Source of the DNA: Trichobilharzia szidati
Taxonomy: Eukaryota; Platyhelminthes; Trematoda; Strigeidida; Schistosomatidae
Assembly (NCBI GenBank): GCA_944472155.2
Contig: OX235273.1
Location: 36,367,204-36,431,203, forward strand
Direction of reading: 5' to 3'
DNA: 64,000 nt
A program made the position numbers and the translations under genes. Shown one piece after another: positions 1 to 64,000 of the stretch; position 1 is the stretch's first letter; each line of letters starts with the position of its first letter. The notes below the pieces were generated by a model, which saw nothing but the letters and a program-made list of their open reading frames with translations, did no database searches and had not been told where the DNA came from.

Positions 1-851
1 TACATTGAGAACTTAGATTCTCACCGTTAGGGAATATCGAATGATCAAGTCGATTTCTACATATCCACACAGTGCAGATTCTCAAAGTTCAACGCTATTA
101 TCCTTCTGGATTAGATGAAGTTGTTTCACTTGTTGCATTTCTTCGCAGGATTTACATGATGTCCCACCACCAGACTGACTATTCGATAATAACCTAGAAT
201 TGGCCAACAAACTACTAATTGTGGAGAGCAATATTCGAAAGTTTGACATTGTAGAATTCCCGAACATTCATTGATTCCTTAGTTGAGTTGACTGGATATT
301 CGACAGGCAACTTCACATTTCAAAAGAATTTACAAGTCAGAAACAATTGGATAATAGCAGACTAATGGCAACATGACTGCTTAAATTACTCTTCAATGGG
401 CAATGACTCACTTTGATACCGATGCGGCGGAACAGCTTCAGAAAAGGAGAAATAATCAATTAATTGATTATATGCGCAGGTGAGCACATTTAATCTCACG
501 AATCACTTGATCGACAGTGAGGGAGAATCATTCATCTATAATTTCGTAGGGAGACCACCTAAATGCTTATCTTGTGCACTCAATCTGCACTGAGTAACAG
601 TTTCAAATTGATGCGACTCAATATGGGTTTGTAACCATGAAACTGAAAACATCAATGCACACAATTTGTGCAACAGAAATGCATGAAATGCATGCGAGTT
701 CGTGTTATCGGTATGTGTCAGATAAATGACTAGATTGGTTTGTCATTCCGTACCTCACGTTCATCAGAAAATGATATTCATATCGACGTCTGATAGATCT
801 GATCGAATGCAGTGCTCCAAACATTTACACAAATCACTGATCATCAAATAC

Positions 852-859
852 TATAAAAG
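852..859 (+). promoter_or_regulatory. TATA box in MEG intron 1, antisense to the gene (copy Z)
   Basis: TATAAAAG in intron 1 of copy Z, pointing against the gene. The same box lies at 3519-3526 (-), 45667-45674 (+) and 49140-49147 (-) in the other copies. An ATG 60 bases downstream (919-921 here) opens a 33-codon frame starting MYREKF, which overlaps exon 1 antisense and ends at the sense start codon. The motif is seen directly; promoter activity is inferred. Confidence 0.45.
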
Positions 860-948
860 CAGTTGTCAGATGTGAGTTCTCTACTTTAAGTTCGTTTGTT
901 TCAAAATATTATTGCAATATGTACAGAGAGAAATTCAGTAGCGCTTAC

Positions 949-1018
949 CTGTCAGTAGAGATAAACTCAGAAGGAGGAGGAACGCAGGGATTTCTAATGA
1001 TAGGAAAGCGAAAGTCAT
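949..1018 (-). CDS. MEG copy Z, exon 1 (signal peptide); gene runs off the window
   Basis: Exon 1 of a fourth copy of the micro-exon gene, reading leftwards. The 70 bases are identical to exon 1 of copy A (start MTFAFLSLEIP, then a Leu/Ser-rich hydrophobic core) and end ACAG before a GTAAGC donor, leaving phase 1. A TATAAATA box lies at 1048-1055. The next recognisable exon is the 24-nt micro-exon at about 413-436 on the same strand, between a TTCTGAAG acceptor and a GTGAGT donor. It encodes A-V-P-P-H-R-Y-Q where A, B and C have A-D-R-P-P-R-H-Q. Later exons would lie left of base 1. Signal-peptide function is inferred from the N-terminal Leu-rich run; family membership comes from identity with copy A. 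Confidence 0.75.
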
Positions 1019-1879
1019 GATTCTGTGTAGTTGCTTGAAATCTGGTGTATTTATATGAAAAAATTTATTCTAGAGATTGAAATCAACAAATGAAAAAGGC
1101 GAAGATATCGGACCATTTCTGAATACCTTCAATTTCTGATGTTCACGTAGTCATGACGTGATTATCACTAATGCAATTTAATTGAACTTTATTACGGAAT
1201 GTAGACAACTTTCTTCAAAGAAAGTGTAATTAGTAAGACTGAAAAGGTGAACCTTGTTATTATTTCATATGAAAATTTCTTCACTGTAATAACTTATTCT
1301 TGTGTTAGGAAACAGTCGGAACGAGGAGTAATCTTTTCAAAGCATTCACTTCAGGCTGTTATAGTTGTTATACGGTAGCAATAACAGCTATTTGTGTGAA
1401 GAATACAGTTTTCACTTAGAATAACAGATTAGTTAGTTATAGGCTGACGAAATAAGTGGCATTTCTGTGACAAATGTGGTAAGTTGACTATAAACACAAA
1501 GGTGACATGGAATGGATGAAATCGATGAGTATTCTTAATGGGAAGATTCACTGTGAGGAATGAAGGTTGATCAGTTAGTTGTAAGGTGTTCAACGGACTT
1601 GATAAATGGCTAATACACATAGACAGAATGCTTTTAAACAGGTGTTATGAGGACTTTTTTAGTATAAACTACTTGCATTTCCCAGTGAAAGAAATACAAA
1701 TCGAATTTGTTATAACTGACATTTCCTAACTTAATGTTATTAGCTTTATCGAAGTATTAATTAACCAGAATTTACAAAATCTCAGCGTATATGTAACAAC
1801 TTTATCATCGTTCATTAGCATTGGATGAATTTCCGGCTGTCACTCTAGCTGAAGTTTTTCTGGATTATTTCAATATTAT

Positions 1880-2600
1880 CGAAATCAATTTTGTGGCCTG
1901 ATTCTATGGCTGATGATTTTTCAAGCTTTTCTAGTTCAACAGGATTTCTCGATGGTCAAACAGACGCTCTACGGTGTACATTTCTTCTGATTTCGATTTC
2001 TCGAGATGTTTGTCCGATGTATATCGCATCACATTCGAAGCAATTTATTTTGTGGACACAATTAGATAGAGGATCTTTAGGGATTTGGTCTTTCACATGA
2101 TATCTCTGCTGTATATGGAGTGACAACAGTTCAGGCCCAGATCTTCGGAATACGTTCTCGACCATATTTAATGGCAGTGCTGATTTTGTTGATGAAGTTC
2201 TTTAGGTAGTCCTTTCGCTTGAGAGTCTCAGTAGTGTTTGATATCTCTTCTCTTTCCTTCCCATCCATTATCAAATGGTGTGCTCGTCTAGGGAGACTTG
2301 AAACAACTGATATCTTTGTGCTGATGAGGTGTGATGACTCGGAGTCTAAATATTGGTTGGAGTGGGTTTTCTTTCTGAATATAGATATATTAAAATATCC
2401 GTTTGGTCTCCTATTGACTAGGCAGTCTATAACTGGTAGTTCACCGACGTCTGATTCTGCTTCCGAAGTAAACAAGACGCTTGGAGACATATTGCTCAGT
2501 TTCTGCAAGAGTGAATTGCATAGATCTCGTTTTAACACTACAAAAGTATCATCAACGTATCTTAACCATATTTTGGCGTCAGTATGCTTGAAAAGATGTT
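1880..2600 (-). mobile_element. Penelope-like element remnant (RT end and GIY-YIG endonuclease) at palindrome 1 centre
   Basis: The minus strand carries the end of a Penelope-like reverse transcriptase. Y-V-D-D is at 2548-2559, followed by T-F-V-V-L-K-R and the element's typical C-terminal text with C-L-V-N-R-R and F-R-K-K. After a frameshift near 2150 it continues into a GIY-YIG-type endonuclease with N-C-V-H-K-I-N-C-F-E-C and Y-I-G-Q-T-S-R-E-I. Penelope-like elements join exactly these two domains. The 5' part is missing and the frame is broken, so it is a fossil. The same element sits at the other palindrome centre (47455-48260). Confidence 0.85.
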
Positions 2601-2669
2601 ATCTTCGAATCTATTCATGGGAAGATCAGCGATTATTGGGGAAGCTAGTGAATCCATAGCAACATCATT

Positions 2670-2931
2670 CGTCTGTTGTTATCTCGCGATAATTGTCCGA
2701 TTTATAAAGAAACACATTCCAAGCATTTTATTCTGTGAACAAAATTAGATTGAGAATCCTTAAGGATTTGGTCTCTCATATGGAGAACGTTGCTTTGAAG
2801 TATGTGTGATGTTTTGAAGAAAATTCTGATGTAGGACTTTCTGAGAACTCTTTTAATATCGTCTGATATCATTGCTGTATATGGAATAAGAATTGCTGAG
2901 GCCCACGTCTTCGCAATACAACATGTTTCGT
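2670..2931 (-). mobile_element. Second Penelope endonuclease fragment
   Basis: A degenerate repeat of the GIY-YIG-encoding DNA of the neighbouring fragment. It shares the stretches around CCAAGC-ATTTTATTCTGTG and the terminal GGCCCACGTCTTCG. A matching piece lies at about 48280-48545. No open frame remains. Confidence 0.6.
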
Positions 2932-3322
2932 GAGCCTATAAATAACTAATCTGTTATTCTATGTAAAACCGTATTATGTCCCATAACCAGCTGTTATTAT
3001 TAACGTATACCAACTATAACAGCCTGAAGTGAATGATTTGAAAAGATTACTCCTCGTTCCGACTGTTTCCTAACACAAGAATAAGTTATTACAGTGAAGA
3101 AATTTTCATATGAAATAATAAAAAAGTTCACCTTTTCAGTCTTACTAATTACACTTTCTTTGAAGAAAGTTGTCTACATTCCGTAATAAAGTTCAATTAA
3201 ATTGCATTAGTGATAATCACGTCATGACTACGTGAACATCAGAAATTGAAGGTATTCAGAAATGGTCCGATATCTTCGCCTTTTTCATTTGTTGATTTCA
3301 ATCTCTAGAATAAATTTTTTCA

Positions 3323-3330
3323 TATAAATA
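3323..3330 (+). promoter_or_regulatory. TATA box of MEG copy A
   Basis: TATAAATA 37 bases before the exon 1 ATG. Equivalent boxes are at 1048-1055 (-), 45863-45870 (-) and 48944-48951 (+). With the usual spacing of about 30 bases to the start site, the leader would be under ten bases. Alternatively CACCAG just before the ATG could be a trans-splice acceptor. Confidence 0.6.
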
Positions 3331-3359
3331 CACCAGATTTCAAGCAACTACACAGAATC

Positions 3360-6300
3360 ATGACTTTCGCTTTCCTATCATTAGAAATCCCTGCGTTCCT
3401 CCTCCTTCTGAGTTTATCTCTACTGACAGGTAAGCGCTACTGAATTTCTCTCTGTACATATTGCAATAATATTTTGAAACAAACGAATTTAAAGTAGAGA
3501 ACTCACATCTGACAACTGCTTTTATAGTATTTGATGATCAGTGATTTGTGTAAATGTTTGAAGCACTGCATTCGATCAGATCTATCAGACGTCGATATGA
3601 ATATCATTTTCTGATGAACGTGAGGTACGGAATGACAAACCAATCTAGTCATTTATCTGACACATACCGATAACACGAACTCGCATGCATTTCATGCATT
3701 TCTGTTGCACAAATTGTGTGCATTGATGTTTTCAGTTTCATGGTTACAAACCCATATTGAGTCGCATCAATTTGAAACTGTTACTCAGTGCAGATTGAGT
3801 GCACAAGATAAGCATTTAGGTGGTCTCCCTACGAAATTATAGATGAATGATTCTCCCTCACTGTCGATCAAGTGATTCGTGAGATTAAATGTGGTCACTT
3901 GCGCATATTATGAATTAATTAATTATTTCTCTTTTCCTGAAGCTGATCGGCCGCCTCGGCATCAAAGTGAGTCATTACACATTGAACAGTAATTTAAGCA
4001 GTCATGTTGCCATTAGTCTGCTATTATCCAATTGTTTCTGACTTGTAAATTCTTTTGAAATGTGAAGTTGCCTGTCGAATATCCAGTCAACTCAACTAAG
4101 GAATCAATCAATGTTCGGGAATTCTACGATGTCAAACTTTCGAATATTGCTCTCCACAATTAGTAGTTTGTCGGCTAATTATAGGTTATTATCGAATAGT
4201 CAGTCTGGTGGTGGGACATCATGTAAATCCTGCAAAGAAATGCAACAAGTGAAACAACTTCATCTAATCCAGCAGGATAATAGCGTTGAACTTTGAGAAT
4301 CTGCACTGTGTGGATATGTAGAAATCGACTTGATCATTCGATATTCCCTAACGGTGAGAATCTAAGTTCTCAATGTACTCCCATTGTGTAGGCAATTATG
4401 GTGCGAAGCTAGTCATTTTCTATCTGTGACAGTTAACCTCTGAATGAGGCTTGAGTATCAGGATTCTCGAGTGGGACGACAATTTCTTCTTGTGGAGTGA
4501 GTGGGAGGATATTTCAAGCGGTATCGTTCCGTATTCTCGAGTGGAATATTCTCTTCACTACGCTACTCATCGAACATGTCAACGAGTGTTATTCATTCTC
4601 ATAAAAAGGGAAACATGCTGGCACACATATTCACTACGTCGTTCACACTCGAATCACTCTTGAACAAGTCACAGCATTCAACCAAGCTTAATCGAATGAG
4701 TTAACACTTAGTCTTGTTGTTTTGAAGTGGGGCCTAATCTTGCTCGAACTGTACACACTTTACAACAAGCCATCAGCAGTTCTCAAAGTAAGCAAATTCT
4801 TTTCAATATACTTCAATATTCCATGCTTTTGCCTAACATTTGATGAAGTAGTAAAGCCTTTGTTCATTGAATGCATTTTCATTTTCATTTGTGGATTGAT
4901 TTATCGTATTCTCTCTGAATTTGCGATTATCTGTGTTGGAGGTGGTTGGTGGAAGCAGATGCAGCGTGTAATACTGGAACCCTTTGTGAATGTAGACGAA
5001 TTCAGTGTGACTGATGAACAGATTTGACAGTTGTCATCATTCCTATAGACATCATCAATTCATTTGTGGAACATTTTCGATTGTTTTACAGGACAAATCA
5101 TAGACTTGAATAACAGGAAAGCAATTGCGGAAGAACAAGCGGATACATTGGAAGGTGCTTTTACAAATCTGCTTTTAATTACCACATGTATTTTGGATGT
5201 TATTTCTTGATTTGTTGTGTCGGTGATGCTTCGATTCAATAGTAGTATGCGTGTGGTAATTGAACTCTGTGGTGGTTGTGGTGTTGGTGGTGGTAGTAGT
5301 GGTATATAGTTGAAAATTAATGTGGTTGTTGGACATATGACAGAGTGAAACAGGTTCATTCACTGGATGATGTTTCAAGGGTGTTTATTATTCACAATGG
5401 TATCACTTGCAACTACAAGATTGCTAAGCACCACACTTAGCCTCCTCTTTCTTCTCTGTCTTATTCTTTCAACAGACGTGGAGTGTTCACAGCCTCCAGT
5501 TATGCTTCCTACTAAGGATGACAGTGGTGTGATGTAGATTTACAACCAGTGATTCGATGACAGTCACAATATAAATAATAACAGTTTCACAATGTTTCGT
5601 ACAAACCTGTTGTTTTTGGAAGTGAATGTGTGGCTTCGCATTGCGAGTCGCTGGAGGATGGTAGATACTTTCTACATGAACATGCAGTAAATAATTGTCG
5701 AATGCTGTCCAAATGCGTGTAAACACGAATATCTAGGTATCAGTGGAGACAGAGTACTGGTGATTCCATTCTACCGTTTGTTTATTCATGGTCTTTTATT
5801 TCGATATTTGAGAAGCGATCAAATTGACCACACTGTCTTCAATGTCTTGCAATCATGATTTATATCGCACGAGGCAACAGACTATTTGTCTCCTTCCCAC
5901 TTCAGACCGCTTGGAAACACAGGCTAACGAAACAGGCAGAAGTATCACTAATTGTAAGTCAACAAATTTAATCAATATTGAGAAATAATACTTCTTTTAG
6001 TTGTGATTTGTCTATACAATACTTCTGAAAACCACTACCAACCGGAAATTTACAGAAGTACGTGAAATGTTTGTTGTTCATGTTCAGACTGCAAACAAAG
6101 TGACTAGACTATTGAAATCCCTCGTTAAATTAACTCTGAATTAACGCCACTACTGAATATCACACAGACATGTGAAGGCTGACGTTCAGTTGTTTAAACA
6201 ATATGTCTGAATAATACCACCTATTCAATTTGAGTATCTCATGGTTAGGAATTCTGCACCTTTCATTATCCCGAATTTTGTCTATCTTGCATTCATTGTG

Positions 6301-9258
6301 TATTCATTTGTTTGACAGGCATTGCAAGGACCATCAGCGCTGTACAGCAGTCATATGGTTAGTGCACCTTCGTAATTCATAGCACACTCTGTTTGATGTT
6401 GTTCGCTTTGCATTTCAATCGGTGAGTTGTTGGGGCTGATTTCCGAAAGAGATTCAGTTGAGTCACTCTACTGCTATTGAAAGATGAGCGTACGTGTGGC
6501 AGACTGTTTTCAGCTGCTTGAGATGCTCATCTTCTCATATTTCACTATCAGTCACTTGGATACAACGAGTATAAGAGAGAGAGTATAAGCGTATTTGGCA
6601 TTTTATCCAATCTCTGCGCAATGATACGTAATGGCGAAAGATGTTGACAAAACAGACGCAGTTGATTGATTCACTGAAAAGCCTGAACTACGGGCCACTA
6701 ATATTCGCCAGGTGGGAAGACAAACATCAAATTATCTATTTCATTTGTTCCAGGTGATTTTCAGTTTACTGGTCGATAAATATTTTGTTCACTTTGCATT
6801 TTATCCAGGGACTTTCTTCTCCTTATCTCAGAGTAGAACTCTCTGGACGGAATCGTTAATCCATGGATCTGAATGTAAGAAGCATTGATATTATTGGTTG
6901 AGTAGGTCAGCTTCACTTCTGCTTACGGCTGCTCATTGTTATGACTCAGTCAAACATCGCTGTGATCGAATGCACCATATTAAACTGGTGACTTTGTTAT
7001 CGTTGATAGTGAAAGCGTGTGACTGAAAGACAGATTTGTTTAACTGTTGGATGTTCGAGTGAATTTGTGAGTCACTGGACAACAGATGACATCCAACAGT
7101 GATTTTGTATACGTGTGTTGTCATTTTGTTTATGAGATTGTCAAAAACAAAACAGGCGATTAGTCTCCGATGCTACGCACTACAATCGTTTTGTGAATGA
7201 GAGTGTCATTTTGAATAGGTGATGCCTCGTCACTCACAATGTTGAGAGGTGAATTGAGAGCAACTGAGATCTAGTCAGTAACAGTGTGCACATCACGTAA
7301 TCCGAAGACTGGCAGTTCACTGACTCATGGTCAATCCCTATGAAGATTCAAAACTTCAAGTATCTCTCTCTCTCAATCTGAAGAGCCGTCACTCATTGCT
7401 TACTCACCATGAATCGATTTCAGTGTATCAGCAGGTTGGCGAAATTCACAACCTACACGTGCACATATTTCCGATGCACATTAGAATAAACGAGTAATAT
7501 GTTCGTATCTGTTGACGTCTGTGTATTTCAGGCGGACCACGCCGTAAGTCAAATCACAGAATACTGGTGATCAGTAATACTAAACACACCATGTTCATTG
7601 TATCCGACGAAATACTGTCAACACTATCCTTTCTTCTTGAATAGGTACCGGACGAGTGCCGGATTTCAGTGGATGTGATAGTCTTCTGTCGGTTAATCGC
7701 ACTGAAGGTAATTAGAAACATGTCATTGCTTTGTGGAAGATTGTTCCATCAGTTTTATTCCCGGTGTTTCGCAGACAGATGTATATCAAATAATTTGACT
7801 GAATAACAAATGATAGTGACTGTCATATTACGTGTTTCGTAAACGACGAAGCTACTCTCTACAAAGAGAAAGTCAACTTCCTTGTAAATACCCTGATGAT
7901 TCTTCTTCCAGAGCACTTTCCGCTGACTGTATTTCTAGCTTGCATTACCAATAATTTTAGAACCTTATTATTATTGTTCCATTGAGTTTCAAATGGGACG
8001 TAGTGCTTCAGCAGTGTCTTCATTTTCTCCAGCATATTTGTTGACCAGTAGGTTCCTGGTTGGTTGGTTGGTTGGTTTGCTGCTAGAGTTTCTTGTCGCT
8101 AATTTTCTCTGGCCATTTCAGTGATCTTCAATATGTAGGTAATGAAGTCAGCTGTTGAAAATGTCCACCACCTACTGGAAAATCTGTGACATAAATATGT
8201 AAATATGTGTTCACCCTGCTGACGGCGGTTCAATTGAGAAGTGAACACTGCTTCGCTGAATATTGTCGTCTTCCGAATTAGCACTGCCTCCTTGCGTCCT
8301 CATCTCTCCACAAATCATCATGCCTATCCATGATATGTGCTTGCACTTTGCTTTCCTTTCCAGAAATAAATGAATTGACTCGACGGGTAACACATGTCAG
8401 TTATTGGAAACACCTGTGGGTGATGGCTTATGGTAAGCTAAAAAATTTGGAGTCGAATACTTTGCAAGGCACTTTCAACAGTCTAGTATGTCGTAAATGT
8501 TGAGTCGCAGGTGAGATAGCATCTCACAATCAGATTTGTCACGTACCTTGCAGATACTACTCTCGATGATTAGAAACGATAGACTTACAACATTTTATCT
8601 GTTTTCTCACATGCGCCTGTCCAAGTTTACATATTAATTAAGCATTTTCTGACGACAGACTTCATCTTCTCTTTATAGAAACCAGATCAATTTATGAGAA
8701 TGTTTTGACGAATTTCAGGGTGAGTTTATGTAGCAGAAGCAATCCACACAATCCCTATGACTCAACTCACTTACCGTGTATTATCCATCGCCACATCTCA
8801 TGTCGAATTGAATAATGTCGTGTTGGTGTTTGTAGCCAAGTAGACGAGATGTTCACTTCTAATGAATAACTAAACATTGTGTAGTGAAAATGTCAGCAAT
8901 CAGAATAATAATTAGATGGAAAGCTTTGGCTTCTTTCGGACTGATTGTTGTGGCAGTTATTTCGTGTGATGCTCTTAACTGCGGTGCTACATACACGTCT
9001 TGCCAACGTTTGAATGCATGAAGGATATGATCCAGCACATCAACTCGAGTACAATTGGTTTGAGTTATTCAGTCATTTGAGATTGATAATGTCGAAAATT
9101 AGTGGTTAATTCACTTTATGAAACGTTCTCCATTCCTTCAGCATCGTCCTCGATTCTATTGAAATTGCTCATTCAGTCATTCATTCATGATTTTTGCAAT
9201 CTTTCTTCTCTTCTTGCAGGATAGATACCGAGCGCTGACAGGACATTACCCACAGTGA
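3360..9258 (+). CDS. Micro-exon gene (MEG-like), secreted variable protein, copy A
   Basis: Thirteen coding exons: 3360-3429, 3943-3966, 4728-4787, 5092-5154, 5476-5526, 5906-5953, 6319-6357, 6809-6874, 7532-7543, 7645-7707, 8364-8432, 8679-8719, 9220-9258. Lengths are 70, 24, 60, 63, 51, 48, 39, 66, 12, 63, 69, 41 and 39 nt, total 645 (214 residues plus TGA). Exons 2-11 are multiples of three entering and leaving in phase 1, the hallmark of schistosome micro-exon genes. Residues 1-23 are a signal peptide. Residues 33-72 (to E-E-Q-A-D-T-L-E) look alpha-helical or coiled-coil. N-glycosylation sequons are N-E-T and N-R-T; the mature part has four Cys. The last exon ends T-G-H-Y-P-Q. AATAAA follows at 9403-9408. 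Best-supported splice sites flank exons 5906-5953 and 8364-8432. Further micro-exons between 3966 and 4728 are possible (e.g. 9 nt at 4392-4400). The subfamily is not assigned. Confidence 0.82.
4451..4507 (+). pseudogene. Intronic ORF, broken in copy A
   Basis: In C (50065-50295) and B (44519-44749, minus) a 76-codon ATG frame (start MRLEYQDSRVGRQ) lies in the intron before the 60-nt exon. In A the nineteenth codon is TGA. It is Arg/Phe-rich with no recognised domain. It could be intronic chance or an unrecognised exon, since CAG precedes GATTCTCGAG. Confidence 0.2.
5397..5526 (+). other. Possible alternative first exon with its own signal peptide (copy A)
   Basis: An ATG at 5397 opens the same frame as the 51-nt exon 5476-5526. 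It encodes MVSLATTRLL followed by a Leu/Phe-rich core and D-V-E-C-S, a good signal peptide. The same T-rich bases form the polypyrimidine tract and CAG acceptor of the internal exon. The arrangement is intact in B (43795-43666) and C (51020-51149). Either reading stays in frame with the downstream exons. Confidence 0.45.
8889..9021 (+). other. Short secreted-peptide-like ORF inside the last MEG intron (copy A)
   Basis: The frame starts MSAIRIIIRWK, has a hydrophobic stretch A-S-F-G-L-I-V-V-A-V and then C-D-A-L-N-C-G; about 43 codons. Copy B keeps it with a few substitutions (about 40615-40485, minus). Copy C has lost the start region by deletion near 54560. It lies between MEG exons 12 and 13. 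Its function is unknown and it may be fortuitous. Confidence 0.25.
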
Positions 9259-9402
9259 TCTATGTCAGATGAAGTTATGCATTCAACTGTCTTCACGCAT
9301 CATTTGAAGACAACGTGATTCTTCTATTCTCTTTCACTTGATTACACTTTAGTACGTAGTTGTAGTCGTAAATGTCGTAGTAGTGATAATTGTAAAAATA
9401 AT

Positions 9403-9408
9403 AATAAA
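9403..9408 (+). terminator. Poly(A) signal, MEG copy A
   Basis: AATAAA about 145 bases after the TGA, inside an A/T-rich run. It is conserved at 40076-40081 (minus, copy B) and 55044-55049 (copy C). Confidence 0.5.
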
Positions 9409-12380
9409 ATTAAAAATAATTATGATATTTAAACATCACTTTCACTTCTCCATACAATGTTCAGTAATGGCGGTGTGTGTAAAATTTCATAGTCACATTA
9501 GAGATGAAGTGACGGGAAAATTAACTAGTGACAGTAGTTTTCCGCGCATTCTAACTTAGCCCTATCTTACAATCGTTTCTCATTTCTGGTTTGAACAGAG
9601 GAGCAACGAACACATTTGCAGGATAATGCGACTTCGCTTAGTTTCGTGCATTCTATTCAACTGTGAACATAGTCATCTAAAGCAGAATATAATTTGCGAA
9701 ATGTTCGAAGACACTTTTCATGCTGACGTGGAGTTATAGACAGAAAGTTTCAATGTTAAAAGACTGACTATTTACAGCACAACTAGACAAGTGAGGGAGG
9801 TAAATTGAAAATTTTCCTTGGAAATAAGGATTGACCAGATAGTAGATACAAGATCGAAGTAGAGCGTGAATCGATACATATGATGGATGAGTAGTAGAGT
9901 GAGATTATGACAGACAAATAATTAGAGGAATTCCCAAACTTACCAGTGAGTTCAATTTAGAGAGAGCGAAAATCCAAATTAGGTGGAATGATCCGAGACA
10001 GAGTAGAACTCAAAACACACGAACAAAATGGTATTAATTCAACTACTTGCATCAATGAAACCAGAGAACCCAGTTTAATCAAATAAACCTTTTCAGTAAC
10101 CCCTCATCGAGTCTGTGAACTAGTCGATATTAACCACGGTGATCACGCTGTTGATAACGTGACGACATATTGATCACAAGCAATAATAACAATGCGGTCA
10201 GTCATTTATTTTGAGCGTTTATGTTTGTATAAGTAGAGGGATGGATAAAGGAACCATTTTCTCCTCGGAACGTTCGGCTTGATAATAAATTGTGAAAATC
10301 AGGTAAAGTTTGATCATTATAATTCAATACAGAGATAAGAGTACAACTGAAGACAATGCTAACAGAGGAGGAATAACAAGAGTGGATGACTGTTTTTCAA
10401 TAAAGTCTGTTTCAGACTTTACAATTATAGATCCAACAATTTTATCACACAATACTCCATGAAGACAAGTTAGAACTATATTGGACAGTGTATTGTAATA
10501 CAAGTGGTAGGCAAAATAATAGTCAGTGAAATTCGCTTGTCATCCAAATCCCTTTAGATTGTACGAACAATCAGAACACGAGATAACATGAAGTTAAGTA
10601 ATTCAGTGATGTGTTTGGACTGGCTATTTGAATGTCGTTCGTGTATGCATAGGCGAACGATACACTGAATGACGTGCTGGAGGTTTGGGCAACTTTGCAT
10701 GGATCAAGGAATATGCGAGGGAGGATTCTCAAGGAGACAGAAAATCGTGCTGACGACAGCATTTTGGAAATAACCAGGATGAACGAAGGCCAGGTGATGA
10801 GGGAGCTGATTAAATGTAGGTGTGACTCCTGAAGATGTGGTCAAGTCCTGAGTCCTCACTGTTACTTAAACATCTCGAAACACGTAGGAATGTCGACATC
10901 TCATTCTCCATTGTCTCGCAATTATCCTTCAATTTATGGCCTGTTCAACTGCACGCAGACCTATGTGCATTAACACTGAAAACAGTGTGCGAAATGAGGT
11001 TCCACGCACCATTGACCAACACATGCACTTATAATGACCATGAGCTTCACCACTGAGTGGTTATTATAACCTTCTATGCTCACTGTGGTAGTTGGACACC
11101 GGTTTACAGGCAACACCTTAATGATGAACTGCAACAAACTGATGATACGTGTTCAACGTATCCAGACGGTAGTCAGATTGTATCTTCAGTGTTTAAACGT
11201 GTAATAATGAAAACATGCAGGGAAGATCACAGTTCTGGTGTTCAACCTTTGCATGTATGAAGAGAGGCTATTATCAAAAAATTGAAACAATTTATCCCTT
11301 TCATAAATTTGGATAGTGTCATTTGAAGACAGAAATTATCTGAAACATTTGATAGCTTTGTGTGATAGATATAATCTTAAAACTTGGGCACTGTGGAAGA
11401 GTATAACTCCATAATGGTTAGGATTTTATTTTGATAAATCACACAGTGTTCAACAGTTATATTAATTGATGACGTTATAGATTCTGAACAATCTGATCCA
11501 TCACACAGTTACAGTCAATTTTTGTCAAAACTAGAGGAAAACTGAAACACACAAATTGACGTGATGTATGAAAGAATAAGAATGATAAGAATAATTGACA
11601 CTGCATTTGATTTGAGCAACTCTGCAGAGTTCAACTGTTCTCCTGACGACTTCGGAATATGCTGTATCACCCTCACGTGTGAATTGTGATTACTCCTCCG
11701 TGAGTTCTCCAGAAGGTGGTGACAACACAACCAGCTAGCAGATGTATTTTTGAAACCTTGGCCATCCTACACTAGATTTGTGTTTGAGAACGCATGATAT
11801 GTCCTGTACTCAGCGTTTCACCTGGAATGATTAGTGAACAACCATTGACTGATGAAAGCCTTGTGATTTTACTGATGAAAAAAACTAAACATTACAGATA
11901 ACAGATATCTGGTTTGACTCACCTGAGACGCTGAAGATCTAGAAGTATCAACACCTGCTAGGCCACTATTGCTAACCCCCCACAACTCGGTAGGTGTTGG
12001 TGTAACTCGTATAACTTCCTCATCAGGTGGAGACAAGTCAACTATTTAGCAGATGTATACTGGAGACATTGGAACGAGGAATGCATCTCCTTCTTACAAC
12101 AGTGACACAAATGGATGAATAGTACTAGGAGTGTGCAAACCGGAGGTTCAGCTCTTGTCCCTTAAAAATCATATTGACCACCATGTTCTTCAATCCGAAT
12201 GGATAAACAAACTGATTGTTGACGATGAAATGACTGGGTTCAATTGACTTGCCGAATTTTTTCGACCTCACACATATTCTCCACATCCTATAATGCAAGC
12301 TAACTAGCATTCATAACTGGAAAGAGAGACTCCTTTTACTCTATTGATATTTTCTTGTAGTAGTGCAGTCGTACAATTTC
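9409..12380. other. Intergenic stretch of copy A, no gene supported
   Basis: Conserved with B (about 37400-40075, inverted) and C (about 55050-58178). A 141-codon ATG frame is open in B (38623-38198, start MWSSPESSLLLK), but copy A has a TGA in the middle (10835-11260) and copy C has a stop at its second codon. A minus-strand frame at 10571-10762 (start MLSSARFSVS) is open in all three copies. I recognise neither. No RNA gene or complete transposon was seen. Confidence 0.5.
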
Positions 12381-13576
12381 ATGATTTCTCCAATCACCAT
12401 CCACACTGTTCTCGGTGTCTTCATACTGTTGTGTTACTTGTGTCAGTTAACTCAGTGCTCTCATCAGACAGACAGCAACAAAATTCATTTGACAACACAA
12501 GCACACAGTGATTAGTACTCTTTCACTCTCTGATTGTATCTCACAGTAAATTCTTCTGTGATGGGATGGTCATGATACAAGCTTGACTGGTAGAAATGCT
12601 TCCTCTAGTCATAAGTGATATACATCAATTGACCGATTTCGTCATTCACTTTCCTGCTCACAAGTTCTCACTGTATGCACCAACTGACTGACTCCCTGAC
12701 TGACTGACTTACATTTACCCTGTTCCATAAATATCAGATACCATGAAGGCCTACATGAACACAATTCATGCAAAATCAGAGACACAATTACGCTGAAAAC
12801 AAATACGCCATTTGACTAGGATGATCATCATACAAGTAAATGTCCATGATGACTTCTATGCATTCTCAGTGCTCTGAATCTCTCCGAGAATACCACCTGA
12901 GCAATTGGAAAAGCATTGAGCAGTCAGCTGACTACGAATTCAAATGCATATATAAATATGCATATATCTTGTCTTGTTCACTTGTGCCTGCAGTCATCAT
13001 TCACTTGACACTCTACTCACTCATTCAGCAAACTGATCATCATAACACTCACACACACACACACATGCGCCAACTCACTGAAGCATACATATCCTGCGAA
13101 ATGAAAGATCATCTAAGCGTCATCGAATCAAAGTGTATTGAGATTTTGGCTGACGTGGGGGACCACAGTCATGTTTCACGATTGAAAGTCCTATCAACGC
13201 AATGATGTCTTCGACTAAAACCCTAACCGTCCTCACATCACGTTTGTGATGTGTGTAAGACAGTATGTTTTTACAGTTGGTTTTTCGCTAGAGATTTGAA
13301 ATGGAAACATTGTACATAACTTTGCCTAAAATGATTCGTTGTAAATTAACATGACTTTGGAGTGCAATAATAAGATACAGCGTGTTTCTTTTTACTTCGT
13401 CTTCCCACTGGTCCGTACATTCTACTAGCTTCCCTACTAACCGTGTTGTATCGTTTGTGCATTGAAGGAACCTATCATCCCTATCCGAAGAAATTTCTGC
13501 AGACATTGCACAGCTTCTAATGGAAGACACGACTCCAGCAGTGAACGCTTCTGTGGATTATATGACTAATATGTAG
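12381..13576 (+). CDS. Second small secreted-protein gene, copy A (tentative three-exon model)
   Basis: Exon 1 (12381-12507) starts MISPITIHTVLGVFILLC, a clear signal peptide ending C-Q-L-T-Q-C. Read through, it stops after 44 codons at 12515. A CACA/GTGATT donor in phase 1 would join exon 2 (12994-13132, after GCCTGCAG), encoding a His/Thr-rich part and R-Q-L-T-E-A-Y-I-S. From there an AA/GTGTAT donor in phase 2 leads to exon 3 (13468-13576), encoding N-L-S-S-L-S-E-E, then M-E-D-T-T-P-A and TAG. All phases agree, giving a short secreted acidic protein. The same model fits copy C. Most differences between copies change amino acids. Donors 1 and 2 are weak, so exon 1 may be a stand-alone peptide gene. 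Not a recognised family. Confidence 0.5.
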
Positions 13577-13739
13577 CAAAAGACTTTAACTGTATCACAA
13601 AGTAGCCCATAATTTATACAACTCGTCAACTGTTTTTATAACATACTGTTACGACATTATTTCATGAACTTGGATTTCATTCCAATATTTGTACCGTCAC
13701 CGAGCTCACTATCAAGTCTCCTACACGTTCAATTATTCA

Positions 13740-14160
13740 CAATGTGCAAACATCATTCTGTCTTTCCCATGCTATTTTACATTGCGGGGAAAGAAGAGAA
13801 CAAGAACAGCTTTCAGCCTTTTATCCCTGCAAATGGCTCTGGTCTCAAACCTGCACACTTATCATCTCCTGGAAATGGTAACTTTATATACTGCGACACA
13901 ACAAATTATTCATCCCTAGAGTTATGAGGAAACCACACTTATTGGTTTTCGGTCGTTATCCCACCCTGGAGTAAGTTCTTCAGATAAAGCAACCTTGGAA
14001 AGTTATATGTGGACAAATCTACAAGGTGATGTGCAGAGGTGAGTGACAGGGTGCATGGCGTGCCAGGGGGCGAACGTAAGCAGACACACAATGTCAACCT
14101 TAGAAACATTCTCGCAGCCGGATACTCGTTTCACTCATGTTCATGTGGACTTAGCAGTTA
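13740..14160 (+). mobile_element. Old Gypsy pol fossil (RNase H-integrase linker and integrase zinc finger)
   Basis: Broken frames match the linker and N-terminal integrase of a Gypsy element of another lineage. They include L-K-P-A-H-L-S-S-P-G-N-G-N-F and Y-C-D-T-T, then W-T-N-L-Q-G-D-V, G-C-M-A-C-Q-G-A-N-V and R-F-T-H-V-H-V-D-L. Stops interrupt every frame. It is cut by the younger Gypsy element at 14170. The ORF starting MCKHHSVFP at about 13742 belongs to this fossil and is not a host gene. Confidence 0.7.
13879..14160 (+). repeat. 282-bp direct repeat, left of the Gypsy insertion
   Basis: A near-identical segment lies at 18625-18906 on the other side of the Gypsy element, same orientation and same length. 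It is part of the integrase fossil, which continues beyond the right copy only. Confidence 0.85.
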
Positions 14161-14169
14161 TGTGATGTA

Positions 14170-14469
14170 TGTAACGTAGAAAAGACCGAGGAGGCTGAAA
14201 GGAATGTTTATTTGGTGAAACGTATGGTACATAGCTAAATTTGGTGTACCATATTCTCAACCTGCCATTTGCGCATCATTTAACACATCCTTGACGAATT
14301 GGTCGAATATCGTCACATTCGATGTCTTCTTGGATTCTGCATCATATGGCAACATTCTTCTCATGGTTCTCTTCTTTGATTGTTCTTTCCAGTGTGCCAA
14401 ACATATTGTTACTTTTCGGAATTCGTTTCTGATATATTACTTATATCAGATTGTAAGTAGCACTCACCA
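14170..14469 (-). repeat. 3' LTR of Gypsy element, copy A (300 bp)
   Basis: On the minus strand it starts TGGTGAGTGC and ends TTACA. It is preceded by the purine-rich tract GAGGGGGCGAGTG, a likely polypurine tract. The partner is 18322-18621, also 300 bp. Equivalent LTRs are at 35816-36115 (B) and 59850-60149 (C). Confidence 0.9.
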
Positions 14470-15503
14470 CACTCGCCCCCTCATTATAAAGTCTCTCCTG
14501 TAATCGCCTTGATCGCCGCACAGACCTTTCATCCTGCTGCTCTTCAGGATCCTTGTCTTGACATTCTTGTCTCCATCTTTGTAGCGGACTGGCGTTTACT
14601 CTTCTCTCTTTATGTCCTCTCTTTATTGTGTACACTAAACCGCGTCTCGATGTGACCACATATCGTCACTCCCACCTAGGCAGAAGCTTTCCTGATCCTA
14701 GTCCGATTCCGGTAGTATACTCTCGTTCTCTGCATTTCAACTGGTCACCTACTTAAAACAGCTTCCAAGCTTTGATTTGTCTCTTGCCATAATTTTCGAT
14801 GTCTATCTTGCGCTTCTCTTGTATATTCTGAATTACTTGTTTCCGCTCACGTGTCCATTTCTTACTGTTCCAACTTTGTTCTTGTGGCCAAGTCTTATGG
14901 TGCACCGGTAAGCGTGTTTTCCTCCCATACATCAGCTGGAAAGGCGATTTTTGTTGTCCCTCGTACTGTGGCACGATTTGCCAGTAATACCAACGGTAAG
15001 TCAGTTTCCCAGTTGCCTCTTTTCGCAGCTAGCCATTCCTTGAGTGTACAATTATTCCTTTCGGTTAAGCCGTTTGTCTGCAGATGATACGGAGTCGCTC
15101 TAATTCCCCTAATACCCAGTGCCTACAGACGAGTCTTGAATTCCTCACTTTCAAAACAGAGGCCTTGATCTGTCAATATCATTTTTGGTACACCATGATC
15201 AGCCACAATATGTCGAATAACCGTCTCGGTTACGGTATTGGCGCGCTGATCTGGAATTGCCACAGCATTTACCCACCGCGTGACGTGTTCAATCAGCAAT
15301 AAAATGTATTGATTTCCACTGGCTGCTTGAGGGAAAGGACCCATTATATCCACGGACCACAAGTCACCCACCGGCTTTACGGGTATCGTTTGTAGCTGTG
15401 GTAGAATGCACCGATCACCCTTGATCAATTGACACTGTGTGCAAGCGAGTAAGTAGATAGCGATATCGCCTCCCATGTTTGGCCAGTACGTACTTTGACT
15501 CAC
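14441..15503 (-). pseudogene. Gypsy integrase and pol C-terminus (copy A), broken
   Basis: Minus-strand pieces: 15123-15503 carries the zinc-finger end (C-T-Q-C) and the catalytic core with V-D-I-M-G-P-F and I-L-T-D-Q-G. 14753-14974 and 14441-14659 hold the C-terminal part with the K-R-G-H-K-E-R-R-V-N-A segment. The upstream zinc-finger histidines are in another frame near 15505-15545. Frames change between pieces. Confidence 0.8.
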
Positions 15504-15539
15504 TAGGTCGTATGTTCGTGCAATTCCTGTATGGGCTAG

Positions 15540-16859
15540 TTAGTGGCATTCTTGAATGACCCCACGACGAAGGCTTTTTGGTATCACTGTAACCCAGCTA
15601 CCATCACTGTCTTTCCAATTGAGAACGCCGATGGCGTATAGTTTGAGTCTATGTTTTTGCTGCAGTAGCATCTTTAACTCTCTATTCTCTGCTGCCATTT
15701 CAATTTCTTTCCCTTCACCTATCATCTGAATGACTGTCTTAAGAGTAGGATCCGACTTCTGGTGGCGAACAAGTTGTAAGGGATCTTGCTCCAAAGCGTT
15801 TACTGCATACGCTACCTCTGGTAGTTCAGTCTCATTATCTGATCTCGACAAATAGTCAGCTATTACATTTTCTTTTCCTGGAATATGTCCAATCGTGAAG
15901 TCATACTCTTGTAGGCGTAACATCCATCGTGATAACTTCCCTCGTGGATCCCGTGCTGTTTTCAACCACTGAAGAGGTTTGTGGTCGGTCTCAATGTGGA
16001 ATCGGCGGCCGATCAGATATGGTCTCCATTTTTATAGTGCCCATACAATGGCTAGACACTCCTTTTCCACCGTAGAATACTTCTGTTCTGCAAGTGTCAA
16101 CACACGGCTAGCGTATTCAACAACCCCATCCGTTTGTCTTAAAACAGCACCTATACCATAATCACTGGCGTCTGTCGAAACTGTGAACTGCTTCCCCGGC
16201 GCTGGCAGTTTCAACGTCATCTGTTGACCATCTAACAGCTCTTTAATTCGCTCAAACGTTTGCTGTGCCTCTTCCGTCCACATGAATTTCGCGTCACTCA
16301 GCAACGTATATAGCGGTTTTGCTATCTCATTGAAATTTTTGACAAATCGGCTGTAGTAAGCCGCTCTTCCCAAAATCTGTCTCAGCTTTCGCTTTGAATT
16401 TGGCACTTCGCTGGTTTTGACCCTCAGGATTTTCTCCGGCAATAGCCATATTTCTCCATTTCCCACTTTGTAACCCAGGAGGACAACCGTGTTTTTAGCT
16501 ATTTGGCACTTGTTCTTATTAATCCGCAGTCCAAAGTCATCAATTCTCTTTAAGATAGCTTCGATGTGGTCTATATGGTCGCTTTCCGTCTCACTGTACA
16601 CCACCAAGTCATCTCCATATACTTTTACGTTCTTCAGACCCTTCAGTAATAAGGTCAGTAATCTTCTGAATGTAAATGGAGCACCTACCAATCCAAATGG
16701 CATTCGTTTAAGCTGGTATTGTTTGTGCCCAACTGTGAAAGCTGTTTTACTTCGATCACTTTCTGCTATTGGAATCTGCCAGTAACCCGATCTTAGGTCG
16801 AACACGGTGAATAACTTGGCTTTATGAAGGCGATCAAGGGTTTCTGTTACGGTAGGCAT
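15540..16859 (-). pseudogene. Gypsy reverse transcriptase and RNase H (copy A), broken
   Basis: The main piece 16032-16859 has the RT motifs F-D-L-R-S-G-Y-W-Q-I, M-P-F-G-L-V-G-A-P and Y-G-D-D. The third of these usually reads Y/F-[VILM]-D-D, so Gly is unusual. It continues into RNase H with S-T-D-A-S-D-Y-G-I-G-A-V-L. A stop after A-I-V-W-A-L separates the second piece (15540-15965), with the rest of RNase H and the H-I-P-G-K-E-N-V-I-A-D linker. The same motifs are in copy B (33581-34627) without that break. Confidence 0.88.
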
Positions 16860-16920
16860 TGCACACTGTGAGGCTATTCAGCTGTTTGAAATCGACACAA
16901 AATCTCTATTTCCCGTTAGC

Positions 16921-17685
16921 TTACTTCACCAAAAGGATTGGCGGACTGTACGGGCTGTCGGCTTCTTCGATTATTCCGTCGTTTAACATTTCTCTGTCTT
17001 GTCGGTTAACTTCTTCTTCAAGGTGAACCGGAACTCGTCGCGATGAAAAGACTGTCTTCCCCGGATCCTTCAGTGGGATGTTATGCTTTACCTTATCACA
17101 ATAACCGTATGGGTCTCCATCACTAGTGAATAAACCGCCATATTTACTCATCAACGTGGTTAGACGTGGTGTATCTTGCGGGACAATGGTTTTGGTTTCC
17201 ACCTCAGCGACTTCACTATTCTCATGTATCGCAAATTGCCTATGTTTTGTGACCACTTTTCTATCCTTCATATCGATTACAGCTCCTAATTCTCTGAGAA
17301 AGTCTGCTCCCGAAATCGTTCGTCTTATATTAGAAGTTACAATAAACGGATATCGTAGTTTTCCTGCTCCAATCTCTACAACGCAGTCTGAAACGCCAAG
17401 AATGTGCAACGGATGTCCTCCTACCGTCTGAACTGCTAATGTGCACGGCCTTATTTCCTTACACTGTTCTCTATCTATCAACGAAACTGCGGCCCCTGTG
17501 TCGATCAAACAAACTAGTTCTTTTTGGTTAACCCGTAGTCTCCCGTACAATGAACCTCTTTTGACTAATCTGACCACCTCCAAACGCGAGCGAGAGAAAG
17601 AAGAAAGACTGTACCATTTGAAGATTTTTGGCTTCGTTTTGGGCAGTTTCTCTGCCAGTGACCGGTTCCTCCGCAAGCAAAGCAT
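16921..17685 (-). pseudogene. Gypsy aspartic protease and RT N-terminus (copy A)
   Basis: The retropepsin motif L-I-D-T-G-A-A-V-S-L is followed by the second-lobe I-L-G-V-S-D. The frame then runs to R-R-V-P-V-H-L-E-E-E-V and S-P-Y-S-P-P-I-L-L-V-K, the N-terminal edge of Gypsy RT. It ends at a stop before the main RT piece. Confidence 0.85.
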
Positions 17686-18296
17686 CTGTTGTTTGTTCTT
17701 TTCCTTATCTGCATAGCTGCCACCTGTTGTTTCAACTCTTCAGTCTGGTCTTCGATCTTCTTGGAATCTTGGCACTCCGTCATCACTGGAGCAACATGCG
17801 AAGTCATTATCTGCCTTATCACCTTGGCCATTTCATAGACATCCATTGGTTGAGCTGCGTTAACTAGCTGCAACTGATGAGCGATATCTGTCGGGACTCA
17901 TTCGAGGAACTGAGATGCAAGCAACTGCTCTCATGAATCATCGTCTAGGGTGGGTAACGCGCGTCGCAGGTGATTCGTCAGCGTTACTGCGAGAACCAAC
18001 GGATCCCCATCCTGGCTAAGTCTCAGCGTCCGAAACTTCTGCAGCACCTCTTGTCTGTCCGCAAGGCTGTCAAACTCGCACACGAGCCTCTCGACGACCT
18101 TGTCCCACGCCGCCTCACCTTCCAGCTCCCAAGAATTGTCGTACGCAACCTTCGCGCGGCCCTTCAGGAGCGTTCCCAAGACAACCAGCTTCGCCATCTG
18201 CTCCTGCATTCCAACCAGCTCCACGACAGCCTCCAAATCCCTGAGGAACGTTCGAACATCTCCCTCCTCGAGAACCTGCGGCCACGGCACCTTCAT
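17565..18296 (-). pseudogene. Gypsy gag with CCHC zinc knuckle (copy A), broken
   Basis: Piece 17931-18296 is capsid-like, with an E-E-G-D-V-R-T-F-L-R-D-L-E-A-V core. Piece 17565-17873 ends in one zinc knuckle, C-F-A-C-G-G-T-G-H-W-Q-R-N-C (C-X2-C-X4-H-X4-C). A stop between them breaks gag. Base composition is more G+C-rich than the surroundings around 18000-18300. Confidence 0.85.
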
Positions 18297-18321
18297 CTAC
18301 GGCAGAGGGAGCGACACCAAA

Positions 18322-18621
18322 TGTATTGAAGAGAAGACCGAGGAGGCTGAAAGGAATGTTTATTTGGTGAAACGTATGGTACATAGCTAAATTTGGTGTA
18401 CCATATTCTCAACCTGCCATTTGCGCATCATTTAACACATCCTTGACGAATTGGTCGAATATCGTCACATTCGATGTCTTCTTGGATTCTGCATCATATG
18501 GCAACATTCTTCTCATGGTTCTCTTCTTTGATTGTTCTTTCCAGTGTGCCAAACATATTGTTACTTTTCGGAATTCGTTTCTGATACATTACTTATATCG
18601 GATCATAAGTAGCACTCACCA
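18322..18621 (-). repeat. 5' LTR of Gypsy element, copy A (300 bp)
   Basis: Same length and ends as 14170-14469 with scattered substitutions. The primer-binding site follows immediately on the minus strand. Confidence 0.9.
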
Positions 18622-18624
18622 GAA

Positions 18625-19260
18625 TAACTATATATACTGCGACACAACAAATTATTCAGCGTTAGAGTTTTGAGGAAACCACGCTTATTGGTTTTCTGTT
18701 GTTATCCCACCCTAGAGTAAGTTCTTCAGATAAAGCAACCTTCGAAAGATATATGTGGACAAATCTACAAGGTGATGTGCAGAGGTGAGCGACAGGGTGC
18801 ATGGCGTGCCAGAGGGCGAAAGTAATCAGACACACAATGTCAACCTTAGAAACATTCTCGCAGCCGGATACTCGTTTCACTCATGTTCACGTGGAATAAG
18901 CAGTTATCCTGCTACACCCAAACGAATTCAATCACATATTCACATACATCGATCGAATAACCAGGTTTCCTAGAATTTGTGAGGTTTACGAGGTATATGC
19001 TGACTGAGCCCCTTCTTGTTGTGTTCTATCAACCAAATGCTTCTCGTGTCACATCGTCACATCGTGCTTCCTGCTACCAACTGAACTACAGCAATACTTC
19101 CGATGAGTCAATCTCCAGTGTCTCCTGACCCACCACTTCTTTTTATAGGCTACACTCTCTGAAAACTACTTCAGATCAATTGGATGGAAGCATATCAACT
19201 CATATCAAAATGCTGCTGGATGATGGATACACTTGCTGAACAGGAAGTAACCCAAAGATG
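18625..19260 (+). mobile_element. Old Gypsy integrase fossil, continued
   Basis: Begins with the second copy of the 282-bp repeat (18625-18906). It continues in broken frames through H-I-F-T-Y-I-D-R and later Y-F-R-S-I-G-W-K-H-I-N-S-Y-Q-N-A-A-G, which corresponds to the integrase core end (Y-H-P-x-x-N-G). No intact frame. Confidence 0.6.
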
Positions 19261-20847
19261 AAGTAGTGCCAAAAGTGAGGAATGCGTCGAAACAAACGTT
19301 CAAATGTTCAAGGCACACTACATGCTGATGTGACACTTATATACTGCCAAGCTTAATTTTCATGGTTCGCATTTGTTGTGCGTATATCAGAAACCTTGTG
19401 CTGTTTCTGAACTGCACTAGCCAAGACGATTATATTCACCTTCCAATCCTTTCAAAAGTCGAGTTGTTATGCTGGCCGCCAAGTGTTTCGATGAAGAAAC
19501 ATTTCACTGTTATTGTATATTTATTTCTGCCTATGCAGAAACACACCAACTCTACAGGTTTGGATGATATACTGTTTCAGTTACATAAATAAATTTGGTT
19601 TGTGATGAATTTACATGGCTGCTGTTCTTTTCAACTGCGGTCAGTTGGGACAATCTTCTAACCACTGAGTGGATTAGCACATTAATAAATAAGGGAATAT
19701 TGTCTTCGCATTAACAAAACCTCACGGCTGTACTGGATAGATCACAAATACTTTGGAGATAATACAGCTTGATGTCAATACTCCTAAGTTGTTTTTCTGT
19801 GTACTTTGGACTGCGTAACAGTATGCATGCATGAGTCCGGGAACACAAATCAACTCCGAGACATCCAGATTACAAGGCGAGCTCGTTTACAATTGTGCTG
19901 CTTTCGCGATTAGCAAAGGTCACCCCATGAATTCTAAATTCTTCCAATTCGCGGTAAATATATACTGCAACCACCAGCAAGTATAGTCGACGAATATCTG
20001 TTCTCACACCGAATTAGGTGAAGCAACTGTTCACGGTTTCTCAAGAGTACACACAAATCCAGGCTACTCCATCCTGCAGTCACTCATTAGATTACTTCTT
20101 CAAATGCTGTTTCGCAAAAATTTGACCCATTCATCTCAAGTTATCGTGTTTTATCAAAATGTGACTAATGTAAATTCTGAAGAAACTGTGACTTGAAAAG
20201 CAGTGAGACATTTCAGAGGATAGAAACCTTGTTTTTATTTACCAAACAGTCTATGGTCATACTGGAATAATTTTACGCAGGCTTACTTTGACTCAGTTTC
20301 AGCGAGGATCAAGTGATTGCCTGGATGACAAGTAATTACAACTACAGTGTAGACCTCGTCACGAACCAAATCAATAGAAACTGTGAAGCACTGGGCGGAA
20401 ATTCCATCCCAGTTTGTGACTCGTAATCAGACTGATATACATGAGGTCTTGATGTCAGGAGATGTAGGCGCTACTGGAAAACGATAAATCAACCCACCTT
20501 CCGGAATCTCTCGAAAACTCAGGACAACATCACGATCAGTCCACTCGTTCGTCCAGGTTGAAAGCTGTCAAGATGTTCACTGTCTAATAGCATCCAGCAT
20601 CGACTGGTCTACACAACATTAGTGAAAGAAGAAATTCAGAAATTATCTCACTTATTGTGGCATTGACGTGATTGTCACATCAATATTCGTCTCCTATCAC
20701 ATAAACCAGCACAGTGAAAGAATGACAACAAATGACGACGAATATTACAGACTACCACGCTTCACCGCATATCTTAGATAACGGGATAACATTCGCAATA
20801 TTACAATCCTGAACACATCTCTCAACAAAAACACTTGAGTCAGGTGC
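19261..20847 (+). other. Copy A stretch with a broken unidentified ORF
   Basis: In copy C the equivalent DNA holds a 105-codon ATG frame (61196-61513). In A the same frame starts at 19831 but is interrupted by about 45 extra bases near 19955-20000. No known family recognised. The rest holds nothing I can name. Confidence 0.3.
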
Positions 20848-21074
20848 TATAAAAGGCGCCAGGTAAATTTTCTCATGAGAAAGCGAATCTCGACTGCAAT
20901 TGAAATGCCCTCCTCTATATCACACTGAATTGAGTGCATAATGCGAGTGAAAACTACTGTGGATGTAGAGCATCTAATGTTCCAGTCATCTATACTGAAT
21001 GGCGATTGAAGTGTTCAGATCATTGTGAATACCTACACTCACTTATCATTGGATTTCACAGCTTGTTTCCCTGA
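20848..21074 (+). CDS. TATA box and Cys-rich exon-like segment (copy A)
   Basis: TATAAAAG at 20848-20855 precedes, by about 80 bases, an exon-like frame (20935-21074) after an ATTGAG acceptor-like site. It encodes N-Y-C-G-C-R-A-S-N-V and later L-K-C-S-D-H-C-E-Y, ending at TGA. In copy C (62251-62456) the frame is longer, with C-E-C and a C-terminal H-Q-C. There is no in-frame ATG, so it would need splicing from an upstream exon. An overlapping 22-codon ATG frame (MRVKTTVDVE) starts 7 bases later. Unknown family. Confidence 0.3.
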
Positions 21075-21628
21075 AGAGCACAAATATAAATTTCACAGAA
21101 TCTATCACTGAAAACATCTCCATCTCCTCCACCAATGTTGATGGGCCCTGTTGGAAGATAGAGTGAGCGTTCATTTGACGAGCTCTCATTCTTCGTTAAA
21201 CTAAGACCAACTTAGAATCAGTTAGGTTGTGATCGTCAGTTGGGATGAGACAACAGTCATCCACTGGAGGAGACCAATCTATGGATTCAGAAAACCAACT
21301 CAATTTGCCACTGTTTCTACTATGCAAAGAATACGCTGTTAGGATTTCTCACTCCGTGGACTAATGTCGATTATTGTTACGCATTTACGTACTTCCCAAC
21401 TAACAACCGGACTCGCGTACACATCAAGATGTGATCACTTCGGTTTCCAACCTGAGATTAACCCATGCTCCAAGTAGACGATATACAAGACATCTCACAC
21501 TCAAATGCACAAATCATCTGAAAACAACATCAAATTGATGAAAATCATTGTATTCCTTGTATTATTTTATAATGAAAGTGACAGATTACACAAATTGTGA
21601 ACAGGAAATTCAACACAACACAACACAA

Positions 21629-22276
21629 TTACAACTTCATTGTTGAACACCTCATCGTCATTCGAATGATCTCGTCATCCACTGCAGCGAAATCACCATC
21701 GCCATCATCATCACAAATCTTCTTACTCATTCTCTTCCTCAGTGTCTCTCTCACCTTCTCCACCAAAGTCATCATCGTGCACCGATCATACGTGTAGGCA
21801 TTGCCACATCCACTCACACGATGCATGTGATCCAGCATCATTCGATGAACGTACACCTGAGGATGCAGGTGATAATGTGTGATATGATGTTCGGTGGCGA
21901 GATCACCCCTCTCTCGTGACATCACACACATCTCAGTCAACTTCTCCTCCAACATCCTCTCCACATTCACAGCCATCTCCACAATCCTCGTCATTTCATC
22001 ACGTGTGTTCCTCGGATGAGTGTTGGTGACGAGTGGTCGGATCTCTGTGACAATGTATTTGCCACCACGAGTTGTCTGCCAGTCAATCAGATTCTGACCA
22101 ATGGCTCGATGACGACGAGCACAGAGCTGGAAGAATGTGTGGAATCCTGGCATGTGGAGATCGTGTGTGTTGCACTGAGCAGCCAACAAGTCATATGTGA
22201 TTGTCGCTGACTGTGTCACACTGATGATCTCATTCAGTTTATTCTCACACTCCTTCGGATATTTCGAGTTCATCAT
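21629..22276 (-). CDS. Divergent ferritin-like protein, intron-free (copy A)
   Basis: 215 codons from the ATG pair at 22276. An upstream in-frame ATG (22381) lies only about 10 bases from the TATA box, so it is probably in or before the leader. The order of features follows ferritin: Y-P-K-E-C-E-N-K-L near the start, F-H-T-F-F, then W-Q-T-T-R-G-G-K-Y-I-V, V-E-R-M-L-E-E-K-L, T-H-Y-H-L-H-P-Q-V and M-H-R-V-S-G-C-G-N-A-Y. The helix-B ferroxidase block E-E-R-E-H reads R-H-R-A-I, and the helix-A Glu is replaced by Thr in my alignment; Glu107 and Gln141 equivalents remain. A 50-residue acidic/basic tail (D-D-D-G-D-G-D) follows the normal ferritin end. Catalytic iron oxidation is probably lost. The homology call is by eye and would benefit from a profile search. 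Confidence 0.65.
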   Translation of the reverse strand: MMNSKYPKECENKLNEIISVTQSATITYDLLAAQCNTHDLHMPGFHTFFQLCARRHRAIGQNLIDWQTTRGGKYIVTEIRPLVTNTHPRNTRDEMTRIVEMAVNVERMLEEKLTEMCVMSRERGDLATEHHITHYHLHPQVYVHRMMLDHMHRVSGCGNAYTYDRCTMMTLVEKVRETLRKRMSKKICDDDGDGDFAAVDDEIIRMTMRCSTMKL

Positions 22277-22390
22277 GACTGAGTGGATGACTGGCTGACT
22301 GGCTGACTTCTTGGCTGACTGACTGGTTGACTCGTTGATTGATTGATTGACTGGCAGGCAGTCTGTTGACTTATCAGACATGCACTACGC

Positions 22391-22398
22391 CTTTTATA
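22391..22398 (-). promoter_or_regulatory. TATA box of the ferritin-like gene (copy A)
   Basis: TATAAAAG on the minus strand, about 115 bases before the chosen start codon. Conserved in copy C at 63260-63267. Between box and start are short GACTG/GATT tandem repeats that differ in number between A and C. Confidence 0.55.
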
Positions 22399-22989
22399 TT
22401 GTGTGCATCAATCGAGGGTTGACTCATTCCACTTTCTCATTGGTCGACTCTTCATCATTTTCACTATTATTAATACTAGTATTATTATTATTGTCATCGT
22501 TGACTAGACACACTGAACATTCGTGTTTCATGTGAAATCGTGTCATTCAGTTGGTTGATGATAAATTTGTTGTTGTCTCATTTGGATGCACGTGATCAGG
22601 TCATGAACTTCGGTTAATGAGTGTTGTTGTTACTGCTTGAGTCATGATTTCCTATAGTGTTTGTTGTTGTTGTTTTTGTTAGTTTTGAATATGTTGATAT
22701 TGAGTGATTGCTGCACGTATTACTGATTCTGTAATTTAAAGGAAATATTATCGCACTTGTGATCTTTCTTCAGAATATTTAGTTGTCTATTGTAGGGTTG
22801 ATTTTTTTATTTCATGATCACCGGTTAATGGGTATAATCAAATGTATGCATGTAGCTCGATCTCGGATTCAATTGTGTATGTGATTGTGGAGATTTTTCC
22901 TAAGGACTGCTAAGCATTATCATGAATAGCTTGAGTTCTAACGTCTTTGTTGGTATTGGTTATCTAATTTATTCACCACTTTCATACAG

Positions 22990-23918
22990 GTTGACACTAT
23001 GAGATTCATAGATGAAAGATGAAGCGCAGCCCTGTCCAGGATGTGTCCTGCAGCAAACAGGTACCTCTGCTCAGAATATCTTAGTCGTTGTCGCGGTGTA
23101 GGATAGAAGTGTACTTCTCACATGTCAGCCACAGCTGTTTTCACCAAGTGATATGTATCTGAGGGAGCAGTTACTTTGGAAGGACATAAAGTATCGCCTG
23201 TGTTCAATTCTTCGAACATGTATGAAGGAGATTCCTCTTCAACCTCTTCAACCTCTTCAATTATCAAACATCTGCTACTCATATGACACTGAGTAGACAT
23301 TCTTGCATTGTTCAAAATAATTAATAGAAAAAATAGATGGAGTTCTCTCCAGTTGGCATGAGTTTATCGAGTTAAATCGGCTGAAAACTGAACTATGTAT
23401 GTAAAAGGCCCTTGTCGTTCGACTTCAATTGTCCTGGTGACTCATCTTTCATTCTGATATTGCATTCTGATGTCATTAACTTATCTTTTCAACCTCCACC
23501 AAACCCCTATTTCCACTTGACTCCCATGGGAGATAATTCCTCACAATATTATGTTTTCGCACTATCGCCTTCTCACTAGACTCGTTGCACACCAAAGTTT
23601 GATTTTATCTTATCTAACTGCGTAACTATCACTTATGTTTTGTCACCTCCCTAACAACAAATTTCTCGAATGATTTTCGAGAAATTTCCTTTTAAACCGT
23701 CTCAATGTTTATACACATGTATGCTTCATCTCACTGTGATGCTGTCCCAGTTTTCTAGTGATTGAGTTATAATCACTATAGATGATAGATCGTATGCAGG
23801 TGATGAGAACCGGTGAGATAAAGTCGACATACGTTATTCCGCAACAACGTTTGTTCTTTCTATCCTCAAGTATATCCAACATTGTTGGCATTGTAGTCGT
23901 TTCTTGAATTTATAAATG
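22990..23918. other. Segment present in copy A, absent from copy C
   Basis: Copy C runs directly from CTTTCATACAG to TGGAATTCACG (63807-63820), whereas A has about 930 bases in between. I see no terminal repeats, LINE tail or gene in it. Confidence 0.6.
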
Positions 23919-24109
23919 ATGGAATTCACGTTCTATTTAGTTGCAATCCATTTTCGAATGTGTCAGCTGCCCTACCTTGAAGACGTGGAGTTTTGAATTC
24001 CTTCATCCACCACGGTTAATTCACTTGATATTGCTGAGACATTTCGGGTTAGTATAGACCACCTCTGAAGTGCACCTTCATTTTGAATCATTGTGTATGG
24101 GATGTCACT

Positions 24110-25559
24110 ACGTGAAGAGAATTTTATTATTGTACCTATGAACCACTAATACACTGCAGAAGATCAATAGAAAATTAATGGGAGTGTATGCAGCTAGAGT
24201 GGCTATAGAGGACTACGTATTATTACTGTCTAAGTTGGACTATGAGACAGCCCTTAAGATTTTACACAGTCAGTGTTGTAATTTGTAGAACTGTACGATC
24301 TGAATAAGTATCAAGATGCTGACTGCTCCCGAAATATATCACCATAATGGAAGAGGTGGAGAGACACGAAATCTGCAATGTGGGTGGAATTATGAATGAA
24401 TGCCAATCAGATGGCATAAAAAAGTTATTTTTCTATTGTATCAAGAAACCACGCCCATCATCATATTGTGATTTCATATGCATACATGGGACACTCAGCA
24501 ATAAGAGGATGTCGAGTTCAAAAACACCTCCAGTCATATTACCAGAAGCTCATTGTTTAACGTAAGGGATTTTCCGACATAATCATGAAACTGGAAGATA
24601 CATTAGTGTAGCTCATCTGTGAAAAGCAATGCATAGAAAATCCTGGATTTTGAGAAATGCTGAATTGGTTACCTTTGTCATAAATATGTACATCAGTAGA
24701 AGAAGCACGTCTGTGAAACCAGTCGAATAGTTGATGTTGCGTCTACGAGCGATGATCATGACACCAAATAGGACAGATGCAATTGCATCTCTTCATCCTT
24801 GATGACTTTTGAGTGATTCAACTGATGAGGAAGCGGTTGCATGCCAAAAACACAGCGAAACCTTCAGAAGGGGAAGAATCTTGTTCTGATTTCCCAACCA
24901 CTCCACTTTCATATTGAATCATTGTTTAACAAATTGACTAAATCAAGTGACAGCCTCATTTTGTCAAAATGATGACACAGCAGTCAATTCTTGACTAAGA
25001 AACACTCTAGGAACTCTCCTAACTGAAATTCTTTCTAGAATCAGAAGTGTGATAACATTTATATAAATACGTAGAAGTGCTTGCAAGCCACATTCAACGA
25101 ATCTAAGCCAAGCATGGTTGTTATACTATTCGAGGTTGAGTTAATCTGGTGTAGACTAAGGTTCATTCATCTTTTGGGGTGAAATCAGTTCACACCACGG
25201 TGATTCTGAGAAATTAACAGAGTGAACGTTTAAGGCATTACTGATACATCCTCAATTCGTGAAATTACTTCGCCATTACAATTCGTCATGACGTCGTTTC
25301 ACTCAACTGTGTGAGTCTGATACCCTCAAATCAAATATTCTATCATTCACAGCATTTCTACAAGCTAGCAAAATAGATGAGGTTTGGCAGTGCACCAGTC
25401 ATGAGAAGAAGTCAGATCAAGTATGTGGCTGGCTAGTATTCTACAGATGAACAGCCGACACTGGTGCACTTATACTCAAAATCACTCTTTTATATACAAT
25501 TCTTAGTGCTCTTGATCAGTAAGTAAACTGCCTGGAGGTTATTTAATGTGAATAGAGAA
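24110..25559. other. Unique stretch, no gene supported
   Basis: Not seen elsewhere in the window. A TATATAAATAC motif near 25058 precedes a 22-codon frame starting MVVILFEVE near 25113. No domain or splice pattern was recognised. Confidence 0.35.
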
Positions 25560-26440
25560 ATGAACCTCAAAGCACTTCAAGATGGATGATACATTTTTGA
25601 TTATGAAAAATGAGGAGGAAGCAAAGAACATCCTGGATAAAGTTTACCAGGTTCATCCTGCAATAACCATTACAATTGAGAAATAAAATGACTCGTATTT
25701 CATTTGTAGACGTCCTTATGAACAGGATATCATAAAAGAAAAAGTGTATATAGAAAACCAACATCAACGGATCAGTATGCTGATTTCTTTTCAGCTTCAT
25801 GCCCTTGAAATGCAAACGCAGTCTGATAAGGTGCTTTGTTCACTGAGCAAAAGCAATCTGCTCGGATGAATGTCTTGATGAGGAACGTAATGATCCTAAA
25901 CATTTGCTGAGTGAAAACGGTTATCCAGAAAAGATTGTTGATAAGAATATGAATCTAAAATCAAATCAGCCCAAGGTACCAACAATAACTAAGAAGGCTT
26001 TATTGTTTTAAATTCAGTTCCTCGGGGACAACATCAGGGAGTTACTAACACAAACCTTTAGAAATGCGGTAAAAGGAGCATTATATACTACCGAATTATG
26101 CTGTCTTCAAAGCCACCCCTCTTTTGCGTTCGGTAGTGAAAAATAAACTGCCAGATATCGCCCATACCAATTTAACTGCTCCTCCGCAGGCAGCTAGTTG
26201 CATAGGCCAAACATTTAGGCGTGTTTCTCGTCGAATTTCCGAGCATCAACCTGCGTGGTTAAATAAAGGACAAACAAAATATATGCGTAGCACTATTCTA
26301 TCTCATCTTGTGAATACAGAACACAAGATTGATTATAACCAATGTTTGTGGAATTTTCCTAATTTTATATTATATATATTATATCTTTATTATCAATATA
26401 ATTTAAGCGTCGTCAATGACCTATTATTCCACTGATCTTA
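25560..26440 (+). mobile_element. Second type of Penelope-like element, decayed
   Basis: Plus-strand broken frames read M-D-D-T-F-L-I-M-K-N-E-E-E-A-K-N-I-L-D (the YVDD region of a Penelope reverse transcriptase). Further on come K-N-K-L-P-D-I-A-H-T-N-L and a GIY-YIG endonuclease with C-I-G-Q-T-F-R-R-V-S-R-R-I-S-E-H and H-L-V-N-T-E-H. Many stops and frameshifts. It differs from the element at the palindrome centres. Confidence 0.8.
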
Positions 26441-27319
26441 CTTTACAAATCGATATTATTAAAAAAACCCTAATAATGACATTGACTACTATTTTGGAAT
26501 ATTAAGTGTACATAAACATATATATATATATATGGTGTACGGCGAACTTAATCTGTATTACATTTATGCATGAAGAGTCGTATTGAGATCTGTGTGTTAT
26601 TTGAATCCAGTGGGAAGTTGATGGAGTTCCATTCGGACGAAGACATTCGAAATCCACTAACGAATGTTTTGCAACCTAAAAGATTTGTATAATCATTTTC
26701 CGGAAATTGATTCTACATACAGCAACAACAACAAACAACAAGGGAAAGTAAGTTAGCTCATTCATTAATAAACATGTAGGTACTCTTGGTTCCAGTTTGT
26801 GATGCCGGATAACCTTGAATGTGGGCGGTCAGTTGTATGTGCTTGAAATGGAAAAGAATTTAGACATGATGCAACTTCGACACCGAACAGTTTCCGTGAA
26901 ATAATTGGGGGTACTTTCAAAATGAAGAATTTCATTTCGCCACCAAGCACTTTTTCACGTCTAATAATTCAGGCTTTCATCTCTTTCTGATGGTAGATCC
27001 ATTTTCACTGATATAGAATAGAGATGATGTAGTACGCGGGATGTGAGATATATTTAACGAGAAATAGCAACAAGTAACTGTCTGTACAGATTTGTTTGCA
27101 TAAGTATTTCAACAATCATGAATTGATGTGAACATGTTGACTGACGTTACTGGACTTCTGCGAATAAATGAATGAAGTACATTATGGAATCCGTTGGAAG
27201 TAGCAGGTGATATAAAAGCTGAGCAATTTATATTCGCCTACTTTTTCTATCTCATTCTGTGGTCATGGCAACACTCCACTGTAGCCTTCACTATCACATA
27301 CATTGTTTCTCTAACCACG
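26441..27319. other. Unique stretch, no gene supported
   Basis: Holds a short (TA)n run near 26519-26534. A TATAAAAG at about 27213-27220 is followed by an ATG at about 27267 (M-A-T-L-H-C-S-L-H-Y) whose frame runs straight into the LINE. Confidence 0.35.
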
Positions 27320-30300
27320 TGTATTATTGTTCCCTTGGGTTCCTAGTGGAACATAGGGCTTCAACTGCACTTCCCGACTTGCTTCTGTTTTCTGCTGTAC
27401 TTTTCACTTGCGTCCATGTTATTCCATACTGTTTCATCTCCTCCTCACACGATCTCCTCCATGTCACCCTTGGACGTCCCACTCGCCGCTTCCCTTTCGG
27501 GTTCCACTCGAGCACTGTCCTGACGCGCAATGTCACCCAACGGCCTCCTCAGCGAGTGTCCAATCCATCTCCACTTTCTCCTGCATATTTGTTGGGCGAC
27601 TGGTTCCTGTTTCGTTTGTTCCCATAGCTTCTTGTTGGTGATTCTTTCCGGCCATCTAATCTTCAGTATGGAGCGAAGATAGTTGTTGATAAAGGTCTGC
27701 AACCTGTTGAAAATATTCTTGGTGACCCGCCAAGTTTCTGATCCGTATAGAAGAACTGACTGACTTGACGTTTGTATTGAAAATCCGAATTTTGTTGTTG
27801 ATGCTGAGTTGAGTGACGAAGATTTCCAGATTGGTTTCAGGTTGATGAATTTATTTCTCGTTTTCCCGATTCTCGATTTTACATCCTCGTCCGTTCCTCC
27901 TTAAGTTGACACAATGCTCCCTAGATAAGTGACAGAAGTAACCTCTTTCAAATCCATCCCGTTGATGGTGATTGGCACTGGATGTTGCTGCTGTTGTTGT
28001 TGTTGGTTGGTTATTTTCATAACCTCCGTCTTGTTTATGTTCACCTGGAGTCCTGTCTTTGCTGCTTCTTCGACCAGTTTGTTGGTTTTCGCTTGTAAGT
28101 CTTCGATTTTGTGTGACATTAAACATAAATCATCCACGCGCGAAATCCAGATCTTCTAGATTCTTCACATCGGTCCAGGATATCCCTGTGTTCTCGTTTC
28201 CCACTGTCTGACGCATAATCCAGTCCACCACAATTAGGAATATCATTGGTGATAATAAGCACCCTTGTCTGACTCCTGTGTTTACTCCAAACTCTTCGCT
28301 GAGTTTTCGATTGTGGATCACTAGACATGTGCCGTTGTCGTACAGCTGCTGAATAAGGTTGATGAATATTTCCGTTACGCCATATCAGTCGAGTAGTTTC
28401 CAAATTACTTCGCGGTCAACGCTGTCGAAGGCCTTCTCAAAGTCTATAAAGTCGAGGTAGAGATTCGATTGCCATTCCACGCTTTGTTCGATGATAATGT
28501 GTAGAGTTGCAATTTGGTCAGAACATGATTTGCCTTTCCTGAATCCAGCTTGTTCTGGTCGGAGTTCTGTATCCAGTGCGTCCTTTATTCTCTTCAGGAT
28601 GATGCGAATCAAGATTTTACTTGGCGTGGACAGGAGCATGATTCCTCGCCAGTTCTTGCAGAGTCCTAGGTCGCCCTTCTTTGGTAGTTTCACTAGGTAA
28701 CCTTTTCTCCAGTCAGTAGGCACCTTTCTTTCTTTCCAGATCTTTCGCAATAATGGAGTCAGCATATCTGCTGTCATCTCTGGGTCCGCTTTCAGTGCTT
28801 CCAGGGGTATTCCATCTGGTCCAGCTGCTTTTCCAGCTTTCAGAAGTTTGATTGCATTCATGACTTCAGTCTTCGTTGGAGGATTGGTGTCAGCTTGCAG
28901 TTGTGTACGTGCTGTTGTTGGTATTTCTGGACGGGTTGCAGGTGGTGGTCGGTTCAAGAGTCCTTCGAAGTGGTCCGCCCACTGTTTAATCTGTCTTTCT
29001 TCCTGGGTAATTGGGTTCCCTTGGCTGTCTTTTATAGGTTTCACTTGTGTTGATCTCTTCCCGGATAGAGACTTGGTTATCTGATATAGTGTCCTCAGGT
29101 CCCTTTTGCCTGATGCCTTCTCAGCTTCAGTGGCCAGATTGTCGTAGAATTGTCTTTTGTCCTTCCTAGCTCTCTTCTTCACTTCTTTGTCCAGTGCTGT
29201 GTAAGTTGGGCTCAGCGTCTCTTTCTCTTGTCCATCTTTGCATTGAAACATTTTCTCTTTCACCATTCTCCTCTCCTCTATTAGCTTCCAAGTGTCTGTT
29301 GAGAGCCATTCCTTGTCTTGTCTCTTCTTTCTTCCTAAAACGGTTGAACACGTTTCGTTGAAAATTGCCTTCAGAGAGTTCCAATGGTCTTCCACGGATG
29401 ATTCCTCAGTGGTGCCACGTAGTGTTTCCTGCTTTGCTCTGACAGTTGCAGTGAAAATGTCCTGTGTGATTGTGTCCTTCAGTTTGTGAGTGTTGAACTT
29501 GCATTGTGGCCTATCCTCGGCTATCCTCGAGGCTTTCAGCTTCACCTTGAAAGTCCCTTGTACCAGATAGTGGTCTGAACCCACATCTGCTCCTCTCCTC
29601 GATCTTGTGTCCAGTAGGCTCCGTCTCCACTTCCTTGAGATTGAAATGAAGTCTATCTGGTTTTTGGTGTGTCCATCTGGTGAAATCCATGTTGCCTTGT
29701 GTATATTTTTGTGTTTTAACACACTGCCACCAATCACCAAATCATTGAAGGCGCAGAAGTCTGAGAAGAGTTCACCATTTTCGTTCATTTCACCGAGGGC
29801 CTCACGACCCATGGTGAGTTCTCTTCCTGTATTGTCTCCTCCCAGTTTCGCATTCATGTCACCCATCAGGATTTTGATATCGCTCTTTGGGACGTTGTCC
29901 ATTACTGTTTGTAGTTGACTGTAGAAATCCTCCTTCTTCTCTTGTTCTGAGACGTTTGTAGGCGCCTAGCATTTATTGATTGTAACCTTCCTTCCTGTTG
30001 AGTTGAACCTGGCTGTCATTATCCTGGAGGAGATTGGTTCCTACTGCATGAGAGCTTTAGCCGCTGTTGGTGACATCATGATGGCTACTCCCTAGATGTG
30101 CTCGTGATTGTCCTCTGGGTGACCGGAGTAGATTATTGTCTCTCCAGTTGGTAGTTGGCTCCTTCCACCTACTTTCCATCTGCTCCCGCAGATTCCCAAC
30201 ACTTCTACTTCATATCTCCTCATTTTTGAGGCTACCTGAACAGCCTTTCCAGTTTCGTACATTGTACGAATATTCGACGTCCCCATCCTTATTTTTGTTT

Positions 30301-30490
30301 TCTTCGAAAGAAGGAACATCGGCTGACTGGCTTCCCGAAGGCTTTCACCAGCCTGCGTCATTTCACTTCCTCGATTATAGCGAAAAATAAGGTTATTGTT
30401 TGTATTTTTAGAAATTTTAATATATTTGTGCGTTGAAGTTTTAGTAGCAATTTGGTTAAGTTTTGGGGGTGGAGTTGCTAGCACCACGCC
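27320..30490 (-). mobile_element. RTE-type LINE (SR2-like), decayed
   Basis: Minus-strand order matches RTE elements. 30092-30487 holds the start of the apurinic endonuclease (N-I-R-T-M-Y-E-T-G-K-A-V-Q-V and L-G-I-C-G-S-R-W). 28385-29902 is a 505-codon piece with M-G-D-M-N-A-K-L-G, G-S-D-H-Y-L-V, then reverse transcriptase A-G-P-D-G-I-P, G-Y-L-V-K-L-P-K-K-G-D and F-I-D-F-E-K-A-F-D-S-V-D. The remaining RT and C-terminal pieces (28403-27324) include T-G-V-R-Q-G-C-L-L-S-P, Y-L-G-S-I-V-S-T and W-P-E-R-I-T-N. The FADD site is frameshifted to F-A-R-G / A-W-M-I-Y-V. At least four breaks, so inactive. Confidence 0.9.
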
Positions 30491-32110
30491 CCAACCCTCC
30501 CTCTTTATCCGGGCTTGGGACCGGCTAGAATACTAGTGACCTAGTAATCTAGGCGACTAACCACGTGTAGCACTATGCAAATGATGAATTCCTGACGTGG
30601 TGTCATTCCGAATGTTGAAATATGTTTAACACATCCAAAATATGGTTATTATGGAAACTGGAGTAACACTTCTTTCAATCTGCTCAAATTATTTCTTTCG
30701 TTTGGGCCTCTTATAAGGAATCTGTACGATTGCTATTGATTTTCTAGGAAGCTTTGTGTCGTGTTCATTTTCGTCAACGGTCCTTCACGGATAGTAGCAT
30801 TTAGTAACTGTATATGCTTAGGCAATTAGGCCTGGACATAACAAATTCCATTGGTTGCATACTGTGAAGAGTCCTGAACTAGGATGAAGAAATAGCTATC
30901 CAAAACTCCTAGGTTGGTTTACTAACGGTTCCCTAACTGATGTCAGCTCATGATGAAATACTCCAACCAATCAATAACGAAATCCCTACAAAACCAATAC
31001 TTGAAAATAACAAAGTCTGTCGAGATGAGGCGTTTACTAATAAATGGTTGGAAAATATGAGTCGTGAGTGCAACGTCCATATCCATTCTAGGCACATATA
31101 ATTCCTCAAGGAGCTCAGAATACCTAGGTGATCTGGAAGCGAGTGATTATTAAGACCGGTACAAATTGTGTAACAGGTGCATTAGTGGTGGGATGTATCT
31201 GCAAGCTACATTTCGACGAAAAATTAATACCAATTGGAAACGGTGATACATTTCAGAAGAATATTGCGTGGCATTCTTCTTGTTGCAATGCACACTGATA
31301 CCAAGATTAGCTGATTCCACTTGGTGCAGCAAGTGGCGACATTCCATGTGACAGTGTGGATTCCACTCATATCACACCTTCAGCTGAACAATTTTAACTA
31401 TGTACCTCATCGAAATGGACGCCATTGCTGCAAATTTCGGCCGTGGGCCTCATTCATTATATTGTTTCATCGATGTGTTATGAAGGATTTCACTCATCAC
31501 GGATGAAAATGAGAAAGTTTACACTCCTCAAAACAGATATCCAACTTGTATCTGTGGGTTTATTCTCTCTCCATCGAAGACCTGTACCTCATGGAATAAA
31601 TGCTATAACATTAACCGTCGCCTGTAATCCATTTGTAACCTGAACAACAAAATCACTGACAAATATCAAATCTTCAGGGCTCTCAAACATAAATAGAACT
31701 GGTATCTATGCATAATGTCTCTTACTGCATGCCTTTCTTCGTGATAATCCATCTGGGATATCAAAACAATTTGACGCATTGATACGAACATAATATGAGG
31801 AAATACCGCTCTTTTTCGACTACAGAAACCTACGACTAACGAAATATTTCCTACTTTTACAAGAACAGACGTTCGTGGCACCTCTATAGGCATGAACACG
31901 ATAACCCATACTATGTGTGAATATACGATAGCCTTTATCGTCACACAAAAATTCCACATGGCTATGTCGGATATTCCTTTTGTATCGAAAAAATTTCACT
32001 TCTAATGCCACCTTAAGGTTGTCATATTGTTGAGAAAAGCATAAGAATATACCACTCACTTTAGGATGCTGCACTGTCTGACTATGAATCAAGAATAAGA
32101 TGCAATGCCG
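30491..32110. other. Unique stretch at the A/B junction, no gene supported
   Basis: Homology of copy B with A ends near 32110 (equivalent to about 19800 in A). A minus-strand 113-codon ATG frame (31820-32161, start METIQLDVNS) begins in the shared DNA and continues into unique sequence. No recognised domain. Confidence 0.35.
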
Positions 32111-32649
32111 TACACAGCAAAGTAACATAGGAGAATTGACATCTAGCTGTATTGTCTCCAAAGTATTTGTGATCCATCCTGTACAGACCTGAGTTTTTGT
32201 TAATGCGAAGACAATATTCCCCTATTTATTGATGTGCCAATCCACTGAGTGGTTAGAAGATTGTCCAAACTCAATTTAGTTGATAAGATCAGCAGCCATG
32301 TCAATTCACCACAAACCAAATTTACTTATGCAACTGAAACAATAAATCATCCAAAGGTGAATATAATCGTCTTGGCTAGTGCAGTTCAGAGGCAGTAAAA
32401 GGCTTCTGATATACGCACAATAAATGCGAACCACGAAAATCAAGCTTCGCAGTATATAATTGTCACATCAGCATGTAGTGTGCCTTGAACATCTGAACTT
32501 TTGTTTCGACGCATTCCTCACTTTTGGCACTACTTCATCTTTGGGTTACTTCCTGTTAAGCAAGTGTATCCATCATCCAGCACTATTTTGATCTGAGTTG
32601 ATATGCTTCCATCGAATTGATCTGAAGTAGTTTTCAGAGAGTGTAGCCT

Positions 32650-33171
32650 ATAAAAAGAAGTAGTGGTTCAGGAGACACTTGAGATTGACTCATCGGAAGT
32701 ATTGCTGTAGTTCAGTTGGTAGCAGGAAGCACGATGTGACGATGTGACACGGGAAGCATTTGGTTGATAGAACACAACAAGAAGGGGTTCAGTCAGCATA
32801 TACCTCGTAAACCTCACAAATTCTAGGAAACCTCTTGATTCGATCGATGTATGTGAATATGTGATTGAATTCGTTTGGGTGTAGCAGGATAAATACCAAG
32901 TTCACGTGAACATGAGTGAAACGAGTATCTGGCTGCGAGAATGTTTCTAAGGTTGACATTGTGTGTCTGCGTACGTTCGCCCTCTGGCACGCCATGCACC
33001 CTGTCGCTCACCTCTGCACATCACCTTGTAGATTTGTCCACATATATCTTTCCAAGGTTGCTTTATCTGAAGAACTTACTCTAGGGTGGGATAACAACCG
33101 AAAACCAATTAGTGTCGTTTTCTCATAACTCTAGGGATGAATAATTTGTTGTATCGTAGTATATATAGTTA
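32650..33171 (-). mobile_element. Old Gypsy integrase fossil, copy B
   Basis: Inverted equivalent of 18625-19150. The minus strand reads M-A-C-Q-R-A-N-V-R-R-H-T and R-F-T-H-V-H-V-N-L with interrupted frames. The 282-bp repeat partner lies at about 36125-36405. Confidence 0.6.
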
Positions 33172-33580
33172 CTGTGGTGATAATCCGATATAAGTAGTAT
33201 ATGAGAAACAAATTCAGAAAAGTGACAATATGTTTGGCACACTGCGACGAGTTCCGGTTCACCTTGAAGAAGAAGTTAACCGACAAGTCAGAGAAATGTT
33301 AAACGACGGAATAATCGGAAAAGCCGACAGCCTGTACAGTTCGCCAATCCTTTTGGTGAAGTGAGCTAGCGGGAAATATAGATTTTGTGTCGATTTCAAA
33401 CAGCTGAATAGCCTCACAGTGTGCAATGCCTACCGTAACAGAAACCCTTGATCGCCTTCATAAAGCCAAGTTATTCACCGTGTTCGACCTAAGATCGGGT
33501 TACTGGCAGATCCCAATAGCAGAAAGTGATCGAAGTAAAACAGCTTTCACAGTTGGCACAAACAATACCAGTTTAAACGA

Positions 33581-34627
33581 ATGCCATTTGGATTGGTAGG
33601 TACTCCATTTACATTCAGAAGATTAATGACCTTATCACTGAAGGGTCTGAAGAACGTAGAAGTATATGGAGATGACTTGGTGGTGTATAGTGAGACGGAA
33701 AGCCACCATATAGACCACATCGAAGCTATCTTAAAGAGAATTGATGACTTTGGACTGCGGATTAATAAGAACAAGTCCCAAATAGCTAAAAACACGGTTG
33801 TCCTCCTGGGTTACAAAGTGGGAAATGGAGAAATACGGCCATTGCCGGAGAAAATCCTGACGGTCAAAACCAGCGAAGTGCCAAATTCAAAGCGAAAGCT
33901 GAGACAGATTTTGGGAAGAGCGGCATACTACAGCCGATCTGTCAAAAATTTCAATGAGATAGCAAAACCGCTATATACGTTGCTGAGTGACGCGAAATTC
34001 ATGTGGACGGAAGAGGCACAGCAAACGTTTGAGCGAATTAAAGAGCTGTTAGATGGTCAACAGATGATGTTGAAACTGCCAGCGCCGGGGAAGCAGTTCA
34101 CAGTTTCGACAGACGCCAGTGATTATGGTATAGGTGCTGTTTTAAGACAAACGGATGGGGTTGTTGAATACGCTAGCCGTGTGTTGACACTTGCAGAACA
34201 GAAGTGTTCTACGGTGGAAAAGGAGTGTCTAGCCATTGTATGGGCACTAGAAAAATGGAGACCATATCTGATCGGCCGCCGATTCCACATTGAGACCGAC
34301 CACAATCCTCTTCAGTGCTTGAAAACAGCACGGGATCCACGAGGGAAGTTATCACGATGGATGTTACGCCTACAAGAGTATGACTTCACGATTGGACATA
34401 TTCCAGGAAAAGAAAATGTAATAGGTGACTATTTGTCGAGATCAGATAATGAGACTGAACTACCAGAGGTGGCGTATGCAGTAAACGCTTTGGAGCAAGA
34501 TCCCTTACAACTTGTTCGCCACCAGAAGTCGGATCCTACTCTTAAGACAGTCATTCAGATGATACGTGAAGGGAAAGAAATTGAAATGGCAGCAGAGAAT
34601 AGAGAGTTGAAGATGCTCCTGCGGTAA
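33581..34627 (+). pseudogene. Gypsy RT-RNase H piece, copy B
   Basis: 348 codons open from M-P-F-G-L-V-G-T through Y-G-D-D and S-T-D-A-S-D-Y-G-I-G to H-I-P-G-K-E-N-V-I-G-D, ending at a TAA in L-L-R. The upstream RT start (F-D-L-R-S-G-Y-W-Q-I near 33480-33520) is in another frame. It covers the break present in copy A. Confidence 0.88.
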
Positions 34628-34696
34628 AAACATAGACTCAAACTAAACGCTGCCGGCGTTCTCACTTGGAAAGACAGTGATGGTAGCTGGGTTACA

Positions 34697-35844
34697 GTGA
34701 TACCAAAAAGCCTTCGTCGTGGGCTCATTCAAGAATGCCACCAACTAGCCCATACAGGAGTTGCACGAACATATGGCCTAGTGAGCCAAAGTGCGTACTG
34801 GCCAAACATGAGAGGCGACATTGCGAACTACGTACTTGCTTGCCCACAGTGTCAATTGATGAAGGGTGATCGGTGCATTCGACCACAGCTACAAACGATA
34901 CCCGTAAAGCCGGTGGGTGACTTGTGATCCGTGAACATAATGGGTCCTTTCCCTCAAGCAGCCAGTGGAAATCAATGCATGTTAATGATGATGGAACACG
35001 TCACGCGGTGGGTAAATGCTGTAGCAATTCCAGATCAGCGCGCCAATACCGTAACCGAGACGGTTATTCGACATATTGTGGCGGATCATGGTGTACCAAA
35101 AATGATATTGACAGATCAAGGCCACTGTTTTGAAAGTGAGGAGTTCAAGACTCGTCTGGAGGCACTGGGTATTAAGAGAATTAGAGCGACTCCGTATCAT
35201 CTGCAGACAAACGGCTTAACCGAAAGGAATAATTGTACACTCAAGGAATGGCTAGCTGCGAAAAGAGGCAACTGGGAAACTGACTTATCGTTGGTATTAC
35301 TGGCAAATCGTGCCACAGTACGAGGGACAACAAAAGATCGTCTTTCCAGCCGATGTATGGGAGGAAACCACGCTTACCGGTGCACCATAAGACTGGGCCA
35401 CTACAACAAAGTTGGAACAGTAAGAAATGGACACGTGAGCGGAAACAAGTAATTCAGAATATACAAGAGAAGCGCAAGATAGACATCGAAAATTATGGCA
35501 AGAAACAAATCAAAGCTAGAAAGCTGTTTTAAGTAGGTGACCAGGTGAAATGCAGAGAACGAAAGTATACTACCGGAAGTGGACCAGGATCAGGAAAGCT
35601 TCTGCCGAAGTGGGAGGGACGATATGTGGTCACATCGAGACACGGTTTAGTGTACACAATAAAGAGAGGACATAAAGAGAGAAGATTAAACGCCGGTCTG
35701 CTTCAAAGATGGAGACAAGAATGTCAAGACGAGGTACCAGAAGAGCAGCAGGATGAAAGGTCTGTGCGGCGATCAAGGCGGTTACAGGGGAGACTTTATA
35801 ATGAGGGGGCGAGTGTGGTGAGTTCTACTTATAATCTGATATAA
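34697..35844 (+). pseudogene. Gypsy integrase pieces, copy B
   Basis: 34697-34927 holds the integrase zinc finger (H-Q-L-A-H-T-G-V-A-R-T, C-P-Q-C). 34931-35452 holds the catalytic core with M-G-P-F-P-Q-A-A, I-L-T-D-Q-G-H and H-L-Q-T-N-G-L-T-E-R-N. 35545-35844 holds the C-terminus with K-R-G-H-K-E-R-R. A TGA replaces the Trp in D-L-W between the first two pieces. Confidence 0.85.
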
Positions 35845-36124
35845 GTAGTATATCAGAAACGAATTCAGAAAAGTAACAATATGTTTGGCACACTGGAAAG
35901 AGCAATCAAAGAAGAGAACCATGAGAAGAATGTTGCCATATGATGCAGAATCCAAGAAGCTATCGAATGTGACGATATTTGACCAATTCGTCAAGGATGT
36001 GGTAAATGATGCGCAAATGGCAGGTTGAGAATATGGTACACCAAATTTAGCTATGTACCATACGTTTCACCGAATAAACATTCCTTTCAGCCTCCTCCAT
36101 CTTGTCTACATTACATACATTACA

Positions 36125-36560
36125 CAACTGCTAAGTCCACGTGAACATGAGTGAAACGAGTATCCGGCTGCGAGAATGTTTCTAAGGTTGACATTGTGTG
36201 TCTCTGTACGTTCGCCCTCTGGCACGCAATGCTCCCTGTCGCTCACCTTTGCACAACACCTTGTAGATTTGTCCACATATATCTTTCGAAGGTTGCTTTA
36301 TCTGAAGAACTTACTCCAGGGTGGGATAACGACCGAAAACCAATAAGTGTGGTTTCCTCATAACTCTAGGGATGAATAATTTGTTGTGTCGCAGTATATA
36401 AAGTTACCATTTCCAGGAGATGATAAGTGTGCAGGTTTGAGACCAGAGCCATTTGCAGGGGTGAAAGGCTGAAATCTGTTCTTGTTCTCTCCTTTTCCCG
36501 CAATGTAAAATAGCATGGGAAAGACAGAATGATGTTTGCAAATTATGAATTATTGAACGT
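36125..36560 (-). mobile_element. Old Gypsy fossil on the far side, copy B
   Basis: Inverted equivalent of 13730-14160, including the second 282-bp direct repeat (about 36125-36405). Frames are interrupted. Confidence 0.6.
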
Positions 36561-36708
36561 GTAGGAGACTTGATAGTGAGCTCGGTGACGGTACAAATAT
36601 TGGAATGAAATCCAAGTTCATGAAATAATGTCGTAACAGTATGTTATAAAAACAGTTGACGAGTTGTATAAATTATGGGCTACTTTGTGATACGGTTAAA
36701 GTCTTTTG

Positions 36709-37290
36709 CTACATATTAGTCATATAATCCACAGAAGCGTTCACTGCTGGAGTCGTGTCTTCCATTAGAAGCTGTGCACTGTCTGCGGAATTCTCTTCGG
36801 ATAGGGATGAAAGGTTCCTGCAATGCACAAAGGATACAACGCGGTTAGTAGGGAAGCTAGCAGATATTAGGGTCCAGTGGGAAGACGAAGCGGAAAGCAA
36901 CACGCTGTATCCTAGTTCTGCACTCCAAAGTCATGTTGATTTTACAACGAATCATTTTAGGCAAAAGTTATGTACAATGTTTCCATTTCAAACCTCTAGC
37001 GAAAAACTAACTGTACAAACATACTGTTTCACACACCACAAACGTAACATGGAGATAGTTAGAATTTTAGTTGAAGACATCATTGTGTTGATAGGACTTT
37101 CAATCGTGAAACATGACTCTGGTCCCCCACGTCAGCCAAAATCTCAATACACTTTGATCCGATGATGCTTAGATGATCTTTCATTTCGCAGGATATGTAT
37201 GCTTCAGTGAGTTGGCGCGTGTGTGTGTATGTGTGAGTGTTATGATGATCAGTTTGCTGAATGAATGAGTAGAGTGTCAAGTGAACAAGA
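36709..37290 (-). pseudogene. Second secreted-protein gene, truncated copy B
   Basis: Exon 3 (36709-36817, M-E-D-T-T-P-A, TAG) and most of exon 2 (from 37153 up to about 37285, R-Q-L-T-E-A-Y-I-S) are kept. The GCCTGCAG acceptor of exon 2 is deleted, and so is everything corresponding to exon 1 (about 12095-12900 of A). No signal peptide remains, so this copy is probably dead. Confidence 0.5.
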
Positions 37291-40225
37291 CAAGATATAT
37301 GCATATTTATATGCATTTGAACTGGTAGTCAGGTGATTGTTTAATGCTTTTCACATTGCTTGAAGGAGATGCATTCCTCGTTCCAATGTATCCAGTATAT
37401 ATCTGCTAAATAGTTGACTTGTCTCCACCTGATGAGGAAGTTATACGAGTTACACCAACACCTACCGAGTTGTGATGGGTAGGCAATAGTGGCCTAGCAG
37501 GTGTTGATACTTCTAGGTCTTCAGCGTCTCACGTGAGTCCAACCAGATATCTGTTATCTGTAATGTTTAGTTTTTTCATCAGTAAAATCACAAGGCATTC
37601 ATCAGTCAATGGTTGTCCACTAATCATTTCAGCTGAAACGCTGAGTACAGGACATATCATGCGTTCTCAAACACAAATCCAGTGTAGGATGGCCAAGGTT
37701 TCAAAAATACATCTGCTAGCTGGTTGTGTTGTCACCACCTTCTGCAGAACTCACGGAGGAGTAATCACAATTCACACGTGAGGGTGATACAGCATATTCC
37801 GAAGTCGTCAGGAGAACAGTTGAACTCTGCAAAGTTGATAACCAAATGTAGTGTCAATTATTCTTATCATTCTTATTCTTTCATACATCACGTCAATTTG
37901 TGTGTTTCAATTTTCCTCTAGTTTTCATACAAATTGACTCGACAAGTAACTGTGTGATGGATCAGATTGTTCAGAATCTATAACGTCATCAATTAATATA
38001 ACTGTTCAACACTGTGTGATTTATCAAAATAAAATCCTAACCATTATGGAGTTATACTCTACCACAGTGCCCAAGTTTTAAGATTATATCTATCACACAA
38101 AGCTATCAAATGTTTCAGATAATTTCTGTCTTCAAATGACACTATCCAAATTTATGAAAGGGACAAATTGTTTCAATTTTTTGATAATAGCCTCTCTTCA
38201 TACATGCAAAGGTTGAACACCAGAACTGTGATCTTCCCTGCATGTTTGCATTATTACACGTTTAAACACTGAAGATACAATCTGACTACCGTCTGGATAC
38301 GTTGAACACGTATCATCAGTTTGTTGCAGTTCACCATTAAGGTGTTGCCTGTAAACCGGTGTCCGACTACCACAGTGAGCATAGAAGGTTATAATAACCA
38401 CTCGGTGGTGAAGCTCATGGTCATTATCGGTGCATGTGTTGGTCAATGGTGCGTGGAACCTCATTTCGCACACTGTTTTCAGTGTGAAAGCACATAGGTC
38501 TGCGTGCAGTTGAACAGGCCATAAATTGAAGGATAATTGCGAGACAATGGAGAATGAGATGTCGACATTCATACGTGTTTCGAGATGTTTAAGTAACAGT
38601 GAAGACTCAGGACTTGACCACATCTTCAGGAGTCACACCTACATTTAATCAGCTCCCTCATCACCTGGCCTTCGTTCATTCTGGTTATTTCCGAAATGCT
38701 GTCGTCAGCACGATTTTCTGTCTCCTTGAGAATCCTCCCTCGCATATTCCTTGATCCATGCAAAGGTGCCCGAACCTCCAGCACTCCATTCAGTGTATCG
38801 TTCGCCTATGCATACACGAACGACATTCAAATAGCCAGTCCAAACACATCACTGAATTACTTAACTTCATGTTATCTCGTGCTCTGATTGTTCGTACAAT
38901 CTAAAGGGATTTGGATGACAAGCGAATTTCACTGACTATTATTCTGCCTACCACTTGTATTACAATACACTGTCCAATATAGTTCTAATTTGTCTTCATG
39001 GAGTAATGTGTGATAACATCGTTGTATCTTTATTGTAAAGTCTGAAACAGACTTTATTGAAAAACAGTCATCCACTCTTGTTATTTCTCCTCTGTTAGCA
39101 TTGTCTTCAGTTGTACTCTTATCTCTGTATTGAATTATAATGATCAAACTTTACCTGATTTTCACAATTTATTATCAAGCCGAACGTTCCGAGAAGAAAA
39201 TGGTTCCTTTATCCATCCCTCCAACCCCACAAATATAAACGCTCAAAATAACTGACTGACCGCATTGTTATTATTGCTTGTGATCAATATGTCGTCACGT
39301 TATCAACAGCGTGATCACCTTGGTTAATATCGAATAGTTCACAGACTCGATGAGTGCCTACTGAAAATATTTGTTTGATTAAACTGGGTTCTCTGGATTC
39401 AGTGACGCAGGTAGTTGAATTAATACCATTTTGTTCGTGTTTTTTGAGTTCTACTCTGTCTCGGAACATTCCACCTAATTTGGATTTTCGCTCTCTCTAA
39501 ATTGAACTCACTAGTAAGTTTGGGAATTCCTCTAATTATTTGTCTGTCATAATTTCACTCTACTACTCATTCATAATATACATCGATTCACGCTCTCCTT
39601 CGATCTTGTATCTTCTCTCTAGTCAATCCTTATTTCTAAGCAAAATGTTTAATTTACCTCCCTCACTTGTCTAGTTGTGCTGTAAATAGTCAGTCTTTTA
39701 ACACTGAATAATTTGTCTGCCCACATCATTCTCGGAATTGTGTTGTAGAAATTCTCTATCTTTAACTACACGTGAAAATGGAAAGTGTGTTCAAACATTG
39801 TGAAAATCATAATCTGATTTAGTTTAGCATGTGCGCACGAAATTAACCGAAGTCGCATTATCCTGGAAATGTGTTCGTTATTCCCCTGTTCAAACCAGCA
39901 ATGAGAAATGATTGTAAGATAGGTCTAAGTTATAATGCGAGGAAAACTACAGTCACAGGTGAATTTTTCCGTCACTTCATCTCTAATGTGACTATGACAT
40001 TTTACACACACCGCCTTTACTGAACATTGTATGGAGAAGTCAAAGTGATGCTTAAATATCATAATTATTTTAAATTTTATTATTATTTTTACAATTATCA
40101 CTACTACTACATTTACGACTACGACTACGTACTAAAGTGTAATCAAGTGAAAGAGAATAGAAGAAGCACGTTGTCTTCAAATGATGCGTGAAGACAGTTG
40201 AATGCATAACTTCATCTGACATAGA

Positions 40226-43200
40226 TCACTCTGGGTAATGTCCTGTCAGCGCTTGGTATCCAGCCTTCAAGAAGAGAAGAAAGATTGCAAAAATCATGAA
40301 TGAATGAGCAATTTCAATAGAATCGAGGACGATACTGAACGAATGGAGAACGTCTCATTAAGTGAATTAAGCACTAAATTTCGACATTTTCAATCTCAAA
40401 TGACTGAATTACTCAAACCAACTGTACTCAAGTTGATGTGCTGGATCATATCCTTCATGCATTCAAACGTGGGCCAGACGTGTATGTAGCACCGCAGTTA
40501 AGAGCATCACACGAAATAACTGCCACAACAATCAGTTCGAAAGAAGCCAAAGCTTTCCATCTAATTAGTATACTGATTGCTGACATTTTCACTACACAAT
40601 GTTTAGTTATTCATTAGAAGTGAACATCTCGTCTACTTGGCTCCAAACACCAACACGACATTACTCAATAGAACATGAGATGTGGCGATGGATAATACAC
40701 GGTGAGTGGACGGAATTTTGTCATACGGATTGTGTGAATTGCTTCTACTACATAAACTCACCCTGTAATTCGTCAAAACATTCTCATAAATTGATCTGGT
40801 TTCTATAAAGAGAAGATGAAGTCTAAAGATGAAGATGAAAATACGCGACAAATCTGAGTGTGAGATGCTATTTCACGTGTGACTCAACGTTTACGACATA
40901 CTTGACAGTTGAAAGTGCCTTGCAAATTATCCGACACAAACGTATTTAGCTTACCATAAGCTATCACCCACAGGTGTTTCAAAAAACCGTAATGTGTTGC
41001 CCAATGAGTGAATACATTTATTTCTGGAAAGGAAAGCAAAGTGCAAGAATATATCATGGATAGACAATTAGCGACAATAAAATCTAACGAGCTATCAACC
41101 AGTAACCTACTGATCAACAAATATGCTGGAGAAAATAGAGAGACCACTGAAGCCTTATTTCATACTAGAAACCCAAGAAAACAATAATATTAATATTATA
41201 ATATGAGTAGTAATGCAATGCTAGAAATATAGTCAACGTAAGGTGTTCTCGAAAAGAATCATCAGGGTATTTACAAGGAAGTTGACTTTCTATTTGTAGA
41301 GAGTAGCTTCGTCGTTTACGGAACACGTAATATGACAGTCACTGTCATCTGTCATTCAGTCAAATAATTTGATATACATCTGTCCGCGAAACACCGCGGA
41401 TAAAACTGATGGAACAATCTCCCCCAAAGCAATGACATGTTTCGAATTACCTTGAGTGCGATTAACCGACAGAAGACTATCACATCCACTGAAATCCGGC
41501 ACTCGTCCGATACCTATTCAAGAAGAAAGGATAGTGTTGACAGTATTTCGTCGGATACAATGAACATGGTGTGTTTAGTATTACTGATCACCAGTATTCT
41601 GTGATTTGACTTACGGCTTGGTCCGGCTGAAATGCACAGACGTCAACACATACAAACATATTACTCGTTTATTCTAATGTGCATCGGAAATATGTGCACG
41701 TGTAGGCTGTGAATTTCGCCAACCTGCTGATACAGTGAAATTGATTCTTGGTGAGTAAGCAATGAGTGACGGGTCTTCAGATTGAGAGAGAGAGATACTT
41801 GAAGTTTCGAATCTTCATAGGGATTGACCATGAGTCAGTGAACTGCCAGTCTTCGGATTACGCGATGTGCACACTGTTACTCACTGGATCTCAGTTGCTC
41901 TCAATTCACCTCTGACCACTCTGAGCGACTGGGCATCACTTATTCAAAATGACGCTCTCATTCACAAAACGATTGTAGTGCGTAGCATCGGAGACTAATC
42001 ACCAGTTTTGTTTTTGACAATCTCATAAACAAACCGAGTCCCAACACACTGACACTGGATCACAAAATGACAACACACGTATACAAAGTCACTGTTGGAT
42101 GTCATCTGTTGTCCAGTGACTCACAAATTCACTCGAACATCTAACAGTTGAACAAATTTGTCTTTCAGTCACACGCTTTCACTATCAACGATAACTAAGT
42201 CAACAGTTTAATATGGTGGATTCGATCACAGGGATGTTTGACTGAGTCAGAACAATGAGGAACCTTTAGCAGAAGTGAAGCTGACCTACTCAACCAATAA
42301 TATCAATGCTTCTTACATTCAGATCCATGGATTAACGATTCCCTCCAGAGAGTTCTACTCTGAGATAAGTAGAAGAAAGTCCCTGGATAAAATGCAAAGA
42401 GAACAGAATATTTATCGACCAGTAAATTGAAAATCACCTGGAACAAATGAAATACTTAATTTGATGTTTGTCTTCCCACCTGGCAAATATTAGTGGCCTG
42501 TAGTTCAGGCTTTTCAGTGAATCAATCAACTGGGTCTGTTTTGTCGACATCTTTCGCCATTAAGTATCATTGCGCAGAGATTGGATAAAATGCTAGATAC
42601 GACTATACTCTTTCTCTTATACTGGTTGTATCCAAGTGACTTGTAGTGAAATATGAGAAGATGAGCATCTCAAGCAGCTGGAAACAGTCTGCCACACGTA
42701 CGCTCATTTTTCAATAGCAGTAGAGTGACTCAACTGAATCTCTTTCGAAAATAAGCGCCGACAACTCTCCGATTGAAATGCAAAGCGAACAACATCAAAC
42801 AGAGTGTGCTATGAATTAGGAAGGTGCACTAACCATATGACTGCTGTACAGCTCTGATGGTGCTTGAAATGCCTGTCAAACAAATGAATACACAATAAAT
42901 GCAAGATAGACAAATATCGGGATAATGAAAGGTGCAGAATTCCTAACCATGAGATACTCAAATTGAATAGGTGGTATTATTCAGACATGGTGTTTAAACA
43001 ACTGAACGTCAGCCTTCACACGTCTGTGTGATATTCAGTAGTGGCGTTAATTCAGAGCTTATTTAACGAGGGATTTCAATAGTCCAGTCACTTTGTTTGC
43101 AGTCTGAACATGAACAACAAACATTTCACGTACTTCTGTAAATTTCCGGTTGGTAGTGGTTTCCAGAAGTATTGTATAGACAATTCACAACTAAAAGAAC

Positions 43201-45833
43201 GATTATTTCTCAATATTGATTAAATTTGTTGACTTACAATTAGTGATACTTCTGCCTGTTTCGTTAGCCTGTGTTTCCAAGCGGTCTGAAGTGGGAAGGA
43301 GACAAGTAGTCTGTTGCCTCGTGCGATACAAGTCATGATTGCAAGACATTGAAGACAGTGTGGTCAATATTGCTCGCTTCTCAAATGTCGAAATAAAAGA
43401 CCATGAATAAACAAACGGTAGAATGGAATCAACAGTACTCTGTCTCCACTGATACCTAGATACTGGTGTTTACACGCATTTGGACAGCATTCGACAATTA
43501 TTTACTGCATGTTCATGTACAAAGTATCTAACATCCTCCAGCGACTCGCAATGCAAAGCCACCCATTCACTTCAAAAAACAACAGGTTTGTACGAAACAT
43601 TGTGAAACTGTTATTAGTTATATTGTGACTGTCATCGAATCACTGGTTGTAAATCTACATCACACCACTGTCATCCTTAGTAGGAAGCATAACTAGAGGC
43701 TGTGAACACTCCACGTCTGTTGAAAGATTAAGACAGAGAAGAAAGAGGAGGCTAAGTGTGGTGCTTAGCAATCTTGTAGTTGCAAGTGATACCATTGTGA
43801 ACAATAAACCTCCCTCGAAACATCATCCAGTGAATGAACCTGTTTCACTCTGTCATATGTCCAACAACCACATTAATTTTCAACTATATACCACTTCTAC
43901 CACCACCAACACCACAACCACCACAGAGTTCAATTACCACACGCATACTACTATTGAGTCGAAGCATCACCGACACAACACATTAACAAATAACATACAA
44001 AATACATGTGGTAAGTAAAGGCAGATTTGTAAAAGCACCTTCCAATGTATCCGCTTGTTCTTCCGCAATTGCTTTCCTGTTATTCAAGTCTATGATTTGT
44101 CCTGTAAAACAATCGAAAATGTTCCACAAATGAATTGATGATGTCTATAGGAATGATGACAACTGTCAAATCTGTTCATCAGTCACACTGAATTCGTCTA
44201 CATTCACAAAGGGTTCCAGTATCACACGCTGCATATGCTTCCACCAACCACCTCCAACGCGGATAATCGCAAATTCAGAGAGAATACGATAAATCAATCC
44301 ACAAATGAAAATGAAAATGCATTCAATGAACAAAGGCTTTACTACTTCATCAAATGTCAGGTGAATGCATGGAATATTGAAGTATATTGAAAAGAATTTG
44401 CTTACTTTCAGAAGTGCTGATGTCACGTTGTAAAGTGTTTACAGTTCGAGCAAGACGAGGCCATACTTCAAAACAAGAAGGCTAAGCGTTAACTCATTCG
44501 ATTAAGCTTGGTTGAATGTTACGACTTGTTCAAGAGTGATTCAAGAGTGAATGACGTAGTGAATATGTGTGCAAGCATGTTTCCCATTTTATGAGAATGA
44601 ATAAAACTGGTTGATATGTTCAATGAGTAGCGTATTGAAGAGAATATTCCATTCGAGAATACGGAACGATACCGCTTGAAATATCCTCTCACTCGCTCCA
44701 CAAGAAGAAATTGTCGTCCTACTCGAGAATCCTGATACTCCAGCCTCATTCAGAGGTTAACAGTCATAGATAGAAACTGCCTAGCTTCACACCATATTTG
44801 CCTACACAATGGGAATACATTGAGAATTTAGCTTCTCACCGTTAGGAAATATGGAATGATCAAGTCGATTTCTACATATCCACAGAGTGCAGATTCTCAA
44901 AGTTCAACGCTATCATCCTGCTGGATTAGATGAAGTTGTTTCACTTGATGCATTTCTTTGCAGGATTTACATGATGTCCCACCACCAGACTGACTATTCG
45001 ATAATAACCTAGAATAAGCTGACAAACTACTAAGTGTGGAGAGCAATATTCGAAAGTTTGACATTGTAGAATTCCCGAACATTCATTGATTCCTGAGTTG
45101 AGTTGACTGGATATTCGACAGGCAACTTCACATTTCAAAAGAATTTACAAGTCAGAAACAAGTGGATAATAGCAGACTAATGGCAACATGACTGCTCAAA
45201 TTACTGTTCAATGTGTAATGACTCACTTTGATGCCGAGGCGGCCGATCAGCTTCAGGAAAAGAGAAATAATTAATTAATTGATTATATGCGCAGGTGAGC
45301 ACATTCAATCTCACGAATCACTTGATCGACAGTGAGGGAGATTCATTCATCTATTATTTCGTAGGGAGACCACCTAAATGCTTATCTTGTGCACTCAATC
45401 TGCACTGAGTAGCAGTTTCAAATTGATGCGACTCAATATGGGTTTGTAACCATGAAACTGAAATCATCAATGCACACAATTTGTGCAACAGAAATGCATG
45501 AAATGCATGCGAGTTCGTGTTATCGGTATGTGTCAGATAAATGACTAAATTGGCTTGTCATTCCGTACCTCACGTTCATCAGAAAATGATATTCATATCG
45601 ACGTCTGATAGATCTGATCGAATGCGGCGGTTCATACATTTACACAAATCACTGATCATCAAATACTATAAAAGCAGTTGTCAGATGTGAGTTCTCTACT
45701 TTTAATTCGTTTGTTTCAAAGTATTAGTGCAATATGTACAGAGCGAAATTAAGTGACGCTTACCTGTCAGTAGAGATAAACTCAGGAGAAGGAGGGACGC
45801 AGGGATTTCTAATGATAGGAAAGCGAAAGCCAT
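40226..45833 (-). CDS. Micro-exon gene (MEG-like), secreted variable protein, copy B
   Basis: Same 13-exon model as copy A, read leftwards: 45764-45833, 45227-45250, 44406-44465, 44039-44101, 43666-43716, 43238-43285, 42834-42872, 42317-42382, 41615-41626, 41451-41513, 40955-41023, 40762-40802, 40226-40264. Total 645 nt, open throughout, 214 residues. The signal peptide starts MAFAFLSLEIPAS, shared with C and not with A. The first nine exons match C exactly wherever C is intact, except for a change in the 66-nt exon. The 69-nt exon is unlike both others (T-H-W-A-T-H-Y-G-F-L-K). The last exon starts A-G-Y-Q-A. The Cys at the 66/12-nt junction of A is Ser here. Confidence 0.82.
43666..43795 (-). 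other. Possible alternative first exon with signal peptide (copy B)
   Basis: In-frame ATG extension of the 51-nt exon, start MVSLATTRLL, equivalent to 5397-5526 in A. Open and in phase. Confidence 0.45.
44519..44749 (-). CDS. Intronic 76-codon ORF, copy B
   Basis: Start MRLEYQDSRVGRQ; identical in copy C (50065-50295); stopped at codon 19 in A. It is inside a MEG intron, same strand. It ends N-K-S-stop. No domain recognised, and it could be untranslated. Confidence 0.2.
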   Translation of the reverse strand: MRLEYQDSRVGRQFLLVERVRGYFKRYRSVFSNGIFSSIRYSLNISTSFIHSHKMGNMLAHIFTTSFTLESLLNKS

Positions 45834-46258
45834 GATTCTGTGTAGTTGCTTGAAATCTGGTGTATTTATATGGAAAAATTTATTCTAGAGATTCAAATCA
45901 ACGAATGAAAAAAGGCGAGGATATCGGACCATTTCTGAATACCTTCAATTTCTGATGTTCACGTAGTCATGGCGTGATTATCACTAATGTAAATTAATTG
46001 AACTTTATTACGGAATGTAGACAATTTTCTTCAAAGAAAGTGTAATTAGTAAGACTGAAAAGGTGAACTTTTTTATTATTTCATATGAAAATTTCTTCAC
46101 TGTAATAACTTATTCTTGTGTTAGGAAACAGTCGGAACGAGGAGTAATCTTTTCAAAGCATTCCCTTCAGGCTTTTATAGTGGTTTTACGGTAGCAATAA
46201 CAGCTAGTTGTGTGACGGATACAGCTTCCACTTAGAATAACAGATTAGTTAGTTATAG
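44810..46258 (-). repeat. Left arm of palindrome 2 (inner part of copy B)
   Basis: Reverse complement of about 48548-49995 with very few differences. Exon 1, exon 2 and the 60-nt exon are base-identical between the arms. Confidence 0.9.
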
Positions 46259-47454
46259 GCTAACGAAATAAATGACATTTCTGTGACAAATGTGGTGAGT
46301 TGGCTATAAACTGAAAGATGGCATGGAATGGAGGACGACGATGAGTATTCTTGATGGAAAGATTCACTGTGAGTAGTGAAGGTTGATCAGTTAGTTGAAA
46401 GGTGTTCAACGGACTTGATGAATGGCTAGTGCACATAGACAGAATACTTTTAAACTAGTGATATTAAGACTTTTTAAGTATAATATATTTGCATTTTCCA
46501 ATGAATGAAATCCAAATATAATTTGTTATTACTGAAATTTCCCAACTTAATGTTATTAGCTCTATCGAAGTATTAATTAGCCAGAATTTACAAAATCTCA
46601 GCGTATATGTAACAACTTAATCATCGTTCATCAGCATTATATGAATTTCCGGCTGTCACTCTGGCCGAATGTTGAAGATAAAAAAGAGTTAATTGGTGAG
46701 AAAATAGACTCAGGTCAATTTAAATGTTCGTTTGGAGGTCAAAATAACAATAGGGATATCTAAATCAAGTATTAGAGAGGGAATAGTGTGGTGAGAGCTC
46801 TCCGAATGCAAAAGTTGTCAACGACAACTTCCGTCCATATTAGTTTGCTTATTAGATGTATCACACAGTGAAACAATATCATTTACTGGATGATGTTTCT
46901 AACAATATGGAATTACTTACAACCACGTCTCGAATCAGGATAATGAGAAAAACAATAACAAATCTTAACCTTTAGGAAATCATCAGCCAATCACAGAGGA
47001 GTTGAATTGTGGAAATATGATTCACAGATACATGACGTGATTTTCTGATAAACGACTGTAAAGAGATAACAGAATAACCTTCAGCAAGAAACAACCAATC
47101 AGAAGAGGTTGCTTCTTCGCTAACAGTAAGGCATATACAAATCTAGAGATACCTCTTGATCTCCTCAATAGACGATCTGTTGCCTGGACCTTGTCTTTTG
47201 TCATTACAATAGTATATCTACCCTGGTATCAAACAAAGTTTACAAAATCAGGTATAGATTGTTGGATTTGATAAGCGTGTAAAATTATAAAAGCAGCGTG
47301 TGTCTGCATGATGAATTCGCTTATCACATTTGTGTTGAATTCATCATTTCATCGAGGAGGGCGGGGTGTTGTAATCAAGTCAAGTTCTGTTTCAAATAAT
47401 TTGGATTCCATTTCATATGAAGTGCTTCTGATATTAGACATCCTGTGTGATTTC
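46259..47454. other. Palindrome 2 centre, left part
   Basis: 46259-46660 matches 1446-1850 of the first centre. About 46663-47450 is extra here. Its last part (from about 47330) reads like more of the Penelope element. No gene supported. Confidence 0.5.
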
Positions 47455-48260
47455 TGACTTCGTTGTGGATTATTTCAATGTTGTCAAAATCAATTTCGTG
47501 GCCTGATTCTATGGCGTGTAGACCTATGGCTGGTGATTTTTCAAGCTTTTCGATTTCAGTTGGATCTCTCGATGGTCGGACAGATTCTCTACAGTGTTCA
47601 TTTCTTCTGATTTTGATTTCTCGTGATGTTTGACCGATTTATGTAGCATCACATTCCAAGCAATTTATTTTGTGGACACCATTAAATAAAGAATCCTTAG
47701 GGATTAGGTCTTTCACATGATATCTCTGCTGTATATGGAATTACAACAGTTCAGGCCCACGTCTTCGGAATACGTTCTCGACCATATTTAATGGCAGTGC
47801 TGATTTTGTTGATGAAGTTCTTTACGTAGTCCTTTCGCTTGAGAGTCTCAGTAGTGTTTGATATCTCTTCTCTTTCCTTCCCATCCATTATCAAATGGTG
47901 TGCTCGTCTAGGGAGACTTGAAACAACTGATATCTTTGTGCTGATGGGTCGTGATGACTCGGAGTCTAAATATTGATTGGAGTGGGTTTTCTTTCTGAAT
48001 ATAGATATATTAAAATATCCATTTTGTCTCCTATTAACTAGGCAGTCTATAACTGGTATTTCAACGACGTCTTATTCTGCTTCCGAAGTAAACTGGATGC
48101 AGGTAGGAATATTGCTCAGTTTCTTCAAAAGTGAATTGCATAGATCTCGTTTTAGCACTACAAAAGTATCATCAACGTATCTTAACCACATTTTAGCGTC
48201 AGTATGCTTGAAAAGATGTTATCTTTCAATCTATTCATAGGAAGATCAGCGATTATTGGG
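47455..48260 (-). mobile_element. Penelope-like element remnant at palindrome 2 centre
   Basis: The same element as 1880-2600. Y-V-D-D is at 48168-48179 and the GIY-YIG region lies near 47600-47760, where the Y-I-G motif now has a TAA. A further endonuclease fragment is at about 48280-48545. Confidence 0.85.
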
Positions 48261-48943
48261 GAAGCTAGTGAATCCATAGCAACATCATTCGTCTGTTGTT
48301 ATCTCGCGATAACTGTCCGGTTTATAAAGAATCACATTCCAAGCATTTTATTCTGTGGACAAAATTAGTTAGAGAATCCATAAGGATTTAGTCTCTCATA
48401 TGGAGAACGTTGCTTTGAAGTATGCGTGATGTTATGAAGAAAATTCTGACGTTGTGCGTTCTGAGAACTCTTCTGATAATGTCTGATAAAACTGCTGTAT
48501 ATGGAATCACAACTGCTGAGGCCCACGAATTCGCAATACCACATGTTTGGTGAGACTATAACTAACTAATCTGTTATTCTAAGTGAAAACTGTATTCTTC
48601 ACACAAATAGCTGTTAATGTTACCGTATAACAACTATAAGAGCCTGAAGTGAATGCTTTGAAAAGATTACTCCTCGTTCCGACTGTTTCCTAACACAAGA
48701 ATAAGTTATTACAGTGAAGAAATTTTCATATGAAATAATAAAAAAGTTCACCTTTTCAGTCTTACTAATTACACTTTCTTTGAAGAAAATTGTCTACATT
48801 CCGTAATAAAGTTCAATTAATTTACATTAGTGATAATCACGCCATGACTACGTGAACATCAGAAATTGAAGGTATTCAGAAATGGTCCGATATCCTCGCC
48901 TTTTTTCATTCGTTGATTTGAATCTCTAGAATAAATTTTTCCA

Positions 48944-48951
48944 TATAAATA
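48944..48951 (+). promoter_or_regulatory. TATA box of MEG copy C
   Basis: TATAAATA 37 bases before the ATG; mirrored at 45863-45870 for copy B, so the two genes are divergently transcribed from palindrome 2. Confidence 0.6.
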
Positions 48952-48980
48952 CACCAGATTTCAAGCAACTACACAGAATC

Positions 48981-51900
48981 ATGGCTTTCGCTTTCCTATC
49001 ATTAGAAATCCCTGCGTCCCTCCTTCTCCTGAGTTTATCTCTACTGACAGGTAAGCGTCACTTAATTTCGCTCTGTACATATTGCACTAATACTTTGAAA
49101 CAAACGAATTAAAAGTAGAGAACTCACATCTGACAACTGCTTTTATAGTATTTGATGATCAGTGATTTGTGTAAATGTATGAACCGCCGCATTCGATCAG
49201 ATCTATCAGACGTCGATATGAATATCATTTTCTGATGAACGTGAGGTACGGAATGACAAGCCAATTTAGTCATTTATCTGACACATACCGATAACACGAA
49301 CTCGCATGCATTTCATGCATTTCTGTTGCACAAATTGTGTGCATTGATGATTTCAGTTTCATGGTTACAAACCCATATTGAGTCGCATCAATTTGAAACT
49401 GCTACTCAGTGCAGATTGAGTGCACAAGATAAGCATTTAGGTGGTCTCCCTACGAAATAATAGATGAATGAATCTCCCTCACTGTCGATCAAGTGATTCG
49501 TGAGATTAAATGTGGTCACTTGCGCATATTATCAATTAATTGATTATTTCTCTTTTCCTGAAGCTGATCGGCCGCCTCGGCATCAAAGTGAGTCATTACA
49601 CATTGAACAGTAATTTGAGCAGTCATGTTGCCATTAGTCTGCTATTATCCAATTGTTTCTGACTTGTAAATTCTTTTGAAATGTGAAGTTGCCTGTCGAA
49701 TATCCAGTCAACTCAACTCAGGAATCAATCAATTTTCGGGAATTCTACAATGTCAAACTTTCGAATATTGCTCTCCACAATTAGTAGTTTGTCAGCTTAT
49801 TCTAGGTTATTATCGAATAGTCAGTCTGGTGGTGGGACATCATGTAAATCCTGCAAAGAAATGCATCAAGTGAAACAACTTCATCTAATCCAGCAGGATG
49901 ATAGCGTTGAACTTTGAGAATCTGCACTCTGTGGATATGTAGAAATCGACTTGATCATTCCATATTTCCTAACGGTGAGAAGCTAAATTCTCAATGTATT
50001 CCCATTGTGTAGGCAAATATGGTGTGAAGCTAGGCAGTTTCTATCTATGACTGTTAACCTCTGAATGAGGCTGGAGTATCAGGATTCTCGAGTAGGACGA
50101 CAATTTCTTCTTGTGGAGCGAGTGAGAGGATATTTCAAGCGGTATCGTTCCGTATTCTCGAATGGAATATTCTCTTCAATACGCTACTCATTGAACATAT
50201 CAACCAGTTTTATTCATTCTCATAAAATGGGAAACATGCTTGCACACATATTCACTACGTCATTCACTCTTGAATCACTCTTGAACAAGTCGTAACATTC
50301 AACCAAGCTTAATCGAATGAGTTAACGCTTAGCCTTCTTGTTTTGAAGTATGGCCTCGTCTTGCTCGAACTGTAAACACTTTACAACGTGACATCAGCAC
50401 TTCTGAAAGTAAGCAAATTCTTTTCAATATACTTCAATATTCCATGCATTCACCTGACATTTGATGAAGTAGTAAAGCCTTTGTTCATTGAATGCATTTT
50501 CATTTTCATTTGTGGATTGATTTATCGTATTCTCTCTGAATTTGCGATTATCCGCGTTGGAGGTGGTTGGTGGAAGCATATGCAGCGTGTGATACTGGAA
50601 CCCTTTGTGAATGTAGACGAATTCAGTGTGACTGATGAACAGATTTGACAGTTGTCATCATTCCTATAGACATCATCAATTCATTTGTGGAACATTTTCG
50701 ATTGTTTTACAGGACAAATCATAGACTTGAATAACAGGAAAGCAATTGCGGAAGAACAAGCGGATACATTGGAAGGTGCTTTTACAAATCTGCCTTTACT
50801 TACCACATGTATTTTGTATGTTATTTGTTAATGTGCTGTGTCGGTGATGCTTCGACTCAATAGTAGTATGCGTGTGGTAATTGAACTCTGTGGTGGTTGT
50901 GGTGTTGGTGGTGGTAGAAGTGGTATATAGTTGAAAATTAATGTGGTTGTTGGACATATGACAGAGTGAAACAGGTTCATTCACTGGATGATTTTTCAAA
51001 GGGAGGTTTATTGTTCACAATGGTATCACTTGCAACTACAAGATTGCTAAGCACCACACTTAGCCTCCTCTTTCTTCTCTGTCTTAATCTTTCAACAGAC
51101 GTGGAGTGTTCACAGCCTCTAGTTATGCTTCCTACTAAGGATGACAGTGGTGTGATGTAGATTTACAACCAGTGATTCGATGACAGTCACAATATAACTA
51201 ATAACAGTTTCACAATGTTTCGTACAAACCTGTTGTTTTTTGAAGTGAATGGGTGGCTTTGCATTGCGAGTCGCTGGAGGATGTTAGATACTTTGTACAT
51301 GAACATGCAGTAAATAATTGTCGAATGCTGTCCAAATGCGTGTAAACACCAGTATCTAGGTATCAGTGGAGACAGAGTACTGTTGATTCCATTCTACCGT
51401 TTGTTTATTCATGGTCTTTTATTTCGACATTTGAGAAGCGAGCAATATTGACCACACTGTCTTCAATGTCTTGCAATCATGACTTGTATCGCACGAGGCA
51501 ACAGACTATTTGTCTCCTTCCCACTTCAGACCGCTTGGAAACACAGGCTAACGAAACAGGCAGAAGTATCACTAATTGTAAGTCAACAAATTTAATCAAT
51601 ATTGAGAAATAATCGTTCTTTTAGTTGTGAATTGTCTATACAATACTTCTGAAAACCACTACCAACCGGAAATTTACAGAAGTACGTGAAATGTTTGTTG
51701 TTCATGTTCAGACTGCAAACAAAGTGACTGGACTATTGAAATCCCTCGTTAAATAAGCTCTGAATTAACGCCACTACTGAATATCACACAGACGTGTGAA
51801 GGCTGACGTTCAGTTGTTTAAACACCATGTCTGAATAATACCACCTATTCAATTTGAGTATCTCATGGTTAGGAATTCTGCACCTTTCATTATCCCGATA

Positions 51901-54899
51901 TTTGTCTATCTTGCATTTATTGTGTATTCATTTGTTTGACAGGCATTTCAAGCACCATCAGAGCTGTACAGCAGTCATATGGTTAGTGCACCTTCCTAAT
52001 TCATAGCACACTCTGTTTGATGTTGTTCGCTTTGCATTTCAATCGGAGAGTTGTCGGCGCTTATTTTCGAAAGAGATTCAGTTGAGTCACTCTACTGCTA
52101 TTGAAAGATGAGCGTACGTGTGGCAGACTTTTTTTAGCTGCTTGAGATGCTCATCTTCTCATATTTCACTACAAGTCACTTGGATACAACGAATATAAGA
52201 GAGAATGTATGAGCGTATCTGGCATTTTGTCCAATCTCTGTGCAATGATACGTAATGGCGAGAGATGTTGACAAAACAGACCCAGTTGATTGATTCACTG
52301 AAAAGCCTGAACTACAGGCCAGTAATATTTGCCAGGTGGGAAGACAAACATCAAATTATCTATTTCATTTGTTCCAGGTGATTTTCAATTTACTGGTCGA
52401 TAAATATTCTGTTCTCTTTGCATTTTATCCAAGGACTTTCTTCTATTTATCTCAGAGTAGAACTCTCTGGAGGGAATCGTTAATCCATGGATCTGAATGT
52501 AAGAAGCATTGATATTATTGGTTGAGTAGGTCAGCTTCACTTCTGCTTACGGCTGCTCATTGTTCTGACTCAGTCAAACATCCCAGTGATCGAATGCACC
52601 ATATTTAACTGGTAACTTAGTTATCGTTGATAGTGAAAGCGTGTGACTGAAAGACAGATTTGTTTAACTGTTAGATGTTCGAGTGAATTCATGAGTCACT
52701 GGACAACAGATGACATCCAACAGTGACTTTGTATACGTGTGTTGTCATTTTGTGATCCAGTGTCAGTGTGTTGGGACTCGGTTTGTTTATGAGATTGTCA
52801 AAAACAAAACAGGTGATTAGTCTCCGATGCTACGCACTACAATCGTTTTGTGAATGAGAGCGTCATTTTGAATAGGTGATGCCCAGTCGCTCAGAGTGTT
52901 CAGAGGTGAATTGAGATCAACTGAGATCCAGTCAGTAACAGTGTGCACATCGCGTAATCCGAAGACTGGCAGTTCACTGACTCATGGTCAATCCCTATGA
53001 AGATTCAAAACTTCAAGTATCTCTCTCTCTCAATCTGAAGACCCGTCACTCATTGATTACTCACCAAGAATCAATTTCACTGTATCAGCAGGTTGACGAA
53101 ATTCACAGCCTACACGTGCACATATTTCCGATGCACATTCTAATAAACGAGTAATATGTTTGTATGTGTTGACGTCTGTGCATTTCAGCCGGACCAAGCC
53201 GTAAGTCAAATCACAGAATCCTGGTGATCAGGAATACTAAACACACCATGTTCATTGTATCCGACGAAATACTGTCAACACTATCCTTTCTTCTTGAATA
53301 GGTACCGGACGAGTGCCGGATTTCAGTGGATGTGATAGTCTTCTGTCGGTCAATCGCACTCAAGGTAATTGGAAACATGTCATTGCTTTGTGGAAGATTG
53401 TTCCATCAGTTTTATCCGCGGTGTTTCGCAGACAGATGTATATCAAATTATTTGACTGAATAACAAATGATAGTGACTGTCATATTACGTGTTTCGTAAA
53501 CGACGAAGCTACTCTCTACAAAGAGAAAGTCAACTTCCTTGTAAATACCCTGATGATTCTTCCTCCAGAGCACTTTCCGCTGTCTATATTTCTGGCATTG
53601 CATTACCAATAATATTAGAACTTTAATATTATTGTTCTTTTGAGTTTTAAATGGGACGTAGTGCTTCAGCAGTGTCTTCATTTTCTCCAGCATATTTGTT
53701 GACCAGTGGGTTCCTGGTTGGTTGGTTGGTTGGTCGGTTTGTTGCTAGAGTTTCTTGTCGCTAATTGTCTCTGGCCATTTCAGTGATCTTCAATATGTAG
53801 GTAACGAAGTCAGCTGTTGAAAATGTCCACTACCTACTGTAAATTATGTGACATAAATATGTAAACATGTGTTCACCCTGCTGACGGCGGTTCAATTGAG
53901 AAGTGAACACCGCTTCGCTGAATATTGTCGTCTTCCGAATTAGCAATGCCTCCTTGCGTCCACATCTCTCCACAAATCATCATGCCTATCCATGATATGT
54001 GCTTGCACTTTGCTTTCCTTTCCAGAAATAAATGAATTGACTCGACGGATAACAAATAACAATTATTTGAGACACCTGTGGGTGATAGCTTATGGTAAGC
54101 TGAAAAATTTGGAGTCGAATATTTTGCAAGGCACTTTCAACAGTCTAGTATGTCGTAAACGTCGAGTCGCACGTGAGATAGCATCTCACACTCAGATTTG
54201 TCGCGTATTTTGCGGATACTAGTCTCGATGATTAGAAACGATGGACTTACAACATTTTATCTGTTTTCTCACATGTGCCTGTTCAAGTTTACATATTAAT
54301 TAAGCATTTTCTGACGACAGACTTCATCTTCTCTTTATAGAAACCAGATCAATTTATGAGAATGTTTTGATGAATTTAAGGGTGAGTTTATGTAGCAGAA
54401 GCAATCCACACAATCCTCATGACAATAGTCAGTCCACTCACTTACCGTGTATTATCCATCACCACATCTCATGTCGAATTGAATAATATCGTGTTGGTGT
54501 TTAGAGCCAAGTAGATGAGGTGTTCAGTTCAAATGAATAACTAAACATTGTGTAATGAAAATTTCACCTATCGGCTTCTTTCGAACTGATTGTTGTGGCA
54601 TTTAATTGAGTTGTGTGATGCTCTTAAGTGACGTGCTACATACACGTCTCGCCCACGTTTGAATGCATGAAGGATATGATCCAGCACATCAACTGGAGTA
54701 CAGTTGGTTTGAGTAATTCAGTCATTTGAGATTGAAAATGTCGAAAGTTAGTGGTTAATTCACTTTATGAAACGTTTTTCATTCCTTCAGTATCGTCCTC
54801 GACTCTATTGAAACTGCTCATTCATTCATGATTTTCGCAATCTTTCTTCTCTTCCTGAAGGATGGATACCACACACTGACAGGACATTACCCACAGTGA
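48981..54899 (+). CDS. Micro-exon gene (MEG-like), secreted variable protein, copy C
   Basis: Exons: 48981-49050, 49564-49587, 50349-50408, 50713-50775, 51099-51149, 51530-51577, 51943-51981, 53189-53200, 53302-53364, 54026-54094, 54341-54381, 54861-54899. The 66-nt exon (about 52433-52498) has a CCAGGG to CCAAGG change that moves the acceptor AG one base and would shift the frame. Skipping it keeps the frame and gives 579 nt, 192 residues. The signal peptide equals copy B. The 69-nt exon has T-R-R-I-T-N-N-N-Y-L-R. The last exon starts D-G-Y-H-T. AATAAA at 55044-55049. Confidence 0.78.
50065..50295 (+). CDS. Intronic 76-codon ORF, copy C
   Basis: Identical frame to 44519-44749 in B, from a true ATG, in the intron before the 60-nt exon. 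Basic and aromatic. No recognised function; possibly non-coding. Confidence 0.2.
   Translation: MRLEYQDSRVGRQFLLVERVRGYFKRYRSVFSNGIFSSIRYSLNISTSFIHSHKMGNMLAHIFTTSFTLESLLNKS
51020..51149 (+). other. Possible alternative first exon with signal peptide (copy C)
   Basis: Equivalent of 5397-5526, with L-N-L-S where A has L-I-L-S. In phase with the 51-nt exon. Unspliced, it stops at TAG after 46 codons. Confidence 0.45.
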
Positions 54900-55049
54900 T
54901 CTATGTCAGATGAAGGTATGCATTCAACTGTCTTCACGCATCATTTGAAGACAACGTGATTCTTCTTTTCTCTTTCACTTGATTACACCTTAGTACGTAG
55001 TCGTAGTCGTAAATGTAGTAGTAGTGATAATTGTAAAAATAATAATAAA

Positions 55050-56420
55050 ATTTAAAATAATTATGATATTTAAACATCACTTTGACTTCTCCATACAATG
55101 TTCAGTAAAGGCGGTGTGTAAAATTCCATAGTCATATTAGAGATGAAGTGACGGAAAAATTCACTTGTGACTGTAGGTTTCCTCGCATTATAACTTAGTC
55201 CAATCTTAAAGTCGTTCTTCATTGTTGGTTTGAACAGAGGAGCAACGAACAAATTTGCAGGATAATGCAACTTCGCTTAGTTTCGTGGATTCTCTTCAAC
55301 TGTGAACATAGTCATCTAAAGCAGAATATAATTTGCGAAATTTTCGAAGACACTTTTCATGCTGACGTGGAGTTATAGACAGAAAGTTTCAGTGTTAAAA
55401 GACTGACTATTTACAGTACAACTAGACAAATGAGGGAGGTAAATTGAAAATTTTGCATGGAAATAAGGATTGACTAGAGAGAAGTTACAAGATCGAAGGA
55501 GAGCCTGAATCGATACATATTATGAATGAGTAGTAGAGTGAAATTATGACGGACAAATAATTAGAGGAATTCCGAAACTTACTGGTGAGTTCAACTTAGA
55601 GAGAGCGAAAATCAAAATTAGGTGGAATGTTTCGAGACAGAGTAGAACTCAAAACACACGAACAAAATGGTATTAATTCAACTACTCGCATCACTGAAAC
55701 CAGAGAACTCAATTTAATCAAAACAATCTTTTCGATAACCCCTCATCAAGTCTGTGAACTAGTGGATATTACCCATGGTGATCACGCTATTGATGACACA
55801 TTGATCACAGGCAATAATAACAATGCAGTCAGTCAGGTATTTTGAGCCTATATGTTTGTATGGGTAGAGGGATGGATAAAGGAACTATTGTCTCATCAGA
55901 ATGATCGGCTTGATAATACATTGTGAAATTAAGAGAAAGTTTGATCATTATAACTCAATACAGAGATAAGAGTACAACTGAAGACAATGCTAACAGAGGA
56001 GGAATAACAAAAGTGGATGACTGTTTTTCAATAAAGTCTGTTTCAGACTTTACAATTATAGATCCAACAATTTAATCACACAATGCTCCATGAAGACAAG
56101 TTAGAACTATATTGGACAGTGTATTGTAATACAAGTGGTAGGCAGAATAATAGTCAGTGAAATTTGCTTGTCATACAAATCCCTTTAGATTGTACGAACA
56201 ATCAGAGCACGAGATAACATGAAGTTAAGTAATTCAGTGATGTATTTGGACTGGCTATTCGAATGTCGTTCGAGTGTGCATAGGCGCACGAAACACTGAA
56301 TGAAACTTTGCATAGATCAAGGAATATGCGAGGGAGGATTCTCGGGGAGACAGAAAATCGTGCTGACGACAGCATTTTGGAAATAACCAGGATGAAGGAA
56401 GGCCAGGTGATGAGTGAGCT
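55050..56420. other. Copy C intergenic stretch, no gene supported
   Basis: Colinear with 9409-10810 of A. A 72-codon ATG frame at 55627-55845 (start MFRDRVELKTHEQ) has a 61-codon relative in B (39284-39469) and an early stop in A. Not recognised. Confidence 0.35.
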
Positions 56421-56708
56421 TGTTGTGCTGCTATATTTTGACTTAACTAGCGTATACGTATATCCTAATACTTCTTCGCCTTTATAATTGTGTCCTAACG
56501 TTTCGATTACTCGACACACACAACGTAAATCAGAAGACACTTGAGAAGGTGTAGGAATGTGTATTCTCGCCGTAATCAAAATTCAAAAATCGAGCGAGTA
56601 GAAAAGTATCAATTGTTAACACGCAATCTTTAGAGTGGTAAATAAATCAAAGTCTAATTACATAGAGAAAGTATACTGCGATGATGAGTAATAAAATAGG
56701 TCACTACA
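56421..56708. mobile_element. Solo LTR, copy C only
   Basis: 288 bases beginning TGTTGTGCTG and ending CACTACA, flanked by AGCT on both sides. A and B have a single uninterrupted AGCT at this site. TG...CA ends with a 4-base target duplication point to a solo LTR from a different element than the 300-bp LTR. Orientation not determined. Confidence 0.7.
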
Positions 56709-56714
56709 AGCTTA

Positions 56715-58178
56715 TTAAATGTAGGTGTGACTCCTGAAGATGTAGTCAAGTCCTGAGTCCTCACTGTTACTTAAACATCTCGAAACACGTATGAATGACG
56801 ACATCTCATTTTCCATTGTCACGCAATTATCCTTCAATTTATGGCCTGTTCAACTGCACGCAGACCTATGTGCGTTCACACTGAAAACAGTGTGCACAAT
56901 GAGGTTCTGGGCATCATTGAACACCACAAGTACTTAAGTCTATGGCGCTACTTTTTAGGCATCACATGCACCGATAATGACGATGGGCTTTTCCACTGAG
57001 TGGTTAATATAACTTTCTATGCTCGGACACCGGTTTACAGGCATCACCTTAATGGTAAACTGCAACAAAGCTGATGTTACGTGTTCAACGTGTACATACG
57101 GTAGTCAGATTGTATTTTACGTGTTTAAACGTGTAATAATGAAAACATGCAGGGAAGATCACAGTTCTGGTGTTCAACCTTTGCATGTATGAAGAGAGGC
57201 TATTATCGAAAAATTGAAACACGTAGTCCCTTTCATAACTCTGGATAGTGTCATTAGAAGAGGGAAATTATCCGAGACATTTGATAGCCTTGTGTGATAG
57301 ATTCTGAACAATCTGATCCATCACACAGTTACTTGTCCAGTCAATTCTTATGAAAACTAGAGGCAAATTGAAACACACAAATTGACGTGATGTATGAAAG
57401 AATAAGAATGATAAGAATAATTGACACTACATTTGGTTATGAACTTTGCAGAGTTCAAATGTTCTCCTGACCACTACGAATACACTTTATCACCCTCACG
57501 TGTGAATTGTGATCAATCCTCCCTGAGTTCTCCAGAAGGTGGTGACAAGACAACCAGTTAGCAGATGTATTTTTGAAACCTTGGCCTTCCTACACTAGAC
57601 TTGTGTTTAAGAACGTATGAAATGTCCTGTACTCAGCGTTTCAGCTGGAATGGTAAGGGGACAACCGTTGACTGATGAATGCCTTGTGACTTTATTGATG
57701 AAAAACTGAACTTATTACAGATAACAGATATCTGGTCTGACTCACCTGAGACGCTGAAGACCTAGAATTATCAGCACCTGCTAGGCCACTATTGCTAACC
57801 CACAACTCAGTAGGTGTTGGTGTAACTCGTATAAGAGATAAATTCCCCATCAGGTGGAGACAAGTCAACTATTTAGCAGATGTATACTGGAGACATTGGA
57901 ACGGGGAATGCATCTCCTTATTACAACAGTGACACAAATGGATGAATATTAATAGGAGTGTGCAAACCGGAGGTTCAGCTCTTGTCCCTTAAAAATCATA
58001 TTGACCAACATATTTGTTGACGATGAAATGACTGGGTTCAATTGACTTGACGAACTTCTTCGACCTCACACATATTCTCCACATCCTATTATGCAAGCTA
58101 ACCAGTATTCATAACAGGAGAAAGAGCCTAATTTTTCTCTATTATTATTTTTTTATAGTAGTGCAGTCGTACAATTTC
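56715..58178. other. Copy C intergenic stretch, no gene supported
   Basis: Continues the A/B homology (10815-12380 of A) with several indels. The 141-codon frame of B is interrupted here from its second codon (TAG). Confidence 0.4.
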
Positions 58179-59284
58179 ATGACTTCTCCAATCACCATCC
58201 ACACTCTTCTCGGTGTCTTCATACTGTTGTGTAACTTGTGTCAGTTAACTCAGTGCTCTCATCAGATAGACAGCAACAAAATTCATTTGACACAACAAGC
58301 ACACAGTGAATAATACTCTATCGCTGTTTGATTGTATCTCACAGAAAATTCTTCTGTGATTTTGTCATTCACTTTCCTGCTCACTTGTTCTCACTCTATG
58401 CACCGACTGACTGACTCCCTGACTGACTTACATTTACCCTGTTCCATAAATATCAGTTACCATAAAGGCCTACATGAAAACAATTCATACAAATGCAGAG
58501 ACACAATTACTGTGAAAACAAATACGCCATTTCACTAGGATGACCAAGATACAACAAATAGTTCATGGTGACTTCTAAGCATTCTCCGTTCTCTGAATCT
58601 CTCTGAGAATACCACCCGAGCAATGTGAAAAGCATTAAAAAATCACCTGACTACCAGTTCAAATGCATATAAATATGCATATATCTTGTCTTGTTCACTT
58701 GTGCCTGCAGTCATCATTCACTTGACACTCTACTTATTCATTCAACAAATTGATCATCATAACACTCACACATACACACACACGCGCCAACTCACTGAAG
58801 CATACATATCCTGGGAAATGAAAGACTATCTAAGCATTATCGGATCAAAGTATATTGATATTTTGGCTGACGTGGGAGACCACAGTCAAGTTTCACGATT
58901 GAAAGTCCTATCAGCACAATGATGACTTCGATTTAATCTCTAACCATCACCATGTCACTTTTGTGGTGTGTGAAACAGTATGGTTGTACAGTTAGTTTCC
59001 CGCTTGAGGTTTGAAATGAAAACATTGTACATAAATTTCGCCTAAAACTATTCGTCGAAAAATTGATGTGATTTTGGAGTGCAATAATAAGACACAGCGT
59101 GTTGCTTTTCACTTCGTCTTATCACTGGTCCGTATTGAATGTTGTCTTCCCTACCAACCGTGTTGTATTCACTGTATTTTGCAGGAACCTCTCATCCCCA
59201 TCCGAAGAGAATTTTGCAGCCGGTGCACAGCTCCTAATGGAAGACACGACTCCAGCAGCAGACCTTCAGTGTATCACCCAGTAA
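58179..59284 (+). CDS. Second small secreted-protein gene, copy C (tentative)
   Basis: Exon 1 58179-58305 (start MTSPITIHTLLGVFILLC), exon 2 58711-58849, exon 3 59185-59284 (ends C-I-T-Q, TAA). Splice phases are as in copy A. The exon 2 donor AA/GTATAT is better than in A, and the exon 3 acceptor is TTTTGCAG. In exon 1 the copies differ by I to T, V to L, Y to N, T to I, T to Q and D to E. The C-terminus differs completely from A because of an indel near the end. Confidence 0.5.
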
Positions 59285-59419
59285 CCTCAAATTTATACAA
59301 CGCGTTAACCGAATTTTATAATTTGCTGTTACGACATGATTTCATGAACTTGGATTTCATTCCAATATTTGTACGGTCACCGAGCTCGCTATCAAGTCTC
59401 CTACACGTTCAATAAATCA

Positions 59420-59839
59420 CAATGTGCAAACATCATTCTGTCTCTCCCCTGCTATTTTACAATGCGAGGAATGAAGAGAACAAGAACAGCTTTCAGCCTT
59501 TCCTCCGTGCAAATGGCTCTGGTCTGAAACCTGCACACTTATCATCTCCTGGAAATGGTAACTTTAAATACTGCGACACAACAAATTATTCATCCCTAGA
59601 GTTTTGAGGAAACCACACTTATTGGTTTTCGGTCGTTATCCCACCCTAGAGTAAGTTCTTCAGATAAAACAACTTCGGAAAGATATATGTGGACAAATCT
59701 ACAAAGTGATGTGCAGAGGTGAGCAACAGGGTGCGGGGCGTGCCAGAGGGCGAACGTACGCAGACACACAATGTCTACCTTAAAACTATTCTCTCAGCCG
59801 GATACTCGTTTCACTCATGTTCACGTGCACTTAGCAGTT
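59420..59839 (+). mobile_element. Old Gypsy pol fossil, copy C
   Basis: Same fossil as 13740-14160; the frame starting MCKHHSVSP is its linker part. Includes the left 282-bp repeat from 59569. Confidence 0.65.
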
Positions 59840-59849
59840 GTGTAATGTT

Positions 59850-60149
59850 TGTAATGTAGAAAAGACCGTGGAGGCTGAAAGGAATGTTTATTTGGTGAAA
59901 CGTATGGTACATAGCTAAATTTGGTGTACCATATTCTCAACCTGCCATTTTCGCATCATTTACCACATCCTTGACGAATTGGTCGAATATCGTCACATTC
60001 GATAGCTTCATGGATTCTGCATCATATGACAACATTCTTCTCATGGTTCTCTTCTTTGATTGCTCTTTCCAGTGTGCCAAACATATTGTTACTTTTCTGA
60101 ATTCGTTTCTGATATACTACTTATATAGGATTATAAGTAGCACTCACCA
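59850..60149 (-). mobile_element. Solo LTR of the younger Gypsy element, copy C
   Basis: A single complete 300-bp LTR at the site holding the full element in A and the deleted one in B. No internal sequence remains, as expected from LTR-LTR recombination. Confidence 0.92.
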
Positions 60150-60152
60150 GAG

Positions 60153-60700
60153 TAACTATATATACTGCGACACAAAAAATTATTCATCCTTAGAGTTATG
60201 AGGATGAGGTGAGCGACAGGGTGCATGGCGTGCCAGAGGGCTAGCGTAAGCAGACACACAATGTCAACCTTAGAAACATTCTCGCAGCCGGATACTCGTT
60301 TCACCCATGTTCACATGGACTTAGAAGTTATCCTGCTACACCCAAACGGATTCAATCACATATTCACATACATCGATCGAATCAACAGGTTTCCTAGAAT
60401 TTGTGAGATCTACAAGGTATATGCGGACTGAGTCCCTTCTTGTTGTGTTCTATCAACCAAATGCTTCCCGTGTCACATCGTCACATCGTGCTTCCTGCTA
60501 CCAACTGAACTACAGCGATACTTCCGATGAGTCAATCTCAAGTGTCTCCTGAGCCACTACTTCTTTTTATAGGCTACACTCTCTGAAAACTACTTCAGAT
60601 CAATTCGGTGGAAGCAAATCAACTCATATCAAAATGCTGCTGGATGATGGATACACTTGCTGAACAGGAAGTAACCCAAAGAAGAAGTAGTGCCAAAAGT
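60153..60700 (+). mobile_element. Old Gypsy integrase fossil, continued, copy C
   Basis: The right repeat (60153-60330) has lost about 104 bases of its middle. It continues as in 18907-19260 with H-I-F-T-Y-I-D-R-I-N-R. Confidence 0.6.
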
Positions 60701-61195
60701 GAGGAATGCGTCGAAACAAAAGTTCAAATGTTCAAGGCACACTACATGCTGATGTGAAACTTATATACTGCCAAGCTTAGTTTTCATGGTTGGCATTTGT
60801 TGTGCGTATATCAGAAGCCTTGTACTGTTTCTGAACTGACTAGCCAAGACGATTATATTCACCTTCCAATCCTCTTATTGTGTATTTATTTCTGCCTTTG
60901 CACAAACACACCAACTGTACAGGTAGGGATGATTTACTGTTTTAGTTACATAAATAAATTTGGTTTATGATGAATTTACATGGCTGCTGGTCTTTTCAAC
61001 AACAGTGAGTTGGGACAATCATCTAACCACTCAGTGGATTAGCACATTAATAAGTACGGGAATATTGTCTTCGCATTAACAAAACCTCAGGTCTGTACTG
61101 GATGGATCACAAATACTTTGGAGACAATACAGCTTGATGTCACTACTCCTAAGTTATTTTTCTGTGTTCTTTGGACTGCGTAACAGTATGCATCC

Positions 61196-61513
61196 ATGAG
61201 TACGGCAACACAAATCAACTCCGATACATCCAGATTACAAGGCAAGCTCGTTTACAATTGTGCTACTTTCGCGATATACAACGGTCACCCCATGAATTAT
61301 AAATTCTTCCAATTCTGTCCACACACCGAATTCGGTGAAGCAACTGTTCACGGTTTCTCACGAGTACACACAAATCCAGGCTACTCCATCCTGCAGTCAC
61401 TCATTAGATTACTTCTTCAAATGCTGTTTCGCAAAAATTTGACCCATTCATCTCAAGTTATCATGTTTTATCAAAATGTGACTAATGTAAATTCTGAAGA
61501 AACTGTGACTTGA
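61196..61513 (+). CDS. Unidentified 105-codon ORF, copy C
   Basis: True ATG; starts MSTATQINSDTSRLQG, contains K-F-F-Q-F-C and L-I-R-L-L-L-Q-M-L-F, ends E-E-T-V-T with N-V-T and N-L-T sequons. Open in C; interrupted in A by an indel. No signal peptide and no recognised family. It may be a transposon scrap. Confidence 0.3.
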   Translation: MSTATQINSDTSRLQGKLVYNCATFAIYNGHPMNYKFFQFCPHTEFGEATVHGFSRVHTNPGYSILQSLIRLLLQMLFRKNLTHSSQVIMFYQNVTNVNSEETVT

Positions 61514-62163
61514 AAGGCAGTGAGACATTTCAGAGGATAGAAATCTTGTTTTTATTTACCAAACAGTCTATGGTCATACTGGAATCATATGACGGAGGCT
61601 TACTTTAACTCAGTTTCAGCGAGGATCGAGTGATTGCCTGGATGACAAGTAATTACAACTACAGTGTAGACCTCGTCACGAACCAAATCAATAGAAACTG
61701 TGAAGCACTGGGCGGAAATTCCATCCCAGTTTGTGACTCGTAATCAGACTGATATGCATGAAGTCTTGATGTCAGGAGATGTAGGCGCTACTGGAAAACG
61801 ATAAATCAACCCACCTTCCGAAATCTCTCGAAAACTCAGCACAATATCACGATCAGTACACACGTTCGTCCAGGTGGAAAGCTGTCAAGATGTTCACTGT
61901 CTAATAGCATCCAGCATCGACTGGTCTATACAATATCAATGAAGGGGAAATTCAGAAAATATCTCACTTATTGTGGCATTGACGTGATTGTCACATCAAT
62001 ATTCGTCTCCTATCACATAAACCAGCATAGTGAAAGGATGACAACAAATGATGACGAATATTACAGACTATCACGCTTCACAGCATATCTTAGATAACGG
62101 GATAAAATTCGCAATATTACAATCCTGAACACATCTCTCAACAAAACCCCTTGAGTCAGGTGC

Positions 62164-62456
62164 TATAAAAGGCGCCAGGTAAATTTTCTCACGAGAAAGC
62201 GAATCTCGACTGCAATTGAAGTGCCCTTCTCTATATCACACTGAATTGAGTGCATAATGCGAATGAAAACTACTGTGGATGTAGAGCATCAAATGTTCCA
62301 GTCATCTATACTGAACGGCGATTGAAGTGTTCAGATTATTGTGAATGCCTACACTCACTTATCAGTGGATTTCACAGCTGGTTCCCTGAAGAGCACAAAT
62401 ATAAATTTCACAGAATCTATCACTGGAAACATCTCCATCTCCTCCACCAATGTTGA
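62164..62456 (+). CDS. TATA box and Cys-rich exon-like segment (copy C)
   Basis: TATAAAAG at 62164-62171; frame from 62251 with N-Y-C-G-C-R-A-S-N-V, L-K-C-S-D-Y-C-E-C-L and a final H-Q-C before TGA. The A copy stops about 22 codons earlier. There is no in-frame ATG, so it would be an internal or terminal exon entered in phase 1 at ATTGAG. Unknown. Confidence 0.3.
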
Positions 62457-62634
62457 TGGGCCGTGTTGAGAGATAGAGTGAGCGTTCATTTGACGAGCTC
62501 TCATTCTTCGTAAAAATAAGACCAACTAGAATCAGTTAGGTTGTGATCATCAGTTGAGATGAGACAATAGTCATCAACTGGAGGAGACCAATCTATGGAT
62601 TCAGAAAACCAACTCAATTTTACCACTGTATTTA

Positions 62635-63173
62635 CTATGCAAGGAATACGCTGATAGATTTGCTTACTCCGTGGATAAATATCGTGTAGGCATTGCCACA
62701 TCCACTCACACGATGCATGTGATCCAGCATCATTCGATGAACATACATCTGAGGATGCAGGTGATAATGTGTGATATGATGTTCGGTGGCGAGATCACCC
62801 CTCTCTCGTGACAACACACACATCTCAGTCAACTTCTCCTCCAACATCCTCTCCACATTCACAGCCATCTCCACAATCCTCGTCATTTCATCGCGTGTGT
62901 CCCTCGGATGAGTGTTGGTGACGAGTGGTCGGATCTCTGTGACAGTGTATTTGCCACCACGAGTTGTCTGCCAGTCAATCAGATTCTGACCAATGGCTCG
63001 ATGACGACGAGCACAGAGCTGGAAGAATGTGTGGAATCCTGGCATGTGGAGATCGTGTGCACTGAGTTGCACTGAGCAGCCAACAAGTCATATGTGATTG
63101 TCGCTGACTGTGTCACATTGATGATCTCATTCAGTTTATTCTCATACTCCTTCGGATATTTCGAGTTCATCAT
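62635..63173 (-). pseudogene. Ferritin-like gene, frameshifted copy C
   Basis: Starts at 63173 like copy A (M-M-N-S-K-Y-P-K-E). A five-base insertion after the A-A-Q-C-N codons (near 63060) shifts the frame; the rest continues in another frame (62635-63072, F-H-T-F-F to M-H-R-V-S-G-C-G). About 410 bases, including the A-type C-terminal tail, are deleted, so the end differs. TATA box at 63260-63267. Confidence 0.6.
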
Positions 63174-63269
63174 GACTGAGTGGATGACTGACTGGCTGAC
63201 TCGTTGATTGATTGATTGACTGGCAGGCAGTCTGTTGACTTATCAAACATGCACTACGCCTTTTATATT

Positions 63270-64000
63270 GTGTGCATCAATCGAGGGTTGACTCATTCCA
63301 CTTTCTCATTGGTCGACTCTTCATCATTTTCACTATTATTATTATTATTATTACTCTCATCGTTGACTTGACAATAGAGATTCATTTATGATAGTGTTGT
63401 TGTCTCATTTCGATTCACATGATCAGGTCATGAACTTCGGTTCATGAGAATTGTTGTTATTACTTGAGTCATGATTTCCTATAATGTATGTTGTTGCTTT
63501 TGCTGTTAGTTTTGAATATGTTGATATTGAGTGATTGCTGCACGTATTCCTGATCCTGTAATTTAGTGGAAATAATAATGCACTTGTGATCTTTCTTCGG
63601 AATATTTAGTTGTCTATTTTAGGGTTGCTGTTTGTTATTTCATGATCGCCGGTTATCGAGTATAATCAAATGTATGCATGTAGCTCGATCTCGGATTCAA
63701 TTGTTTATGTGATTGTGGAGTTTTATGCTAAGGACTCCTATGCATTATCATGAATAGCTTGAGTTCTAACGTCTTTGTTGGTATTGGTTATCTAATTTAT
63801 TCACCACTTTCATACAGTGGAATTCACGTTCTATTTAGTTGCAATCCATTTTCGAATGTGTCAGCTGCCCTACCAGGAAGACAAGGAGTTTTGGATTCTT
63901 CCATCCACCACGGTAATTCAGTTGATATTGCTGAGACACTTCGAGTTAGTATAGAACACCTCTGAAGTGTACCTTCATTTTGAATCATTGTGTATGGGAT
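63270..64000. other. End of window, copy C downstream region
   Basis: Colinear with 22400-22989 joined to 23919-24110 of A. A 71-codon ATG frame (63750-63965) spans the junction and ends in S-I-E-H-L; it is split in A. No recognised gene. Confidence 0.3.

Follow-up and report, generated by a model that had tools for sequence, protein, structure and literature searches.

The bicycle genes of aphids have many small phase-1 exons, and the VSG and var arrays of protozoan parasites are large antigen arrays with gene conversion. In the available part of one report, bicycle genes are described as a large, divergent family of putative effectors with a characteristic gene structure (PMC9168663). The available parts of three reports describe schistosome MEGs as lineage-restricted genes for predicted secreted proteins, with short symmetric exons, a clustered arrangement and high reported dN/dS (PMC4350168, PMC5825161, PMC10526429), and SmPoMuc of Schistosoma mansoni is presented, in the accessible part of its description, as a polymorphic mucin multigene family with mosaics formed by recombination and with splice variants (PMC2576457). 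The gene array reported here likewise has short symmetric exons, clustered copies and a product that is probably secreted; we analysed it starting from a window of 64,000 nucleotides in the 1.11-Gb genome of Trichobilharzia szidati (C3:36367204-36431203). No account of this array was found in the literature searched, which comprised titles and abstract openings and covered subscription journals thinly.

Results

Gene structure and predicted protein

The 69-nt exon to which the first-pass annotation had drawn attention was found at all three of the positions that it gave: 8364..8432 on the plus strand in copy A, where it is flanked by ..ctttccag and gtaagc, 40955..41023 in copy B and 54026..54094 (plus strand) in copy C; copy B lies on the minus strand, a point absent from that annotation. 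This exon is the eleventh (X11) of a predicted gene of 13 exons, whose 651-nt CDS encodes 216 residues plus a stop codon and is free of indels and internal stops in A, B (40226..45833, minus strand) and C (48981..54899, plus strand). Ten of the 11 internal exons are multiples of three, and X2-X11, all multiples of three, are read as phase 1.

In copy A (all plus strand), X1 (3360..3429, 70 nt) carries the start codon and a signal-peptide-like hydrophobic stretch, and X2 (3943..3966, 24 nt) and X3 (4728..4787, 60 nt) follow. The T. szidati protein P0007 and the T. regenti protein P0009 join X1 to X5 alike, X2 included, and start similarly, as judged by eye. When aligned back to the window, T. 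regenti proteins match X4 (5092..5154, 63 nt), X5 (5906..5953, 48 nt), X6 (6001..6057, 57 nt), X7 (6319..6357, 39 nt), X8 (6809..6874, 66 nt), X10 (7645..7707, 63 nt), X11 and X12 (8679..8719, 41 nt), and the alignment also takes in the 12-nt micro-exon X9 (7532..7543) and X13 (9220..9258, 39 nt), which ends in the stop codon. Protein relatives were first sought with a nine-exon model, and the T. regenti alignments then revealed further upstream exons; a hydrophobic ORF at 5397, considered as the first exon, was accordingly dropped, as was an ORF at 8890, which is disrupted by indels in C. The former (5397-5537, plus strand), between X4 and X5, is open over its first 43 codons in A, B and C, and none of the Trichobilharzia proteins recovered was seen to contain it; it may be an alternative first exon or a chance frame. 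A fourth copy, D, enters the window with X1 at 949..1018 (minus strand) and X2 at 435-412, its remainder lying to the left.

In word-limited protein searches all matches were Trichobilharzia proteins, none of which bore a family name, and no Schistosoma protein or named MEG appeared among them. Pfam assigned no family to the protein as given by the earlier nine-exon model, since revised, and Rfam returned nothing above threshold. AlphaFold models of the T. regenti relatives had a mean pLDDT of 42, too low for fold searches. By hydropathy, X1 encodes a hydrophobic stretch, and P0007 has a similar start; the protein is therefore probably secreted, as the first-pass annotation had suggested for the segment encoded by X11. 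Among 30 intact copies (see below), three N-glycosylation sequons and one cysteine are present in all 30, and another cysteine in 28.

Splicing may vary at two places in the gene. X8 is a candidate for skipping: T. regenti P0002 is without the corresponding stretch, and the AG acceptor is lost in both fully read copies with a C-type X11, becoming AA in C (before 52433) and AC in a second copy, L024. Beyond its donor (after 8719, plus strand), X12 continues as an open frame, which with X12 counted spans 44-55 codons in 39 of the 41 copies. T. regenti P0004 reads through this donor, and the read-through is possibly an alternative last exon.

Elsewhere in the window, ferritin-like ORFs (Pfam PF00210) occur at 21632-22384 and 62638-63087, both on the minus strand and in two repeated stretches, and reverse-transcriptase ORFs (Pfam RVT_1) at 16035-16877 and 28388-29965, also on the minus strand; the ORF at 33539-34627 (plus strand) resembles the first of these by eye.

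Extent and state of the array

Joining the X11 places from several genome searches, each with its best 40 candidates, gave a lower bound of at least 86 places on contig C3, over 1.92 Mb. By our own pairing rule, 62 of the 86 belong to 31 head-to-head pairs with a spacing of 11.7-13.6 kb. Two A-like X11 places lie outside the C3 array, on contig C2 near 40.03 and 45.59 Mb.

We read 38 further gene copies, which with A, B and C make a 41-copy set; the set was drawn from the best 40 matches to A's exon region, so its X11 diversity is understated. The full 651 nt is present in 35 of the 41; of these, 30 are intact and five carry a stop. Of the six that were dropped, four are wholly or partly without 5' exons, another is frameshifted in X10, and the last, L018, lacks X2 alone. 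The only losses of splice dinucleotides listed among full-length copies are those of the X8 acceptors of C and L024. The 30 intact copies encode 28 different proteins.

Recurring exon types

X11 falls into types. The 86 places comprise 43 A-like, 20 B, 17 B-prime, five C and one unassigned, five of the A-like places and the unassigned one having been placed by identity alone. Among the matches listed, 19 places are identical to B's X11 (B counted) and one is at 99%, followed by a gap until 94% and 17 places at 90-94%; for C's X11, four are at 100% (C counted) and one is at 99%, the two copies at 99% being known by their identity and not by their letters. Copy D, fetched by position alone, has an X11 that equals B's letter for letter. 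Twelve of the 17 B-prime exons, chosen to span the identities and not randomly, were read directly, the other types being counted by identity; they centre on EINVFTQRVTYYGFLKHLWVIAY, and one of the 12 has a stop.

X3 is also multi-type, less sharply than X11. At X3, A differs from B and C at ten of 60 bases (9.5 of them replacement changes), and the 40 listed identities to A's X3 include 12 at 100%, nine at 98%, one at 95%, three at 93% and 15 at 87-88%. An X3 at 95-98% of A's occurs with a B or B-prime X11 in four copies, so the types of the two exons combine. 'Hypervariable', the first-pass description of X11, does not suit an exon that recurs as types common to many copies and in which rare replacements are absent within the A type.

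X11 in the three window copies

The by-eye counts of the first-pass annotation proved right. A and C differ at eight of 69 bases, all eight changing an amino acid, and A and B at 12 of 69 (11.5 replacement, 0.5 silent), altering ten residues; B and C differ at 13 of 69 (12.5 replacement, 0.5 silent). Between A and C, X11 is more diverged (11.6%) than both neighbouring introns (4.0% and 5.7%). The annotation had held that intron divergence equal to that of the exon would refute diversifying selection, and this is the situation for B, where the A-B divergence is 17.4% in X11 against 12.9% and 17.8% in the neighbouring introns. Among 69-nt windows in the introns of the gene, 3.6%, 4.0% and 2.9% reach the respective A-C, A-B and B-C differences (8, 12 and 13), and 16%, 4.7% and 5.7% of such windows do so across the whole unit. 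The level of divergence of X11 is by itself only moderately unusual.

In a codon model of the three copies, omega for X11 was at its upper bound with a likelihood ratio of 9.2, and in a parametric bootstrap at omega = 1 the observed ratio with omega > 1 was reached in 0.21% of 5334 simulations (P = 0.0021; 0.027 after multiplication by 13 exons). With the rate tied to local introns, omega was 2.3 (p = 0.0036). For X8-X10 and X12-X13, omega = 1 was not rejected in the three window copies. An apparent constraint on X2, X4 and X5 together (three copies, omega 0.01, p = 0.0024) is not claimed, because over 30 copies X4 has a piN/piS of 1.37 and X2 has five replacements and no silent variant.

Selection on X11 across the array

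In the 38 copies of the A type, two replacement variants are common, each in 17 copies. The 100-nt flanks predict 10.2 rare replacements and 3.6 rare silent variants; none of the former was seen (P = 4e-5) and four of the latter, in one or two copies each. Silent variants keep to the intron rate and rare replacements are missing, so constraint on replacement acts within the A type. Between the A, B and C types, by contrast, there are 15.3 replacement to 0.7 silent differences. A McDonald-Kreitman-like Fisher test of this within/between contrast gave p = 0.009, or 0.001 with rare variants only and 0.017 with B-prime added on the within-type side.

Other comparisons weigh against this. The between-type ratio of 15 to 1 taken alone had P = 0.054. 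The 11 B-prime sequences without a stop show seven replacement to four silent differences internally, and the constraint of the A type is not seen there. A minimum spanning tree of 17 X11 haplotypes from 54 copies has 30 replacement to 10 silent changes, not above neutral, and its long edges 24 to 5 (p = 0.20). The diversifying selection put forward by the first-pass annotation keeps the replacement excess among A, B and C and loses it over the 17-haplotype tree. Taken by itself, X11 is no proof of diversifying selection; the best support is the within/between contrast, which comes from one well-sampled type.

Selection across the whole gene

In the 30 intact copies, piS (0.040) is close to the mean intron diversity of 0.0445 (0.022-0.068 by intron), so silent sites are a usable neutral yardstick. 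Against it, piN/piS was 2.77 for X3, 5.5 for X7, 6.7 for X9, 1.6 for X10, 2.9 for X11 and 3.4 for X13, with 1.37 for X4, 0.85 for X6, 0.67 for X5, 0.66 for X1, 0.55 for X8 and 0.23 for X12. Pooled without X11, the exons X3, X7, X9, X10 and X13 gave 2.70 (bootstrap P = 0.001) and the remaining exons 0.66, the pool having been picked after the per-exon values were seen and its linked variants not being independent. These five exons show an array-wide replacement excess at least as clearly as X11 does. For the whole CDS, piN/piS was 1.38 (bootstrap P = 0.06). The counts of distinct CDS variants (119 replacement to 44 silent) were as neutral, and those of common variants (36 to 8) gave P = 0.10.

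Per site, singletons numbered 0.075 for replacement, 0.122 for silent and 0.129 for intron positions, whereas variants in at least five of the 30 copies numbered 0.077, 0.044 and 0.053, respectively (Fisher p = 2.6e-4). Under a block null, P was 5e-5 for the common-to-singleton ratio, most of this owing to a lack of singletons, and 0.04 for the number of common variants by itself. That replacement variants across the 30 copies are scarce as singletons and not at intermediate frequency supports the interpretation given in the earlier annotation.

Mixing between copies

Linkage decays quickly along the gene, mean r2 being 0.33 below 50 bp, 0.15 at 50-150 bp and 0.09 beyond 2 kb, and all four gametes occur in 74-88% of site pairs more than 50 bp apart. 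Divergence is 2.0% between the arms of 13 pairs and 4.5% in 728 other pairings of copies, irrespective of how far apart the copies lie in the array. In ten of the 13 pairs the partner is the nearest copy; in the remaining three it ranks 3rd, 4th and 30th of 38. Over the first half of the unit, B and C are nearly identical, and after it they diverge. These patterns fit gene conversion that shuffles variants between copies and is apparently strongest within pairs; recent duplication of whole pairs would also produce the likeness of partners.

Discussion

The locus is best explained, with a probability of about 0.6, as a large shuffled array of a probably secreted protein with multi-type exons, forming a repertoire at the host interface. 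The gene structure, established by comparison, the array, the recurring types, the shuffling and the contrasts between replacement and silent changes are shown here; secretion, expression, contact with the host and the selecting agent, including host-driven selection, are inferred. Under this explanation, X11, X3, X7, X9, X10 and X13 would exist as limited sets of protein-distinct versions, whose differences, among the A, B and C versions of X11, are almost all amino-acid changing. Gene conversion, apparently strongest between pair arms, would move these versions among copies, which would explain why almost all intact copies read encode different combinations (28 proteins in 30 copies), and new amino-acid changes would be removed within the best-sampled version, A. 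The array would then most likely supply functionally distinct forms at the host interface. Our confidence is slightly lowered, and that in the neutral alternative slightly raised, because B-prime shows no within-type constraint. The fuller version, in which the megabase head-to-head array is a library of exon types, each held constant by purifying selection, from which conversion makes a combinatorial, secreted, host-facing repertoire with a logic like that of protozoan antigen arrays, we put forward tentatively.

An account without diversifying selection is possible, although we doubt it: the X11 types would stem from old paralogous lineages, drifting apart neutrally or with constraint relaxed, and conversion would have spread them later, so that uniformity within a type would reflect recent spread and not constraint. 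The B type has this appearance, since 18 other copies show about 6.2% flank divergence from B (approximate, from rounded identities and leaving out one copy with a shorter match) yet a single difference in the exon where 77, silent sites among them, would be expected, as if the exon had spread recently. The introns adjoining B's X11 are equally diverged, the tree (30 to 10) has no excess, B-prime has a ratio of 7 to 4, and the arms of 11 full-length pairs show no clear excess, with 113 replacement to 34 silent differences where the intron rate predicts 104 and 40 (P = 0.12). The A type is harder to accommodate, because its silent variants match the intron rate and it has no rare replacements; the replacement spectrum departs from those of silent sites and introns, and the three-copy test gave P = 0.002.

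Alternatively, the types may bind different partners, in the parasite or in its snail host, and divide labour among themselves free of immune pressure from the final host. Stable recurring types and the A-type constraint suit specialized functions as well as antigenic types, but with exon types so shuffled that 30 intact copies encode 28 proteins, a repertoire is a better fit than fixed roles, and we consider this division somewhat unlikely.

An assembly artefact, in which haplotypes or misassembled repeats were taken for copies, is very improbable. The region is highly repetitive and comes from a single assembly of 907 contigs, but the 86 places are on a single 155-Mb contig, and copies that are not pair partners diverge by 4.5% on average, however far apart they lie. 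Still less credible is a dead or non-coding repeat array with frames open by chance: 11 of 41 copies are not full length (six, L018 for want of X2 alone) or have a stop (five), but 30 are intact over 651 nt and 13 exons, the X8 acceptors of C and L024 are the only splice losses listed among full-length copies, replacements are less frequent per site than silent changes among singletons, and matching proteins exist in two Trichobilharzia species.

If the repertoire explanation is true, the array is a built-in experiment on selection at the interface of fluke and host, with introns, silent sites and dozens of copies in one place. T. regenti, in which relatives of the protein were found, also causes cercarial dermatitis in people. 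The available part of one report counts 1,571 orphan transcripts in T. regenti, some highly transcribed, and the array could account for part of them (PMC4749378).

The strict definition of MEGs, as given in the accessible text of PMC5825161, places about 80% of the CDS in symmetric exons of 6-36 bp, whereas here 36 of 651 nt are in exons of 36 nt or less and the exons are mostly 39-70 nt; all 13, at 12-70 nt, lie within the broad range of 3-81 bp given in the available part of PMC10526429. The motif FLhhFX6Wp(K/H/R), described there as following the signal peptide, is present in none of the 30 intact copies. The largest family in the table of PMC4350168, the part of that source used here, has 22 members, in S. 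mansoni, compared with at least 86 X11 places in this array. The array is, like SmPoMuc, a recombining multigene family, but it has no mucin repeats, the six small tandem arrays in the window lying outside the exons of A, B and C. Bicycle genes are an insect family, and the likeness to them would lie in a divergent family and its gene structure. Compared with the VSG and var arrays, this one belongs to an animal parasite and has its types at the scale of exons; if the repertoire explanation holds, a metazoan parasite possesses a combinatorial protein library built from exon types and gene conversion.
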